Source: Hericium rajendrae (taxonomy: Eukaryota > Basidiomycota > Agaricomycetes > Russulales > Hericiaceae). From it: a DNA stretch of 64,000 nt. The stretch covers positions 3,286,001-3,350,000 of the forward strand of contig CM065880.1 of the NCBI GenBank assembly GCA_033439255.1, written 5' to 3'. Positions within the stretch are counted from its first letter, which is position 1. Every line of letters starts with the position of its first letter. A program made the translations under genes and the position numbers. Below are positions 1-64,000 of this stretch, in pieces. The notes below the pieces were generated by a model, which had not been told where the DNA came from, did not search any database, and saw only the letters and a program-made list of their open reading frames with translations.

Positions 1-340
1 GAGTCGAGTCTTGGGCGAGTTCTGGATGGCACAAGACGATAATTGAATGGTAGATACATACCTATAGTAGCGTAGAATACATATAAGAAATTTGGAGCGA
101 TTCTGAGCAGTATCAGAGTCAGAAGGATGAAAATACGGTAATGCTCCGTAACACTAATGCATAGTTCATATGGTGCAGGCTTCAGCACTTCGATATTGGC
201 AAAACGAGTTGCGCGAAACGTTTTTAATGCTATATCTCATATATTTCTGAGAGTACAAATATTTTAATGAAGATTTGAGACCTCCAGACTCGAAAACCTT
301 GTAGAATCTGGCCTGAAATGACCGAAAAACATCAATCTCA

Positions 341-361
341 CCCAGATCCTATAGATCTGGG
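341..361. repeat. short perfect hairpin
   Basis: CCCAGATC at 341-348 is followed by a 5-nt spacer and its exact reverse complement GATCTGGG at 354-361. No convincing gene is visible in bases 1-880. This hairpin and those at 2134-2209 flank a GC-rich array, an architecture that resembles the ends of the KDZ transposon further right. Confidence 0.6.
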
Positions 362-885
362 CAGCAGAAAAATCTATAAAAGTCTATTTACATAGATATA
401 GTATTCTTCTGCACGAAAAAGCAAACCGATGAACGGTAGGAGGCAGGCGTGCTACGAAATCGCGATTCGAATCGGATGTCCGGCATGCCCGAGACCTCGA
501 TTCGAGCGTATTCGAGCTTGACGCGTGGACAAGCGCCGTCTGTTTTAGACATGCTTATCACTACTTCGCGCACAGCACGCTCACAATTCCTTCGATTCAT
601 ACAAAACTTCGTACTTAGATTTCCTCATTGTATCTACAGCTACTACATTATTTGTAGAATTGAATCAAATTTATTGGTTTTGCAATTCCTCTTCGAAGTT
701 CGACCAGACTCGTTCGGTACCCTGTTCGGCAATTGCCGAACCGTGCCACAAGGCTCGCGGTTGAGCCTCTCCTCCTCCTCCCCCCATCAAGCGGGGACGA
801 TGTAGGGCTCAATAGCCCACGAAATTGTAAGTGTTTCTTCTCAAATTTGTTATGTACTTGGTTTACTAACTATATTCTTCTTATT

Positions 886-1900
886 TTAGCTCCCTCGCAC
901 GGTGACGTGGCACGATAGGCTGCACCACGACACCCGACCCCACATTCCCTTCCTCTCCCTCCCTCGCGCTCGCAAATGCGCACCCGATGTGCCCTGCACA
1001 TACGCGCGTAACGGCACGCGCTGCGCACTCGCACCACACCCTTTCCCGCGTGCACACCGCCGTTGTGTGCCGGGAGCATCAGCCCCGCATCCGCGTGTTC
1101 CAGCGTCGCGCCCGCGTACTCCAGCACAACACCGGCACGCCAGCACCCCGCACGCGTGCAAGAGCACCACGTCGGCGCACCAACGCCCGCAGCCCATGCC
1201 CGTAGCCCGCAGCCCGTCCGTAACAACCTGCAGCCTGTGCGTGCAGCCCCTCGCCCGCACGCCCAGCACCGCGACGTGCCAGCAACACGACGCGCTCAGC
1301 ACCAAGCCGGCGCACCAACACCTGCGCTTGCGTACCAGCCCCCGCGCGCCAGTACGCCCCGCCTGCGCGTCCAGCCCCCCGCCCGTGCATAACAGCCCTC
1401 CCAGCTCGCGCGTCCAGTCCCTCAGCCCATGTCTCCAGCCCCTCACCCGTGCGCCCAGCACCTCGACGCGCCCAGCAGCCTCGCACGCGTAACAACCCCA
1501 CGTCCGCGTGCCAGCACACCCCGCCCGCCGCGCCAGCACCGCAAACCGCGCATCTAGCGCCGCGCCCCCGTGCCCAGCGCCTCTCCCGCGCGTTCCGCCC
1601 GCGCGCGCCGGCAGCACAACCCGTACCGCAACTCCCCACGCCACGCCTCCGCGCACGCCAGCACCACGCCCCCACGCCAGCGTGCGTCCAACACCCCGCG
1701 ATTCCCCGCGTGCGTACCAGCGCGCTGTGCTCATGTGTGGCCAGCCGGGTAGTGCCCCCACGCCAACCGGACCGCGGCACGCATGCTCTGCAGCAGGTGC
1801 ACGGCGAGTAGCACGCGGTGCATGCGTGCAGTGCGTGCTAGCCGCGGTGTGCGGGCAGCGTCGGCGGGGCGGGATGGTCAGCGCCGGCGAGCACGCGAGG
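886..1900. repeat. GC-rich low-complexity block
   Basis: This stretch is rich in CGCCCGC, CCCGCG and CCAGCAC words and is open in several frames on both strands at once. That is the mark of composition rather than coding. The predicted peptides are Ala/Arg/Pro/Gly-rich without domain features. It resembles the subterminal arrays of the KDZ element at 4010-4790 and 16900-17580. I see no gene here. Confidence 0.6.
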
Positions 1901-1913
1901 AAACTGGGGGAAG

Positions 1914-2060
1914 CGCCGGCGAGCGGGAGGAGAGGCGCCGGCGAGCGGGAGGAGAGGCGCCGGCGAGCGGGAGGAGAGGCGCCGGCGAGCGGGAGGAGAG
2001 GCGCCGGTGAGCGGGAGGAGAAGCGCCGCGAGCGGGAGGAGAAGCGCCGGCGAGCGCAGG
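1914..2060. repeat. 22-bp tandem repeat array
   Basis: About seven copies of a 22-bp unit built on GCGCCGGCGAGCGGGAGGAG. The first copies are nearly identical and the last two are diverged (GCGCCGCGAG variants). The unit is not a multiple of three, so the array reads differently in each pass of a frame and is unlikely to be coding. Confidence 0.85.
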
Positions 2061-2133
2061 TACGCGGGAGCGTCGGCAGGCCCGTAGCCGAGAGCAACGA
2101 GCGCACCGGACGGTAATGAGCAGTAGCGACAGC

Positions 2134-2209
2134 GGCCGAGATCCTTAAGATCTCGGCCCATATGTTTTTCTATGAATATCATATGTTTTCGCGGCACCCT
2201 GGGTGCCGC
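2134..2209. repeat. pair of perfect hairpins
   Basis: GGCCGAGATC (2134-2143) pairs with GATCTCGGCC (2149-2158). GCGGCACCC (2191-2199) pairs with GGGTGCCGC (2201-2209). The AT-rich stretch between them contains ATGTTTTTCT and GAATATCAT words also found in the right terminal repeat of the KDZ element (17641-17671). They may mark the end of a related non-autonomous element covering about 300-2210. Confidence 0.5.
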
Positions 2210-2312
2210 CTTACCTGCGTGAATTATAATGTGCCTGGCGACTGGCTGATCAGCAGTTGCCGGGGTTTTTGTAATACGATTTAGGCAAGTTGCCCTATAT
2301 AATGTATTTCAG

Positions 2313-2618
2313 TGACTGGGACACCTCCATGGTTACCTTACCGTTCAGTCAGTGACTTCGACATATCGCACGAGCACTGGTGGCACCACGAGTCAGGGCG
2401 ACCGCTCTCCTTCCTACCCAACGAGCAAGCCATTCTCCGTGAAAGCGAAGTGCTCATGATCACGGATGACATCGTCAATATACAAGCGGTTGGGCGAGCC
2501 ATGGCCATGGCATTCGGTATTGCACACTTTCCGCCACCAGTTCCCGGGATTCAGCGTCTTCGTGAGGCTGGCCCCCGTGGTGCTCAAATCCGTCACTGGA
2601 AAACAGTCCACCTCGCGT
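2313..2618 (+). pseudogene. outer host ORF, 5' part
   Basis: Unrecognised protein of an expanded basidiomycete type with a Trp/His-rich N-terminal part (HEHWWHHESG at about residue 22). The exon probably begins after the TTTCAG acceptor at 2307-2312, so the true start codon may lie further left. The frame runs to the GCGT target duplication at 2615-2618, where the LTR element is inserted, and resumes in the same frame at 19051. Removing the insertion gives a continuous 891-codon frame to 21416, broken only by four TGA codons further on. The function is unknown. The ending next to a purine tract suggests it could be the sole ORF of an LTR element. Confidence 0.6.
2615..2618. repeat. target duplication of LTR element, left copy
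   Basis: GCGT immediately precedes the left LTR and recurs at 19047-19050 after the right LTR. Depending on whether the LTR is taken to start with T or G, the duplication is 4 or 5 bp (GCGT or GCGTT). Collapsing it restores the outer reading frame, which supports the boundary. Confidence 0.8.
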
Positions 2619-2770
2619 TGGAGTGGCCTAAGGGCGAGAGCTATGCCCAAGGTGATGACAGTGCAGACAAGGACTACTCTACATGAGGTGAGACTAGCTA
2701 TGGACATGCTGACTAAGCCTCGGCATCCTCCGAACCTCTGCATGCAGGGAGCCTCCGGCTCCCTAGTCCA
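2619..2770 (-). repeat. 152-bp LTR (3' LTR of minus-strand element)
   Basis: Base-for-base identical by eye to 18895-19046. It starts TGGAGTGGCC and ends CTAGTCCA, the TG...CA ends usual for LTRs. Confidence 0.85.
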
Positions 2771-2817
2771 GGTGCCCCCCTCGAAAAAAAGCGACGTCCG
2801 CGTCGCTGGTGGACAAC

Positions 2818-3811
2818 CTAAGAACCTGAAACATGAACCCAACCTAGACCTCGAAGAACCCGACCCAACTCCTGAAGACGAGGATCACCCTGCCAGTCCA
2901 GAGGCGGGGCCTCGAGCTTGACCGAATTCGGAACCGACGGTGAGGATGAGATGATGACCGAGGGACGATCGGCGCGAAGACCTGCGGGATGACGTCGTGT
3001 GATGACCGGCCCAGAAATCGGAACGGATGAGCAAGGCTGATGTGAGGAACGGGCAGGCCTCACATGAAATCGCCATGCACGCCGCTTCAAGGAGTCGAAC
3101 GGCCATGCAGAAGGTGACCTGAGAATGGAAAAATCACGCGTAGGGGGTATAAGCAGTGGTGCGCTGGAAACGGGAAGTAGAGAAGCATCATCGGCCCATG
3201 AAAATGATGTTGCATTATGGGACATTGAAATTTCATTAGTCGTCGTTGAGGACTTGCAAGACATACGATTATCGGCATAGGACTTTGAAAAGAATGTACA
3301 GGGTGCACGACTGGGTGCCAAGTCGCATGCGTCGGTGCAGGGAAATGGATGCGTTGGGGCTTCGGATTGCATGCTGGCATTGACGTGCGCGTATGCGGAG
3401 GTATCGAGAGATATGCGAGTGTCGATGTGCGATGTGAGCGGAGACGAGATTTCGTACTGTACGCCAGCATGAATGCGCGCCTTCGGGGAGAGCAGGCAGG
3501 CTGGGACGTCTGACTGGACACCGGCCTCGATACGCCGGGTCGCGAGGTCAGTGCGCGGGGTCGTATTGCATGCGGCAGCGGGCAGCGAGAGCGTCGAGGC
3601 GTGGCCGTCTGTCTGGACGTCTGCATCGATGCGCGAGCGAGTGGGGATCGTGTCGATGGAAAGGGGATTGGGAGGCCCGGTGTCGTTCACCTGGACGGTC
3701 GCGTCGACTCGAGTATGCGTACTCACCTCGGTACGCGTGATCTCCAGCCCTTCTCGGTACCCATGCCACCGTCCCTGCTCATACCCATCCTTCCATGCCT
3801 GCTCCCTCTGG
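2818..3811 (-). pseudogene. LTR-element ORF, C-terminal half (split by KDZ transposon)
   Basis: The minus-strand frame enters through the target-duplication copy at 3811-3802 and ends at stop 2818. It begins with a charged segment of the type EQGRWHGYREG, followed by repeated motifs of the form (D/E/N)A-x-(V/M)Q-(T/S/V)-x spaced about every 35 residues. It closes with a DPRLQELGRVLRGLGW-type tail. The N-terminal half is at 18604-17819. Joining the halves across one copy of the 10-bp duplication keeps frame exactly (262 plus 328 codons including stop). The protein is of unknown function, and its family recurs in mushroom genomes. The frame track extends to 3939 only because it reads into the transposon end. 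Confidence 0.75.
3802..3811. repeat. 10-bp target duplication of KDZ transposon, left copy
   Basis: CTCCCTCTGG, repeated exactly at 17819-17828 on the other side of the 14-kb insertion. In the interrupted minus-strand ORF both copies read in the same frame as Gln-Arg-Glu, and one copy restores continuity. Zisupton-type elements are reported to make duplications of about 8 bp, so 10 bp is close but not identical. Confidence 0.8.
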
Positions 3812-4001
3812 CACCAGTACCAGTACCCACAAAATAATGCGGGCCGGAACCACCCCGCAACAGCATTGCAATTCCTGCGGCTGCAGCCGCAGCTAGCCGA
3901 GGACCTCCTGCCGCTCGCAAAATAATGCTCCGTCTCCACGATGCATTATTTTGCGAGCCTGGGACTTTCTGGCTCGCTTCCACAACCTCCAGAAAAACAT
4001 A
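3812..4001 (+). repeat. left terminal inverted repeat of KDZ transposon
   Basis: It matches the reverse complement of 17641-17818 in collinear blocks. These are CAAAATAATG then GGGCCGGAA near the tip, a 22-bp identical block at 3869-3890 centred on GCGGCTGCAGCCGC, an inner hairpin with AATAATGC arms, and CCTCCAGAAAAA-CATA at 3986-4001. Blocks are separated by substitutions and small indels. The outermost 15-18 bases agree only loosely. Confidence 0.82.
3913..3958. repeat. hairpin within left terminal repeat
   Basis: A 16-bp perfect inverted repeat: arm GCTCGCAAAATAATGC at 3913-3928 and its reverse complement at 3943-3958, with a 14-nt loop. The corresponding place in the right terminal repeat also holds a 16-bp hairpin with the same AAAATAATGC core (17696-17735). 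That suggests a conserved structural or transposase-binding role. Confidence 0.8.
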
Positions 4002-4009
4002 CCGCACCA

Positions 4010-4790
4010 CCTCCCCTCGGCAATTCTGCGCGCCCGCCCTCGGCAATTCTGCGCACCCGCCCTCGGCAATTCTGCGCGCCCGCCCTCGGCAATTCTGCGC
4101 GCCCGCCCTCGGCAATTCTGCGCGCCCGCCCTCGGCAAATGCTCCGCGCCTCCCCTCGGCAATGCTCCGCGCCCGCCCTCGCCACCGCGCCACCGCGCAT
4201 GCACCCTCGCTGCCGCGCCGCCACCGTATGCGCCACCGCCGCATGCGCCCTCGCTGCCGCGCCACCTCGCATGCGCCCTTGCTGCCGCGCCGCCACCGTA
4301 TGCGCCACCGCTGCATGCGCCCTCGCCGCCGCGCCACCACCGCCGCCACCGCCGCATGCGCCCTCGCTGCCGCGCCACCTCGCATGCGCCCTTGCTGCCG
4401 CGCCGCCACCGTATGCGCCACCGCCGCATGCGCCCTCGCCGCCGCGCCACCACCGCCGCCACCGCCGCATGCGCCCTCGCTGCCGCGCCACCTCGCATGC
4501 GCCCTTGCTGCCGCGCCGCCACCGTATGCACCACCGCCGCATGCGCCCTCGCCGCCATGCCGCCACCGCCGCCACCGCCGCATGCGCCCTCGCTGCCGTG
4601 CCGCCACCGTATGCGCCACCGCCGCATGCGCCCTCGTCGCCGCGCCGCCACCACCGCCACCGCCGCATGCGCCCTCACCGCCGCGCCGCCACCGTATGCG
4701 CCACCGCCGCATGCGCCCTCGCCGCCGCGCCGCCACCACCGCCACCGCTGCATGCGCCCTCACTGCGACGGCACATGCCCTTGCCCGCAG
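4010..4790. repeat. left subterminal GC-rich tandem arrays
   Basis: Bases 4015-4140 carry about six copies of a 22-23 bp unit containing CGGCAATTCTGCGCGCCCGC. Bases 4190-4790 carry interleaved longer repeats built from CGCCACCGTATGCGCCACCG and CATGCGCCCTCGC. Long frames here are open on both strands and are compositional. The region contains CTCGGCAATGCTC, whose reverse complement GAGCATTGCCGAG occurs at the inner end of the right array, so the arrays appear mirrored like the terminal repeats. Confidence 0.75.
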
Positions 4791-4996
4791 CACCGGCCCG
4801 GGCACTCATCTGCAGCACTTCATCTGTGCTCTCATCAGCCGCATCTGCCACCGGAACCACTGCACCGAGTCATCGACCCACTGTGCACATGACCAGAACT
4901 GCTGCGCACTAACCCATTCCTGGAACTCCCCTCGATGCTGTATCACAGCTCAGAAGAAACTCCGACTCACCTACCGGGATGAACCAATCACGTGTT

Positions 4997-5077
4997 CATG
5001 CGCTATCTGATGCATCGCCAACCGGAGGGTCTTAGAGAGTCCAACTACACAGCGGAACGTGCATCAGATAGCGCATG
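4997..5077. repeat. 18-bp perfect inverted repeat, 45-nt loop
   Basis: CATGCGCTATCTGATGCA at 4997-5014 and its exact reverse complement at 5060-5077. It lies just beyond the 3' end of the minus-strand orphan gene, so it could form an RNA hairpin at transcript end. It might also be an internal boundary inside the transposon. Nothing else is recognisable between 4800 and 5210. Confidence 0.75.
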
Positions 5078-5213
5078 TACCTGTCAACAATCCTTCTAAG
5101 GTGGGTGATGCCACATTCATTACATAACAGCTGGAGTCTTTGACGACTCCAGCAAATTGCATTGATCCAAGAACGATAGATAAGATTGACGCGCCGAGAT
5201 ACCGTGTATGAAG

Positions 5214-7836
5214 TCATAGAGATGGGGGAAGTGGTAAGGACCTGGACAGAATCAAGAAAGCAAGATTCTGGCACAACATCAGCCCCTTCGCGAACGCTTG
5301 ACAGCACCTGTGTCAATGGAATCGCTACTTACAAAATGAGCAAGTAAGCTACAACATACAAGGCGATCACATACCTAGGTGCCGCCCTTTTCTTCCCTTT
5401 ATCTCCACCACCAACCACCACATTGTGCTCGACCCCCATTGCCACAAACACCGCCTTCGTGTCGGAGACCGCATTTAGCCAGTCGCATTGTACGTTGTCC
5501 GGCAAGTCCTGGATCCGCTTCCTCCACAACGCGAGGTAAGCCATGACACTGAGGATCCCATTCTTGCCGAACTTGGAGAGCTTAGTCCAGTCGTGGGCTG
5601 CGGTGATTGATGTCCCAGCCCCAGTACGGTCAGCAAGGCGGTCGCTCGGTTGGAGATTGTCCCACCACTGCCAAAAGCCGGTTGGCAGTAGATCCAGCTG
5701 GAAGGACTTGCCGTTGACAAACTTGCTGTAGAACTTATGATAGACGCGGTCCCATTGTACCCAAAGACGTATGAGCTCCGGGCGACCGTTGGTAGGGAGT
5801 ACACCATCTGAAGTCTGCACAACATATCAATAGCTGACGGTGAGCGAGGCACGAAGAGAACTCACCGGGAACCCCTTCGAACGCAGCAAATCAACGTACG
5901 CCGTGACACAGTCCACCCAAGCCTCCTCACTGCCCACCTGACTGAAGAAGAACACGGCTTCCTGTAGCCATTTCGGCCACTCGTCGTCGTCGACGCGGAT
6001 TGAAGCCAAAGCAGATGACGGTATGGTACGAGGAACACCCGCAGAGCTCTTGCTGGTCGAAGCGACATGGGGAGGACGTGCAGGATGTGGGACGGGTGGG
6101 TTTCTCGGACTATCGGCATCGGATTGTGATGGACGATTGGAGGGGGGGTGCACCTTCGCGATCTGCATGTTCGCAGACGCCGTCGACGCCCCATGTCTGC
6201 CGACCTCCGAGCCATTCCCGCGTTCCTCCACTGACGCGTTCACATGCGCACTGGAAGGGGTGTCGTAGATCGGCTCCGGCGTCAGTCAGTTCACGGTCCG
6301 GCAAGTTCGGCGGGGAGTGGACCATGGAGGCGGATGCAGAGGCTTTGGAAACAGACGTGGCTGCCAAAGTAGACGAGTGGGTCACTTCTGCGGATGTTGT
6401 AAAAGAATGATGACTGGAGAGGGTGGTAGTGGCAGCCGCCGCCGCTGCGGATGAAGGCGACGACGTGGACGCGTTGGCCCACGTCTCGCTAGAAGTCGGC
6501 TTCAAAGGGGAGGTGGCTCGTGCTTCGGCCGTCGACGATGAAGAAGTAGCATTCGCAGAAGCATTCGCAGTCAATGTCGTGATATCGGGGGACGGAGAAG
6601 AGGGCATCGTGCTGGTAGGGACAGTGGATGATGATGGTTGCGGATTAGATGAGACTTCCGGCAAAGCCCGTTGTGCGCAAACCTCAGGTGCTATATATGG
6701 AAATATCGTTAATTAGGAAGTGAAAAAGCGCCCGAAACAAAAGAAAACTCACGAAATACTTTGGTCGCAAATCGGACATGCGCAGCTGCTGCTGCGTCGA
6801 AACCAGGCTTATCGTACTCAGCCCACGTCTGCCGCACGATGCCCCCCGTTAAACTGGAATGAATCACAAGTGATCCAATCGCTCCGCGGTCTTGCGGAAT
6901 CGGACCAGACAGAAGGAGACAGGCTACCATCCCATATTGTCTCGAGACGTTGTCCACGACCGGTTGCAGATGCTGGAGCACCATACTATGGGCCCTGATG
7001 CAAAAGTCGTTAGTGAGGTGACGCGGAAGGCGAGATCAACCAAAAAAAAACGTACTTGTGATACTCCTCGGCCGTCTTCGGATGTTGCAACAGCTGTTTG
7101 TAATCCGCCATCGCAGCCTTGTAGTTCGCCTCGACTATCGCGCGGATCTCTTCCTTGATTTCCTCGCTTTCGAGCCCGTACTTCTGCCGTGTTAATTCAG
7201 TTTGAAACTTGAACTTGTCCACAGGGATCGTGCCGGCCGATCTGGCCTCATTGACGATTGCCGCATATTGCTCGTTGACGGAGGCTTTAACGCGGGAGTC
7301 ATAGTATTTCGTCGAATAAACTTGCCATGCCGCCTCTCTCCTCGGCGGTGCCAGGGGGGCGTCAACAATGAACGACTCCTCCACGCTGTTTTCCGGTGCC
7401 TTTACCAGCTTTTTGCCATGATGGCGGAACCAATTGCCGATTTTCTAGAAGTCCCACATATCAGGAATAAACTTTTCATTCAGACAGGAAAAATGGAACC
7501 CACCTCGCGGACCTCAGTATACGTCGCCTGACGTGCCTTGATCGTGTCCTCGTCCAACTCATCCGTGTTGCCAATAAAGGCCATGGTGTCGAGATTTGTC
7601 TCCGGTGGGTCATCGAGCTCAACAGCCGCGTCTTCCTCCAAAGGGAGCACCCAGCCGTACTTGAGAAACCAGAGCTTGGTGGTGCGGGTATAGAAATCGC
7701 CTCGATCGCGGGCTTGGTGCCACTTCATAAGGCGAGAGTCGAGGAATACATATTTAGTCCCTTTTGCCCAGGAGTTTCGTCCCGGTCCGCGCCTGGTGAT
7801 CGTGTTATTGGACGCCTTCTTAGACTTTCTGGCCAT
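5214..7836 (-). CDS. KDZ-transposon cargo: 752-aa orphan family protein
   Basis: Seven-exon model: 7836-7504, 7444-7056, 6994-6753, 6690-6295, 6230-5866, 5814-5375, 5307-5214. All introns are GT-AG (51-67 nt) and the frame is kept to 753 codons with stop. The last exon is the least certain. The N-terminal domain has the pattern WAKGTKYVFLDS...FYTRTTKLWFLKYGW (about residues 23-63), then a NWFRHH segment. A middle region resembles the TGG/GG-rich segment of the family, a Ser/Thr/Ala-rich linker lies at about 325-450, and a C-terminal Trp-rich domain (EWPKWLQEA, WQWWDNLQP, GKNGIL) follows. I recognise this layout from a large, uncharacterised Agaricomycete family and know no function for it. 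It shares strand with the next gene and lies inside the terminal repeats, so it is carried as cargo. Confidence 0.72.
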
Positions 7837-8082
7837 GAGTTGACGGTGAGGCAGAGGAAGTGGGTGATCTGGTCAGATGAGCTGGCACGAGTACGCGAAT
7901 CCATCAGCTCTGTCTTCGGCAATTGTTCGACAATTCGGCACTTCCCGGTCATTGTCAAGATCTTAGATTAGATTGCATCCACTGCAGATCAATGCATTGT
8001 CAACAAAAAAGTAACACAGAACGCAAAGCAACAAGTAAAGCAACGATAACAGACATAGCGACTACGGAAATCAAGAAATATT

Positions 8083-9817
8083 CTAAATTTGCCTCGCCCT
8101 TCTCACCAAACCTTCCTGGAGACGCAAAGCCATCCACTGCACAGCTTGTCGATGAGTCGGGAAACTGATGTGCTTGTGGCCAGATACTCCGTGTATCTGA
8201 CTCGAACATTCTTCCCTTGTTTATGTCAGTACAGTGCCATAACACGGATAGAAAGTGAATATCTCACCAGGTTGGGTATATACCTGGATTTAGACCGCAG
8301 GCAACAGCATAGAATTTTTTGGACTCAAACGGTTCCATCCCGGAGCAGCCAGACAAGCTCTGAAACGTGTCATAGGTCCAGGTGCTTTGGCGGTAGGCCG
8401 CATTGGGAGTCGGGTAGTACGTGAAGTGTGGAGAGTTCGACTGGTAAGTTGGGGGAGGCGACGACGATGCAGCACCTGGATCCTGACCGAAAGCTGAGCC
8501 CGGGCGAGGAGGAGACGGTGAATGCGTGTGCTGGGAGTCGGGTGCAGGTCCAGCATTGGGGTCTGGGGCAGACGTTGCACCAGTGCGTGCAGCTGGCAAC
8601 TCGTGCAGGTCTGCAGCAGGCACTGCACCTGTATCTCCTCGGAGCACTCCACTGGTGTATGGAGTGGTTGCAGAACGAGTCTCTCGGGCAGGCGCATAAC
8701 GAGTCTCCTGGGCGGGCGTGGAACGAGTCTCCTGGGCGGGCGTGGAACGAGTCTCCTGGGCGGGCGCGGAGCGAGTCTCCTGGGTGGGCGCGGAGCGAGT
8801 CTCTGGCGCAGGCGGTACACCGATATCGGGGTGGGGTGAGGATCTGACGCGGCCACGGGAGGGCGGAACAGGAAGGGAATGAGACGTGCGGTTTAGTGGA
8901 AATGAACCTGGGACATGCGGGGTATCTGTTTCTGAGGCAGACGTGGACTCGAGACCGAGACCGGACAACTGAGCAGGAAGGGAATACAAAGATGGTGTCG
9001 GGTGACGAGCGGGTGACCGAGATACAGATGCCGATGAAACAGCAGTGCGAGGAATGGAGGGCGATGCTGCAACTGATAGAGGAGGGATGGTAGACTTGCC
9101 ATGAGCTGCAGATGCCTGGACATGAGGCGGCACTGAAGATGCAGGGCGAGGCCCTTTCCGAATTGGCGCGACCGAAGGAGAGGCCATCGCGGAGACATTC
9201 AGGGACGGCACAGGCTTCATGCTGCGAGACGAGGCAGACGAGCGGCTGGGAGCGGTCGCGTATTCCGATTCAGTGGCTGTATCGGTGGCATCGGAGGGGT
9301 AATAGCCCCGGAGAGAGTTAGAACTGGCCTCTTTGGAAGGAGTAACGTCGGATTCGGTGACGACGTCGCTCCAGTCATCATCGTGAAGCTCTTGCACGAG
9401 GCCTCGATGGCGGGCAGCAAGAAGATTGTCGTAGGCAGCCGCCTGTGTGTCGTAGGTATCGTAGAAGGCCTGCGGGATGCCACGTGTCATGCCCTCCGCC
9501 TCCCAACTATGGAGACCTTTGTCAAATTGGGAACTCCGAAAGAGGGATAAAGCACTCACCGATGCGCAAAAACGCCTACCTTCCGGCCCACAAAGACCGC
9601 AAACCACTTCTGTCCAACTGCTTGTGGAAGCACTCCATTTTGAGACCGTTTGAAGTCGGAATCTAAGCTCGCTCGTGCCATGTTGGATGCTGTGACGTGG
9701 AAGCTATCGTCGGAGATGGAAGGTGCTAGCAAAAATAAAGTGCTCACCCAAGTCAGAGGTCGGACTGCCCGGGACGCCGACCATGTCCCACATGTCGTCG
9801 TCCTCAGCTGCAACCAT
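8083..9817 (-). CDS. KDZ-transposon cargo: protein with two RNase H1-N/viroplasmin-type domains
   Basis: Four exons: 9817-9748, 9689-9560, 9506-8268, 8215-8083 (introns 58, 53, 52 nt, GT-AG), 523 aa. Residues about 50-100 read KWFAVFVGRKVGVF...RWEAEGMTRGIPQAFYDTY. Residues about 462-515 read KFYAVACGLNPGIYPTWEEC...VHG/VSG...SFPTHRQA. Both match the small domain at the N terminus of RNase H1 and in caulimovirus viroplasmin, which in RNase H1 binds RNA/DNA hybrids. The end of each domain appears only after splicing, which supports the model. Between them is a Ser/Pro-rich linker with about six 8-residue repeats (APAQETRS type, near 8690-8820). No RNase H catalytic domain is seen. The first Met could also lie upstream. 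Confidence 0.75.
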
Positions 9818-11122
9818 GTGCCCTTTGCGACAACGGGGGAAAGGAGCGAGACAGAAACGTGCCTCTACTGGGGTCTCACGACGACACGCCACAACCGGGT
9901 CCGAGCGAAGGTGCTTCTTCGGATCTATCCGAAACAATGCGATAAGGAGTACGCGAATGATAAGACGATAAGGACTCATGACTATGACGACACAAGCCCA
10001 TCCCGTTGTCCGAGATTCCCTCTTACTAGATGCTTTTTTTCCGGTACTTACCTGTCATTAGCATTCAGAAGTAAGTACTCCAATATTTCTGATAGAATCC
10101 GTAACGTTCATGAGTGTCTCTTCCGACATTTAGCTGGAAATTCAACCCATATCGTCAAGATCGACATTTTGACGATGATCCGGAGCTGCATTGTAGGACG
10201 AATGATACATAAAGTACGTCGTAACAGTCACTGGATATGACATTCGTCAACTGAATCGCTTTTCGTCGCTGTATAGCATATCGGAAGGCAGTCCTCGTCG
10301 TGTTTTCGCGGTGGTTTTCGGCTTTGCAACCGTACTATGTCCCTGTCTCCACTTCTCATTTACCACTATCTACCACATATCTGTATGCTGAACTACATTC
10401 AATAATCAATGTTTTCGGAGCTAGATTCATGTGCCGGAGTTTGGTAGATACAACGATCGAGAAGTACTTGAATAACGGGTGAACGAGTAAAGTGTGATAA
10501 CGAAGCCTAACTTACAGTTTATAACATACAGACTCCCAAGATGATTGTCACTTTTTGTATTATAAGGTTAGATGAGTAACTCGTGTTACGCACTATGAAA
10601 TTTACACTAATATACTAGCGGGGGTACGAATTGAGAGCTGTACGGCTACTGGTGTGTATACATGTGCTTCATGCGTGCACTTGCAGCTCGAGTAACCCAA
10701 CCCAACACAAGTGGCTGCACGCGCGTGCCACAAACACCGGCCTTCTGCAACCGCCACCTCGACCGTGCTTCAAGTTCGACCACCACCTCTACCACGTTTC
10801 ATCGTCGTCATTCTTTTCTACTTCCGTTCTTTTTATCGTGTCTATTTCCACCTCAGTCTTGGTCTCGATCGCAGGGTCAGTCACCCGTTCGGTGTCCACT
10901 CGGTACGTCCTTTCTTTCTGCCCGCTTCAGTTCGTGTTGTGTAGCGTGCCTCTCCAGGCCCTCCGCACGAACGGGGCTTCACTCTTTCTGACCATAAGCT
11001 TACATGTTCTATTACCTACCCAGCTTAGCCTCAACGACGAGGCGCAAAGGTTCATGGTGGGGAAGGTGCGTTTCTGCCGTCCACCTATAGATTACAACTG
11101 ATTTCTTTTACTGTATACGCGT
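9818..11122. promoter_or_regulatory. 1.3-kb divergent intergenic region in the transposon
   Basis: It separates the viroplasmin-domain gene (-) from the TET/JBP gene (+). Only weak, short open frames are present. A pyrimidine-rich stretch around 10800-10870 could belong to the 5' leader of the oxygenase gene. No TATA element or known RNA was recognised. Confidence 0.3.
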
Positions 11123-12716
11123 ATGCTTCAGACGCGCTCAGGGCGTGAATTCTCCGCGTACATAACCACCACGATCCCTGTTCCCGACTTCGACTTAGCC
11201 GCATTTGTTCAAGCCGGGGTTGGAATCCAGGACAGTTTCGTGCCCGCAGCCGACGACTCGCACCCGCAGCTGTTGGACCTTGACCCACCTAGAGCATCCC
11301 ATCCGGAAGTTCCTCCACCACCTCCGTCTCCCGTTCCGCTGTCTCAGCACCACTCATCATCCGCCAACATCTCCAACGGTGACGCGCCATGCCCTCAAGG
11401 CGAAGGCGCAGCTGCTCCCTTCTTCGCACAAAGAGAATATCAGAGACAGCGTCGCATCCGCCGTCGTCAGGAGACCAAGGAGCGATATGGTCCCCTCGGC
11501 TGTGTCACTAGGTCTTTGGTTGCAAAGTTTGCCTCACCATCCCTGTGCGTCGTGCCTGATGACGCACGCCAACTGCCTGTTGCTGAAGGCGCATTCGTTG
11601 CGAAATGCGACCCTCGGCAGCACCCCTTGAAGCAAATATACCCGCTGAACGAATTATTGGGTGGGTTAAACTTCCAATATAAACAGTGGGATGGACGGTA
11701 TGTGACTAGTCCCTGTAGGCCGCGCTTTGTAGCACTAATTCTCCTGCAGAGGAAATGGGGCCGTTGTTGATAGGATGGGGCGTCTTATTGTCGGCATGCC
11801 TGCGCAGCCGTCCGACCCAACGTGGTCATTCCTCATGCAGGATGGTTGCAAGGCGATGTGCGAAACAGAACACTGCAGTTTCTCGAAGGCGCAGCATGAT
11901 CACGGGCGCGGCCGATTTCCTTCATTGACGACTGGATTTTCGTATGGCGGCGGCCAACAGGTATGTGTATTTCATGCCCTTGGGACCAATTTTGAACAGA
12001 TTTTGCAGCAGCCAATGAATTTTTCTCATACTTCGAAGCAGCACATCAGCGCGATCCAGTGTTTGCGCACACACCCGTGTTTTGTCCGCCTAGCAGGTCA
12101 CAACAATTGTGCGTATACGTCACTCACAATCTACGATCTAATGACAAGTCCGGCCACAGGTGCCTTCTCTATCTATGCGCCAAAACTTTTTCGGCATTAT
12201 AATGAAATTGTTGACGCAATACAGGCATCCGACCCGAGCCTGGAGAAACCGTTCAGCAACAGCGTATTTCCTGCCGCCACCTTCAACGTTGGAAGCCAGA
12301 CTGTCACGAAGAAACACCGGGACTCGTTTAACGTCCCTTATGGGTGGTGTGCGATCACCGCGCTCAGTGATTATGACCACACTAAAGGCGGCCACTTGTA
12401 CCTGTGGGAGCTAAAACTAGTCATTGAATTTCCGCCCGGAAGCACAGTGTTTATCCCGTCTGCTGTCATCAGCCATGGGAATACCCCGATTTCCGATGGA
12501 GAGGTTAGACACTCTTTCACTCAATTCTGTGCTGGTGGCCTGCTGCGTTGGAAATTGTACGGCTTTCAAAGCGAGGAGGACATGCAGATGAGAGATCCGG
12601 CCCTCGCTTTAAAGGTGGACTCCGGCCGATTTACCAGATGGTACGAGGGTTTGGGGCTGTTCTCAAAGATTGACGAATTATATGCGGATAACGAACCGTG
12701 GCTCTTCCCTAAGTAA
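11123..12716 (+). CDS. TET/JBP-family 2-oxoglutarate/Fe(II) DNA-base oxygenase
   Basis: Four exons: 11123-11697, 11750-11960, 12009-12096, 12160-12716, 476 aa. By family it would oxidise 5-methylcytosine or thymine in DNA using Fe(II) and 2-oxoglutarate in the nucleus. The N terminus (LQTRSGREFS) and a Pro/Ser-rich stretch precede the conserved part, which starts near residue 180 (QWDGRGNG, DRMGRLIVGMP, then GFSYGGGQ). The double-stranded beta-helix core spans about 300-430. It keeps the metal ligands H344, D346 and H397 (HRD and ISHGN motifs) and the 2-oxoglutarate arginine R408 (VRHSFTQ), with YGWCAITAL and GGHLYLWEL between them. All catalytic positions I can identify are present and no frame break is seen. 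It lies immediately upstream of the transposase on the same strand, the pairing known from mushroom KDZ elements. Confidence 0.88.
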
Positions 12717-12780
12717 TATACAGTACGAGTCTCGTATACCCTGGTAGTAACTTACGCTAATCCCTTTTGCATAATAACAA

Positions 12781-12853
12781 CGCGGTCACGTTACCGATCA
12801 ACAAGAGCAAGCGCTTAACAGCGCGATCACGTTACCGATCAACAAGAGCAAGC
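12781..12853. repeat. 32-bp direct repeat between oxygenase and transposase
   Basis: CGCG(G/A)TCACGTTACCGATCA and the following 12 bases occur at 12781-12812 and 12822-12853, with one mismatch and a 41-bp period. It fills most of the 187-bp gap between the two genes and could hold a transposase- or factor-binding site. Confidence 0.8.
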
Positions 12854-12903
12854 ACTGGCTAGGTGTGACATGCTTTCGTCTGTCCTATGCACCTGCTCTA
12901 GCC

Positions 12904-15900
12904 ATGAATACACGACGCTTCAACGCCCCGCTTGCCCAACACCAATTCAAACGCACTCGTTTCAAGCCGACCACGGACTCTTCCACCTCTATTCCTTACC
13001 ATATTCCTAATGCCGCGCCTGTTACCCAACTCTCCGCATCTTCCGACAGTCGTCGCCTCGTCACCCGACAAACACCCATTCCTATTGAGGACACACAGGC
13101 ATCTAGCAGTGGAGGACAGGGTGTCGAAGAGGATCTGGGCACCGGCGAGCTCGACGGTGTGGACCGGATTGAGGGCTTGAATGAGGACCGTTCTGCCGCA
13201 GAACCGGGCTTGACTGCGAGTAAGTCCAACTCGGTGAGTGGGCTTTTATTTTTGTCTAAGATTCGAATATTACTCACTTTCTACCAGGACTATCCAATCG
13301 ACACGTGGAGGGCGTACTGCGACGAGTATCTCCACGAATCAATTCGATTGGAAGGGCGGGGGATGTTTCTATCCCAAACGATGTGTCCAGATTGCCGTCT
13401 GGAAGAGGGATCCTTCCGTTGTAGGGAGTGCATTACCTTCGACCTTGTATGCAAGAAGTGTATGGCTCGTCGGCATCGACGTACGCCATTACATGTTATC
13501 GAGGTATGTACTTTCATCTATCTGAAGATCTGGCATTGACAAGTATCTAGAAATGGAACGGCACCTTTTTCGAACGAACCACACTGAAAGCTGTCGGTCT
13601 CGTTGTCCAACTCGGTCACCTTCCGGGCGTGCCGTGTCACTTTCCAGAGCCGGGACCGAGCGACTTCGTCATCGTCCATGGAAACGGCATCCACCACATC
13701 TCAATTAACTTCTGCGGCTGTCAGCTGGCGAATCCTATCCCACGACGAGTGCAGCTTATGCGAGCTGCTTGGTGGCCTGCTACGCCAAAGGAGCCATCAT
13801 CTGCAGCAACATTCTCCGTTCTGCGCCAGTTCCATATGATGACATTAGAAGGCAAAACGAACGCGACGGACTTTTACAATGCGATTGCCCTCCAAACGGA
13901 CAATACGGGCCTGAAACCCCCTCCAGTGAGTGCCTACGTGCATCGGTTTTTGTGATCATAACTCATTTACGTGCAGGATCGACTTGCTGCCTTCATGAAT
14001 ATGGTTCGTGAATGGCGTTACATCAAGGGAATGAAGCGCGCTGGGCGTGGCCACGAGCCTGGCAAGATTGTCGACACCAAGCCAGGCGAAGCTGCGGTTC
14101 GATGTCCAGTATGTCCAAGACCGTCGGTCAATATGCCGGAGACGTTAGTGGGTGTTCCGGAGGAGGATCGGTATGTCAGCCTTGTCAGTATAGCTTCCTC
14201 AGGTTAACAGAGTATTTGTAGATTCATGTACCAACAGGTGTTCTTGATAGATGCAAATTTCCGTATGAAGAACCGCTATCGAGCTAGTCGTCATACCGAC
14301 GTTAGCTTGACTGGAAACTCCGCGTATTTCATCGACCAGAACATCTACCAGAAATATATTCTCAACGCTGCTAATCAGGATGATGTACGTGCTTTTGGCT
14401 ACCAGTGGTATTATGGTATTCAACTCTATTCCATAGATAAGTACCTGTACTGGATTTGCCGCCCTCGCAAATGCCAATACCAAACGCTCGAAGGGTATGA
14501 GGTCGACGGGTGTAGGGGCATGTACATGTCGACACGAGTTCTGGTTGCCGAACGGGGTCGGGGACTTACAAAAGGGTGAACGGTGCGTCATGAATGCTTT
14601 GCTTATATTGGACCGCGTTTCTGATATTGGCGTAGATATTCAAATATGGATTTCATCTTCTTCAGTGCACACTCCCATCACCGGAACAAGAACGGTATCG
14701 CGTCTTACAACATCGCGTGCCAGTGGTGCACCGGGCTAGCTGATCGTCTATGGGGCTTACCCGACGCGATACGTCCGACCAGCCTTCCGGATCTCCAATT
14801 TGCTGTGCCCAAATTTCACCTCCCAGCCCACGGCCCTGCATGTCAAGCACCGTATTCTCTCAACTTCATGGTCGGTGCAGGAAGGACCGATGGAGAGGGC
14901 GTGGAGAGAAACTGGGCGCACTTGAATGGTGCTGCCGCCAGCACAAAGGAGATGGGGCCCGGTGCTCGCCAAGATACCCTCAACGATCATTGTGGCCATG
15001 CAAACTGGAGGAAGACCATGAATCTAGGTAAGTAGACTACAGTACAGTTTGGACATATGCTGATCTAAATCTATGCTAGGCCGCTCATTGCTGAAACGCA
15101 TGGTCTCTGCTGTATCGGAGGCTATCCGGCACAGCAACATTTTGCAAGAATTCAACCGTGTTGTGGAGCGGGAGAAACCTGGTGCAGTCGCAAAGTGGGA
15201 GCAGATGGTAGTGGCCTGGGAAGAGGACCATTCGAAGCCGTGTCCGTATAAGCTTCCAGAGTCTAGTGAGCCATCCTCGTCTTCTCTATAGCAGGGTACT
15301 GACCTTCTTTCCCAGGTTTCGATATAGCGACCATCCATCAACAGCTAGCAGCAGAAGACGACATAGGCCGCCAACGCGGTGGTGGGAGAGATTCCGCAGT
15401 CAATCCTACGTCGTTGGGGTTCGGCGAATTTGTGGCCTTGGCTATGGATATTGAGGAGACACAGTGAGTTATGATACTTCAGTATCTGGTGAAGTGCGGG
15501 GCTAATCATCAACGTGAAGACGTCTTCTTGTGAGGGACTGCACGAAAATCAAGGATGGGGCTACGGTGTCCCAAAATGCGTCGCTTCAAGAACGACGCAC
15601 CAGATTGAGCAAAAAGATTCAGCGTTTTTCCTCCCACGAGAAGCGTCTGTTCCCAACGCTGTCCCCCGGCACTGAGCTAAATGCTGATCACTCAGAACTC
15701 ACCTCCCTTTCCTTACCTTCCTCTGTCATGGACCCGCACCGAACGGCATATTATCCGCAAGAGATGATCGACGCGGAGACCAAGCTTCGGCTTGCAGAGG
15801 CTTCGGAGGCCTTGGACAAAGTACGGTATCATCTCCGGGTTTCGTCATATGTGCACCGCTATAAGATGAGTAATGTGGTTGGACAAGGCCTGAATACGCG

Positions 15901-16719
15901 AGCACGTACTACCCTGAATGCGGTGATCGCGAAGGCTTGGGCGGCAGTGGGAAGGTACCGCCATGCACGGGCTTGCTATGTGACGCTTGCTGGTGAGGAC
16001 GGAGAATGGGCTCGAACCTTCCAGCCCCTAAAGGAGGAGGATGTCCGTGGCCTCAGCGATACCACTCTCAAGAAACTAGAGGCGGAAGAGGAAGGCGACA
16101 TTGATGTTGAGGCATTGGTGGCTGGGGAAGGGAGTGAGGGACGCCGTACGGTTTCTTGGATATGGTATGGGGCGGGGGTGGGGACCGGGGCTGGTATCCA
16201 GGCAAGAGAAGACCGTACCTTGCATGAAGGTAAGGGCCTCCTCATCTACAAGATCCATGTACCATTACTAAAACATCTTCGTCTGCAGCTGTTCGAGTTG
16301 AATGGGCTAAGGCTCGTGCGCGAGCTGCTCGCTGGCGTGAGGAAGTACGGTGGCTTCGGCAGGAGACCGCATTCGTCATCGGAACATTCCACTTCGAGGT
16401 GCAGCAGTGGTGCCGCCGTGCGGGTGACGCGTCATCGTCAGATCTGCAGCTCGCAGACGGCCTCACCGCGTACGCCCTGGAGCATGCGCACCTTTACCGG
16501 CAGTTAATCTCGTCCTTCTCCACCTCATGGAGTGTTGCTCTAGGAGAGGCTGCAAAGTACTTGGGTGCTCCTCTGGCAGAGCATGAAGACGTCGTCTCCC
16601 GGCTCGACTCTATCCGACTCCCAGCATCTCGAGAACTCGACAGAGTCTACTTCAATGATGAGGAAGACACGGACCGGTTCATTCACCAAGACAACAGTGA
16701 TGACGACGACGACGACTAA
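12904..16719 (+). CDS. KDZ transposase (CxC2-KDZ type)
   Basis: Eleven exons: 12904-13233, 13288-13503, 13551-13925, 13977-14170, 14222-14384, 14437-14582, 14636-15027, 15080-15265, 15316-15463, 15520-16229, 16289-16719. This gives 1096 aa with every intron GT-AG and 47-59 nt. It catalyses element excision and integration. An N-terminal cysteine cluster (CPDC, CREC, CKKC then HRRTPLHVIE, residues about 135-182) is the CxC2 zinc-binding region, followed by GNGIHHISINFCGC. The transposase core shows IDANFRMK (about 381), GVGACTCRHEFWLPNGVGDLQKGER (about 449-474), SYNIACQW (about 497), PKFHLPAH and GRTDGEGVERNWAHLN (about 565). The last two regions carry conserved acidic residues of the RNase H-like fold. 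The C terminus is helical and ends in an Asp run. The frame is fully open, so the enzyme may be functional. Confidence 0.9.
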
Positions 16720-16899
16720 GTCGTTCCATAGCTGGTGCCGGTACGGTGTATCTCGGTAGGCTTTTGGTTCCAGACATACATCCATCTGTGTAGCTGGTCT
16801 TTCACAGACCCTCCTGGTGGGTGTGTGCCTGGGACCATCTTGCTGATCCGTGATGGAAGGAGGCCTGAAGCAGTACCGGAGGCAGAGGGGATGACGGGC

Positions 16900-17590
16900 A
16901 GCAGCGGAGAGCAGTGCGCACAAGCGCTGGCAGCAGCGGTGGTGAGTGATGCCCAGCAGCATTGCAGAGCGGTGGCCGGGAGCAGTGCGCAGTGGCGGCG
17001 GGCAACAGCGGCGGCCAGCATTGCCGAGCGGCGGAGGAGCAGTGCGCGTAGGAGTGGCAGCAGCAGCGGCGGGCAGCAGCATGCACAAGCGCCGGTGGCA
17101 ACGGCGGTGGTGGTGGCGCGCAGCAGCAGCGCGCAGCAGTGCGCATAAGCGCTGGCAGCAGCAGCGGCGGCGGCGGCGGCGGCGCGCAACTGCACGCACA
17201 AGCGCTGGCGGGCAGCGGCGGCGGTGGCGGCGGGCGGCAGCCGCGCGCACAAGCGCTGGCGGGCAGCAGCGGCAGCGGTGGCGCGCAACCGCACGCACAA
17301 GCGCTGGCAGGCAGCGGCGGCGGCGGCGGCGGGCGGCAGCCGCGCGCACAAGCGCTGGCGGGCAGCAGCGGCGGCGGTGGCGCGCAACTGCACGCACAAG
17401 CGCTGGCGGGCAGCGGCGGCGGCGGCGGCGGGCGGCAGCCGTGCGCACAAGCACTGGCGGGCAGCAGCGGTGGCGGCGGGCAGCAGCCGCGCGCACAAGC
17501 GCTGGCGGGCAGCAGCGGTGGCGGCGGGCGGCAGCCGCGCGCACAAGCGCTGGCGGGCAGCAGCGGCGGGGAGCATTGCCGAGCAGTGAG
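16900..17590. repeat. right subterminal GC-rich tandem array
   Basis: Repeats of about 36-40 bp and longer supra-units built from GCGCACAAGCGCTGGCGGGC and GGCAGCAGCGGCGGC. They read as Ala/Gly/Gln/Arg-rich peptides in several frames on both strands. It begins about 180 bp after the transposase stop and ends with GAGCATTGCCGAG, the reverse complement of a sequence in the left array. Confidence 0.75.
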
Positions 17591-17640
17591 CGGGTATTCC
17601 CGATGGTGTCGGCAATCAGGGTAGTATTTACTGCATAGAA

Positions 17641-17818
17641 TATGTTTTTTCTGGAGGTTTTGGAATATCATGACCTGCCCAGGATTTCTGGGCAGACAAA
17701 ATAATGCGGCCTACATATGGGCCGCATTATTTTGTGCACGGAGGCGGCTGCAGCCGCAGGAATTGGAATGGGTTTGCAGCGTGATTCCGGCCCCATTATT
17801 TTGGGGCAACTGGGACGC
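17641..17818 (-). repeat. right terminal inverted repeat of KDZ transposon
   Basis: Reverse-complement counterpart of 3812-4001: TATG-TTTTTCTGGAGG at 17641-17657, the hairpin at 17696-17735, the identical 22-bp block at 17744-17765 and CATTATTTTG near 17795-17804. A second small hairpin (CTGCCCAG...CTGGGCAG, 17677-17694) lies inside it and has no obvious equivalent on the left. Confidence 0.82.
17696..17735. repeat. hairpin within right terminal repeat
   Basis: Arm ACAAAATAATGCGGCC at 17696-17711 and its exact reverse complement at 17720-17735 around an 8-nt loop. It has the same AAAATAATGC core as the left hairpin, although the flanking bases differ, so the fold seems to be conserved more than the sequence. 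Confidence 0.85.
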
Positions 17819-17828
17819 CTCCCTCTGG
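17819..17828. repeat. 10-bp target duplication of KDZ transposon, right copy
   Basis: CTCCCTCTGG, identical to 3802-3811. The bases on either side differ from those at the left copy, so the duplication is exactly 10 bp. Confidence 0.8.
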
Positions 17829-18604
17829 TGCTCCTCGATCCTCGCTTCTCTTCTCGCTTCTTTCCTCCCATCCCTCCGGCCTTCCTCGCGGATGTCTTCA
17901 AGTAGACCTTCGTCGATCTCGTGGATCGACTTGGCCAGGCGCGGGGGCGTGTTCGTCGGCTGAACGTTGCACGATGCTGCGAGTTGGGCCTTGCGTCGCT
18001 CGAGCTTCTGCGCGTTCTCCACGATCTGCGCCAGAAGGTCATTGTCGATTTCATCGAGCGATGTGGCCCATCGTGTGGGCGCGGAACCGTCATGGCTGTC
18101 GTAGGCGCGGACACGGGGTTCCGTGAACTCGAAATCGTGCGTTGGGCACGCGATCAGTAAGTCGGGAGGTCCTGCGCGGTTGATAGCGGCCGCGAGATCC
18201 GCAGCGGCTCCTGCTGTGGTAGCTGGGGCGGAGAACACGGGAGTGGGGGTGCGTGGTGCGGTGCGGGTGTTCACCGTGGGTGCGGGCTCGTGGGGCTTGG
18301 AACATGCGTGGGCTGCATGCATTTGCGGCGTTGCTATGGCAACGGGTGTGGCTGCGTGTGCATTGGTGGTTGCTGGCTCGCAAACGAGCTCGGTGTCGAC
18401 GGTGGAATGTGTGGGGGACGCAGCACGAGGCGTCTGAGTTGCGGTTGCCACGTGGTTCGCGCGAGTTTGCTGCATGTTCGTGGGGGATTCCCTCACGGCT
18501 GGTGCGGGTGCGTTGTCGCATTCGTTGCAAGTGAGCGAAGATGCGGGGCTGCTACTGGTAGCTGCTGCTGCTGCTCGTTGGGCGGCGGAGCGTCTCTTGC
18601 CCAT
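17819..18604 (-). pseudogene. LTR-element ORF, N-terminal half (split by KDZ transposon)
   Basis: The start is chosen at 18604 because the protein then opens MGKRRSAAQRAAA, an N terminus I recognise from many mushroom hypothetical proteins. The upstream extension is hydrophobic and looks like leader sequence. Visible features are an Ala/Thr/Pro-rich region with a CNECDN motif, then two related segments (SLDEIDNDLLAQIVENA and SIHEIDEGLLEDIREEG) followed by an Arg/Glu-rich helix. The frame continues in phase at 3801 after one copy of the 10-bp duplication, for 589 aa in all. Expression of the whole protein is blocked by the 14-kb insertion. The function is unknown. As the only ORF between the LTRs it may act like a Gag. 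Confidence 0.75.
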
Positions 18605-18894
18605 ATCGGGTAATTGACGCGTGTGGTGTCGAAAGCGACTGCGAGTGGGCGAAAACGGGGCACGGGCGTCGAGATACGAGTGCCGGGGACACTTGACAAT
18701 GGCGCTAGGATACGCGAGACACGAAAGAGACACGGGAGCGCATGAGAGCACGAGAACGAGTGCAACACGGGGCGCGAGGATGAAACACGAGGCGCGAGAC
18801 GAAAAAGCCACGAAAAAGCGGGAAAAAAGCGGAAAAAAGACAGAACGACTCGACTCAATGTGCTGTGAGTCGAATCACACTCTCATCACCAAGA

Positions 18895-19046
18895 TGGAGT
18901 GGCCTAAGGGCGAGAGCTATGCCCAAGGTGATGACAGTGCAGACAAGGACTACTCTACATGAGGTGAGACTAGCTATGGACATGCTGACTAAGCCTCGGC
19001 ATCCTCCGAACCTCTGCATGCAGGGAGCCTCCGGCTCCCTAGTCCA
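18895..19046 (-). repeat. 152-bp LTR (5' LTR of minus-strand element)
   Basis: Identical by eye to 2619-2770. The adjoining minus-strand sequence at 18894-18860 starts TCTTGGTGATGAGAG, where TGG at the third base could pair with a tRNA CCA end (primer-binding site). The tRNA match was not verified. Confidence 0.8.
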
Positions 19047-19050
19047 GCGT

Positions 19051-21416
19051 TCTACGAATGGCAAGGCTTCATATCCTGGATACTCGCTCATCTCTCTGAC
19101 ACCGCTCCCGGTCCGCAAGTGATTCACCTGGAATGGCGCGCCGTCTTAGACTACTGGCACCTGGGTTGGACCGAGAGCATCGGGACTTACATCGACCTTG
19201 CCCGACCAATTCGCTTTCTACCCGACATTCGTCTCCTCATCACCCACAATGCCTGTCCACGCTACGTATGGCGTGACGCCTTCGTATTCGAAAGAGACCT
19301 AGCCGCCTTAAACCCCCTCATTCTACGCACCCGCGATTGGCTACAAGCCCAGGCGGAAGAAGAGAAGCGCGCCACGGCCGATGCACGGAAAGCTCAACAA
19401 CGCATCAATAAAAGGAAGAAAAGTCAATCCAAGAAGAAGAAGCAAGTCCTTACGGATGACGATTTTGAATTCCAGAGCGACGACTCTATGTCGCACCTGG
19501 ACATGTGCACGGCAGAGGAAAAAGCGCGGGACGCCCAAGTCAAGCCCCCCACTGGTCCTTCTGCCTCGACTACAGAGGCCAACCGGGCTCCTTCCCCACC
19601 TCACACTGTATCGAGGGCTCCTCCAGCGCCGCGGGCTACTCCGCGACCTGCAGAGAGTCCTCACACTGCGACATCACTGTCATCAAATGACCATCGCCCG
19701 ACAGTATCCCTCGCCCCGGCCATGCCAACATGACCAGACGACTCGGTGTCGACGCTACCGCCGCCTCGCCCGCCCCCACCTCGCACCCCTCCTCGTCAGC
19801 TGCGTGGCGAGTCCCCCCCGGTCCTCACGCATCGCCTCCAGGCGTCCGAAATTGCAGCCTGCCCTCCGTCGGAGAATCGACGCATTACGAGCACAGCACG
19901 TCCTTCGTCCCCGCGCGACATCCGTATGCGTTCCCCATCCGCGCCATCCCCTCCGCAACATGCCGCACAATGGCGCCGGACCCCATCCCCTCCGCGCCGC
20001 TGACAGCGCACACGCTCCCCGGACAGCCGACCACGTACAGAGCACGGTCGAGCGACCACCTCGTCTGGGTCTCAACACCGCTCGAGGGGCACAGAGCATG
20101 CCCCGCACAGACGAACCACTCTTACGGATGCCCTGTGGAGCACGGCCCATCGCCAAATGGAGGAACGCACCCGCGAACGGGCTCCTTATAGGTCAAATTT
20201 CAGCTCACACAACCGTGCCCACGATCGTGACCACCACCGCGCCCGTAGCCCCCGTGGTCCGTTCACCTCACGTCCGCGGCGGTCATCCCCAACCAGAACA
20301 TCACTCCTGAACCGTCTCGACCGTTCCCCGTGCCGAGGACCACCTGGCCGCGACCTCGCCAGTCGCATCCGCAATGCTCCCGCGCCGCTACCCCTCCTTA
20401 GCCGCCTGACGGAGACCACCATGCGACCTGAACCGCCACGCCCTGCACCTCCTAGCAGGTCTCCATCTCTGCTGCCAGCAACTGTCGACACATCCTACAG
20501 CGCGACTATGCCACAGCTGTCGCCACCGGAGGCCGTTCCAGCCATTTGGCCGCTAGGACCGATGCCCACCAGCATTGTTTCGATGCCAATCAGCGACGAA
20601 GGGTACATATTTTTGGATGCTCGCGGACAATTGCGTGTGATGTACTGGCGCGCCACGGGCCGGTCTTCTTCACCAACAGAGGACGTCTGACAACTTCTGC
20701 GACGTGGAGTTCCCTTCACTTGGCGCGTACCCATTCCCAATGCGCCTTCAGCTGCCATGCCCTCGGCCATCGCTCCAGCGCCACCCCCAGCCAACTGGTA
20801 CGATACAGAGGCTGCCAATGAGACGGCCCACGAACAAGCACTCATCGCCTTCTTCCTTCAGCCAGGCGCTCACCGCTTCCTGGCCATGGGAGGTCTCGCC
20901 TGGCGTCTGGCGCTACAATACAGCCCCCCCACACTCATTGCTGAAGCCCTTCAAGGTCCGTCTCACTACGTACGGGCACTCCGTCGTGGGGATCTCGTCA
21001 GTGCACCCGAACCAGTATCTGGAGACCGCCTCTATCCAGGGGAAGAAGATATCCTCGTCGGTTGACTCCCCGGGGGCCGTTCTATATGGCCCTCGCTCGG
21101 TACATTCCTCTCCTCGACGGTCTGGAATGGCGAGTGGCTCCCTCAAAATGAAGCTTGGTTTCAACGACGCCGAAGTTTGTTCACCACTCCCAATATGCGT
21201 TCATACACAGGTGCACACTGGCACCGTGAACTTCGTGATCAAGTAGGAAGTGGGAATCGGCGTTCCCGCACGGGCATCGGCTCTTCCGAGCACGGCCAAA
21301 CCCTGCTCCTTCAGAATGTGGAAGCATTATCATTTGCCGTTATTCGCCTTTTGAACCCGCCCGCCACCCCACCCGCAGAACCACAGACCAATACCGAGGG
21401 ACAGTCGGAATCGTGA
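19051..21416 (+). pseudogene. outer host ORF, 3' part with four in-frame TGA codons
   Basis: Continuation of 2313-2618 in the same frame (first codon spans the GCGT duplication). It reads on for 789 codons to the stop at 21414-21416 and is interrupted only by TGA at 19731, 20001, 20688 and 21063. The segments are a Trp-rich part (LEWRAVLDYW, FVFERDLAAL), a basic coiled stretch (INKRKKSQSKKKK), a long Pro/Ser/Arg-rich linker, a domain with ISDEGYIFLDARGQLRV, and a C-terminal part with WNGEWLPQNEAWF and HWHRELRDQVG. The four breaks fit CGA-to-TGA changes at CpG. Calling it a pseudogene assumes no read-through. The family is unknown to me. Confidence 0.6.
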
Positions 21417-21419
21417 GCT

Positions 21420-21960
21420 AAGAGACGGGGGGGGGCTATGTAACGACCTAGGGTTACGGAAAGGGAGGAGCGTCGCTGAGTCACGATTTCCGTATTTAGA
21501 AGTCACGCCAGGCGCGTCGTATTTGAGAGCTCGTCATGTATCCTAAACTTCATCTTGATCAACTCGCATCTTTTTCTTGTTTTCTCTCTCTCTCTCCCTC
21601 TCTGTTTCTCTTGCTTTCGTGCACTCCTCTCTCAGTTTCTCTTTTCTCGCCTCCTCGTAAGTCTCTCCCTCTTACTCGTCGGCTCTTCGACGAGCCTTCG
21701 ACTCTCACCGCCAGCGAAGCATCAACCCTCGCGCTCGAACCGAACGAAGCCCTACGCGCGGCTTGGCTTCTCGAGCGCGACGCTTGCCTTTCAGCTACAG
21801 CAAGAGCCTGACAGACGAGGGCACTCTCGCTGCAGGAGTCTCTCCTCGGTCCTCAAGACGTCTGCCGGCATTGCAGAGGATCCCTGCAAGCCTCGCACAC
21901 CATCAGTTCCCCACTCTCGCTCATCATCCGCCTCGACTCGAGCTTCCGGCTGCGACCCAT
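21420..21960 (+). other. purine tract and possible LTR after the outer ORF
   Basis: Directly after the outer ORF stop comes AGAGACGGGGGGGGGC (about 21421-21436), a polypurine-tract look-alike, then TATGTAACGACCTAGGG, which could be an LTR start. A CT-rich stretch (21575-21660) follows. No second copy of this sequence was found left of 2313, so an LTR identity is not proven. No gene is seen here. Confidence 0.35.
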
Positions 21961-21974
21961 TTTAGACATGCATC

Positions 21975-23254
21975 ACATTTTGTCGCGCTCAAGCTCACCA
22001 AACAGGTAAAAGAACAAATGCCCGTCTTCTACCACCTCGGCGCAAGCACAACAAAAATGACAGAAAAACCGATCTGCCTCCTCGAAAACCACGGAGTATG
22101 CACAGTAGCTGACCTCCTCACCTTGACTAGGCGTATCAACAACCCAACCACGGGCCACCCGCACTCCGGCCGCAGGAACTGCAGGTGCATTGACTGCAAA
22201 CGCGACCAAGATAATGACTGTACCAACCCACATGCGTGCGCACTAGAGGCGAACGTGATGCTAAACAGAATCAAACCTAAATATAACCCGAAGAACACCC
22301 CAATAAATGACGGACTCACCCTCACCCACCGCCGATGCAAGACAAATGCCACCGCAATAGCCTCAAATGGCTGCGTACTGTTCGACCCAACAGTGACCTG
22401 CAAAACCACGCTAGCAGAATGCTTCAGAATCTTTACTGACCCAACGAAGAGCTCGACAGAACCTGCTTACCGCTTGACAAACCCACATGGAGGGGTAAAC
22501 CTCCCTCACCTTAAACGAGTTATATATACAGACAGCTCCTGCCAAAACAATGGAAAACTTAATGCAAAATGCGGCGCGGGCATATGGATAGCAGAGGGGC
22601 ATCCCCAAAACGAAGCCTTCTGCATCCCAGGTAAAAAAACACTCCAATCAAATAGGAGAAGTGGTCGCAGTGATAAGAGCCCTGCAAACGACGGACAATT
22701 GTGCCCCAATCATAATTAAAACCGACTCACAATATGTGAAAAACAGACTTACCGAGCACCTAGCAGCATGGGAAAACAGAGGCTGGATCGGAGTTGCGAA
22801 CAGCGACTTCTTCAAAGCAGCAGCATACCAATTACGATGACGATCTGCGACAACGGAATTCCAGTGGGTCAAAGGGCACAATGGTGAACCAGGAAATGAA
22901 TATGCGGACCAACTCGCCGGGGAAGGTGTCGACAAACCTAACCCGGACGTCCTTGACCTCACGGTCCCAGACCCCTTTAACATGACGGGTGCAAGCGTTG
23001 CGACAATAACACAGTCCATTGCCTATCACGATATCAGCGACACCAAAAAAGAGATATCACAAACTACGACTCAACTCAACTTGAAAAAGGTAAGACAGGC
23101 ATTACAAGCCTTCATGAATACCATAGAAACAGACGCCGCCATATGGAAGGCGACGAGGCACGAAGACCTACGACTACGCATCCAACAGTGGGCCTGGCAT
23201 AACCTACATGGCGTTGTCGTGAACAAAACCCGTTTTGATCATCAACCTAAGTGA
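21975..23254 (+). pseudogene. 5'-truncated LINE: post-RT region and RNase H
   Basis: The recognisable part begins near 21975, downstream of where the reverse transcriptase would be, with a QMPVFYHLGAS segment. It continues with a cysteine-rich stretch (CRCIDCKRDQDNDCTNPHAC) and then an RNase H domain (YTDSSCQNN at about 22530, [32 protein letters not shown] at about 22905). A frameshift near 22655 and a TGA near 22840 break the frame. The LINE resumes at about 33110, so the sequence between is inserted later. It is a dead, 5'-truncated non-LTR element. Confidence 0.75.
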
Positions 23255-23509
23255 TTCAGTGATTAAAATTGTATGATAGATCGGTATCGGTGTGCGATAG
23301 ATCAGTATGGGCTGATAAATGGGTTGCTGAACACTATGGGACCTGATCGGCAAGAACCAAGCGACCGGACCAAGTCGAGACCCAGATTCAAGATCCCGAT
23401 CACCCTCAACCTGCGGTCTGGCGCCCGATCTTAAGATTCAGTAATATTCATGTGGAAGCAAGAATGATATTAAAGGGTTCGCGTTGACACACAGTGCCAC
23501 CTGGCAACC

Positions 23510-24334
23510 ATGCTCGGTATTTTCTGCCCTCATCGCTCATCTCTTGATGCACAGCTTTATCCGCTGCTCGTCAATCCAATCTTCAAGGACAATCCCATCG
23601 AAGTCCGAGTAACCCGCGAATACACCCGCCACGTGCTACCTAATTCGGTCATCTCAGGTGTACAGCCCACGTCAGGATTCCCCAGGATGTCTATCTCGAG
23701 CAGAGCATCGATAAGTGCCGTGCGCCCTGCCTCGTGTCAACGGCCAGGTGGCATAGCCCCACCGGACCAGCATGCCCTACCACCTCGTCCCTCCTCTCCT
23801 CTCCAGATCGTCAATGACCTCGACGATGATGACCACCTCACGTATCCCTCCTCCTATCGTCATCTCTCAGTAGAGGCACGGTATCCTGCCTACTCGCTCA
23901 GCTGGTTCGTCACGCAGCGCCCATCCCTTCACATCCGCAAAGGCCTGCTCGTCGAGCTGGTGCTGACTTACAAGGAGACCACCCTCACCACCCAAGCTCG
24001 CTTGGCCAAGATCTTGCATGTCGGCCCAACCTGGGTGCACTTCCGAGCCGAGCGTGAAGACACTCGGGGGTACGAACCGACAAGTGTCCAGCTCGTGGTC
24101 CCTCGCATCTGGACCGAGCTCCCTCGCTACTATCCCATCCTCGCTCTCCTTAGCTGCCGCCATCCGATCGACATCCACGAACCATTTGACCCGGCAGGTG
24201 ACAGGCAGATCCACAACCGGCCATTCGTCCTCCCCGACAATGTCGACCCTGAGGATGTGGAGAGGGTGGAGCAGTTGCGGCGGTGGTCATGCAAGATGGA
24301 TATCTTGACAGGGAAGGAACGGTACTACATCTGA
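23510..24334 (+). CDS. unrecognised 274-aa ORF within inserted block
   Basis: An open frame starting ATG at 23510 and ending 24334. Its C-terminal half looks protein-like (LVVPRIWTELPRYYPILALL; PDNVDPEDVERVEQLRRW), while the N-terminal part is Pro/Ser-rich. I recognise no catalytic motif. It lies between the two LINE halves and upstream of an AT-rich block, so it may belong to another mobile element or be a displaced exon. Bases 23255-23509 hold no feature I can support. Confidence 0.4.
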   Translation: MLGIFCPHRSSLDAQLYPLLVNPIFKDNPIEVRVTREYTRHVLPNSVISGVQPTSGFPRMSISSRASISAVRPASCQRPGGIAPPDQHALPPRPSSPLQIVNDLDDDDHLTYPSSYRHLSVEARYPAYSLSWFVTQRPSLHIRKGLLVELVLTYKETTLTTQARLAKILHVGPTWVHFRAEREDTRGYEPTSVQLVVPRIWTELPRYYPILALLSCRHPIDIHEPFDPAGDRQIHNRPFVLPDNVDPEDVERVEQLRRWSCKMDILTGKERYYI

Positions 24335-24699
24335 GGAGAGGGAATGCAGCCATGGACTGCTCGTATGTTTTGTTTTGTCTCATACTTTGCTTGCGATCGC
24401 ATCGTCGTCACTCATTTTCGCATCTACGCTATCTGTCATCATATTCCGCATGTCGATCTTTGCGCGCGAGCTATTCAGACCTTCTGCATTAATCACACGA
24501 CCATCTGCCCCATCGCACCCTCCTTCGTCGACTTCGTCATTTTTCCTCATCCGTCACAAGTTAGGAAGTGCTACGTGGACTTTACTACTATTGTTTACTC
24601 GGCTATGATGAGCGCGCATACTATACGTCACATGCAGCAGTTGTCCGTAGTTTGTTCATCATGATGGAATACATTCGTTCGGTGACATGTTCAGAAAGC

Positions 24700-25330
24700 T
24701 TGAAGGTTTACAGTAAAGCTAGATAAATCTTAAAAGATATTTGAAAGTAAACTTGAGCTATTCTATGTCTAGTAATAGAATGAGAACAAGTGCCAGGACT
24801 CAGAACTAAGTCTGAATAACTGTAACAATTGAGTAAAAATAAATACTCAAATTTGTAAATAGCCTAAGAATAAAGAATAGCTCTAGTTCATGGTTCAACA
24901 AGTTTACAAGTGATGAGTCTGCCTAGCCCACAGGCCGACAGAGCAGTGGATTTGTAAGCACATTTGCTTACAAGAACACTGATAAAGTGTCAAATAGTAA
25001 TAAACAAAGCTTATAAAGCAGAATCTCTGACTACAAAGCAAGATTTGGGATTACAGAGCAGGAAAGATGTATTATAAAGCATGCAGAGTGCTAAGAAAGT
25101 GGATTTATAAGCAGGAAATGTGATTATGAATCAGATCAGTAAGCAAGAATGTGATTACAAATGCACTTAATAAGCAAGGAATGCAGCATTACAAAGCCAA
25201 GTTTGCTTATAAAGCTCATTATAAATCACTAACAAATGCAGGAAATACTCTAAGGTTACATACATAGTAGATAGTTCTCACAGTAGTGTAGCATCATGTA
25301 CATATATGGAAGTTCATTCTCGGGGCCCCA
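24700..25330. repeat. AT-rich degenerate microrepeat
   Basis: Many loosely repeated words of the type TTATAAAGCA, ATTACAAAGC and AATAAGCAGG with variable spacing. No coding frame. The block ends near 25340 with GGTATATAAGGAGC, which could be a promoter-like TATA element, and a run of C at 25364-25371. Confidence 0.45.
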
Positions 25331-25584
25331 AAAGGTATATAAGGAGCTCCAGATTGACCTAACCCCCCCCAATCAACCACTTGACTTTAAAACCACCATC
25401 TCCAGAGTGAGAATAAGTGTGAAGCATTTGAGTTAAGGTAAGTTTAGCTACTAGACCGATTGGAAGGCTAGTTAGTTAGTTGGTTCACTTAAGTCCTATC
25501 TTTGCTTTTACGTCCGTGGTACGTAAGCAACTCATCAATTCAAGTCTAGTTCCATTTGACGTCCGTAGTACGTATTGAATATCG

Positions 25585-25589
25585 CTATC
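25585..25589. repeat. 5-bp target duplication of gypsy element, left copy
   Basis: CTATC precedes the left LTR and recurs at 32677-32681 directly after the right LTR. Confidence 0.9.
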
Positions 25590-26012
25590 TGTCACGGATC
25601 GCTCCATTTCTCTCCGCCTTCTTCTCTGCCATCAAGGCATCGCGTCGGTCATGTGCTCCAGCAGCCCCATCACATGTTCACTTCCTCACATGACCTGGGG
25701 CTATCCTTCACCCATGCCCTTGTTCCCCTTTGGGACATCCTATTGTTCTCCCTCCCATTGTTCTCCTTTTGGCCACCATTGTTCTCACTCTATTGTTCGA
25801 CCCGTTATGGTGTCCATTGTTCTTTTCCCATTGTCGTCCCAGTACTTATAGGCTCCCTGTCGCTCGCCTATTTCCCTAGATTGTCCATTTCGTCTGTACC
25901 GTACTGTACCTCCAATACAGGTCACTGCGCTGCTAGTCGCTCTCTGCTCTCTCGCTCCCATCATCGCTGGTGACTTGGGTGGTTCTCTGCTGTCTACGAC
26001 CGAGTCTTGACA
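25590..26012 (+). repeat. gypsy 5' LTR (423 bp)
   Basis: Begins TGTCACGGATC and ends CGAGTCTTGACA. It matches 32254-32676 without visible difference. It contains repeated CATTGTTC words and CAGTACTTATAGG near 25840 as a possible core promoter. Confidence 0.92.
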
Positions 26013-26013
26013 C

Positions 26014-27237
26014 CTGGACAATCTCTCATACACCCACCTCACCTCCCTACTATCGCCCATCATACCTCTCTTCTTTGAACCCTTCACCGCCGACATCTTC
26101 ACCGAATCTCGACATCCATTCCATCAACCTCATCTCCCCTTCCCCATCGCCAACACCATCGAGGGCAGTGCACTCATTCCCCTCCTCCGCTATTGTGCTG
26201 TGAAGCGTTGGGAAGCCGAAGGAGTTTGGTTTCGATTGAGATCGTGGAAACCACGTGCAGGTGCTATCTCCATTGCCTTATACGTTCGAATTCGAGTCGC
26301 TTTTGACGTCGACTTGCAAGAATTCACGTTTGGTGCCTCGGACATCGCCTACCACTGTCGCCAACCCAACCGAGGATCCCCTGCGATCATCCTGCCATCG
26401 ACCTCATTCCCCTTTTGCACACTAGGTTTCTTCACCCCAGAACCCTCGCCTGAGCCTGTGTGGGCCAGAGAACGCCTCGGCCACCGATTCCTCAGAACCC
26501 CGTACTCCACCACCTTGTACCCTCGTGCCCTTGGACGTCGTCCAGTTGCGGCAGACTTCCTGTAGGTTGTCACCATTGATTCCACCGACCCCCGCTTCCA
26601 GACCACTGCACCCTTCCCACTCGGGATCTTCGAGTCACTTGGGGACTACCACATTTACACCCTTGCTGGCATCGCCCGGATCCACTTTTCTCACCAAGAC
26701 GCTGCTATCCGCCAGTGGTACTTCACTGAGCGTGAAGACTTCCCCTACCTCGAACTCGTCGACTTCGACGTTGCCAGAGAAGAACACCACCGCCTACACC
26801 CAGCCACTCCACCGCTCCCCACCGTCGCCCCTCCTAGTATCGACTCCCCTCCTGCACGCACCGAACCCCTCTTTGTACCAACAGGTATCATCTTCAACGC
26901 CGTTACCAGGAAGTACTACGCATACCGTTCCAACTCTCGACGCCTAGTCGTTGGCTGGAGACCAAACCTAGTAGAAGGAAGAGATCAGTGGTTTTGGCAG
27001 GCCAGTAGCGTTTTCATCACTGAACCTGAACTCGCTCTCTCTCATCAAGTCCTAGAAGCCCGCGAGCAAGAGCGAGTTACCCGGCTCGCAGTCCTCCGCT
27101 CACCGCTACCCCCTCGCATCCCAACCCCGATACCAATCCCCTCACCCGCTCCACCTGTTACCACTGTTACATCCACATCCACCGTCAACGTCAAACCGAT
27201 CATCGCCCCAGCTCCCCCTGTTCAGCCACCCGACGAC
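26014..27237 (+). CDS. gypsy leader frame preceding gag, no ATG, one TAG
   Basis: The gag reading frame is open from the end of the 5' LTR (26014) to 26562, stops at TAG 26563-26565, and is open again from 26566 to the gag ATG at 27238. No in-frame ATG occurs upstream of 27238. The two segments read as protein (WEAEGVWFRLRSWKPR; FPLGIFESLGDYHIYTLAGIARIHF; RDQWFWQASSVF), so this is probably a real N-terminal extension or separate product. It would need a spliced or non-AUG start, or have been lost by mutation. The function is unknown. Confidence 0.45.
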
Positions 27238-28227
27238 ATGTCCAACCCCGAGATTGGCATCAAACCTGCTCCCTTTGAGGGAGATCGTTCCAAGTCCAAG
27301 GAGTTCCAGTTGCGTATTCGCTTATTCCTTCGCGCCAACTCTACCCGGTATAAAGATGATACCGCCCAGATCTCCCTCTTCCTCGACCTCTGCCAGGGCC
27401 CTATTGCCGGCCAGTGGGCCACCCAGCGTGTCGAGGAGATCCTTGAGGATGACGATCTTGTGGCTGCAAACACATCTCCAGCCCACGTCCCTCGCTATGC
27501 CAACCTCGCTGCCCTTCGAACTCGCTTCAATTTGGACTTCTCCCCCCTTGACGACTCCAAGGACGCCTCCCATGCCATCCAGACCCTCCAGATGGGTACG
27601 CGCCCGGTAGTCGACTACATCACCGAGTTCGAGTCCTTCGCTCCTCGCACCGGCTACAACGATGTGGCCCTGATCGATTGGTTCCTGCGTGGCCTCAACA
27701 GCGCTTTGCGGGATGATTGCCAGCGCAGCTACCCCACGCCCACCACCCTGGATGAGTGGAAGGCGAGGGCCCGTGACAGGAATGCTGCCTACCTCATGCG
27801 CACCCGGTTCCAGAGTCCCCGCCCTACAACTGGGCGCACCCCGGTGAGCACTCGCTCCCCTCAGTCCACATCTACTGGCCGATCCCGCACAGTTGCTGCT
27901 ACAAGTGCCCCACTGCCCAAACTCTTGGAGCCTGACCGTGAGCGTCTCAGGCGTGAGGGTGGTTGCTTTCGCTGCCGCCAGAAGGGCCATGGCTTCCGCG
28001 ACTGCCCCCTCAATGCCGACTCCAACCCCCGTGCCCCAATCCCTCGTGTCCGAGCGCTAGAAACCGGCTCTGCCCCGGGGGTAGCTCCAGAAGATGCAGC
28101 CGCCGCCCTCGCTGTCCCCGCCATCACCAGGTCCATCGCCGACTTATCGTCGCAATTGAAGGACTTGAGCGAGGAAGAGAGGGAAGAGGCAAAGGCTGCA
28201 TTAAAGGATATGGTTGAGGGTTTTTAA
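27238..28227 (+). CDS. gag: gypsy Gag
   Basis: A 329-aa capsid-like protein. The retrotransposon Gag domain spans about residues 10-180 (KEFQLRIRLFLRANS, GPIAGQWA, RPVVDYITEFESFA, NDVALIDWFLRGLN). One CCHC zinc knuckle lies at about residue 243 (CFRCRQKGHGFRDC). The C terminus is helical and acidic and ends GGT TTT TAA at 28219-28227. It packages element RNA. Pol begins in the -1 frame at the stop codon. Confidence 0.9.
   Translation: MSNPEIGIKPAPFEGDRSKSKEFQLRIRLFLRANSTRYKDDTAQISLFLDLCQGPIAGQWATQRVEEILEDDDLVAANTSPAHVPRYANLAALRTRFNLDFSPLDDSKDASHAIQTLQMGTRPVVDYITEFESFAPRTGYNDVALIDWFLRGLNSALRDDCQRSYPTPTTLDEWKARARDRNAAYLMRTRFQSPRPTTGRTPVSTRSPQSTSTGRSRTVAATSAPLPKLLEPDRERLRREGGCFRCRQKGHGFRDCPLNADSNPRAPIPRVRALETGSAPGVAPEDAAAALAVPAITRSIADLSSQLKDLSEEEREEAKAALKDMVEGF
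28218..28227 (+). promoter_or_regulatory. candidate -1 ribosomal frameshift site gag/pol
   Basis: GGGTTTT at 28218-28224 fits the X-XXY-YYZ slippery pattern in the gag frame and is followed at once by the gag stop TAA (28225-28227). Slipping back one base joins the frame that runs without a stop into pol (28251 onward). No downstream pseudoknot was worked out. Confidence 0.55.
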
Positions 28228-28250
28228 AGCGCCCCCTGGTCACGTCGTCC

Positions 28251-31200
28251 GTGGGTGGCAAGAAACATTTCTTTGATCCGTCGAATCGCTTCTCTGTACT
28301 ATCCGACCCCTGTGAGCAATCGTATCCATCGTCTTTGCGCATGTCCGCTATCACGCCCAACCGTCAGACACCGTCCATTACGCTCCAGGCCAAGATTATC
28401 ACTACCCCGATCAAGAAACAAATCGACGCTGAGGCACTTCTCGATAGTGGTGCAGAAGGCATCATTATGCACCCCGAGTTTGCCAAGAAACACCAGTTCC
28501 CCCTCAAGAAACTCCCTAAACCCTTTCCCGTTCGCAATGTGGACAACTCCGAAAACATCATGGGCTGGGTCCGCTATTCAGTCAACCAGAACATCCGCAT
28601 TTACGCCAAGGACTCGACGTCCTTCCATGAGGAGACAGCTGAGTTCTATCTCGTTGACATTGGCGACTATGACATTATCCTTGGGACTGATTGGTTACAG
28701 GAACACAACCCTGAAATTGATTGGGTCTCTCGCCGTGTCGACATGACTCGCTGCCCTCCCTCTTGCACTCTGAATAAACCCCCGGTCAAGAACCTGTCCA
28801 CTCGCACTGAACGCCGCCACTCAGCCCCTCGTCCACCAGTCCTCAGCGCTGCTGCAGTACTGCTCCCCCCACCTTGCCCCCCTCCATTGCTCCCACTGCC
28901 CCCACCATTTGTCGCTGCTCCACTTCCCAAATACGTGATCCCCGCTCGCCGAGTCCAAGGTGTCCGCCTTCGCCGCATCCACCTGTCCAAAGTCCCTGCA
29001 CATCTATTCACCGAGGACGATGACCCCCGACCTAATGTCAATGATGACTGGGTTGAAGAGGGCCTTCGTCTAGCTGGTGTTCTCCCTGACTGGGACACAC
29101 CACCCCCACCAGACGACGACCCTGACTATCAACACACCATCCGTATCCGTCGCTCTTTCACCAATGCTCAGAAACTGGCAGAGCGTGTGGCCACTCGTGT
29201 TGCAGAGAAGTCCTTTGCTGAGATGGTTCCCCCTCAGTATCAGGATTTCCAACCTGTCTTCGACGAGGAATCCTCCCATCGCCTCCCCGAACGTCGCCCT
29301 TGGGATCACGCCATTGACCTGAAAGATGGTTTTGAACCCCGTTCATGCAAGGTCTATCCCATGGCTCCTACTGAGCAGGAGGACCTCGATTCATTCCTTG
29401 ATGACCAGGTCAAGAAAGGCTACATCCGTCCTTCCAAATCCCCTATGGCGAGTCCCTTCTTCTTTATCAAGAAAAAAGATGGAAAACTACGCCCCGTCCA
29501 GGACTATCGCACCCTCAACAAAGGCACCATCAAGAATGAATATCCCCTGCCCCTCATCTCTGAACTCGTTGACAAGCTCAAGGGTGCCAGAGTCTTCTCC
29601 AAGATGGACGTTCGTTGGGGTTACAACAACGTTCGCATCAAGGAGGGCGATGAATGGAAAGCCGCCTTCAAAACCAACCGCGGTCTCTTTGAACCCCTGG
29701 TGATGTTTTTTGGTCTTACCAACTCCCCTGCCACGTTCCAAGGAATGATGAATGAACTTTTCAAGGATCTCATCGATACGGGCAAAGTTGTCATCTACAT
29801 GGACGATATCCTCATTTTCACCGAAACCCTCGAAGAACATCGCGACCTTGTGCGCAAGGTCCTCCAACGCCTCCAGGACAATGACCTCTTCCTTAAACCA
29901 GAGAAGTGCTCGTTCGAGCAGCCCTCAGTTGAGTTCCTTGGTCTCATCGTCTCCCATAACACGCTCGCCATGGACCCCGTCAAGGTTGCAGGCATTGCTG
30001 AATGGCCTGCCCCTCGTAACGTCAAGGACGTCCAGTCCTTTGTTGGCTTTGGCAACTTCTATCGACGCTTTATCCAGGACTTCTCCAAAGTCGCTCGTCC
30101 CATGTTTGACCTTACCAAGAAAGACCATCCTTGGGCCTGGTCTGCTGAGTGTCAACATGCCTTTGAGGCTCTTAAAGCTGCGTTCACCTCGTCCCCAGTC
30201 CTTATCATGCCTGACCCGTCCAAACCCTACCTGGTTGAGGTCGATGCCTCAGACTATGCTACAGGAGGTATCCTATCCCAGCGTGGGGAGGATGAGCAAT
30301 GGCACCCTGTTGCTTACATCTCCAAGGCCTTTACCGCCCCCGAACGCAACTATGACATCTATGACAAGGAACTCCTGGCCATCATCCGCGCCCTCGAAGC
30401 CTGGCGCCACTACCTGGAAGGTTCTCCCCATACTGTGGAGATCTGGACCGACCATAAGAACCTGGAATACTTCAAGTCTGCCCAAAAGCTGAGTCGTCGT
30501 CAAGCTCGCTGGGCTCTCTTCCTCACTCGTTTCGACTTCACCCTGATCCACAAACCCGGTATTCATCACCGGCCAGATGCCATGTCGAGACGACCTGACC
30601 ATAGAGAGGGGGTGGACGACGACAACTCCGATCGTGTCCTCCTCGACCCCAAGTACTTCCAGATCCGTGCTACACGTCCAGCTGCTGTCAAGTCCATTGG
30701 CAATGCTGATCTTCGCCAACGCATTCGCAATGCCAAGACCAAGGACATTGAGGTTGTTCAAGCCCTTGATGTGATCCTGAACAATGGTCCTCGCTCCCTC
30801 GTCAAGAACCTCCAAGAATGGAACTACGAGGATGGCCTCATCCTCTTTCGTGGCAAAGTCTACATCCCTGCTGACAAGGACCTTCGTCGGGACATCGTCA
30901 AGCTGCATCATGACACCCCCATGGCTGGTCACCCAGGACGCTACAAGACCTATGAGCTCCTCAGTCGCAACTACTGGTGGCCCGGTATGTCTGTCTTTGT
31001 TCGTGATTATGTTGATGGCTGTGCTACCTGCCAGGCCACCAAGGTTCAAAATCACCGCTCTCATGTTGAAACCATTCCCAATGCCATCCCTACCCGTCCC
31101 TTCCAAGACATTACCTCGGACTTCATCGTCAAACTCCCAGAATGCCAAGGCTATGACTCCATCAATGTGGTCGTTGACCGTTTTACAAAGCACGTCTCCT

Positions 31201-32357
31201 TCACTCCTTGTAAAGAGACCATTACCAGTGATGGCACAGTCGACATCCTTTTTGACAGGATTTATCGGAACTACGGCCTCTGGGAACGCCTCATCTCTGA
31301 TCGTGGTCCACAGTATGCAGGCAAAGTCATGCGTGGTGTCTTTGACAAACTTGGTATCAAGTCCTCCCTCAGCACCGCCTATCATCCACAGACCGACGGT
31401 GAGTCAGAACGCGTCAATCAAGAACTCGAGCAGTTCCTTCGTACCTTCTGCAACTACCGTCAGGATGATTGGGTCCAATGGCTCCCTTATGCTGAGTTCT
31501 CGCACAACCACCGTATCCACAGCGCCACTAACCGAGCTCCATTTGAAATGCTCCTCGGCTATATTCCCACTGCCATCCCCACTGTCAATCCCACATCGTC
31601 TACACCCGCCGTTGAGGATCGTTTCCGTCACCTCGAACAACTTCGCACTGAGGTCCAGGCCAGCCTTCAAACAGCTGCTGATCTCATGAAGCGCAACAAC
31701 CAGGACCATATGCACGACACCATCCACTTCCAGGTTGGTGACAAGGTCTGGCTCGATGGCAAAAACATCAAAACCACGCGACCCAAAGCTAAGCTTGCTG
31801 ATCGACGCCTGGGACCTTTCGAAATCACTGACGTCCTGGGCCCAGTCTCTTATCGACTGAAGTTACCGCCCACCTGGCGTATCCACCCGGTGTTCCACAC
31901 GTCCCTGTTGTCCCCTTACAAGGAAACCGACGCTCATGGTCCCAACTTCCCAGCACCACCACCTGACCTTGTGGAGGGCGAGGAAGAGTACGAAGTTGAG
32001 TCTGTCCTCGATGCTCGTCTCACCCGGAACAAACGCGGCATTGAATATCTCGTCAAATGGGCAGGCTACCCTAATTCGGAAAATCAGTGGCTTTCACGTA
32101 CCTCCCTTTCCAATGCCCATGGTGCAATCACCGACTTCTACACCCGCCATCCGCATGCACTCAAGGCTCCCAATCTTCGTGGACTCATCTACCTCGACCC
32201 CGTCCATGCTCATCACGCACTCCAGGCGAAAGTGCGTCTTAGAGAGGGGGTGATGTCACGGATCGCTCCATTTCTCTCCGCCTTCTTCTCTGCCATCAAG
32301 GCATCGCGTCGGTCATGTGCTCCAGCAGCCCCATCACATGTTCACTTCCTCACATGA
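28251..32357 (+). CDS. pol: gypsy Pol with C-terminal chromodomain
   Basis: Open for 1368 codons from the first GTG. Translation more likely enters by frameshifting from gag. Domains: aspartic protease (LLDSGAEG, about residue 63); reverse transcriptase with YMDDILIF at about 520; RNase H (EVDASDYATGG, DKELLAII, TDHKNLEYF); integrase HHCC region (HHDTPMAGHPGRYKTY...CATCQATK); DDE core (DITSDFIV, ISDRGPQ, TDGESERVNQELE); and a chromodomain near 1265 (YEVESVLDARLTRN, YLVKWAGYPNSENQW). Chromodomains direct such elements to modified chromatin. The last 34 codons lie inside the 3' LTR. No breaks are seen, so it may be active. Confidence 0.93.
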   Translation: MGGKKHFFDPSNRFSVLSDPCEQSYPSSLRMSAITPNRQTPSITLQAKIITTPIKKQIDAEALLDSGAEGIIMHPEFAKKHQFPLKKLPKPFPVRNVDNSENIMGWVRYSVNQNIRIYAKDSTSFHEETAEFYLVDIGDYDIILGTDWLQEHNPEIDWVSRRVDMTRCPPSCTLNKPPVKNLSTRTERRHSAPRPPVLSAAAVLLPPPCPPPLLPLPPPFVAAPLPKYVIPARRVQGVRLRRIHLSKVPAHLFTEDDDPRPNVNDDWVEEGLRLAGVLPDWDTPPPPDDDPDYQHTIRIRRSFTNAQKLAERVATRVAEKSFAEMVPPQYQDFQPVFDEESSHRLPERRPWDHAIDLKDGFEPRSCKVYPMAPTEQEDLDSFLDDQVKKGYIRPSKSPMASPFFFIKKKDGKLRPVQDYRTLNKGTIKNEYPLPLISELVDKLKGARVFSKMDVRWGYNNVRIKEGDEWKAAFKTNRGLFEPLVMFFGLTNSPATFQGMMNELFKDLIDTGKVVIYMDDILIFTETLEEHRDLVRKVLQRLQDNDLFLKPEKCSFEQPSVEFLGLIVSHNTLAMDPVKVAGIAEWPAPRNVKDVQSFVGFGNFYRRFIQDFSKVARPMFDLTKKDHPWAWSAECQHAFEALKAAFTSSPVLIMPDPSKPYLVEVDASDYATGGILSQRGEDEQWHPVAYISKAFTAPERNYDIYDKELLAIIRALEAWRHYLEGSPHTVEIWTDHKNLEYFKSAQKLSRRQARWALFLTRFDFTLIHKPGIHHRPDAMSRRPDHREGVDDDNSDRVLLDPKYFQIRATRPAAVKSIGNADLRQRIRNAKTKDIEVVQALDVILNNGPRSLVKNLQEWNYEDGLILFRGKVYIPADKDLRRDIVKLHHDTPMAGHPGRYKTYELLSRNYWWPGMSVFVRDYVDGCATCQATKVQNHRSHVETIPNAIPTRPFQDITSDFIVKLPECQGYDSINVVVDRFTKHVSFTPCKETITSDGTVDILFDRIYRNYGLWERLISDRGPQYAGKVMRGVFDKLGIKSSLSTAYHPQTDGESERVNQELEQFLRTFCNYRQDDWVQWLPYAEFSHNHRIHSATNRAPFEMLLGYIPTAIPTVNPTSSTPAVEDRFRHLEQLRTEVQASLQTAADLMKRNNQDHMHDTIHFQVGDKVWLDGKNIKTTRPKAKLADRRLGPFEITDVLGPVSYRLKLPPTWRIHPVFHTSLLSPYKETDAHGPNFPAPPPDLVEGEEEYEVESVLDARLTRNKRGIEYLVKWAGYPNSENQWLSRTSLSNAHGAITDFYTRHPHALKAPNLRGLIYLDPVHAHHALQAKVRLREGVMSRIAPFLSAFFSAIKASRRSCAPAAPSHVHFLT

Positions 32358-32676
32358 CCTGGGGCTATCCTTCACCCATGCCCTTGTTCCCCTTTGGGAC
32401 ATCCTATTGTTCTCCCTCCCATTGTTCTCCTTTTGGCCACCATTGTTCTCACTCTATTGTTCGACCCGTTATGGTGTCCATTGTTCTTTTCCCATTGTCG
32501 TCCCAGTACTTATAGGCTCCCTGTCGCTCGCCTATTTCCCTAGATTGTCCATTTCGTCTGTACCGTACTGTACCTCCAATACAGGTCACTGCGCTGCTAG
32601 TCGCTCTCTGCTCTCTCGCTCCCATCATCGCTGGTGACTTGGGTGGTTCTCTGCTGTCTACGACCGAGTCTTGACA
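32254..32676 (+). repeat. gypsy 3' LTR (423 bp)
   Basis: Matches 25590-26012 over its whole length. It is followed by the CTATC target duplication at 32677-32681. The pol stop codon is inside it at 32355-32357. Confidence 0.92.
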
Positions 32677-32699
32677 CTATCCAGTTTCAGTTCACGCAA

Positions 32700-32815
32700 G
32701 ACCAAGTTACGACCTTTACGACCTTTACGACCTTTACGACCTTTACGACCTTTACGACCTTTACGACCTTTATGACTTTTACGACTTTTACGACTTTTAT
32801 GACCTTTACGACCTC
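32700..32815. repeat. 9-bp microsatellite-like tandem repeat
   Basis: About twelve copies of ACGACCTTT, the later ones varied to ATGACTTTT or ACGACTTTT. The unit length keeps a Thr/Phe-rich frame open, but nothing suggests it is translated. The stretch 32820-33105 between this and the LINE remainder shows no recognisable feature. Confidence 0.85.
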
Positions 32816-33109
32816 AAGTCTCGACACTTCAAGCTCAAGCCTTCTCGGAGTTTCGGCACTCTTACGACTTTTTCGACCCAGTTATTCCGAAGTTTTGTTT
32901 GGTTCTATTTGTAGGAGCATACACAAGGCCAAGCAATTCTGCTATAAAACCCACAAAATAAGCACTAGCAAAGAGAAGTATACAAGGAGCTGTTCAACCA
33001 TACAACAAAGAGAAAAACCTGATAAACTCCTCGAACGACTAGGTACATCCGGGAAAGTGGAAAACCTGATAGTATCTAGGGTAGTGTGATTTGATTTATA
33101 TTTTGGGTT

Positions 33110-33945
33110 GTTCATAAGCCTGGAATATATACTCATATCCTTCGAACCACGCCACCGTCACGACAGCGTATACGTCCTAGGTGCAAGATGGTTCAAAATC
33201 CCGGCCCTCGCCCACCAAGCCTACTGCCCATGCTGCGAGGGAACACTCGAGTCTATGGAACACATTCTAGTGGAATGCTCAGACAAAGCAAACATACTTA
33301 TCTGGGCTCTCGCCAAAAACCTGTGGCCCTACGGTGATGACACATGGCCCGAGATAAGATATGGCCTGATCATGGGAACTGGGAAAATCACGATAACACT
33401 CCCACCAAGAGGGCAAGTAGTCGTACAGAACACGCAAAACGAAGGACACACCAACAAACCGAACGCCAGAGACCAAGGAGCCTCGCGGCTCCTGCGCATC
33501 ATCATCTCTGAATCCGCTTATCTTATCTGGGTCCTTAGATGCGCCCGCATCATGCAAGGAGAAAAACTCTCTGAACGTGCCATTAAAACACGATGGACTA
33601 GGGCAATGACTGAACGACTCACCTCCGACAGAATAATAGCATGCAAACTAAAAAGAAAACCAGCAATGATCACGCTGGTTAAAAACACGTGGCACAATGC
33701 CCTCGCCGACCCGCCGAGCGACTGGCATATCAGCCCCGAGGTTTTAGTGGGTATAAAGCCCCACACTGCCTGATAATGTATCAGGCGTGCGTTTTCGCAT
33801 TTTCCCTCACAGCATCGTAATCCCCAGTGGAGGACGGTGGTTTAAGCTTTTAGGTGAAACTCGAGTTGTATAATCGTAGCTAGTTAACCTAGTTACGCTC
33901 TGTACGATATAGTGAACCCTAATATATGGCTATTCAAAAAAAAAA
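33110..33945 (+). pseudogene. LINE 3' part: zinc-finger region and poly-A end
   Basis: The frame 33108-33773 resumes the LINE ORF2 C terminus: VLGARWFKIPALAHQAY, then a CPCC...MEHILVEC motif (about 33225-33285), the CCHC-type finger found at the end of such elements. It ends with a helical tail and stop. The 3' untranslated region finishes in a run of ten A at about 33935-33945, the expected LINE end. It is the other half of 21975-23254, separated by about 9.9 kb of later insertions. Confidence 0.75.
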
Positions 33946-34355
33946 TGAATGTGGAGGACTTGTTGATTTACATATTCACGTACCATTGGTCTCAACAGAG
34001 GCGAAGACGAACTGGCGGAGGGTATGATCACTCACGACACCATGGAATGTGGACCAACCTGTTTGCAACGGGGCAGATTTATTACAGGTACTATGTACCT
34101 CGACTCCGTCAACGAATATTCTGCAGTACATGTCGCCAATATGCCCGTCACTCGTATATCGGACGACAAATGTCTAGATTGGAGGTCAATCATAGAACAA
34201 TAGAGCGACAAAGTGGGACATTTGCACACCTTCCCTGCCTCGCTAGGGACATAGCATGATATCAACCCTTCATTCTCGACCGTCACTTGATACTGGGGCA
34301 GCTCTTCTCCCTCGCAGGTTATCTTGGCTTTCAGGCCACCAAGACGGAGCGGCAT
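33946..34355 (-). pseudogene. DUF7918 gene fragment truncated by the LINE
   Basis: Minus strand. The start MPLRLGGL at 34355 is the same N terminus as the complete DUF7918 gene at 38476. After an intron (about 34227-34170) the frame continues as FVVRYTSDG...CRIFVDGVEV and then RQFVFASVETNG to a possible donor GTACGTG near 33975. There it meets the poly-A end of the LINE. The first conserved part of the domain (YVPSEAGK, VDG) is present and the rest is missing. It appears to have been cut by LINE insertion within an intron. Confidence 0.65.
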
Positions 34356-34606
34356 AAGCAGATATCGTCAGCACAGAAAAGGTTAAGGAAGAAACCTTCC
34401 GAATATCAACTGCAACCTGCTCGCGGCGTGGACGATTTGTGAAGTTGACGACAGAAAGTTGAACTTGCCGACGAACCGACTCGCAGCGAGAATTCGGTTT
34501 ATTTAAACTGATAAGGCCCCTTGTGTCTGACTAAAATAATAAATAATACTTATCTTGAAGGTCAATAATCGTGGGAGTATTGTTCCCTCATCTTGCATCC
34601 ACCACC

Positions 34607-35367
34607 ATGTCGACCTCGCATTCCCCGTCCCCCCGCCCGTCGTCGACCGAACCCAGCAGCAGCGCGCGCCATGCGCTCACCGCCGTCGACAAGCAGCGCT
34701 CCCAGCTCGAGCGCCTGCTCAAGGACCCGTCCAAGCCCGCATACATCCCGCCGCCGCCGAAGGAGAAGACCATCAGGCCGGCGCGCGAGATGATGAAGAA
34801 CGTCCAAGGGTCGAGTGCAGGTGCAGGCAGCGGGGAGTTCCATGTGTACAAGGCGAGTCGGCGGAGGGAGTATGAGCGGCTGAAGGCGATGGAGGACGAG
34901 ACGCAAAAGGTGCGCAGTGCTGGCTTGCTGTTCGGTCGAGGTATTTGCTCATCTAGTTTATTCATATGTTATAGGAGCGGGAAGAACGTGAGTTTCTGGA
35001 GAGGAAACGACAGCGAGAAGAGGAGGCGCAAGCGAAAACCGCGAAGAATCGGGCGAAGCGGCTGAAGAAGAGAGAGCGGTCGAAGGGGAAGGGGACCGGA
35101 GGTGGCGAAAAGGAAGTGGAGGAATCAGGGGAGATTTTCCGGCCTTCAGGGGGCTTAGAAGCGCCGTTGAAGAAGAGAAGACTGGTGAGCGGCAAGGAGC
35201 TGATCTTCAGGCAGCCCGGCGAAGAAAGCGAGGAAGAGGAGGTCGGTCCTACGGCTGCACAAGAGGAGGAAAACGTTGGGCTGCAGCCAAGTGACATTAC
35301 GACAACCCACGAGGCCCCAGTCCCCATCGTGGATGTTCCGAGAATCACGATCATCGAAGACGAATAG
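34607..35367 (+). CDS. PRKRIP1-like (DUF1168) protein
   Basis: Two exons, 34607-34909 and 34975-35367, 231 aa, with a CCACC-ATG start. The conserved core KQRSQLERLLKDPSKPAYIP, then NVQGSSAGAGSGEFHVYKASRRREYERL at about residues 66-93, is the hallmark of PRKR-interacting protein 1. A long charged coiled region follows (REEREFLERKRQ, KTAKNRAKRLKKR) and an acidic tail. In animals PRKRIP1 binds double-stranded RNA and is found with the spliceosome. A nuclear RNA-related role is inferred. It is the first ordinary gene to the right of the transposon nest. Confidence 0.88.
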
Positions 35368-36009
35368 CAGGTTTGCTCAGGTCTTGTGGACGTGTGTGTA
35401 CTGTAGTTTTTGGTGTCTCTGACGGTTATTAGGAATCTACGGCAGTGTTCGATCTCGGAGGGATGAGTGTCTCTACATGGTCATAGTGAATGCTTCAGCT
35501 GGTGCGTGTCGCTGCATCTCCAGGTTGAGATTGACGCTATCCTTGCGCATGGTGCTGATGCGACGTGTGCGATATTGCAGTGCGTAGTCCTTCTTACACC
35601 TTACGCCACGAGTCATATTGCACTCGGATGCCTGAGATTCGTGCAACGGTGTGGATGAGGTGTATTCGTGCGTGATATAACCAACCTGATGACTTGCGAA
35701 CATGCAACTCGCAGACCCAAGCGAGCAGTACACCAGGCGAGTCGCTTCGTATGCTTCTCAATGTGCGAATGCTGTCGCCTTTGTCGATGGTAGTATTCTG
35801 GGAGACTCCGATCATGGTCATTGCATGCAGTCCGTACGTCTTCCTGCTGTTTTTGCCTCTAGAATTTGATGCACCCGACCTTCCTAGCGTAATTTAGCTC
35901 CGCTCACGCTTTGGTTGACTGTTCTGGCGAGAATCTCATCGTTGCGGCATTTTCCTTTGACTATTTTCCTTGACTATTCACATCTACAACACTGACTGGG
36001 GCACTCATT
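35368..36009. other. intergenic, nothing recognised
   Basis: Only short frames without conserved features. No tRNA, repeat or promoter motif stands out. Confidence 0.4.
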
Positions 36010-36640
36010 GACTTGCTTGCGCAGGTGAAGGTTCCTTCTTCCGTGCAACGTCAATACACCACGCGGCGAGAGCATGTTCGGCTCCCTGGTTCTCGTCCTG
36101 CCCACTCCTCGTGTAGGCGAGTCCCTGATCCTGCGAATCACGGCGAAGACATTAATGAACCTTCAACTCTGACAAGGCTGCCTCCAGCGTGGCGGATCCT
36201 GTCGCTGCGTCCATTGCGTTGTAAAGCGACCTCGAGCACGAGGTCTCGCTCGTCGACTCTGCCCGCCGCATCACCCTAACATGCGATCTTTACTTCGACG
36301 ATACGGAGACGAAAGGCGCGCCTCCGCCGTCTGGCACTGCGTCCTTCACCGCCAACAGATTAGAATTCTTCAACACGGCCCTCTACCACACACTCTGCTG
36401 CGCGTCTTTCCTGCCTGAAGTACTCTGCTGGGCTTCGCACTGCGCCATGAATATCCTGTCGAGGACAGCTTGACAATAGACGAATCGCCTCTCGAACAGC
36501 TCGTCGTGCTGTTCATAGTCATCGATGCGGTCATCTGGTGCATCTGTGAGGAGTTCTCGTTGCCGGAGTTGCCGTGTGTTTCCTGCGTGGATGACAACCG
36601 CGACGGGACACGCATGCAAGGCAAACACTGACGGTAAGTA
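36010..36640 (+). pseudogene. 2OG-Fe(II) oxygenase (prolyl-4-hydroxylase-like) relic
   Basis: Scattered across frames are pieces of a mushroom oxygenase family: MFGSLVLVLPTPRVGESLILR near 36074, DLEHEVSLVDSARRITLTCDLYFDD near 36225-36305, then a segment of the GF-LRH-YPVED type near 36430. Frame changes and stops separate them (for example TAA in the ALYSDLEHEV-like stretch), so no complete product is possible. Unlike the TET/JBP gene, this belongs to the P4H-type branch of the superfamily. Confidence 0.55.
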
Positions 36641-36811
36641 ACAAGGCCTTGAAACGCGACATGACCATAGTCAATCGAATCGTGGGTATATTCACGATGG
36701 TATCTGAAATCCATAGATTGTCGCAGACCAGCTGCGTCCTTTGCCCGTCTTGAACAGAACCAAGTACACGATTGATGTATCCAGAGAACATTTCCCAATA
36801 CCATGGCCAGT

Positions 36812-38476
36812 TCAGTCAGAGGTCAGGTCGATTATCTGCCCATTAAATGACCCAACACGGATCGGCGATGGCGACCTTTTAACCTTGCGCTGTGACGTCG
36901 AGGGGCCGGCAGCCTGCCTTCCTTTCGGCTCTTCCGGCTCCGCCTGTATGGAGCGAAGCGCATCTTGCGAAGCTTGCAGGGCCTGCTGAAGGGCAAGCAG
37001 CGCGTTATGAGACATCTGAAGGCCAGTGTGAGCTGAGATATTGTGAGATGATGGGCCGGACGCTACCTCCAGAGCCCGCTTTCGGGCATCATCAGACGTG
37101 CTAGATCGTCCTGCATCGCCTTCCGCGGACATCTCTGCCTTGACCTGCATATCACTCACTATCTCCTCCTTCATCTGCATGTCACTGTTTACCTCCTCAT
37201 TCACTTGCATGTCACTGTTCATCTCCTTCACCTGCGCCTAGAGAAATAGAAGAAAATGAAAATCTTCAGCGCGTGAAGTTCGTATATGGACGTACTGGTG
37301 CCGTGGCAGGCCCGGACGATGACGGTTCCAAAGGTCGGAGGCGCTTACTGGACTTCTCTTCTTGTCGTATATTACGCCTTTTCTGTATACTCAGATTATC
37401 AGTGTGCGCAGGCTCCGGGAGAAATAGAGGAGGATGAAACTCTTCAGAAAACACGTGAAATCCACGTATAAACTTACTGATGTCGTGGCGACTGCAGATG
37501 ACGACCAGTTCAAAGGTCCAACGTGTTTGCTGGATTTCTCTTCTTGCTTCTTCTGCGCATCTGGATTCATGTCGTGTGTTGACTCCGACTGAGCGTTCGC
37601 CGGTATTATTCGTCTCGCCTGCAACTTTTCTACAAATCCGTGCGGTGAGTTCAATTCAAGTGGAATGGGAATGAGGCTGACCTCGAGGCATGTGTCGGAA
37701 CCCGAAGACACAGAAAGGATGATTAACATCATCAATTTCGGTGTAACTCACGCCCACTAGAGTGGTGGCCTCAACAGGCTCTCCTAGACTGTTGACAGTC
37801 GTGTGAGCCAAGTTTGAGCAGAAACTTTATGCACAGATAAGGTTGAACTGTAAAGCAGGCGTACATGGTGTAATTGTAGCCGGCCATCCTGTTCGTCTGC
37901 GAAACCTTAATTTCCGAGGAAAGGAAATTGGCGGTCACTGTCTCAAGTGGTTGATAGGACTCGAGCTCATCCTCTCTGACACGGAAGAACTTGATCTCCA
38001 CTGTGCCTAGCTGCGAGAGGTCATCGCTCGATGATGCCTCTTCATCTGGAAATATGTAGATGATGTAAATGGATCTTCGCCCGCTGAAAGGACACCTGAG
38101 TGAGCTGACCTTGTGTACGAACTTTGGCAAAAACAAACGGATGCCGAATGTTACCTTTCGCCCTGCCCCTCACAACAGCACCTTGACTCAAGTCTTCGAG
38201 CCTGGTCATTCTCTCGTCTGCGAGTCTTCCGTCGAGGAAGATCTGAGTCAGTACATCTGATTCGCGGAACCCACAGCTCGCGAACTCGATCATAAAGGCC
38301 TAGGATACGATGAGCTGGTTTTCCAAGAAGACAAATACTCGATATCGACGTACTTTTCCTGACTCGCTTGGGATATGGCAAGTGATTGACTTGTCGCCAC
38401 ACTCTACTTGATGGGGAGGGAGCTCTTTGTCCCCGCAAGTGATCCGGACTTGGAGGCCACGAAGTTTGAGTGGCAT
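36812..38476 (-). CDS. DUF7918 protein with C-terminal SUMO-interaction-like motif
   Basis: Clear exons are 38476-38354, 38299-38110 and 38045 onward. Further exons lie at about 37790-37745, 37705-37490, 37455-37280 and 37240-36812. The DUF7918 domain runs from MPLKLRGLQVRITC through CHIPSESGK, IFLDGRLAD, HPFVFAKV and LGTVEIKFFRVR. The later part has LQARRIIPA, basic Ser-rich linkers, four short repeats of the type NSDMQVKEE, and a Gln/Ala-rich helix. The end IIDLTSD fits a SUMO-interaction motif, common at the end of these proteins. Molecular function is unknown and a nuclear location is inferred. The frame also stays open upstream through a possible intron, so the true start could be further left on this strand. 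A truncated paralogue lies at 34355. Confidence 0.7.
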
Positions 38477-38726
38477 TCCGGTCCAGCGATAGCTGTTTTA
38501 AGCATGCACAAATCAGTACAATATAGCCCAGTGCCTTCCGCATGCTAACCTCAGATGTAAGGCTAGGTGAGTGTCTTGCAGTAAGGTCGTGATCACCGTC
38601 TGCAGGTCCTGGGATATCGAGTCGGGCCGGGGCGGTCCGTGGGATAAAGGCAGCGACCTCGAAGCCCTTGAACTTGAACTTCAAGTTGACGCAACAACAT
38701 ACTCCATATATTGTAGCATAACAGAC

Positions 38727-39424
38727 ATGGCTACTGCCGCAAAGTTCGTCTTTAGATCGAATTTACTGATGACACGCGGAAACTGATCGTTGCAGGTCTC
38801 TGGCTACCTGCATATTCTGCAAGATCGTCAAAGGTGCGTCGGTCCGTTCGCGAAGGGCGCCGTAATTCCTCAACTGCAAGAGAACAGGCGACATTCCGAG
38901 TTTCAAGCTCGTCGAGACCGACTTTTCGTACGTGAATGGTCTCAATCTAGTCATAGCAAGTGTCTCAATCGTTCCATTGACATTTAGGCTCTCCTTCCTC
39001 GATATCGGGCCCCTGTCCAAAGGCCATGCCTTGATCATCCCTAAGTGTCAGAAATACACTATATGGTCCACGATGACGAGCTAATCCTTTGTATAGACCA
39101 TGCGCAGAAGCTGCATGAACTCCCGGACGAGTATCTGCAGGACGTGCTCCCGATCGCGAAGAAGATCGCCATTGCTCAGGGCATCGAGAACTACAACATC
39201 CTGCAGGTACGTCATTCCTACCATAGTCATACCCTCGTGTCCTGATTACGGGGACATAGAATAACGGGCGCATCGCGCACCAGGAGGTCGACCACGTCCA
39301 CTTCCACGTCATCCCTAAGCCTTCCGCCTCCGATGAGGAGGGATTAGTCATCGGCTGGCCTATCCAGAAGCCGCCGATTGACGAAGTGAAGGCATTCTAT
39401 GAAGAACTGAAGCAGAAGCTGTGA
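38727..39424 (+). CDS. HIT-family nucleotide hydrolase (HINT-type)
   Basis: Six exons: 38727-38743, 38796-38833, 38888-38927, 38988-39046, 39097-39206, 39260-39424, 142 aa. The exons are very short but every junction is GT-AG and in phase. The protein has CIFCKIVKGDIPSF at the N terminus, DIGPLSKGHALIIPK in the middle and the catalytic histidine triad HVHFHVIPKP near residue 108. HINT-type enzymes cleave adenosine phosphoramidates. The neighbouring DUF7918 gene is divergent, with about 250 bp between the starts. Confidence 0.9.
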
Positions 39425-39757
39425 GATGTAAACAGGAATTGTGTATTATAGCCAGAGGACGGATTGAACGTGTAGAGGGGTGTTGTAATGTCAGAAATAG
39501 TGATATCTAAGCACAGTTCACCCGATACGCTTTCCGTGTATTCTGCGAGGTCAAGGGCACTCTTCGAGTCGAAATGGAGTCCGAGCCCTGGTCAAGGGGT
39601 ATTTCTGAATATTTCAAGGAAATTGGGTACAAATCACGACGCGCCGCGGCCAGATTCTTGACCTTCACTGACCTTCCACCCTCACCACCACCATAGATAT
39701 CCTCCGCACCGCTACTTCCCCTCCATACCCTATGCAAAATTATTGAACAGTACACCA

Positions 39758-42700
39758 ATGTCACAATCTAATCGCCCTCTTATAGGTTCTGTACTCGAGC
39801 GGAAGCCAAGTGCGACAGCGCCGGCGCCGAAGCCACCGGGCTCATTCAGCACGACGGGTTTCCCAGCCGTGCAGCACCGCTCGAAGAGCGCCTTTGCGCG
39901 CGGACGCGAGGGTATCAAAAAGTTCGAGCCAGGCCTTGCGCGACCCGTTGCTCCCCCGCTGGTCAAGCCGTCCGAGGTGATGCAGCATGGCGGCGATGCG
40001 TTCGTGCGCGGGGAGCCGGCGCCGGAGACCGAGCAGTGGCGGCGTCAGATGGCGGAGGAGAACGAGCGGCGGGTGGCGGCGATGACGGAGGAGGAGCGCG
40101 AGGAGGAGCGCAGGGACATCGAGGAGCGGTTTGGGAAGGATATTGGGGAAATTTTGAGGCGGACGAAGGAGGCGCGGGAGGCGAGGGAGCGGCAGATGGA
40201 CAAGGGTAGGCAGGGTAAGGAGGAACACAAGGTGAGAGGTGGTGCGTCTTGCAGTGCAGGCCCGGGCGAGCTCAAACATGAGGATGTTTCGCAGATGGAG
40301 ATCGAACGAGCAGGTATGCATTACATATATTTTCTCAGCGTGCAGATCTTAGACGTCTCCTTTCCTAAGGAACCCCGACGCCCTTGAGAGGTAAGTCACA
40401 GCATTCTGTCCTGGGATGATGACCAATTTCTAGCGTGTAGTGAGTACAAAATCATTATCACCATCCCCTCCGCCCATACTCTCCGCCGCGAGCACGCGGC
40501 CCTCCAGCAGAACAGGACGTCTACTGCGCTTCGCAGATTTACGACCAGAGGACGTGCACGTCTACGAATCCGCGCCACCGTCCCCTCGCAGAAAGACATT
40601 GGCCCTCCCTCCGCCATCCGCGGACGCCACCGCCGTCTCGCTCGGCCAATGGAGAGGAAAACTGCCCGCCTTCGCGCAGAAAGAACCCGTAACCATGCAA
40701 GAGGACGTGCAGATGGCGTCGCCGACCGCGCTCAAACCCTCAGGCGGGCCCGCCGCCCCCGAACCGGAGGAAGGCACGCCGGAGTACATCCGTCGCCGCT
40801 TCTTCCCCAACGCGCCCGCGGACGACCCGAACCTCGCGTGGATCCAGGCGCTGCCGCCGGCCGCGCTGTCCAGCGTGAGCGCCCCGCGCTTCGACCTGCA
40901 GGGCGCACCCGTGCCTTCGGTGATTGGGGAAACGATGCCGACGCATCTGGGGCTGCACCACCATGCCGACGGGGGCCGCGCGGGGTATACGCTGGATGAT
41001 ATCTTCCTGCTGTCGCGCTCGACTGTGCCCGCGCAGCGCGCGACGATGCTCAGCGTGCTGGCGAAAATTGGCCGGCGGCTGGGGAAGATGGTGCGCGGCG
41101 ATCAGGACGCGAGGGAGTGGCTGGATGAACTTGCGGGGAAGGAGCTAGAGCTGAGAAAGAGGATTCTCGCGGCTGGGGTGGAGGCGATGGGCGAGAAGGG
41201 GAGTGTGGGCGCGATGGCGGTGGAGATCATGTGGGTGTGCGTCGTCGATTGGGACGAAGAGCTTGCGGAGATGGAGGGCGTGGAGCTGCAGGAGGAACAG
41301 CCCGAGAGCCTGCCTTCGGACGAAGAGAAAGCCCTTGCGCCTGTCGACGCGATATCGTCGCTGCCGTTGAATTACTTGCTCCCTCAAATTGCGGCGGCGT
41401 TTGGCTTCGCGTCGCTCCCGCACGAGTCCTTGCTGGAACTGTTGGCGGTGACCCTCCGTCTTGCCAGACACACGAACGCCTTCGCGACTGCTATCACGAC
41501 GACATCATCTATGATCGTTAACGTCATGCGCACCTTTGTCCTCACCCCCATCCCGCCGAGACAGTCTGAACCTCCCCCAGCGCCCCTCGCCATCCAGCTG
41601 CTCACGACCCTCGCTCTGTCTTCGCGCGCCAATGCGCGCACACTTGTTGACCCCGCCGACGCCCTGCTCCGCTTCATCACGACCCTCCCGCCCTCCTCGC
41701 CATACCCATTACCCCTCGCGACATCCCTGCTTGCGCACACTCTACGCCTCTATACCGTTCTCGCATCCTACGGGCTCTACGCGCACATCGCCACCACCGC
41801 CGCGGAGCCGCTCGCCCGCCTGGGTGCCTACGTCGTCTCGCCCGCCTGCGAGTTCCACCCTACCATCGCGGGCTACGCCAGCCTTCTCGGCGCGTGGATC
41901 GTCTGCGCGACGGATCCGCACCAGACGACGCCGGAGCACGACATCCTGTGGAGCCAGGTCGACGCATGGGGGTGGGGCGCGGACCTGCTGAGGATGCGGA
42001 CGCGGCTCGGGCAGACATCGCGCGACACGGAGGCGTGGGCGGCGGTATGGGATGCGCTGGCGGCGTGGCTGGAGGGCGCGCATGTGAATGCGGTTCGTGG
42101 AGGTGAGAGCGAACGGGAGCGCGTGCGGAAGGCGGTCGCGGCGGGCTTTGCGTCTGGGACTGAGAAGCAGGTGGTGTTGGTGGCGATGGGCGAGCTGAGG
42201 CTCGCGCTGGGCCCGCTTGGGGATGTGGGCCCGCTCGATGTGGAGAGGCTGCAGCGTATGGCAGCGTATTCGAACGTGCTCAGTTCTGCTATGCGCCTGT
42301 GGTTGGCGTGTCTGCCTTCTACAGCTGACGTTCGTCCTGAGCCGCCGTTCCTCCTTCCATTATCCCTGCTCTCCGCGCTGTCCGCCGACATCGCCACGCA
42401 CAACATCTTCTCTCTGATCTATTCAGGAGGAGTACCTTCCTATGCGCACGTCTTCTGCCGTCCTTTGACGCGTCTTCTGGCGACATACGTGCGCGTCGCG
42501 CGCCGGATACCCAATACACCGGATGACCTCTGGCTGGCGCAACTCTCATCTGTCCTCATACGCCTAATACCTGGTGACGAAGAGTCTGCGCACTTCCTGA
42601 TCACACAAGCCGTCGATCTGGTCAACGAGCAATTCCTCAGCACGCGAGGCTGGACAGCGCCAGAAGTCATATGGCAGCGCGGCGGCATGCGCGTTGTCGG

Positions 42701-43910
42701 GCCTTTCCTGACCTTCTCCCTCAGGCCTACCGAAGAGTCGTCAATTGGTCCCTTGGTGCCTACCACCCGGTCCATCAAGTTCGCGACCACACAGCGCCTC
42801 CCGCCTGCGTGGGTGGTCCGCCGACGCGCGCACGGCTCGAGCCTGCCGCTCGCGCGCGACTGGCCGCTCACTGCGCTGGACCACCTCCTGCGCTCGGGGA
42901 CGTCGCCCGTCTGGCACAACCTCCCGGACAAGTGGGACGCGAGCGAGACGGAGGTCGTGCGCGCGTCGCTGCTGCTCGCGAAGGTCGTGCGCGAGGCGCT
43001 GCGCGTGAACGGGCTCGCGGGCTTCGCGATCGGCCGCGCGGACGCCGTCGTAGGGTGCATGAAGGTGTTCATGCTGGAGCATGGGCAGGTGCAGGGCGCG
43101 CCGGTGCAGGGCACGGGTGCGGGCGTGGGCTCGGACGAGGTGTTTAGGGATGCGGTTGTCAGCGGGCTCATGGAGGACCTGGTCGTGCCGTACACGCTCG
43201 AGGCCTCTCCGGATGGCTTGTCAGCGGCACCTGCTGCGCCAGGCCATGACGCAGAAGACGACATCGAGGCCGTCGGCGCGCGCTTCCTTGGGGCGTCGAC
43301 GCCGTTCTTCCAGTTCTACACGGACTTCGTCGCGTTGTACGATGCCATCTCGTTTGGGCACCCGCTCTTCGCGGCGCTGCTGCTCCCGCCGACTGCGCAG
43401 CGCTACGCCAAGGACTACCGCAAGTTGCTGTATGTCGAGACGGCGCACACGCTCGCGACGGTGCGCACGCCAATCGAGCGCGTCATCGGCGGGCGGATCG
43501 GGGAATTCCTTTGGCCCGCAGAGAGCGACTCTGAGATCATCGGCGCGTATCTGGGGATCGTTCTAGGCCTGCGCGGACGCGGGCACGTCGAGGGCTTCGT
43601 GCGGTGGATCGTGGTGCACCACGTCGCCGCGAACATATGGCCGGACCTGCGGGAGATCGAGAGCCTGGAGAATGCGGCTGCTGAGGAGCGCGCGCGGAAG
43701 CTGCTGGAGGCTGTGATGGGTCAGGGCCGGAACGAGGACGTCAGGGAGATGGTGCTGTATTGGCAGAGGAGAGATGGCGCGGCGGTCTTATCGCCCGCGT
43801 GCTTTGCTCTGGACGCGCAGACTCGGACGGCGCGGCTGGCCTGGGTGAGAAGCTGGACTGCGCAAGGAATATCTGACAGGATCTCCAGCTTGTTTGATTC
43901 ATTAGGTTAG
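39758..43910 (+). CDS. RNA polymerase II-associated protein 1 (RPAP1) homologue
   Basis: Three exons: 39758-40313, 40370-40390 (only 21 nt) and 40441-43910, 1348 aa. The first intron uses CCTAAG and the second GTGTAG as acceptor. N-terminal features are SVLERKP and the RPAP1_N segment (MAEENERRVAAMTEEEREEERRDIE). After the short exons comes the RPAP1_C segment (EYIRRRFFPNAPADDP, RFDLQGAPV, LDDIFLLSRSTVPAQR). A long Leu/Ala-rich helical, ARM/HEAT-like remainder follows. RPAP1 helps assemble RNA polymerase II and bring it to the nucleus. The gene is high in GC, unlike the transposon flanks. Confidence 0.88.
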
Positions 43911-44104
43911 AGACATAATGTAGTAGAAGTTCACCAATGTTTTGTACTAACCTTTGTATCCATAATTGTCTGTTTCGATGATGCTAATTCCACGTCTAGG
44001 CGCAGGATTCCAGACGCCATGACTTCACCCTCCAGAATATGATGTTTCATTATCTTCTACATCGTATGCTAAATTCCGAAACCGAGATTAATAACGATAG
44101 AGCC

Positions 44105-45870
44105 TCAGGCATGCAGCCCACTCGCGGCGCGCGGCGAGCTGGGCATGCGATCGGAGATGTCAACCTCTTCAATACTTGGTCCCGGGTAAATCATCTCGTT
44201 GCTTGATGGCTTCTCTCGAATCAAGCATGGCTCATGCTGCGACTCGATGTCACCCGAATCTTGCGCGAATGCAATGCTGCGCGACGTGGGCGACAGGACT
44301 TGCGATACGTGGTTGGCAGTCGGCTGACGGAAGGTAGATTCGATGCCCTGGCCGAGCCCGAGGCGGACAATGATATGGGTCGGAGCGATCCCCTAAGAAG
44401 TCACAATTCGTGAGCGAGGGACAACTGGGATCATATAGCACTGACCATGATTTGTTCCACTCCAGGAATCCCCTGAAGCGCGCTGGTTGATCTCAGCGCA
44501 CGATTGCTGAAGGTGAAATGGCCCTTACCGAGTACATCGGCGAGGTGTACGAGACGGTCACCTCGATGATCAATGAGACGGAATATATGGCCCCGGACTC
44601 TATCCTGTTTCAGCACGGAATTGGTGTGAGCTCATGTGAGTACCAGGACATAAGTGACCATGCACGGACAAAAGAGCTATCGCCCTCCGGTATCTCGATC
44701 CCGCTCTCCGTCCTATCTCCTTTTCGAATTCGTGTGTGCACCACCAGATACGTGATGCTGTTGGATGACGAATATGAATGCTCTGTAGATGAATCGATGA
44801 AGCGCAGGTGAGAGATTTACCAATCAGGACAGTAGTCAGAACTGTCGTGGCGAGCGGGAGGATGTACGCCGCAACACCGAATTTAAAAGATAGCTCATTG
44901 ATGGTGAGCCAATTTGGGGGTGGAATAGCTTGCGACAATGGACTGTCGCGGCGGATACGCCATAACTCGAGGTCATCGTAGAATTTAGCGCAAGCGGTGG
45001 CTATTAGGTTTAGATATTGTCGGCGATTGCTTTGCAGGTCATTGAGCGGTACACGAACCAGAACTCGCGAGCAGTAGGAGGATGGGCAGGACCACAACCC
45101 ATCTTTCCCATCTCGTCCCCTTCCACAGCACGAAGCACCGGTAGATCTGGCATCTGTTTTACTCCTTGTTTTCTCTGGAAGCGGAGTGTTCCAAATTACC
45201 AGCAAGCCGTCACCAAGGAGTCTGAAGGCAACAGCGTCAGGACGTTCAAAGGAAATTGGTAGGATATAACTCACAAATTTGTCCCAAAAAAAGGGGGTCC
45301 TGAATGGCCGCCATCAAGTCCTTGAGAACGGACTGGCTCACGTGGCTGGCGGTCTCTGTAGTGCATGAAACGCAGACCCACCCTATGCAGACTTGGTTCG
45401 TGACTGTATCGGGGATGAGTAGCACCAAGGCAAAGTCGTTAATGACGGTCGTTGAGCAGACGAGAAACATGACTATGGTGATTGGGAGGAAGAATCGCGG
45501 TCCATCGTGCCGTTGTGCCAGTACATAGAAACATCCTGCGAATAAGACCACGTAGATGCCTAGGCATGAGAGATCAGCGACGAAGACAGGTAGGGCGGCA
45601 AATGTACCGACCCCAGATGACCGCCTCGGTCTAATTCAGCCAAACGATCAGCGGGAGCTCCTTGTACAGAATCGACGACATATAAGTACTCGCCCAAAGG
45701 CCTGCTAGGGCTCTCGAAACACAGCGCAAACGATCAGTAAATCGGATTGTAAAGGATGAGACGAGACGTACGACATAGTACTGTACGCCGCACATCGGGA
45801 TTATGGGAGAATGAGACAACGAGATAGTCGAACAGGCAGTTCATTTGACGGTTAATATAGAGGAGAGGAG
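44105..45870 (-). CDS. multi-pass membrane protein of an agaricomycete-expanded family
   Basis: Multi-exon, minus strand; stop at 44105-44107. Conserved pieces in order: EAVIWG then IYVVLFAGCFYVLA (about 45620-45510), FFLPITIVMFLVCST, LLGDGLL-IYRCFVLW and WVVVLPILLLLAS (about 45200-45060), AAYILPLATTVLTTVLIG (about 44870-44825), RRAIALLIESGAIYSVSLIIEVTVSY (44690-44550) and GIAPTHIIVRLGLG (about 44395-44355), then a Ser-rich tail. About six to seven hydrophobic helices are visible. The spliced order matches a large mushroom family with no assigned function known to me. The first exon(s), between 45640 and 45870, and some junctions are uncertain. Confidence 0.65.
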
Positions 45871-45879
45871 CGCTTGAAC

Positions 45880-46740
45880 AGCCGCACGTCCTGATACAAC
45901 CTGTCCATCAGCATGATGGATCCCCATGAAAGGTCTGACAGGCGCGCAGAGTAAATATGCTTCGATTCTGCAAAGAATCTCTAACAGGACCAACCCTCAC
46001 GCCCGCATCGCAGCTGCATTGACAGACACCCGGAGTTTTCCCGTAGCGGTCCAATTTATGTACATACCTCGCAGTACTGCTCCATCAAATTGTAGTTAAA
46101 ATCTAAGTTGCGGTTCGGAGCTCGATGCTTCTCGATGCAAATGGCGACATGAACATATGAAATGAGAGCTGCTTTGACAGTCAGAACCGTCGAGTTCATC
46201 ACTTTCCGGCACTGACCTTGTAAGTTTGTTGTAACCTGTCCTAATGTACCATCAAGACGGTCCATATTCGCGACAGGTTCATAGCCACAGCCAGCGCTGC
46301 CGCGAAGTTCGCATATTGCGTTGAGCTGATCAACTGTTCACGCTGATGAATCTGTCACCATGCAGAGCATTGTCCTGCAGAGATGAAGGGTGTACAAGAG
46401 AGCCATCGCACCAAGGCACTTGCGAAGCTTCTTGAGAATGAGGATAGTCAGCGGTGAGGATAGTCCCAGTGGTCGCGACACCTGCACAGCCGAAATATCA
46501 GGGGATGTGTATAACAGTCGTCGGGAGTGAGAAGAGTGTATATGACTGGATGGAAGAGGGATGAAATCAGGCCATAACCACGGTTTCCTGGATATTGTAC
46601 AAACGAAGAGCAATAGAATCTAAATACTGCACACAGCAATCACGGACAAAGTCAGAACATGAAACTGGGAAATCATGAGCGAAAGCCCAAACCAAGGAGC
46701 GCAAGGCATCAAGCCAGACTGTCTGGACTCTTGAGCCTGA
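45880..46740. other. unassigned region
   Basis: Short minus-strand frames (46056-46265, 46338-46613) could be exons of a small gene, but no conserved motif or convincing splice chain was found. Confidence 0.3.
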
Positions 46741-46742
46741 CA

Positions 46743-48335
46743 TTACGTCGCGACGAATCGCTGCCGCACGTCATCCGGCAGGCAGCTCGCCTCCGAGGTG
46801 CACTCGTACACCTCCAGCTCCCCGCCTTTGCATATCAGAGCCAAACGCTTGTCCTTGTGCGCAAGCGCCGTCTCCTGGATCACCTTCAGCACGTCTCGAA
46901 GCCTCCCAAGGCTCGCCTTCGTCGCCTTCCTCTGCGCCTCCATCTCGCTGCCCATCAGCTCGCTCTTGCGGATTTCGGAGAAGGCGCCGCGGGTATGCAC
47001 GCCGAGGTAGAAATGGGGTGTCTGAGAGAGATAAAGTCGGAGATAGACGTCAGACCAGTTAGTCTGGTCGATCCAATAGACAGAACGTGTCGTGAGTTCG
47101 ATGATAGAGTCTTGAGGAACCCCAGAGCCTCCGCGAACGACGCGGAGTGGAGACTGGGAGGGGTTTCCCTGAGGGTGAGATGACTCCGGTTCCGCGCTCA
47201 CGGCAATGGGGTTCACACTGAGTGTGGCGAGGGAGTCCGCGAGATCATCTGGAGTCGAAGCCAATGCTGGTGAGGCGCGGCTCTTCTCCGTAGGCAGATA
47301 GGCATCGATCTTGTATCGGACGACCACGTTGAGACCGAAGAGATCCTGGGATAGGCATTGGTGTCAAATCGTGCAGCTGAGACATTATAGATGACTTACA
47401 TATTTGATGACCCGATAATGAACGAGGCCGCCCTCGCTTTCGGGCGTCGCTTTCGTCGTCTCGCGTTCGAAGGCCAATCCGAAAGTCTTGCCGTTGCCCG
47501 CCAGGTCCTTGGTGTTAGGCTCCCACCTGTTCAAGAGAACGGTGCGGTCTCCAGCTAACTCGAAATTGATGCGGAAATCCTCCTCAGGCCCATGGTCGAT
47601 CCACCGCATGAGCTTCCTGAGACCGTTCCGATCCGTGATGAAGTCAATCTTGGGCCACTCGACCTTTTTTCCCATTTCGTCCACAGCCAGCAGGAGTGGC
47701 AGGAGGGAGGACGAGGGCATCCTGAAGTCGTTCTGGTCCAAGAAACGCAGGCCTTCGTCTGGGGCGAGAGTGAATGGGGCCTCGCGATCGACCCATTGAG
47801 GAGCGGATCCTATCGCACACGCCATGTCAAAGTCAGTCCGTGTCAATGAGATGCAAGTATAGTACTAACCCGGTACAATGATCGTGGGTTCCTCGCTCTC
47901 CACCCAGTTATATGATCCAAGGAAGGTCATGTTCTGAATATCAACTTCATCCTCTGTGGCTGCAGCCTCCGTCTGAGGGCGCGACAGCGTCTCAAGGGGC
48001 AGGTCAGTCAACAGGCCTTCGTCCATGTTGCGATCGTGTGGAATCTTGTATAACGCGAGCTTTTCTTCGCGGTGTGGGTCAAAGACAACGTCATTGTAAT
48101 ATGTGCCGTCTCGTCCTCTCGTAAGCCCACCTCGTCCTCCACCGTGGCCATGACCTGTGCCATGGTCAATGGAGCGACCAACGCGACCTGTACCAATAGA
48201 CGTACCACGGTCACGAAGTGCCCCGTTGTAACCACCACGACCACCACGAATGGTAAAGGAGCCACGCTCGAAGCTACGACGACCACGGAAGCCGCCTTTA
48301 GAGTAAGTGACGAGGGTAAAAGATGATTCTGACAT
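46743..48335 (-). CDS. RGG-rich DXO/RAI1-like paralogue A
   Basis: Exons 48335-47870, 47809-47400, 47345-46743 (GT-AG), 492 aa. The start MSESSFTLVTYS is shared with copy B, and a TATAAA lies about 40 nt upstream. A Gly/Arg-rich N-terminal tail (RGGRGGYNG) suggests RNA contact. The conserved body has FLGSYNWVES, PTIIVPG, DFITDRNGLRKLMRWID, RTVLLNRWEP, HYRVIKY-DLFGLNVVVRYKIDAY and SIIELTTRSV, ending LALICKGGELEVYEC. The second-half order (acidic/hydrophobic x D, ELxT, then a QLYLSQTPHFYLGVHTRG strand) recalls DXO/RAI1 decapping nucleases. The expected ExD reads KID and ELK reads ELT here, so activity is doubtful. Similar proteins are sometimes labelled geranylgeranyl diphosphate synthase; I see no DDxxD motif. 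Confidence 0.6.
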
Positions 48336-48370
48336 GTTTGCTGAGGCTTCACGGCGCACACTCGAGCAGC

Positions 48371-48376
48371 TTTATA
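48371..48376 (-). promoter_or_regulatory. TATA box of paralogue A
   Basis: TATAAA on the minus strand within GGTATAAAGCTGCT, about 36 nt before the ATG at 48335. The same block precedes paralogue B. Confidence 0.6.
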
Positions 48377-49364
48377 CCTCGCTGTATATGTGCACCGTCA
48401 TTGGAGCTCTGAGCGCAGCATACAGGATCCCGCTGCGCAAGCTCGGTCCAGCAGCGTCGCCGCTGCTGTTGAGGTCAAAGCTGCGTGATAGCTGCGTCGA
48501 CGTTCGATGACGTGCTCTTACCATTCAAGGACTTCGGCATACAGAAGTTTGCCACGAGGCAGAGGAGCGAAAGAGGAGCGCTCTCGAATGATGTTGCTCT
48601 GCGACTGCGCTGGAAGGCAACCTTGCCTTGGAGGGAGCAGCAGATACGATTGACTGCGATAGCACACCGGAGCGTCAGATGCTCAGATGCAGAGGACTGC
48701 GCAGGCCTGCCATCGTCAAATGAACTCAGCCGCAGAATTGATACCGAAAGTAGCAGACAAACGATCCTTACGATGGAGAAAAGTCTTGCGGGAGCATTTT
48801 GTGTAGAGAACGAGGAGTCTTGCAGGTTGCAGAAGGATGATTGCCGTTAAGTAGATACGGGCGTCGCGAGGGTAAGACTATCACCTCAGTCAATGGATTC
48901 CGGTAGGAATACGTTACAGTCAAGACGATGAGCGACTGCGATATACCACCGTCTTGTCGCGCAAAGATCTCATGCAAGTCAACCATGATTGTCAGCAAAT
49001 CAGCAGGCTGCTTGAGAAGATGGAAGAGATGAAACCTCCACGTAATCCTACTGCAACAATCAGTGCGGTCCGTTGATGCACTGATCGAATTCCTTGCAGA
49101 AGAGTGAAGCAGCTTAACAGACAGATGTGAAGGATATAAATCAGAGTAGAATAGGATTCATGGCAAATATGCTGTGAGTTCGTTGACGACGTCGAGGACG
49201 GAGGACAACTTGTTCTAACGGTGGGTTTATTGGTTTGTTTGGCAAAAGCCTCTGATCCTAACAATTACATAATCAATGTGAACAACGCTTTGCAACTTGT
49301 AAGACGCCGCCAGACCCAGGTTCTGCGCCACATTCTACTGCCGCGTCTATCACTGGACATTGAC

Positions 49365-50826
49365 ATGGCATCTCAACAAGCTCAAGCAGAAGGGCTATGC
49401 CTTCGGTTCCCAGAAAATCTGCCTCCACACCCAACCTTTTCCCATGAGGCCGCGGTCCAGATGCTGTTGCGAGCCATCCAAATCTCGGCGCAGGTGCCAT
49501 ATCATTGGGGCTACATCGATAAACCAGCTGGTGAGCGGTCAAGCTATACGAGTCTCTATGACCTTCAATATTTACTCGGATCACAGACGGACAGCTATAC
49601 CTGCTCTACATTCCAGCGCACCTCGGTTTCCCGATTGACGGAATCCACTTTCTGGAACCGGAGCAGAGGTACACCATACAAGCCGGACCCACTCGCGTTC
49701 GTGCCTATCCCGATTCTATGTTTGCTCGGCGCCTGATGTTGATGCCTCCGTCTTAGGAACTGGAGGTGATCGAAGTGCGCTACGGATTTATCCCGGGCTC
49801 CGGGGAGACGAGCGCCTCCCGCGTGCGCCGACGATATCGCCTGCACAAGGGCGGCCACCCTCAACTCGTCCTCGTACACTACTCGCGCGGCGCATCGCTG
49901 CGTCAGTCCGTGCTTCTCTCCAGCTTGCCTCTACTAACACCTCGGCCTTTGTAGCCATACCGCCGAACATCATCAACCAGCCTGTGCGACCGTATCCTCT
50001 CCGACCAGTCAACGAGCCAGCGGTGTTCGTGATGGGTGACAAGATGGGTCAGAAGATCATGGTCCCACCCGGCCCGCCCGTACCACCAGGCGCAGCACAT
50101 CCTATCGCGCCTGGCGCCGCGACCATGCCCTTCGCTGGGAGGCCCGACCCCCAGGTCCTGTTGGCGCAGCAGAATCGTGACATGGAGGCGCTGGAAAGAC
50201 GGAGTCAGCGAGAAAGAAGCATGAGCATGACCCAGGTACGCCAATTTACTTATTCGTCGACTATCGTCATTAACACCGAACATGTGCAGCGTGCGCCACC
50301 GCCACCGCCTGCGCGACAAGATGAAGAGGATTCAGCCGGTCAGTGACTCCTTTGACTGTTTTGTAAAACGCTCAAAGATGGTTGCATAGACGAGATGGAG
50401 AATATCTCCTCGCGAACGCTTGCTTTGACGAGATATAAGCGGAACCATGAATTCATGAACGAAGTGTTCATGTTCGCCGCCTTCGGTCCGACTTCCGCTC
50501 AATCGCCTCCATTATATGCCAACTGACGCTCTTCTAGGCGACAAGCACACCCCAAAACCTCCACCCGCCTATTCCATTTTCGATAAATCCGAGCTCGACG
50601 AGAAAGCCGTAAGTCCCGTGGTGCTCCTGGCCTGTGACTCTCCTTCTTACTGCGGCCTGCTTCTCCGCAGTCCAAGTTGACGTCTGAGATACAAGACCTG
50701 CGGGCAAGAGCTGCTGCGAGACAGGCTGTGAGAGCGGAAGCGGAGAATGCCGACGTGAGCATGGAGGCGCCTGCGGATATCACGGTATCTGTACAAGCGC
50801 CCCCGGCTGACAGCCTCGCTGTCTGA
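49365..50826 (+). CDS. ssr4: SWI/SNF and RSC complex subunit Ssr4 homologue
   Basis: Eight exons: 49365-49530, 49587-49696, 49757-49901, 49955-50235, 50290-50338, 50390-50485, 50538-50608, 50671-50826, 357 aa. The N-terminal DUF1750/Ssr4 domain is clear after splicing: PYHWGYIDKPADGQLYLLY, FPIDGIHFLEPEQRYTI, ELEVIEVRYGFIPGSGET and RRRYRLHKGGHPQLVLVHYSRG. A Pro-rich centre follows, then LTRYKRNHEFMNEVF and a helical end. Ssr4 is a fungal subunit of chromatin-remodelling complexes in fission yeast. The gene sits between the arms of the inverted duplication, and its 3' flank runs directly into the right arm. Confidence 0.85.
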
Positions 50827-51372
50827 TCCTTCGTTGTCTGTGTCCCTCTTGTGTTATTTAACTTATTGCGTCTTGTAAGTAATAGCCATCTTCCTTGTGT
50901 AATCTGCAAGACTGCTCGTTCTCTGCACAACATACTTCCGCAAGAGTTCTCTGCATCGTAAGAATCGCTTTTCGCTACTCTCGGTATCAACTTAGTGGCT
51001 GAGTTCATTTGACGATGACAGGCCCACGCAGTCCTCAGAAGATAGACATCTCATGCTCCGGTATGCTATCGCAGTTAATCGTGTCTCTGCTGCTCCTTCC
51101 CGAGCAAAGGGGCCTTCCAGCGCAGTCGCAGAGCAACATCACCCGAGTACGTCCTTCCTTCGCTTGACTGCTCTGCCTCGTGGCAAATTCCTCTATGCGG
51201 AAGTTTTTGAACGGTAAGAGCACATCATCGAACGTCCACGCAGCTATCACGCAGCTCCTTCTCGATGTTTGTGTCCTCAGTAGCAGCGAACGTGCTCCTG
51301 GCCCGAGCTTGCGCAGTGGGGACCCTGCATGCTGCGCTCAGAACACCAATGACGAGGCGCGCGTAGCGAGGG

Positions 51373-51379
51373 TATAAAG
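51373..51379 (+). promoter_or_regulatory. TATA box of paralogue B
   Basis: TATAAAG within GGTATAAAGCTGCT, about 35 nt before the ATG at 51414. The block is conserved with paralogue A. Confidence 0.6.
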
Positions 51380-51413
51380 CTGCTGGAGTGTGCGCTATCA
51401 AGCGTCAGCAAAC

Positions 51414-53161
51414 ATGTCAGAGTCCCTCACTTCCTTGTCCCAGACCAACAATAGCCCCTGTGGCCGCGGTGGTTCGTTGACCGTTCGTGGTGGCCGTGGT
51501 GGTCACAGTGATGTGCCCCGTGGTCGCGGCGGTAAACCCGATGGTCGTGGCGGTAAATTTGGTGGTCGCGGCGGTGCCCATACGAGAGGTCGGGGCGGCG
51601 CTTCGTTCGGTGATTCTGGGGCGCCCAACGGCAGAGGGCGTGGTCGTCTATCTTTCGACTCTGGTGCTGGTCGTGGCCGCGGTGGCGGGATGGATGGTGC
51701 TGCAAGAGGTCGAAGCGGCCCGTCCTTCGGCGGCGATCGCGGCGGCGACATTGGCGTTGCTCCCGGAAGTGATGCTGCCGACCGCGGCTCCGGTCGTGGC
51801 GGCAGAAGGCCACCCCTCTTTGACCCACAACGCGAAGAAAAACTCGCGCTGTACAAGCTGCCACGGGATCGCAACATCGACGAGGGTTTGCTGACGGTCT
51901 GGCCTCTCGAGGTGCTACCGCGTCCCGAGACGGAGGCAGCAGCCGCAGACGACGAGGTCGACATCCAGAACACGACCTACCTCGGGTCATACAACTGGGT
52001 GGAGAGCGACGAACCCACGATCATCGTACCTGGCAAGTAATATACCTACGTTTTATAAGGACTGATTTTGACAAGGATTTCGGGACAGGTTCTGCTCGTC
52101 AGTGGGCCGATCGTGAGCTCCCGTTCACCATCGCCCCCGACGAAGGCCTGCGTTTTGTGGACTATAACAGCTTCAAGATGCCAGCGTCCACACTACTACC
52201 ACTGCTCCTCGCCGTGGATGAGATGGGGAAACCAATCGAGTGGCCCACGGTCGACTTTGTCGCGGATCGGAACAGCCTCAGGAAGATCATGGGTTGGATC
52301 GACCATGGGTCCGAGACGAAGGATTTCCGCATCAACTTCGAGCTAGCCGGAGAGCGCACAGTTCTCTTCAACCGATGGGAGCCTAACGCCCGAGACTTGG
52401 CGGGAAATGGCAAGACCTTCGGATTGGGTTTCGAACGCGAGACGACGAAAGCGGCACCCGAGTGCGAGGACGGCGCCGTTCATCACCGGGTCATCAAATA
52501 TGTTAGTTATCTCCTTAATCTCTGTGCGAGATCTGACAACAATGCCTCCCAGGATCTGTTCGGCCTCAACATGGTCGTCCGACACAAAGTCGATGCTTAC
52601 CTACCGACTGATGCGGAGAAGAGCGACACCACGCTGGCGTCGACTCCGACTCCAGACGATCTCGCGGACTCCCTCGCCACGCTCAATGTGAACCCCATAG
52701 CCATGAGCGCGGAGCCGGAGTCATCTCACTCTCAGAGAAACCCCTCCCAGTCCCCCCTCCGCATCATCCGTGGAGGGTCTGAAGTGCCCCAGGACTCCAT
52801 CATCGAACTCACGACGCGCTCTGTCTACTATATTGACCAGATCGACTGGTCCGATGTTTATCCCCAGCTTTACCTCTCCCAGACACCCCACCTCTATCTT
52901 GGTGTACACACCCGCGGCGCCTTCTCCGAAATCCGCAAGAGCGAGCTCATGAGCACCGAGATGGAGGTGCAGAGGAAGGCGATGAAGGCGAGTCTCAGGA
53001 AGTTCCGAGACGTGCTGAAGGTGATCCAGGAGATGGCGCTCGCGCACAAGGACAAGCGCCTGGCTCTGATATGCAAAGGTGGTGAGCTGGAGGTGTACGA
53101 GTGCACCACGGAGGAGAGCTGCTTGCCGGACGATGTGCGGCGGCGGTTTGTCGCGACGTAA
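51414..53161 (+). CDS. RGG-rich DXO/RAI1-like paralogue B
   Basis: Exons 51414-52032, 52089-52501, 52553-53161, 546 aa. The first intron starts GCAAGT, a GC-AG intron, because frame and similarity require the join exactly there. The RGG-rich N terminus is longer than in copy A (about 50 extra residues of GGRGG and RGRG type). The body is collinear with A: LGSYNWVES, DFVADRNSLRKIMGWID, RTVLFNRWEP, LFGLNMVVRHKVDAY, SIIELTTRSV, LYLSQTPHLYLGVHTRG. As in A, the putative ExD site reads KVD and the ELK site ELT. It was probably created by the inverted duplication with A. Confidence 0.6.
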
Positions 53162-53935
53162 CGTCAGAGTCAGATATTGTCTGGCCTGATGCCTTGCGCT
53201 CCTCGGTCTGGGCAGTTGCTCGTGAGTGCCCAATTCGTGTTCTGATTCTGTCAACGGCCACTTTCCTCACCCAGTCTCCAGCCCCTTAATTGTATGATAC
53301 CTAAGCGGTTGCTATAGCAGCCTGACTACGTTGCCCGTTTGTTCCGTCATATACATACATCTTAGCATTCTCGAAGTCTGTCCGAATCTCATGGCACATG
53401 TGTATCTGGCGTGCCGGGCGTGCGGGTGCTCAAACCACTAGTAGCTCTGTAATTTACAGTTTTCGCAAGTGCGTGATCCTTCCTACATCGACCATCGACC
53501 TTCGTGCTGACCGCTTTCGCAAGTACTGTGCTGCGCACTACGTCAAGGGTACAAAGGACGGTCCGGAAGGCTGCAACATCGGACACTTTCGCGGGCATTT
53601 CACGACCTCGTTGCGCGTTATCATCCATCCGCAGCAACGGCCAGATCAAGTGGCGCGGAGATGAAGTGCTTCGGAACGAGTCTCGCATGTCCATAACCGC
53701 AGAGAAAGCTAATCTTCCGGGGGCTAGTGCACCGGTACGGCATACAATCTCTGCAAGGCATATCAAGCGGCTCTACCATCTCTGCGGGCACAGTTCTGAA
53801 CGGAGAACAATTATAGATGACCAAAGCTGGAAGATGTGTGACAAGCACCTGAGAAACTGGCGCAGAGTGCGGATGCGTCAGGCGCTCGCCGCTGTATCTA
53901 AGTCCTAGACCGTGTCAAATCAAGGCCAGCTCACC

Positions 53936-55347
53936 ATGGCACACTATTCAGGCTACTCCAATCGCTCCTCCCGTGGTGGTCGCGGAGGAGGCTTTAGCTA
54001 TAGCAGCTCATACTACAATCAAGCTCGTTCTACTCCTTCATACAACTTACCCCCGGATCGCGACATCAAAGAAGGCCTGCTTCCCTCTCCGATTCAGGTC
54101 TTGTCGCTGCCGACATTCAAAGCAGGGACGGCCGCCGATATCAAGGACGTCGAGTACATCGGCTCATACAATTGGACTGAGGCAAAAGTTCCGACTATCA
54201 TCGTCCCAGGCGAGTATTAGCATGCACGATACAAAATGGTTTACTCATATTTTCACCAGGCTCGCCTCCCGAATGGAAGAGCCGTAGCATGCCATTCACC
54301 CTTTTCCCCGACGAAGGGGTGCGCTTCAAGGACCAGAACGGCTTCCGTATGCCGTCTTCCGTCCTCTTACCCCTGTTCAGCGCTGTCGATGCTGTCGGTA
54401 AGGAGGTCGACTGGCCGTCCATCGATTTCATCACGGACCGAAATGGGCTGCGCAAGCTGATGCGGTGGATTGACGTCGGCGCCGAGACGAAGGACTTTCG
54501 GATCGACATGGAGCTCGTGGGGGAGCGCACGGTTCTGCTGAATAGATGGGAGGCAAATACGCAGGACGTTGCCAATGGCAGGACGTTCGGGTTTAGCTTC
54601 GAGCGTGCGATCACGTCTGCGGCGCCGGGATGTGAGGCCAGCACCGCGCACCACCGCATCGTGAAATATGTACGGCCTCGTCATCTTTCCTTGGATCATA
54701 TATCGCTAACACGTTGCTGTTCCCAGGACTTCTTCGGCCTGAAGGTTATAGTCCGCTTCGAAGTCGATGCTTGCCTTCCCTCCGCTAAGTCCCGATCTTC
54801 AAAGATGTCGGCAGCCACACTCGACGACCTGACAGACTCGCTCGCTGGTCTGAAGATCGAACGAGAGGAAAAGGCAACCACCGCAGCCACGTCCTCCCAT
54901 CCGACTAAGAAGAGGGACAATGCTTCCCCGGCGCCCGCTCTGAAGATCATACGAGCTGGCTCTGAAGTTCCTCAATCGTCCATTATCGAGCTGACGACGC
55001 GCTCCGTCATCCGCATCAACGACCTCGACTGGACCGAGATATACCCCCAGCTCTACCTCTCCTGGACGCCGTGGTATTACATTGGCATACACAACCGCGG
55101 CACGTTCACCGAGGTACGCAAGAGTAGCTTGACGGGTGACGGCATGGCAGCGCAGCGCAGACTGGCGAAGGCGAGTGTGCAGAAGCTCGGGCAGACGCTG
55201 AAGATGATCCAGGATGCCGTGATCGCGCATGGAGTGGAGAGGCGCCTGAGCTTAGTCTGTCGGCAGGGTGTGCTCAGGGTCTATGAGCAGCCGTCCAAGG
55301 AGAGTTGTCTGCCTGAAGATGTCAGGAAGAGGTTCGACCCCGCCTGA
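53936..55347 (+). CDS. DXO/RAI1-like paralogue C
   Basis: Exons 53936-54209, 54260-54669, 54727-55347, 434 aa. The ATG at 53936 is chosen because the earlier in-frame start is a GTG. The first intron begins GCGAGT (GC-AG), at the same codon as in B. The N-terminal RGG region is short (SSRGGRGGGF). The body has IGSYNWTEA, DFITDRNGLRKLMRWID, RTVLLNRWEA, FFGLKVIVRFEVDAC, SIIELTTRSV and LSWTPWYYIGIHNRG. Of the three it alone keeps an EVD triad resembling the metal-binding ExD of DXO/RAI1. Bases 53162-53935 between B and C show no convincing gene. Confidence 0.62.
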
Positions 55348-57560
55348 GCTGCATTCGCAGTCGCAGCTAGAGACCTGTTCTTCGAAACGCATCAAGTACT
55401 ATAGTCGCGTAATTCCCCATAGCTGTAGCTTTCACCGGCCTCGAACTTCGGTTCCCTGGAAGACGATTCATGTGCTGAGGAAGCATAGGAACAGCGTCCC
55501 ATCCTGGCAGTAGGTGGTGTACCGATCGGCGTAAAAAAAAGTGAGAATGAGGTGAGTATTTCGGAAATACGAGATGAAACAAAACACTGTTATATCATGT
55601 ATTGCACGAAGCTATATGAACAAAAGAAGTTCTGCAATCAGGACAAAGAATTAGTCAAACCGTCCAATCAACGTCACGCTATGTCCGAAGCTCCCGATGT
55701 CCCGTATCATCTCGACTCTTCAACGGACTTGTTCTTCGATTTTTTTCAAATCATCCTTCGAGCTTTTCGAGTTGTTGCTGCATCCGTTGCATCTGCTCTT
55801 AGAACCTTTGCGTCTTTCATTGATCGTTTGTTCGAGTTGTTGCATCTGCTCTCGGCGCTCTTTACGTCCTTCGTCGATCATATGTGTGAGGTCTTGCGTC
55901 TGCTCTCGGAACTCCTTGCGTCCTTCGTTGATCATTTGTTCGAGTTGTTGCATCTGCTCTCGAAACTTCTTGTGTCCTTCATTGATCGATTGTTGAAGTT
56001 CTTGGAAAGGGTTGACATTATATTTTTTCTAGCGACAAAGAGGCCCATCAGATTTTTTTAGATGGCTCATATTGTTGTACAATATAAAACGAACATGATT
56101 AGCCGTTCCTTCCTTGATCTGCCATACCAGACGTTAGGTGACCTGTGGCAGCAGCAACATAATTGAGTACACACCATCCTTTGAATCATGTTTAAGTTTT
56201 CTTTGTAAGTGGCCAAAAGACTTTGCCCCACGTCCGCCTTCGGTATGTAGATGGGAAAATACCACCACTTCCCGCCCTCGGGCGAGATGACCAGATTGCC
56301 GCAGCCGAATTTTTTGCTGAGTAGAGCCACTAGAATATTTGCGAAGGCGTAGCGCTGTGAGTTCTTGTTCTTGAAGTGACAGCCAGTGTCGTGTTTGTGC
56401 ACGGTAAGGCAAGCGATTGCCAGACTGAGAAGCGTCGGACGATCCGCATCTGCATGATCTTGCCAAGTGGCATCAGCAATCACGCTCGCCGAATCGGTGC
56501 TTGGCGGTTGATCGATTCTAGTAACGAAGTCGTCAGGCTCGCATCTAGGGACGCGCGCCATCGTCATTGAATCCTGGGGAGGCTCGCAAGATGTCGGCAC
56601 GGCCCTCGGGCCGCCACGCTCGAAGCGCAGAAATCTGGATTATCTAGTTAGCCCCGAACCTGGCACGAAAACATTGAAGAACCTACGTATCAGCCTTTCC
56701 TTGCCTGACCTTCCCAACTTGCCCGTCTAGTCGCCCGCCTCCGACTCCTTCGTCTCGCCCGCCTCGCCCGCCGTCCTCACCTCTCTTGCATCGCTTATCT
56801 CCTTTGTGTACTTCGGCTTTCTCGTGTACCTCTTGACTCTCGTGCCCCTCAACCCACCGAAGGCGGGCGACAGCGTACTCATTCCCGGACCCACTTCTTT
56901 CCTTGTAGTGAGCGAAAGAGACCACCCTCAGGTCTCTGACGCGCGCTCTAACCTCCTCCCCGTAATGGCTGGCCTCCTTGCACCGATTTACGATGGTATG
57001 CACCCAGGATCTCACCGTAACTCGTAGACCGAATCTGGGCAGCTCCGAACTCTGGGTGATTGGGTATAGCCTTTCCATCGCTGAAGGCTGAGATCGACGA
57101 TGCAAACTGCAATAGAAAAAAGATGGGTGAGGTAGCAGCAACATGAGTTCGGTAGAGCATACCTAGAGGGGTTTTTCTCGTCCGTGCCTGTCGGCAGGCT
57201 GTCGGCCTTCTTGGCTACTGGCCGCCCTTCGCTTTCCAATTCCATATAAGGTGGTGCGGCCGTCAAGGAAGTGAAAAAGGAGAGTGCCCGACTAAGTCTC
57301 ATCTTGGCAGGCGGCGGCGCACGAATCCGTCGAATATAACCTAGAAATTAGATAGTACGAACGTAAGAACCAGAAGGGAGGGAGACAAGCCATCGCCGTC
57401 AGGAGCTGCTCAGTGCTCTGGGAGTGTACCACGACTGGCCACAGTATTGAAAGGCTACGAACAACAGGAGTCTTTCAGCGCCGCCCTGTCGGCTCCGCTT
57501 TTGTTCCCGCGGTCCAGCGACAGCATACCGTCTGACTTCAACGTGGCCGAAGTATATTGT
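54965..57560. repeat. direct segmental duplication, copy 1
   Basis: The last third of gene C, its 3' flank and the minus-strand orphan gene with its upstream region are repeated in the same order at about 61165-63575. The flank just after the gene C stop (55348-55450) is almost identical to 61550-61650. Confidence 0.8.
55700..57078 (-). CDS. orphan-family protein E1 with coiled-coil repeats
   Basis: Start MERLYPITQ at 57078. Exon 1 is 57078-56687 and exon 2 runs from 56634 to about 56140. A further exon lies after a CTAG acceptor near 56031 down to about 55720. Conserved parts: VVSFAHYKERSGSGNEYAVA, TFLRFERGG, then ADRPTLLSLAIACLTVHKHDTGCHF and GKWWYFPIYIPKADVGQSLLATY. The last exon encodes about four 18-residue repeats of MINEGRKEFREQTQDL type, a coiled coil. 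Paralogues are E2 and E3. The function is unknown and the 3' end is uncertain. Confidence 0.55.
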
Positions 57561-57704
57561 CCACCTAGGCATTGACAAAAGGTATCACTACAATTCAAAC
57601 GGCAAATCCACGATCAATCTATGCTACACAGTCGAAAGTCTGTAATAGTCTGCGTTGCGGACATCGGAGAGGAGACGAATCGATAGTTGTTCTGTGCGTC
57701 GTGC

Positions 57705-58974
57705 CTACACCTGCGTGCCCGAGGCTCCATTCCCGTCGGTGGGTTGAACCAGACACTGTCCCTGGTCATCGACCTCCTGCAACTTGCGACCAACTTCCAA
57801 AACCCGACTGTGAAGCCCTTTGATCCTCGTAGCCGCGCCCTGCATGCGGTCGATGAAGGGCGTCATGTCGTCGAGAAGGCCATGCGTTGTGGTGTCCTCG
57901 GGCAGGTGATGCATACCCTCGTTGGGCTTGGAGTCGTTGGTGGTGGGCTTGACGAGATCGGCGATAGCCATCTTCGTGTCGACGGCCTGCTCGATGGCAT
58001 CAAGATCATCTTTGAGAAGATCCATCATGGCCTTGGTGCGTTGAAGGCTTTCGAGATGGGTGGTGTATTCTTTGATCTACTCGCGAGAAGTTTACTGGCC
58101 AATATAAAGCGGATACGATAATAGTACATGCCTGGGCGTCGACATCTGTTGGACTATCGTCATCCACCGTGAGCTACAATGACGAAAATATTATTTGATC
58201 GTGCAGTGGAAGAGCAAATCATGACATACATATTTGCTCGTCATCTTAATGTCCTGCTTGAATGTGACCCGGAGGGTATCTGCGGCATGCGGCGGCGCGC
58301 TGTAGATGCAAAACCCCGCCCACATTCCAGCGGTGTGCGAGATGCGCTGGTACTCGACGCCGAACTCCTCGGCGAGCAGCATGACGACGTTTGCGGCAAA
58401 GAAAAAATTCTGCGCTTTCCCCCAAAAGCAGCCTGGGTCCGCCTTGTGTACGTCGAAGCAAGCGAGAGCCAGCTGAATGAGGGTTGGATGGCGCGCCTTC
58501 TCTCCCCAGACTGCCTGCGCGACGAGCTCGTCGGTGGACGGGAGCGCATGAATTATCTCGACTGAATCGCGGGCTGCATAGCGCTCCTGTCGGGATGCGA
58601 AGTCTCGAAGGTGTAGCTCTATGGCGGCCATATGCTCGGGCTCGGGCCCTCCGCGCTCGATGCGGAGGTAGATACTAGGCGGTCTCGATTTAATCAGACC
58701 GTAGGAGCACGGCAAAGGTTACGTACGTATCAGAATCTCCTTGATCCCCGGGGCGGTGGAGCTCTGCGACGACGTATTCGCCCTTCGAGAGACCACGCTC
58801 CTTGTAATGGCGCAGGTGCACCAAGCTCCGCATGCCAATGAAGCGTCGCGCATCCCGGCCGGCGGTACCAGATTGGGTAATCTGATACATAAGGTATCTG
58901 GCCCAGTCGCCCACGCCTGCTCTTTCGAACATGGGCAGCTCACAGTTCGAGTAGAATGGGGAGAATGGGTTCAT
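57705..58974 (-). CDS. orphan-family protein E3
   Basis: Start MNPFSPFYSN at 58974. Exon 1 is 58974-58727; exon 2 begins after the CCTAG acceptor near 58678 and runs to about 58200. A further exon (about 58085-57705) encodes a helical tail (LKDDLDAIEQAVDTKM, RIKGLHSRVLEVGRKL). Conserved with E1: LRHYKERGLSKGEYVVAEL, TIYLRIERGGPE, HPTLIQLALACFDVHKADPGCFW and GFCIYSAPPHAADTLRVTF. It is more diverged from E1 and E2 than those are from each other, so it is the older paralogue. The function is unknown. Confidence 0.55.
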
Positions 58975-59229
58975 GGTTGAGAAAGGGAACAAGTCACGAG
59001 CGAGAATGGGTGCCGAGAAGTGGGACAGGTGAAGATGGCATTCCTCATCTGCCAGAATTTGTAGCCGCCGCAGGTTCAGATTCCAACGACATACCGCCGA
59101 TCGAAGGAATACAACCAGGGTCCAGAGCGGCGATGATGTGCAACTGAAAATGAGCTTCACCAAGTCACTTTAGAAGTGCCGTGCAATAAACTGGAAAGGG
59201 AGCGCGGCTTGTTCCTACGGGACAGATTC

Positions 59230-59960
59230 GTTACATAACTTAGCTGAGTTGAACCTTTTTGCGAAGGAAAAGCAGTCAGTTTACGAACAACAAGCTGAGA
59301 GTCGCCTTCAGCGCGGCACTGCTGGCTCCGCTTTCGTTCCCACGGTCCAGCAACGTCGCCCGAAGTCGGAGCGCATCAGCTGTCCAGTGTCAGCGCTGTC
59401 AGCGCCAAGACGACGGCTTCAAGACGAGTTTCTCTGCGCAGGGGGCTCACACCTCGTGGAAATCGGTAAATTCGAATGATCACATATCTTGTGTATGCAC
59501 TCATTGCCTAGCAATTCTTACAAACTGATGCCATTATTTCTAGGCACCGGTGAAGAGGAAATAAACCGTGAAGCTATGCCTCAAGACTCCGAGACGGAAG
59601 GAAGGATCCTATGTAACAGTGCCAAACACAGCGCTGGCCTGCACTTGAAATGACTCCTCGGAAATCCTTCTGCTCAACTTTCGTGATTGACATGTCGAAC
59701 AAATGCCTTGGCCTTACTGTTTGCGACCGGGACAGTAACAACTGCAAGTGAATCGCAGTCGACGCCCATCGAAAGCTGTATTTCAACGCTGAAAAGATGA
59801 TCACCCTGACTTCGATGCAGCTCGGGGCACTGACCCGCTCAGATCGAAGTGAGCCCAGCGGCTAGGACTTGCTAACGTTTACGACAGCTCATCCGAAACC
59901 ACGACACAGTCCACTGAAAAGCGGCGGAACGCATCCGACTGCGCCCTAGCTAAAAAATTT
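59230..59960. other. intergenic region with diverged duplicated leader
   Basis: Bases 59275-59350 resemble 57449-57540 and 63482-63560, the upstream regions of E1 and E2 (shared words TTTCAGCGC and TCGTTCCCACGG). These leaders were copied with the genes. No further gene was recognised before the trpD-type gene. Confidence 0.45.
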
Positions 59961-59978
59961 CAGCACCCACCTCTTTAC

Positions 59979-61154
59979 ATGCCCGCGGTCGACGCTTTCC
60001 CATCCAAAATGTCAATAAATAACTCCGGCTCGTTCAAGCCCTTGCTCAAGAAAGTCGTGCAGATGCCAGAATACTTCATCCCGGCGGACCTGCAGCTCGC
60101 CCTCGAGCACATATTCACGCCAGATGCGGTGCGGCCCGAGCAGATCGGCGCGTTCCTCGCCGCGCTGCACATCGAGCGCATCGAGCGCAGGCCCGAGATG
60201 CTCGCCGCCGCTGCAGACGTTTTTCGAAAGCGTGCGCTGAAGGCGGCCATTGAGGACTGGGACAAGGGTTTCGTGGTAGACATTGTGGGTACGGGAGGAG
60301 ACGGGCATAACACGTTCAATGTGAGCACGACCGCCGCCGTCGTAGCCGCAGGCGCAGGCGCTCGCTTGGTCAAAGTAAGCTGGATCGCCCCTGCTCGATG
60401 GGATCAGAAGACTGATCTACATCCTACAGCATGGTAGCAGAGCGTCCACGTCCTCCTCAGGCTCCGCGGACCTCCTGCAGTCGCTCGACTGCCTCTTCAC
60501 GCCCCCGTCCGCCGACACACCCATGTCGATCGCAAAGCTGCCCTTCACCTTCATCCTCGCGCCGCACTACCACCCCGCGCTCGCGCTCATCGCGCCGATC
60601 CGCAAGGCGCTGTCCTTCCGTACGATGTTCAACGTCCTCGGGCCGCTCATCAACCCCGCGTGCCCGCGCGGCGTGGTGCTCGGCGTCGCGGAGCGCGAGC
60701 TCGGCATGACGTTCGCCCAGTCGCTGCGCGAGGGCAGCGTGTGCAGCGCGCTCGTTGTCTGCGGCGCGGAGGACCTCGACGAGATCAGCTGCGCGGGCAA
60801 CACGCTCGCGTGGCGCCTCGAGGATGGCATCATTACCGAGATGACGCTGCACCCCGCGCAGTTCGGCCTGCGCCCGCACCCGCTCGCGGACGTCGCGGAC
60901 GGCACGCCGGCGGAGAACCGGAGACGTTCAGGATGCTGCTGACGTCGGGGGACAAGATTCCCGCACGTCTGACGCGGGTGCTGGATTTCGTGTTGCTGAA
61001 TGCCGCGGCGCTGCTGGTCGTCACTGGCCTTGCGCATGATTTCGATGAAGGGTCGCTTTTAGCGAGGAGGTCGATCACGTCTGGTGCTGCGTGGAAGGCG
61101 CCGAAGGCGTTCCGCGACGAGGGAAGGAGGGCGGCTCAGAGGGAGTCTTCTTGA
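59979..61154 (+). CDS. trpD: anthranilate phosphoribosyltransferase, one apparent frameshift
   Basis: Exon 1 is 59979-60374 and exon 2 starts at 60430. It transfers phosphoribose to anthranilate, the second step of tryptophan synthesis. Motifs: VDIVGTGGDGHNTFNVST (about residue 98), the spliced KHGSRASTSSSGSADLLQ, LGPLINPA and CGAEDLDEIS. At 60919-60920 one base seems missing: after GTPAEN the expected ETFRMLLTSGDKIPARL continues only in another frame, reaching a natural end near 61154. Read literally, the ORF stops at 60942 and loses the last 70 or so residues. The cause is a sequencing error or a disabling mutation. An alternative start is Met at 60009. Confidence 0.85.
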
Positions 61155-61164
61155 AGCTGAATGA

Positions 61165-61549
61165 CAGCCCGAGGTCAATCGTGCATTATCGAGCTGACGA
61201 AGTGCTCCGTTATCCGCATCAACGAGCTCGACTGGACCGAGATATACCCCAGCTCTACCTCTCCCAGACACCTCGGTATTACATCGGCGTGCACAGCCGC
61301 GGCACGTTCACTGAGGTGCACAAGAGTAACTTGACGGGTGACGGAATGGCAGCGCAGCGCAGACAAGCGAAGGCGAGTGTGCAGAAGCTCGGGCAGGTGC
61401 TGGAGATGATCCAGGAGGCCGTGATCGCGCATGAAGTGAAGAGGCGCCTGAGCCTGGTCCGTCAGCAGGGCGTACTCAAAGTCTATGAGCAGTTGTCCAA
61501 GGAGAGTTGTCTGCCTGACGATGTCAGGAAGAGGTTCGACCCCGCCTGA
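61165..61549 (+). pseudogene. 3' fragment D of the DXO/RAI1-like family
   Basis: It starts abruptly right after the trpD-type stop, at a point matching base 54967 of gene C. It contains the C-terminal third (IIELTK-CSVIRINELDWTEIYP, then YLSQTPRYYIGVHSRG) with a 1-nt deletion between the two pieces (near 61248), and ends with the same stop context as C. It has no promoter or 5' exons. It marks the left breakpoint of the duplicated segment. Confidence 0.8.
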
Positions 61550-61899
61550 GCTACATTCGCAGTCGCAGCTAGAGACCTGTTCTTCGAAACGCATCAAGTA
61601 CTGTAGTCGCGTAATTCCCCATAGCTGTAGCTTTCACCGGCCTCGAACTTCGGTTCCATGGAAGACGATTCTTCTGTTGAGGAAGCATAGGAACTGCGTC
61701 TCATCCTAGCAGTATGTGGTGTACCGGTCGGCGTAAATAAAGCGAGAATGAGGTGAGTATTTCGGGACTATGAGATGCAAAAAAAAAGTCACTGTCGGGA
61801 GTTGTTATATCATGTATTGCAGCACGAAGCTGTATGAACAAAAGGAGTCCTGCAATCAGGACAAAGCGTAAGTCAAACCGTCCAATCAATGCCGCGCTA

Positions 61900-63147
61900 T
61901 GTCCAACGCTCCCGATGTCCCATATCATCTCGAGTTTTCAACAAACTCATTCTTCGAGCTTTCGGATCGTCTTACAAGTTTTTCGAGCAGTCTTTCGTGC
62001 CGTTGTTGTATCTGTCGCATCTGCTCTCGAAACTCTCTGAATCCTTCAGTGATCGATCGTTCGAGTTCTTCGTAAGGATTGACATTGTATTTTTTCTAGA
62101 ATCAAAAAAGCCCCCGTCAGAAAATTCATAGATGGTTTATATTGTTGTACAAGATAAAACGAACATGATTAGCTGTTCCTTCATTGATCTGCCATACTAG
62201 ATTTTAGTGACCTGCGCCAACAGCAACATATTTGAGTACACACCATCTTTTGAATCATGTTCAAGTTTTCTTTGTAAGTGGCCAAAAGACTTTGCCCAAC
62301 GTCCGCCTTGGGTGTGTAGATGGGAAAATACCACCACTTCCCACCCTCGGGTGAGATGACCAGATTGCCGCGGCTGAATTTTTTGCTAAGTAGAGCCACT
62401 AGAATATTCGGGAACGCGTAGCGCTGTGAGTTCTTGTTCTTGAAGTGACAGCCAGTATCATGTTTGTGCACGGTAAGGCAAGCGATTGCCAGACTGAGCA
62501 ACGTCGGACGATCTGCGTCTGCATGATCTTGCCAAGTCGCATCAGCAATCATGCTCGCCGAATCGGTGCTTGGCGGTTGATCGAGTCTAGTAACGAAGTC
62601 GTCAGGCTCGCGTCTAGGGACGCGCGCCATCGTCATTGAATCCTGGGGAGGCTCGCAAGATGTCGGCACGGTCCTCGGGCCGCCACGCTCGAAGCGCAGA
62701 AATCTGGATTATCTAGTTAGCTCCGAACCTGGCACGAAAAATTTGAAGAATATACATATCAGCCTTTCCTTGCCTGACCTTCCCAACTTGCCCGTCTAGT
62801 CGCCCGCCTCCGACTCCTTCGTCTTGCCCGCCTTGCCCGCCGTCCTCACCTCTCTTGCATCGCTTATCTCCTTTGTGTACCTCGGCTTTCTCGTGTACCT
62901 CTTGACTCTCGTGCCCCTCAACCCACCGAAGGCGGGCGACAGCGTACTCGTTCCCGGACCCACCTCTTTCCTTGTAGTGAGCGAAAGAGACCACCCTCAG
63001 GTCTCTGACGCGCACTCTAACCTCCTCCCCGTAATGGCTGGCCGTCTTGCACCGGTTAACGATAGTGTGCACCCAGGATCTCACCGTAACTCGTAGACCG
63101 AACCTGGGCAGCTCCGAACTCTGGGTGATTGGGTATAGCCTTTCCAT
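61900..63147 (-). CDS. orphan-family protein E2
   Basis: Near-identical paralogue of E1 with start MERLYPITQ at 63147. Conserved parts: VVSFAHYKERGGSGNEYAVA, FLRFERGG, DDFVTRLDQPPSTDSA, ADRPTLLSLAIACLTVHKH and GKWWYFPIYTPKADVGQ. The 3' exon (about 62095-61900) has only about one of the 18-residue coiled-coil units seen in E1, so the repeat tract was contracted in this copy or expanded in E1. The exon 2 end differs slightly. The function is unknown. Confidence 0.5.
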
Positions 63148-63575
63148 CGCTGAAGGCTGAGATCGACGATGCAAACTGCAATAGAAAAAAGATGGGTGTG
63201 GTAGCATCAAAGTAATTTTGGTAGAGCACACCGAGAAGGGCGTTTCTCGTCTGCTCCTGTCGGCGCGCTGTCGGCCATCTGGGCTACTGCTTCACTTTCC
63301 AATTCCATGTAAGGCGGTGCGTCTGTCAAGGAAGTGAAAAAGGAGTGTGTTCGACTAGATCTCATCTTGCGGCGACGCACTACTCCGTCGAATATATCTT
63401 ATCATTTAGATAGTACAAGCGTGACAGCTGGGATAGTGAAAGACAAGACATCACCGTCAGGAGCTGCTGGAGCGTACAAAAGCTACGAACAGGAGTCTTT
63501 CAGCGCCGCGTTGTTGGCTCTGCTTTCGTTCCCACGGTAGCGACAGCACGCCGTTTGACTTCAACGTGGTCTATC

Positions 63576-64000
63576 ATATACTTCAATTTTTGAATGTTTT
63601 GCAGGCGACGACGGAAGTTTGCTTCTGAAACACACACAAGCCCCCTAGATCAAACTCGACATGGCTTCCTTATCCACAATCTGTCTAAATTATCCTATCT
63701 GTGGCAACGTCAACAGTGGGCTATGGTGGAGACATCGCCCACTCGGCAGATGGAACAGTACAGTTCAGAGGTCATGTACACAATCCATCGCCCGTCGGTC
63801 ACTGGATATCAAGATAGGCCCACGTCGTAGCGCGAGGTACTCTGTTTCATATTTTAATCATAACCAGCTAAAACTGTGTTGGAAGATTTGCCAAATATGC
63901 GAGAACGGGATTGCCATCGCGTCCAATCCAGATCTTATCGCGTCCAATGTATGATCCTGGGATGGATGCCTGTGTCAGTGATACAGAATATGTCGGCTCA
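63576..64000. other. right edge, nothing recognised
   Basis: Short frames only (63594-63954). No conserved motif; possibly the start of a gene that continues outside the window. Confidence 0.3.

Follow-up and report, generated by a model that had tools for sequence, protein, structure and literature searches.

The 64,000-nucleotide stretch of the Hericium rajendrae genome that was analyzed here (the window) contains a 14,010-bp element, copy A (positions 3812 to 17821), that is very probably a cut-and-paste DNA transposon. It would have moved recently, and it belongs to the KDZ superfamily, with a Kyakuja-like character. This reading, made from sequence comparison, draws on bounded ends, target-site duplications (TSDs), the presence of several copies, the gene content, a pre-insertion open reading frame (ORF) whose paralogues are uninterrupted, and post-insertion decay that is mostly restricted to CpG sites.

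The left terminal region (3812 to 4001, first bases CACCAGT) and the right terminal region (17641 to 17821, last bases GACGCCTC) form an imperfect inverted repeat, which bears out the inverted termini reported in a preliminary description of this DNA. Arms of 50 nt (3841-3890/17744-17793, 86%) and 26 nt (3817-3842/17791-17816, 81%) were aligned, with a local alignment score of 86 versus a maximum of 34 among 2000 shuffles, and a terminal inverted repeat (TIR) alignment was obtained for all seven elements of this kind found in the genome. G+C-rich subterminal tandem arrays lie at 4014 to 4775 on the left (repeat families D1 and D4) and at 16898 to 17586 on the right (families D2 and D3). Because CTC occurs at the right end of all seven elements, the right end is placed at 17821, 3 bp further out than position 17818, where the preliminary description had closed an otherwise clearly bounded element. 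The exact 10-bp direct repeat that it had noted outside the ends exists (CTCCCTCTGG, at 3802-3811 and 17819-17828), but on the comparison of all seven ends it consists of 3 bp that belong to the element and a target duplication of 7 bp, CCTCTGG (3805 to 3811 and 17822 to 17828). A 10-bp TSD was ruled out by the constant right-terminal CTC and by the left flanks, which in the other six elements end in non-matching bases.

When the element and one repeat copy are removed, the joined flanks form a single minus-strand frame of 589 codons that starts with an ATG at 18604 and ends at 2818, with its 5' part at 17829 to 18604 and its 3' part at 2818 to 3811; the 262 plus 328 codons given earlier agree with this length once the stop is counted. 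Discontinuity of this ORF at other loci had been named as evidence against an insertion, and the two full-length paralogues (C1:4163320-4165134 and C2:1805249-1807072) are instead continuous across the junction. Since the interrupted ORF belongs to a dispersed repeat, the insertion is nested in another, older repeat, which is bounded by 153-bp direct repeats (2619 to 2771 and 18895 to 19047) that are 100% identical. A single-copy host gene was ruled out as the target, the ORF being a dispersed family and its copy in the window being flanked by these 153-bp repeats.

Four genes were modeled between the ends, with exons predicted from sequence and no transcripts behind them. Gene Y (5329 to 7836, minus strand; exons 7836-7504, 7444-7056, 6994-6753, 6690-5866, and 5814-5329) would encode 756 amino acids in copy C and is frameshifted in copy A, and gene X (8083 to 9681, minus strand; exons 9681-9560, 9506-8268, and 8215-8083) would encode 497 amino acids, each end of the protein carrying an RNase H1 N-terminal domain. 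On the plus strand, gene T (11054 to 12716, five exons, 482 amino acids) is a predicted TET/JBP-type dioxygenase, and gene Z (12904 to 16719, eleven exons, 1096 amino acids) is a predicted KDZ transposase with a CxC2 cluster (PF18758, E 2.7e-63 over 1-217/217; PF18803 [CxC2], E 1.9e-39). The proposed linkage of a KDZ transposon to a TET/JBP-type gene is supported. As to the two further genes said to be of unknown role, both lie inside the ends, while X can now be assigned its two RNase H1 N-terminal domains. Copy A is not the apparently intact copy it had been taken for, because its Y gene carries a 4-bp insertion, relative to both other long copies, that leads to a stop at codon 515; none of the three long copies has all four frames open. 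All four genes were probably open in the ancestor, with single copies then decaying neutrally.

The X protein of copy C matched PF01693 in two stretches (E 6.9e-22; 77.9 bits versus a cut-off of 21). Across the genome, 30 PF01693 matches corresponded to 29 loci (each locus being entered once, with rows for minor exons left out; two of them, the C14 loci, are copies of one family), at least 19 of which have a KDZ or TET match no more than 20 kb away, a limit of our own choice. Excluding the lineage of copy A, the figure is at least 14 of 24, versus 6.5% of the genome lying within 20 kb of the KDZ/TET matches listed. These KDZ and TET loci are lower bounds (72 of 414 transposase candidates and 88 of 107 TET candidates were scored), and the remaining 10 of the 29 loci had no KDZ or TET within 20 kb among the matches listed. 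Y has relatives in Hericium alpestre and Auriscalpium vulgare. Both X and Y have the look of genes that belong to the element, not of chance cargo: X matches only KDZ loci in this genome, the two genes are neighbors in two other Russulales, and at least 14 of the 24 other RNase H1-N loci are near KDZ/TET.

KDZ transposases are reportedly linked to TET/JBP genes and to extra proteins that include a divergent HMG domain (Iyer et al. 2014, PNAS). Pfam gave no HMG match for Y, so an HMG identity was not confirmed. Structure models covering Y and X were poor (mean pLDDT 35.1 and 36.6), and the low-confidence model of Y (P0003) has three helices at 157-229; sequence searches of the PDB returned nothing useful for the 86-aa N-terminal piece of X or for a three-sequence Y profile. 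Two further candidates were set aside: a fusion of RNase H1-N to TET in other lineages, where at the one locus inspected (C14) the domain comes to its end within a separate ORF, ahead of the TET ORF, and a candidate X relative that would lie between the Y and T genes of the C8 family, where a motif resembles the domain but is without Pfam support.

A search of the genome with both ends, which had been suggested for finding other copies, recovered two more long copies (B and C) that are 98-99% identical and have different flanks, as well as four short elements (D, E, F, and G) with related ends. Sizes and ends were recorded for all four short elements, and inspection by eye of the reading frames of F and G recognized nothing. 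That the three long copies were produced by segmental duplication or gene conversion is extremely unlikely: A and B do lie ~27 kb apart on the same contig, and C, F, and G (3/7) are without TSDs, but blastn similarity breaks off at the element ends in the copy pairs compared, TSDs flank the other four of the seven elements (7 bp in A, B, and D; 8 bp in E), and a related empty site was located for short element E. It is likewise very unlikely that X and Y are host genes that happened to be trapped inside the element. Neither is required for transposition under any known rule, and Y has no Pfam family over the cut-off; against this, all 17 matches to X in the genome fall in KDZ loci (five loci) and none elsewhere, and at least 16 of the 17 Y entries (28 match rows, two entries coming from one element) have KDZ or TET no more than 20 kb away. 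The two genes also adjoin in H. alpestre (P0001) and, judged from a single predicted protein that matches both RNase H1-N and Y, in A. vulgare (P0002). Moreover, two diverged elements retain both X and Y, in unchanged order, with no TET among the matches listed, and X is therefore not bound to T.

CpG transitions are expected in methylated DNA, and such changes dominate the divergence of the long copies. Among differences confined to one long copy, 117 of 141 are C>T at CpG. In the four genes, synonymous, non-synonymous, and stop substitutions number 48/64/3, versus a neutral CpG expectation of 43.5/68.5/3.0 (P 0.68). The CpG bias was 0.85 both in the TET-bearing copies and in a KDZ pair with no TET nearby among the matches listed (only 13 differences in the latter), so no protection by TET in cis is visible. 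For comparison, a Gypsy pair that is 5.5% diverged, of an age not comparable to the KDZ copies, had 30% CpG transitions, and a 1.36-kb stretch common to two other loci (1.7% diverged) had 12 of 16. The long copies have begun to decay in the pattern expected of methylated DNA, although they carry TET.

Active, RIP-like repeat-directed hypermutation is a less probable source of these changes than the slow deamination of methylated CpG, with a real if minority chance of being correct. Counts give a C>T rate per CpG ~35-fold above that per other cytosine, and all 89 A-B differences are transitions, as such a process could produce; however, the base 5' of the changed CpG follows no clear preference (G 33, C 31, T 27, A 26), a single C>T precedes A, only ~2% of CpG cytosines have changed per copy, and the CpG content of the element is still 1.0 of expectation. 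T scores weakly against Tet_JBP (PF12851; 19.1 bits, below the cut-off of 34.9; E 0.00078), and in an ungapped register from the HxD motif it carries N355 and C361 at the positions of CcTet Gly331 and Asp337, the latter a residue required for 5mC oxidation in CcTet according to the text of PMC11040006. Loss of cytosine oxidation, with T kept for another role or inactive, nevertheless seems unlikely given the retained metal triad HxD...H and 2-oxoglutarate arginine (H350, D352, H403, and R414), the likeness of its Asn to hTet2 Asn1387, which is described in the same source as holding 5mC and blocking 6mA, and the recurrence of the Asn/Cys pair in other TETs of this genome (four of the eight loci examined, the other four not being matched by the pattern). 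A sequence search of the PDB found no solved structure for T.

We class copy A in the KDZ superfamily and as Kyakuja-like only, a placement by domains, ends, and TSD rather than by a transposase tree. It has the transposase core and Cys cluster, bounded ends, TIRs, and a TSD in the 4-8-bp range (4/7 elements) of the superfamily. Complete TET-bearing Kyakuja transposons of Agaricomycetes are reported in the text of Kojima 2025 (PMC12730594); TET-bearing elements from Russulales are among those described and possibly include relatives of the present family. These Kyakuja transposons share with copy A a KDZ transposase with a TET/JBP gene, a 7-bp TSD (here in A, B, and D), and a 5' CA terminus; the two Laccaria families described there have CA..TG termini and no TIRs, whereas ours has CA..TC and TIRs, and T departs from both the conserved Asp337 and the Gly/Ser331 (CcTet numbering) stated there for AG-type TETs. 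In Cryptococcus neoformans, KDZ1, KDZ2, and KDZ3 (~9-11 kb) were shown to move, and the text of PMC12810828 describes them as likewise bounded, with long TIRs (241, 139, and 169 bp) and TSDs of 8 bp (KDZ1) or 4-8 bp; their cluster is CxC1, in contrast to the CxC2 of Z. Bounded KDZ copies are thus already known as a kind, both with TET (PMC12730594) and as the Cryptococcus KDZ1-3 elements (PMC12810828). The main text of PMC12730594 uses none of the words HMG, RNase H, and viroplasmin, and that of PMC12810828 mentions TET only in the title of a reference and has neither dioxygenase nor viroplasmin. The long copy of helpo1.3 in Pleurotus ostreatus, 10.7 kb longer than other copies, has inverted repeats flanking capD and capF, with capE a PF01693 gene and capF an RNase-H-fold putative transposase; its extra genes are described as helitron-captured in the text of PMC4289320, and we infer that a KDZ-like element may there sit inside a helitron. 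An RNase H1-N gene as a recurrent KDZ component was not found in the literature searched, which did not cover Iyer et al. 2014.

In the mechanism we propose, Z would bind the termini and arrays, excise the element, and join it to the target at a cut staggered by 7 bp. T would oxidize 5-methylcytosine on element copies and thereby counter CpG-methylation silencing, a role that is somewhat more likely than not. X might bind RNA:DNA hybrids on transcribed copies through its two RNase H1-type hybrid-binding domains and support T or Z there, and Y, a putative helical protein, may be a DNA-binding partner of the kind that KDZ elements are said to have; these roles for X and Y are of low probability. 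Of low probability too is a general form, in which mushroom KDZ transposons would carry a recurrent anti-silencing module whose tandem RNase H1-type RNA:DNA-hybrid-binding protein directs a TET-type oxygenase to transcribed copies.

For one TET-bearing KDZ family, exact ends, TSDs, and a gene set are now given together with probable non-autonomous partners, and such ends, TSDs, and genes are what a transposition assay requires. RNase H1-N is a gene class added to KDZ elements. With TET-bearing copies still decaying at CpG, the proposal that transposons are shielded by TET against methylation becomes directly testable.

We are nearly certain that the window, C3:3286001-3350000 of a 46.8-Mb assembly of 19 contigs (G000), holds a well-bounded KDZ transposon, copy A, with four genes: a KDZ transposase (Z), a TET/JBP-type dioxygenase (T), a gene with two RNase H1-N domains (X) and a fourth gene (Y). 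The ORF that it interrupts, first read as 262 plus 328 codons, was indeed once continuous. The joined flanks form a single open frame of 589 codons from ATG; paralogues at C1:4163320-4165134 (65% identity) and C2:1805249-1807072 (57% identity) cross the junction with no stop, and the Hericium alpestre relative P0004 is likewise continuous over it. This ORF belongs to a dispersed family (at least 119 matches; the best 74 of 96 candidates were scored), and its window unit is bounded by identical 153-bp direct repeats (2619-2771 and 18895-19047), as paired repeats bound other family units (e.g., C2:1805048-1805200 and C2:1807372-1807524); the transposon is thus nested in an older repeat of ~2.4 kb. 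Family units sharing the ORF (18604-2818, minus strand) span ~2.3-3 kb with one ORF, several having paired repeats of ~153 bp. Units with these repeats are LTR-like, and no Pfam domain was found in two H. alpestre relatives of the ORF. The window also contains a Gypsy-type LTR retrotransposon, read from its ORFs (25590-32677; identical 424-bp LTRs), a 3.5-kb piece of which gave 40 scored matches at 93-100% identity, itself included; a duplicated pair ~6.1 kb apart (54972-57410 and 61175-63468; 88-90% identity); and a large inverted duplication (46645-48844 and 50885-53252; ~80% identity).

The termini of copy A are imperfect inverted repeats (local alignment score of 86 versus at most 34 in 2000 shuffles). 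Searching the whole genome with window 3812-4001 and 17641-17818 recovered two further long copies with the same ends, as the preliminary description had envisaged, B (C3:3249291-3263049, ~27 kb from copy A) and C (C4:950419-963841), and four short elements with related ends, D to G, of 3.3 to 7.2 kb on C2, C13, C9 and C14. The short elements (L030-L033) share 86-90% identity with copy A across the outer 80-103 bp and are probable non-autonomous partners. Two details of the preliminary description required correction. CTC directly follows the proposed right end, 17818, in 7/7 elements and, when it is counted, both ends measure 28 bp from the outermost base to the last base of the common AAAATAATG; the element therefore occupies 3812-17821 (14,010 bp), and the supposed 10-bp duplication shortens to CCTCTGG (7 bp). 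Target site duplications were also seen at copy B (TTCATGA), element D (GTTGCAG) and element E (GCACGCCC, 8 bp), the last with a related empty site in C14:659000-668999; comparing the flanks of all seven elements revealed none at C, F or G.

Copy A had also been described as apparently intact, which does not hold for Y, frameshifted by a 4-bp insertion; X, T and Z are open. In copy B only T is open, X having a stop, Y and Z being frameshifted and one Z splice donor gone, and copy C retains X, Y and Z, with a 98-bp deletion and two stop changes in T. None of the three long copies thus has four open genes together. The three-copy majority sequence has no premature stop in any of them (in X the flagged stop is simply the terminal one, the gene model running one codon beyond), so the shared ancestor of A, B and C probably had all four open. 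Later substitutions in these genes (48 synonymous, 64 non-synonymous and 3 stop, versus 43.5, 68.5 and 3.0 expected; P = 0.68) fit a neutral CpG expectation.

Proteins were derived from exon models and searched against Pfam. Z (1096 aa) matched PF18758 (E = 2.7e-63) and CxC2 (E = 1.9e-39), X (497 aa) has two stretches that match PF01693 (77.9 bits; cut-off, 21), T (482 aa) gave a weak Tet_JBP match of 19.1 bits, below the cut-off of 34.9, and Y, whose copy C product is 756 aa long, matched no Pfam family above its cut-off. H350, D352, H403 and R414 of T correspond to the CcTet triad plus arginine in the same order, with slightly different spacing. T differs from CcTet in having Asn in place of Gly331 and Cys in place of Asp337, a pair also found in 4 of 8 other TET loci examined (the remaining four were unmatched by the pattern used). 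In hTet2 the residue corresponding to Gly331, Asn1387, is reported to hold 5mC and block 6mA, and 5mC oxidation by CcTet is reported to need Asp337 (PMC11040006); because of the shared Asn, 5mC would be a likelier substrate of T than 6mA.

X has 17 matches in its own genome, all of them confined to five loci: A, B, C and a pair of diverged elements (C3:3263957-3272928 and C6:3002796-3019964) that preserve the order of Z, X and Y and have, among the matches listed, no TET between Z and X. In the C6 element, X is interrupted by a Gypsy element belonging to the family of window 25590-32677. The protein most similar to X comes from H. alpestre (85% identity), which points to a Hericium-like host within Russulales. 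One predicted protein of H. alpestre spans X into Y, and Auriscalpium vulgare P0002, also from Russulales, combines an RNase H1-N stretch with Y. Genome-wide, 19 of 29 PF01693 loci lie within 20 kb of KDZ or TET and 10 do not, among the matches listed; outside the copy A lineage the count is 14 of 24, with 6.5% of the genome covered (binomial 2e-11, the loci not all being independent). In 10 of these 14 loci TET is preceded on its own strand by the RNase H1-N gene, whereas X is divergent from T in copy A. Y is near KDZ or TET (≤20 kb) in 16 of 17 entries among the matches listed; the roles of X and Y are ones that we infer. Three near-identical KDZ elements (C8:2453500-2468500, C8:2473500-2488500 and C17:8000-23000) have Y on one side and, on the opposite strand, TET followed by KDZ; a candidate, unconfirmed motif resembling RNase H1-N lies between Y and TET.

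Kojima (2025) reports complete TET-containing Kyakuja elements in five orders, Russulales among them, with 7-bp TSDs and, in two Laccaria families, CA..TG ends without TIRs (PMC12730594), and mobile KDZ elements with TIRs of 139-241 bp are reported elsewhere (PMC12810828); bounded KDZ elements were thus already known. Among the texts covered, a literature search for RNase H1-N/viroplasmin with KDZ, TET or transposons returned one related report (PMC4289320). That Pleurotus helitron paper places capE (PF01693) and capF together in a stretch with inverted repeats, where we suspect a KDZ-like element.

Within 4850-16860, transitions account for 89/89 (A-B), 91/94 (A-C) and 101/104 (B-C) differences. 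Among the three copies there are 141 lone differences, of which C>T at CpG accounts for 117, T>C before G for 11 and other kinds for 13; element CpG content is 1.0 of expectation. By pairwise blastn, the CpG-transition share was 0.84-0.85 for A-B and A-C, 0.79 to 0.92 for recent pairs of other KDZ families (5 pairs from 4 families, two related), among them 0.85 on 13 differences for C2a-C2b, which has no nearby TET among the matches listed, and 0.75 on 16 differences for a 1.36-kb stretch shared by two other loci. Two short stretches beside element E gave 0.56 and 0.77, older pairs 0.26 to 0.32, and the identical LTRs compared had zero differences. Such a spectrum fits CpG methylation followed by deamination, and the genome has five match rows for a PF00145 methylase. 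Having TET has given these copies no visible protection against CpG decay.
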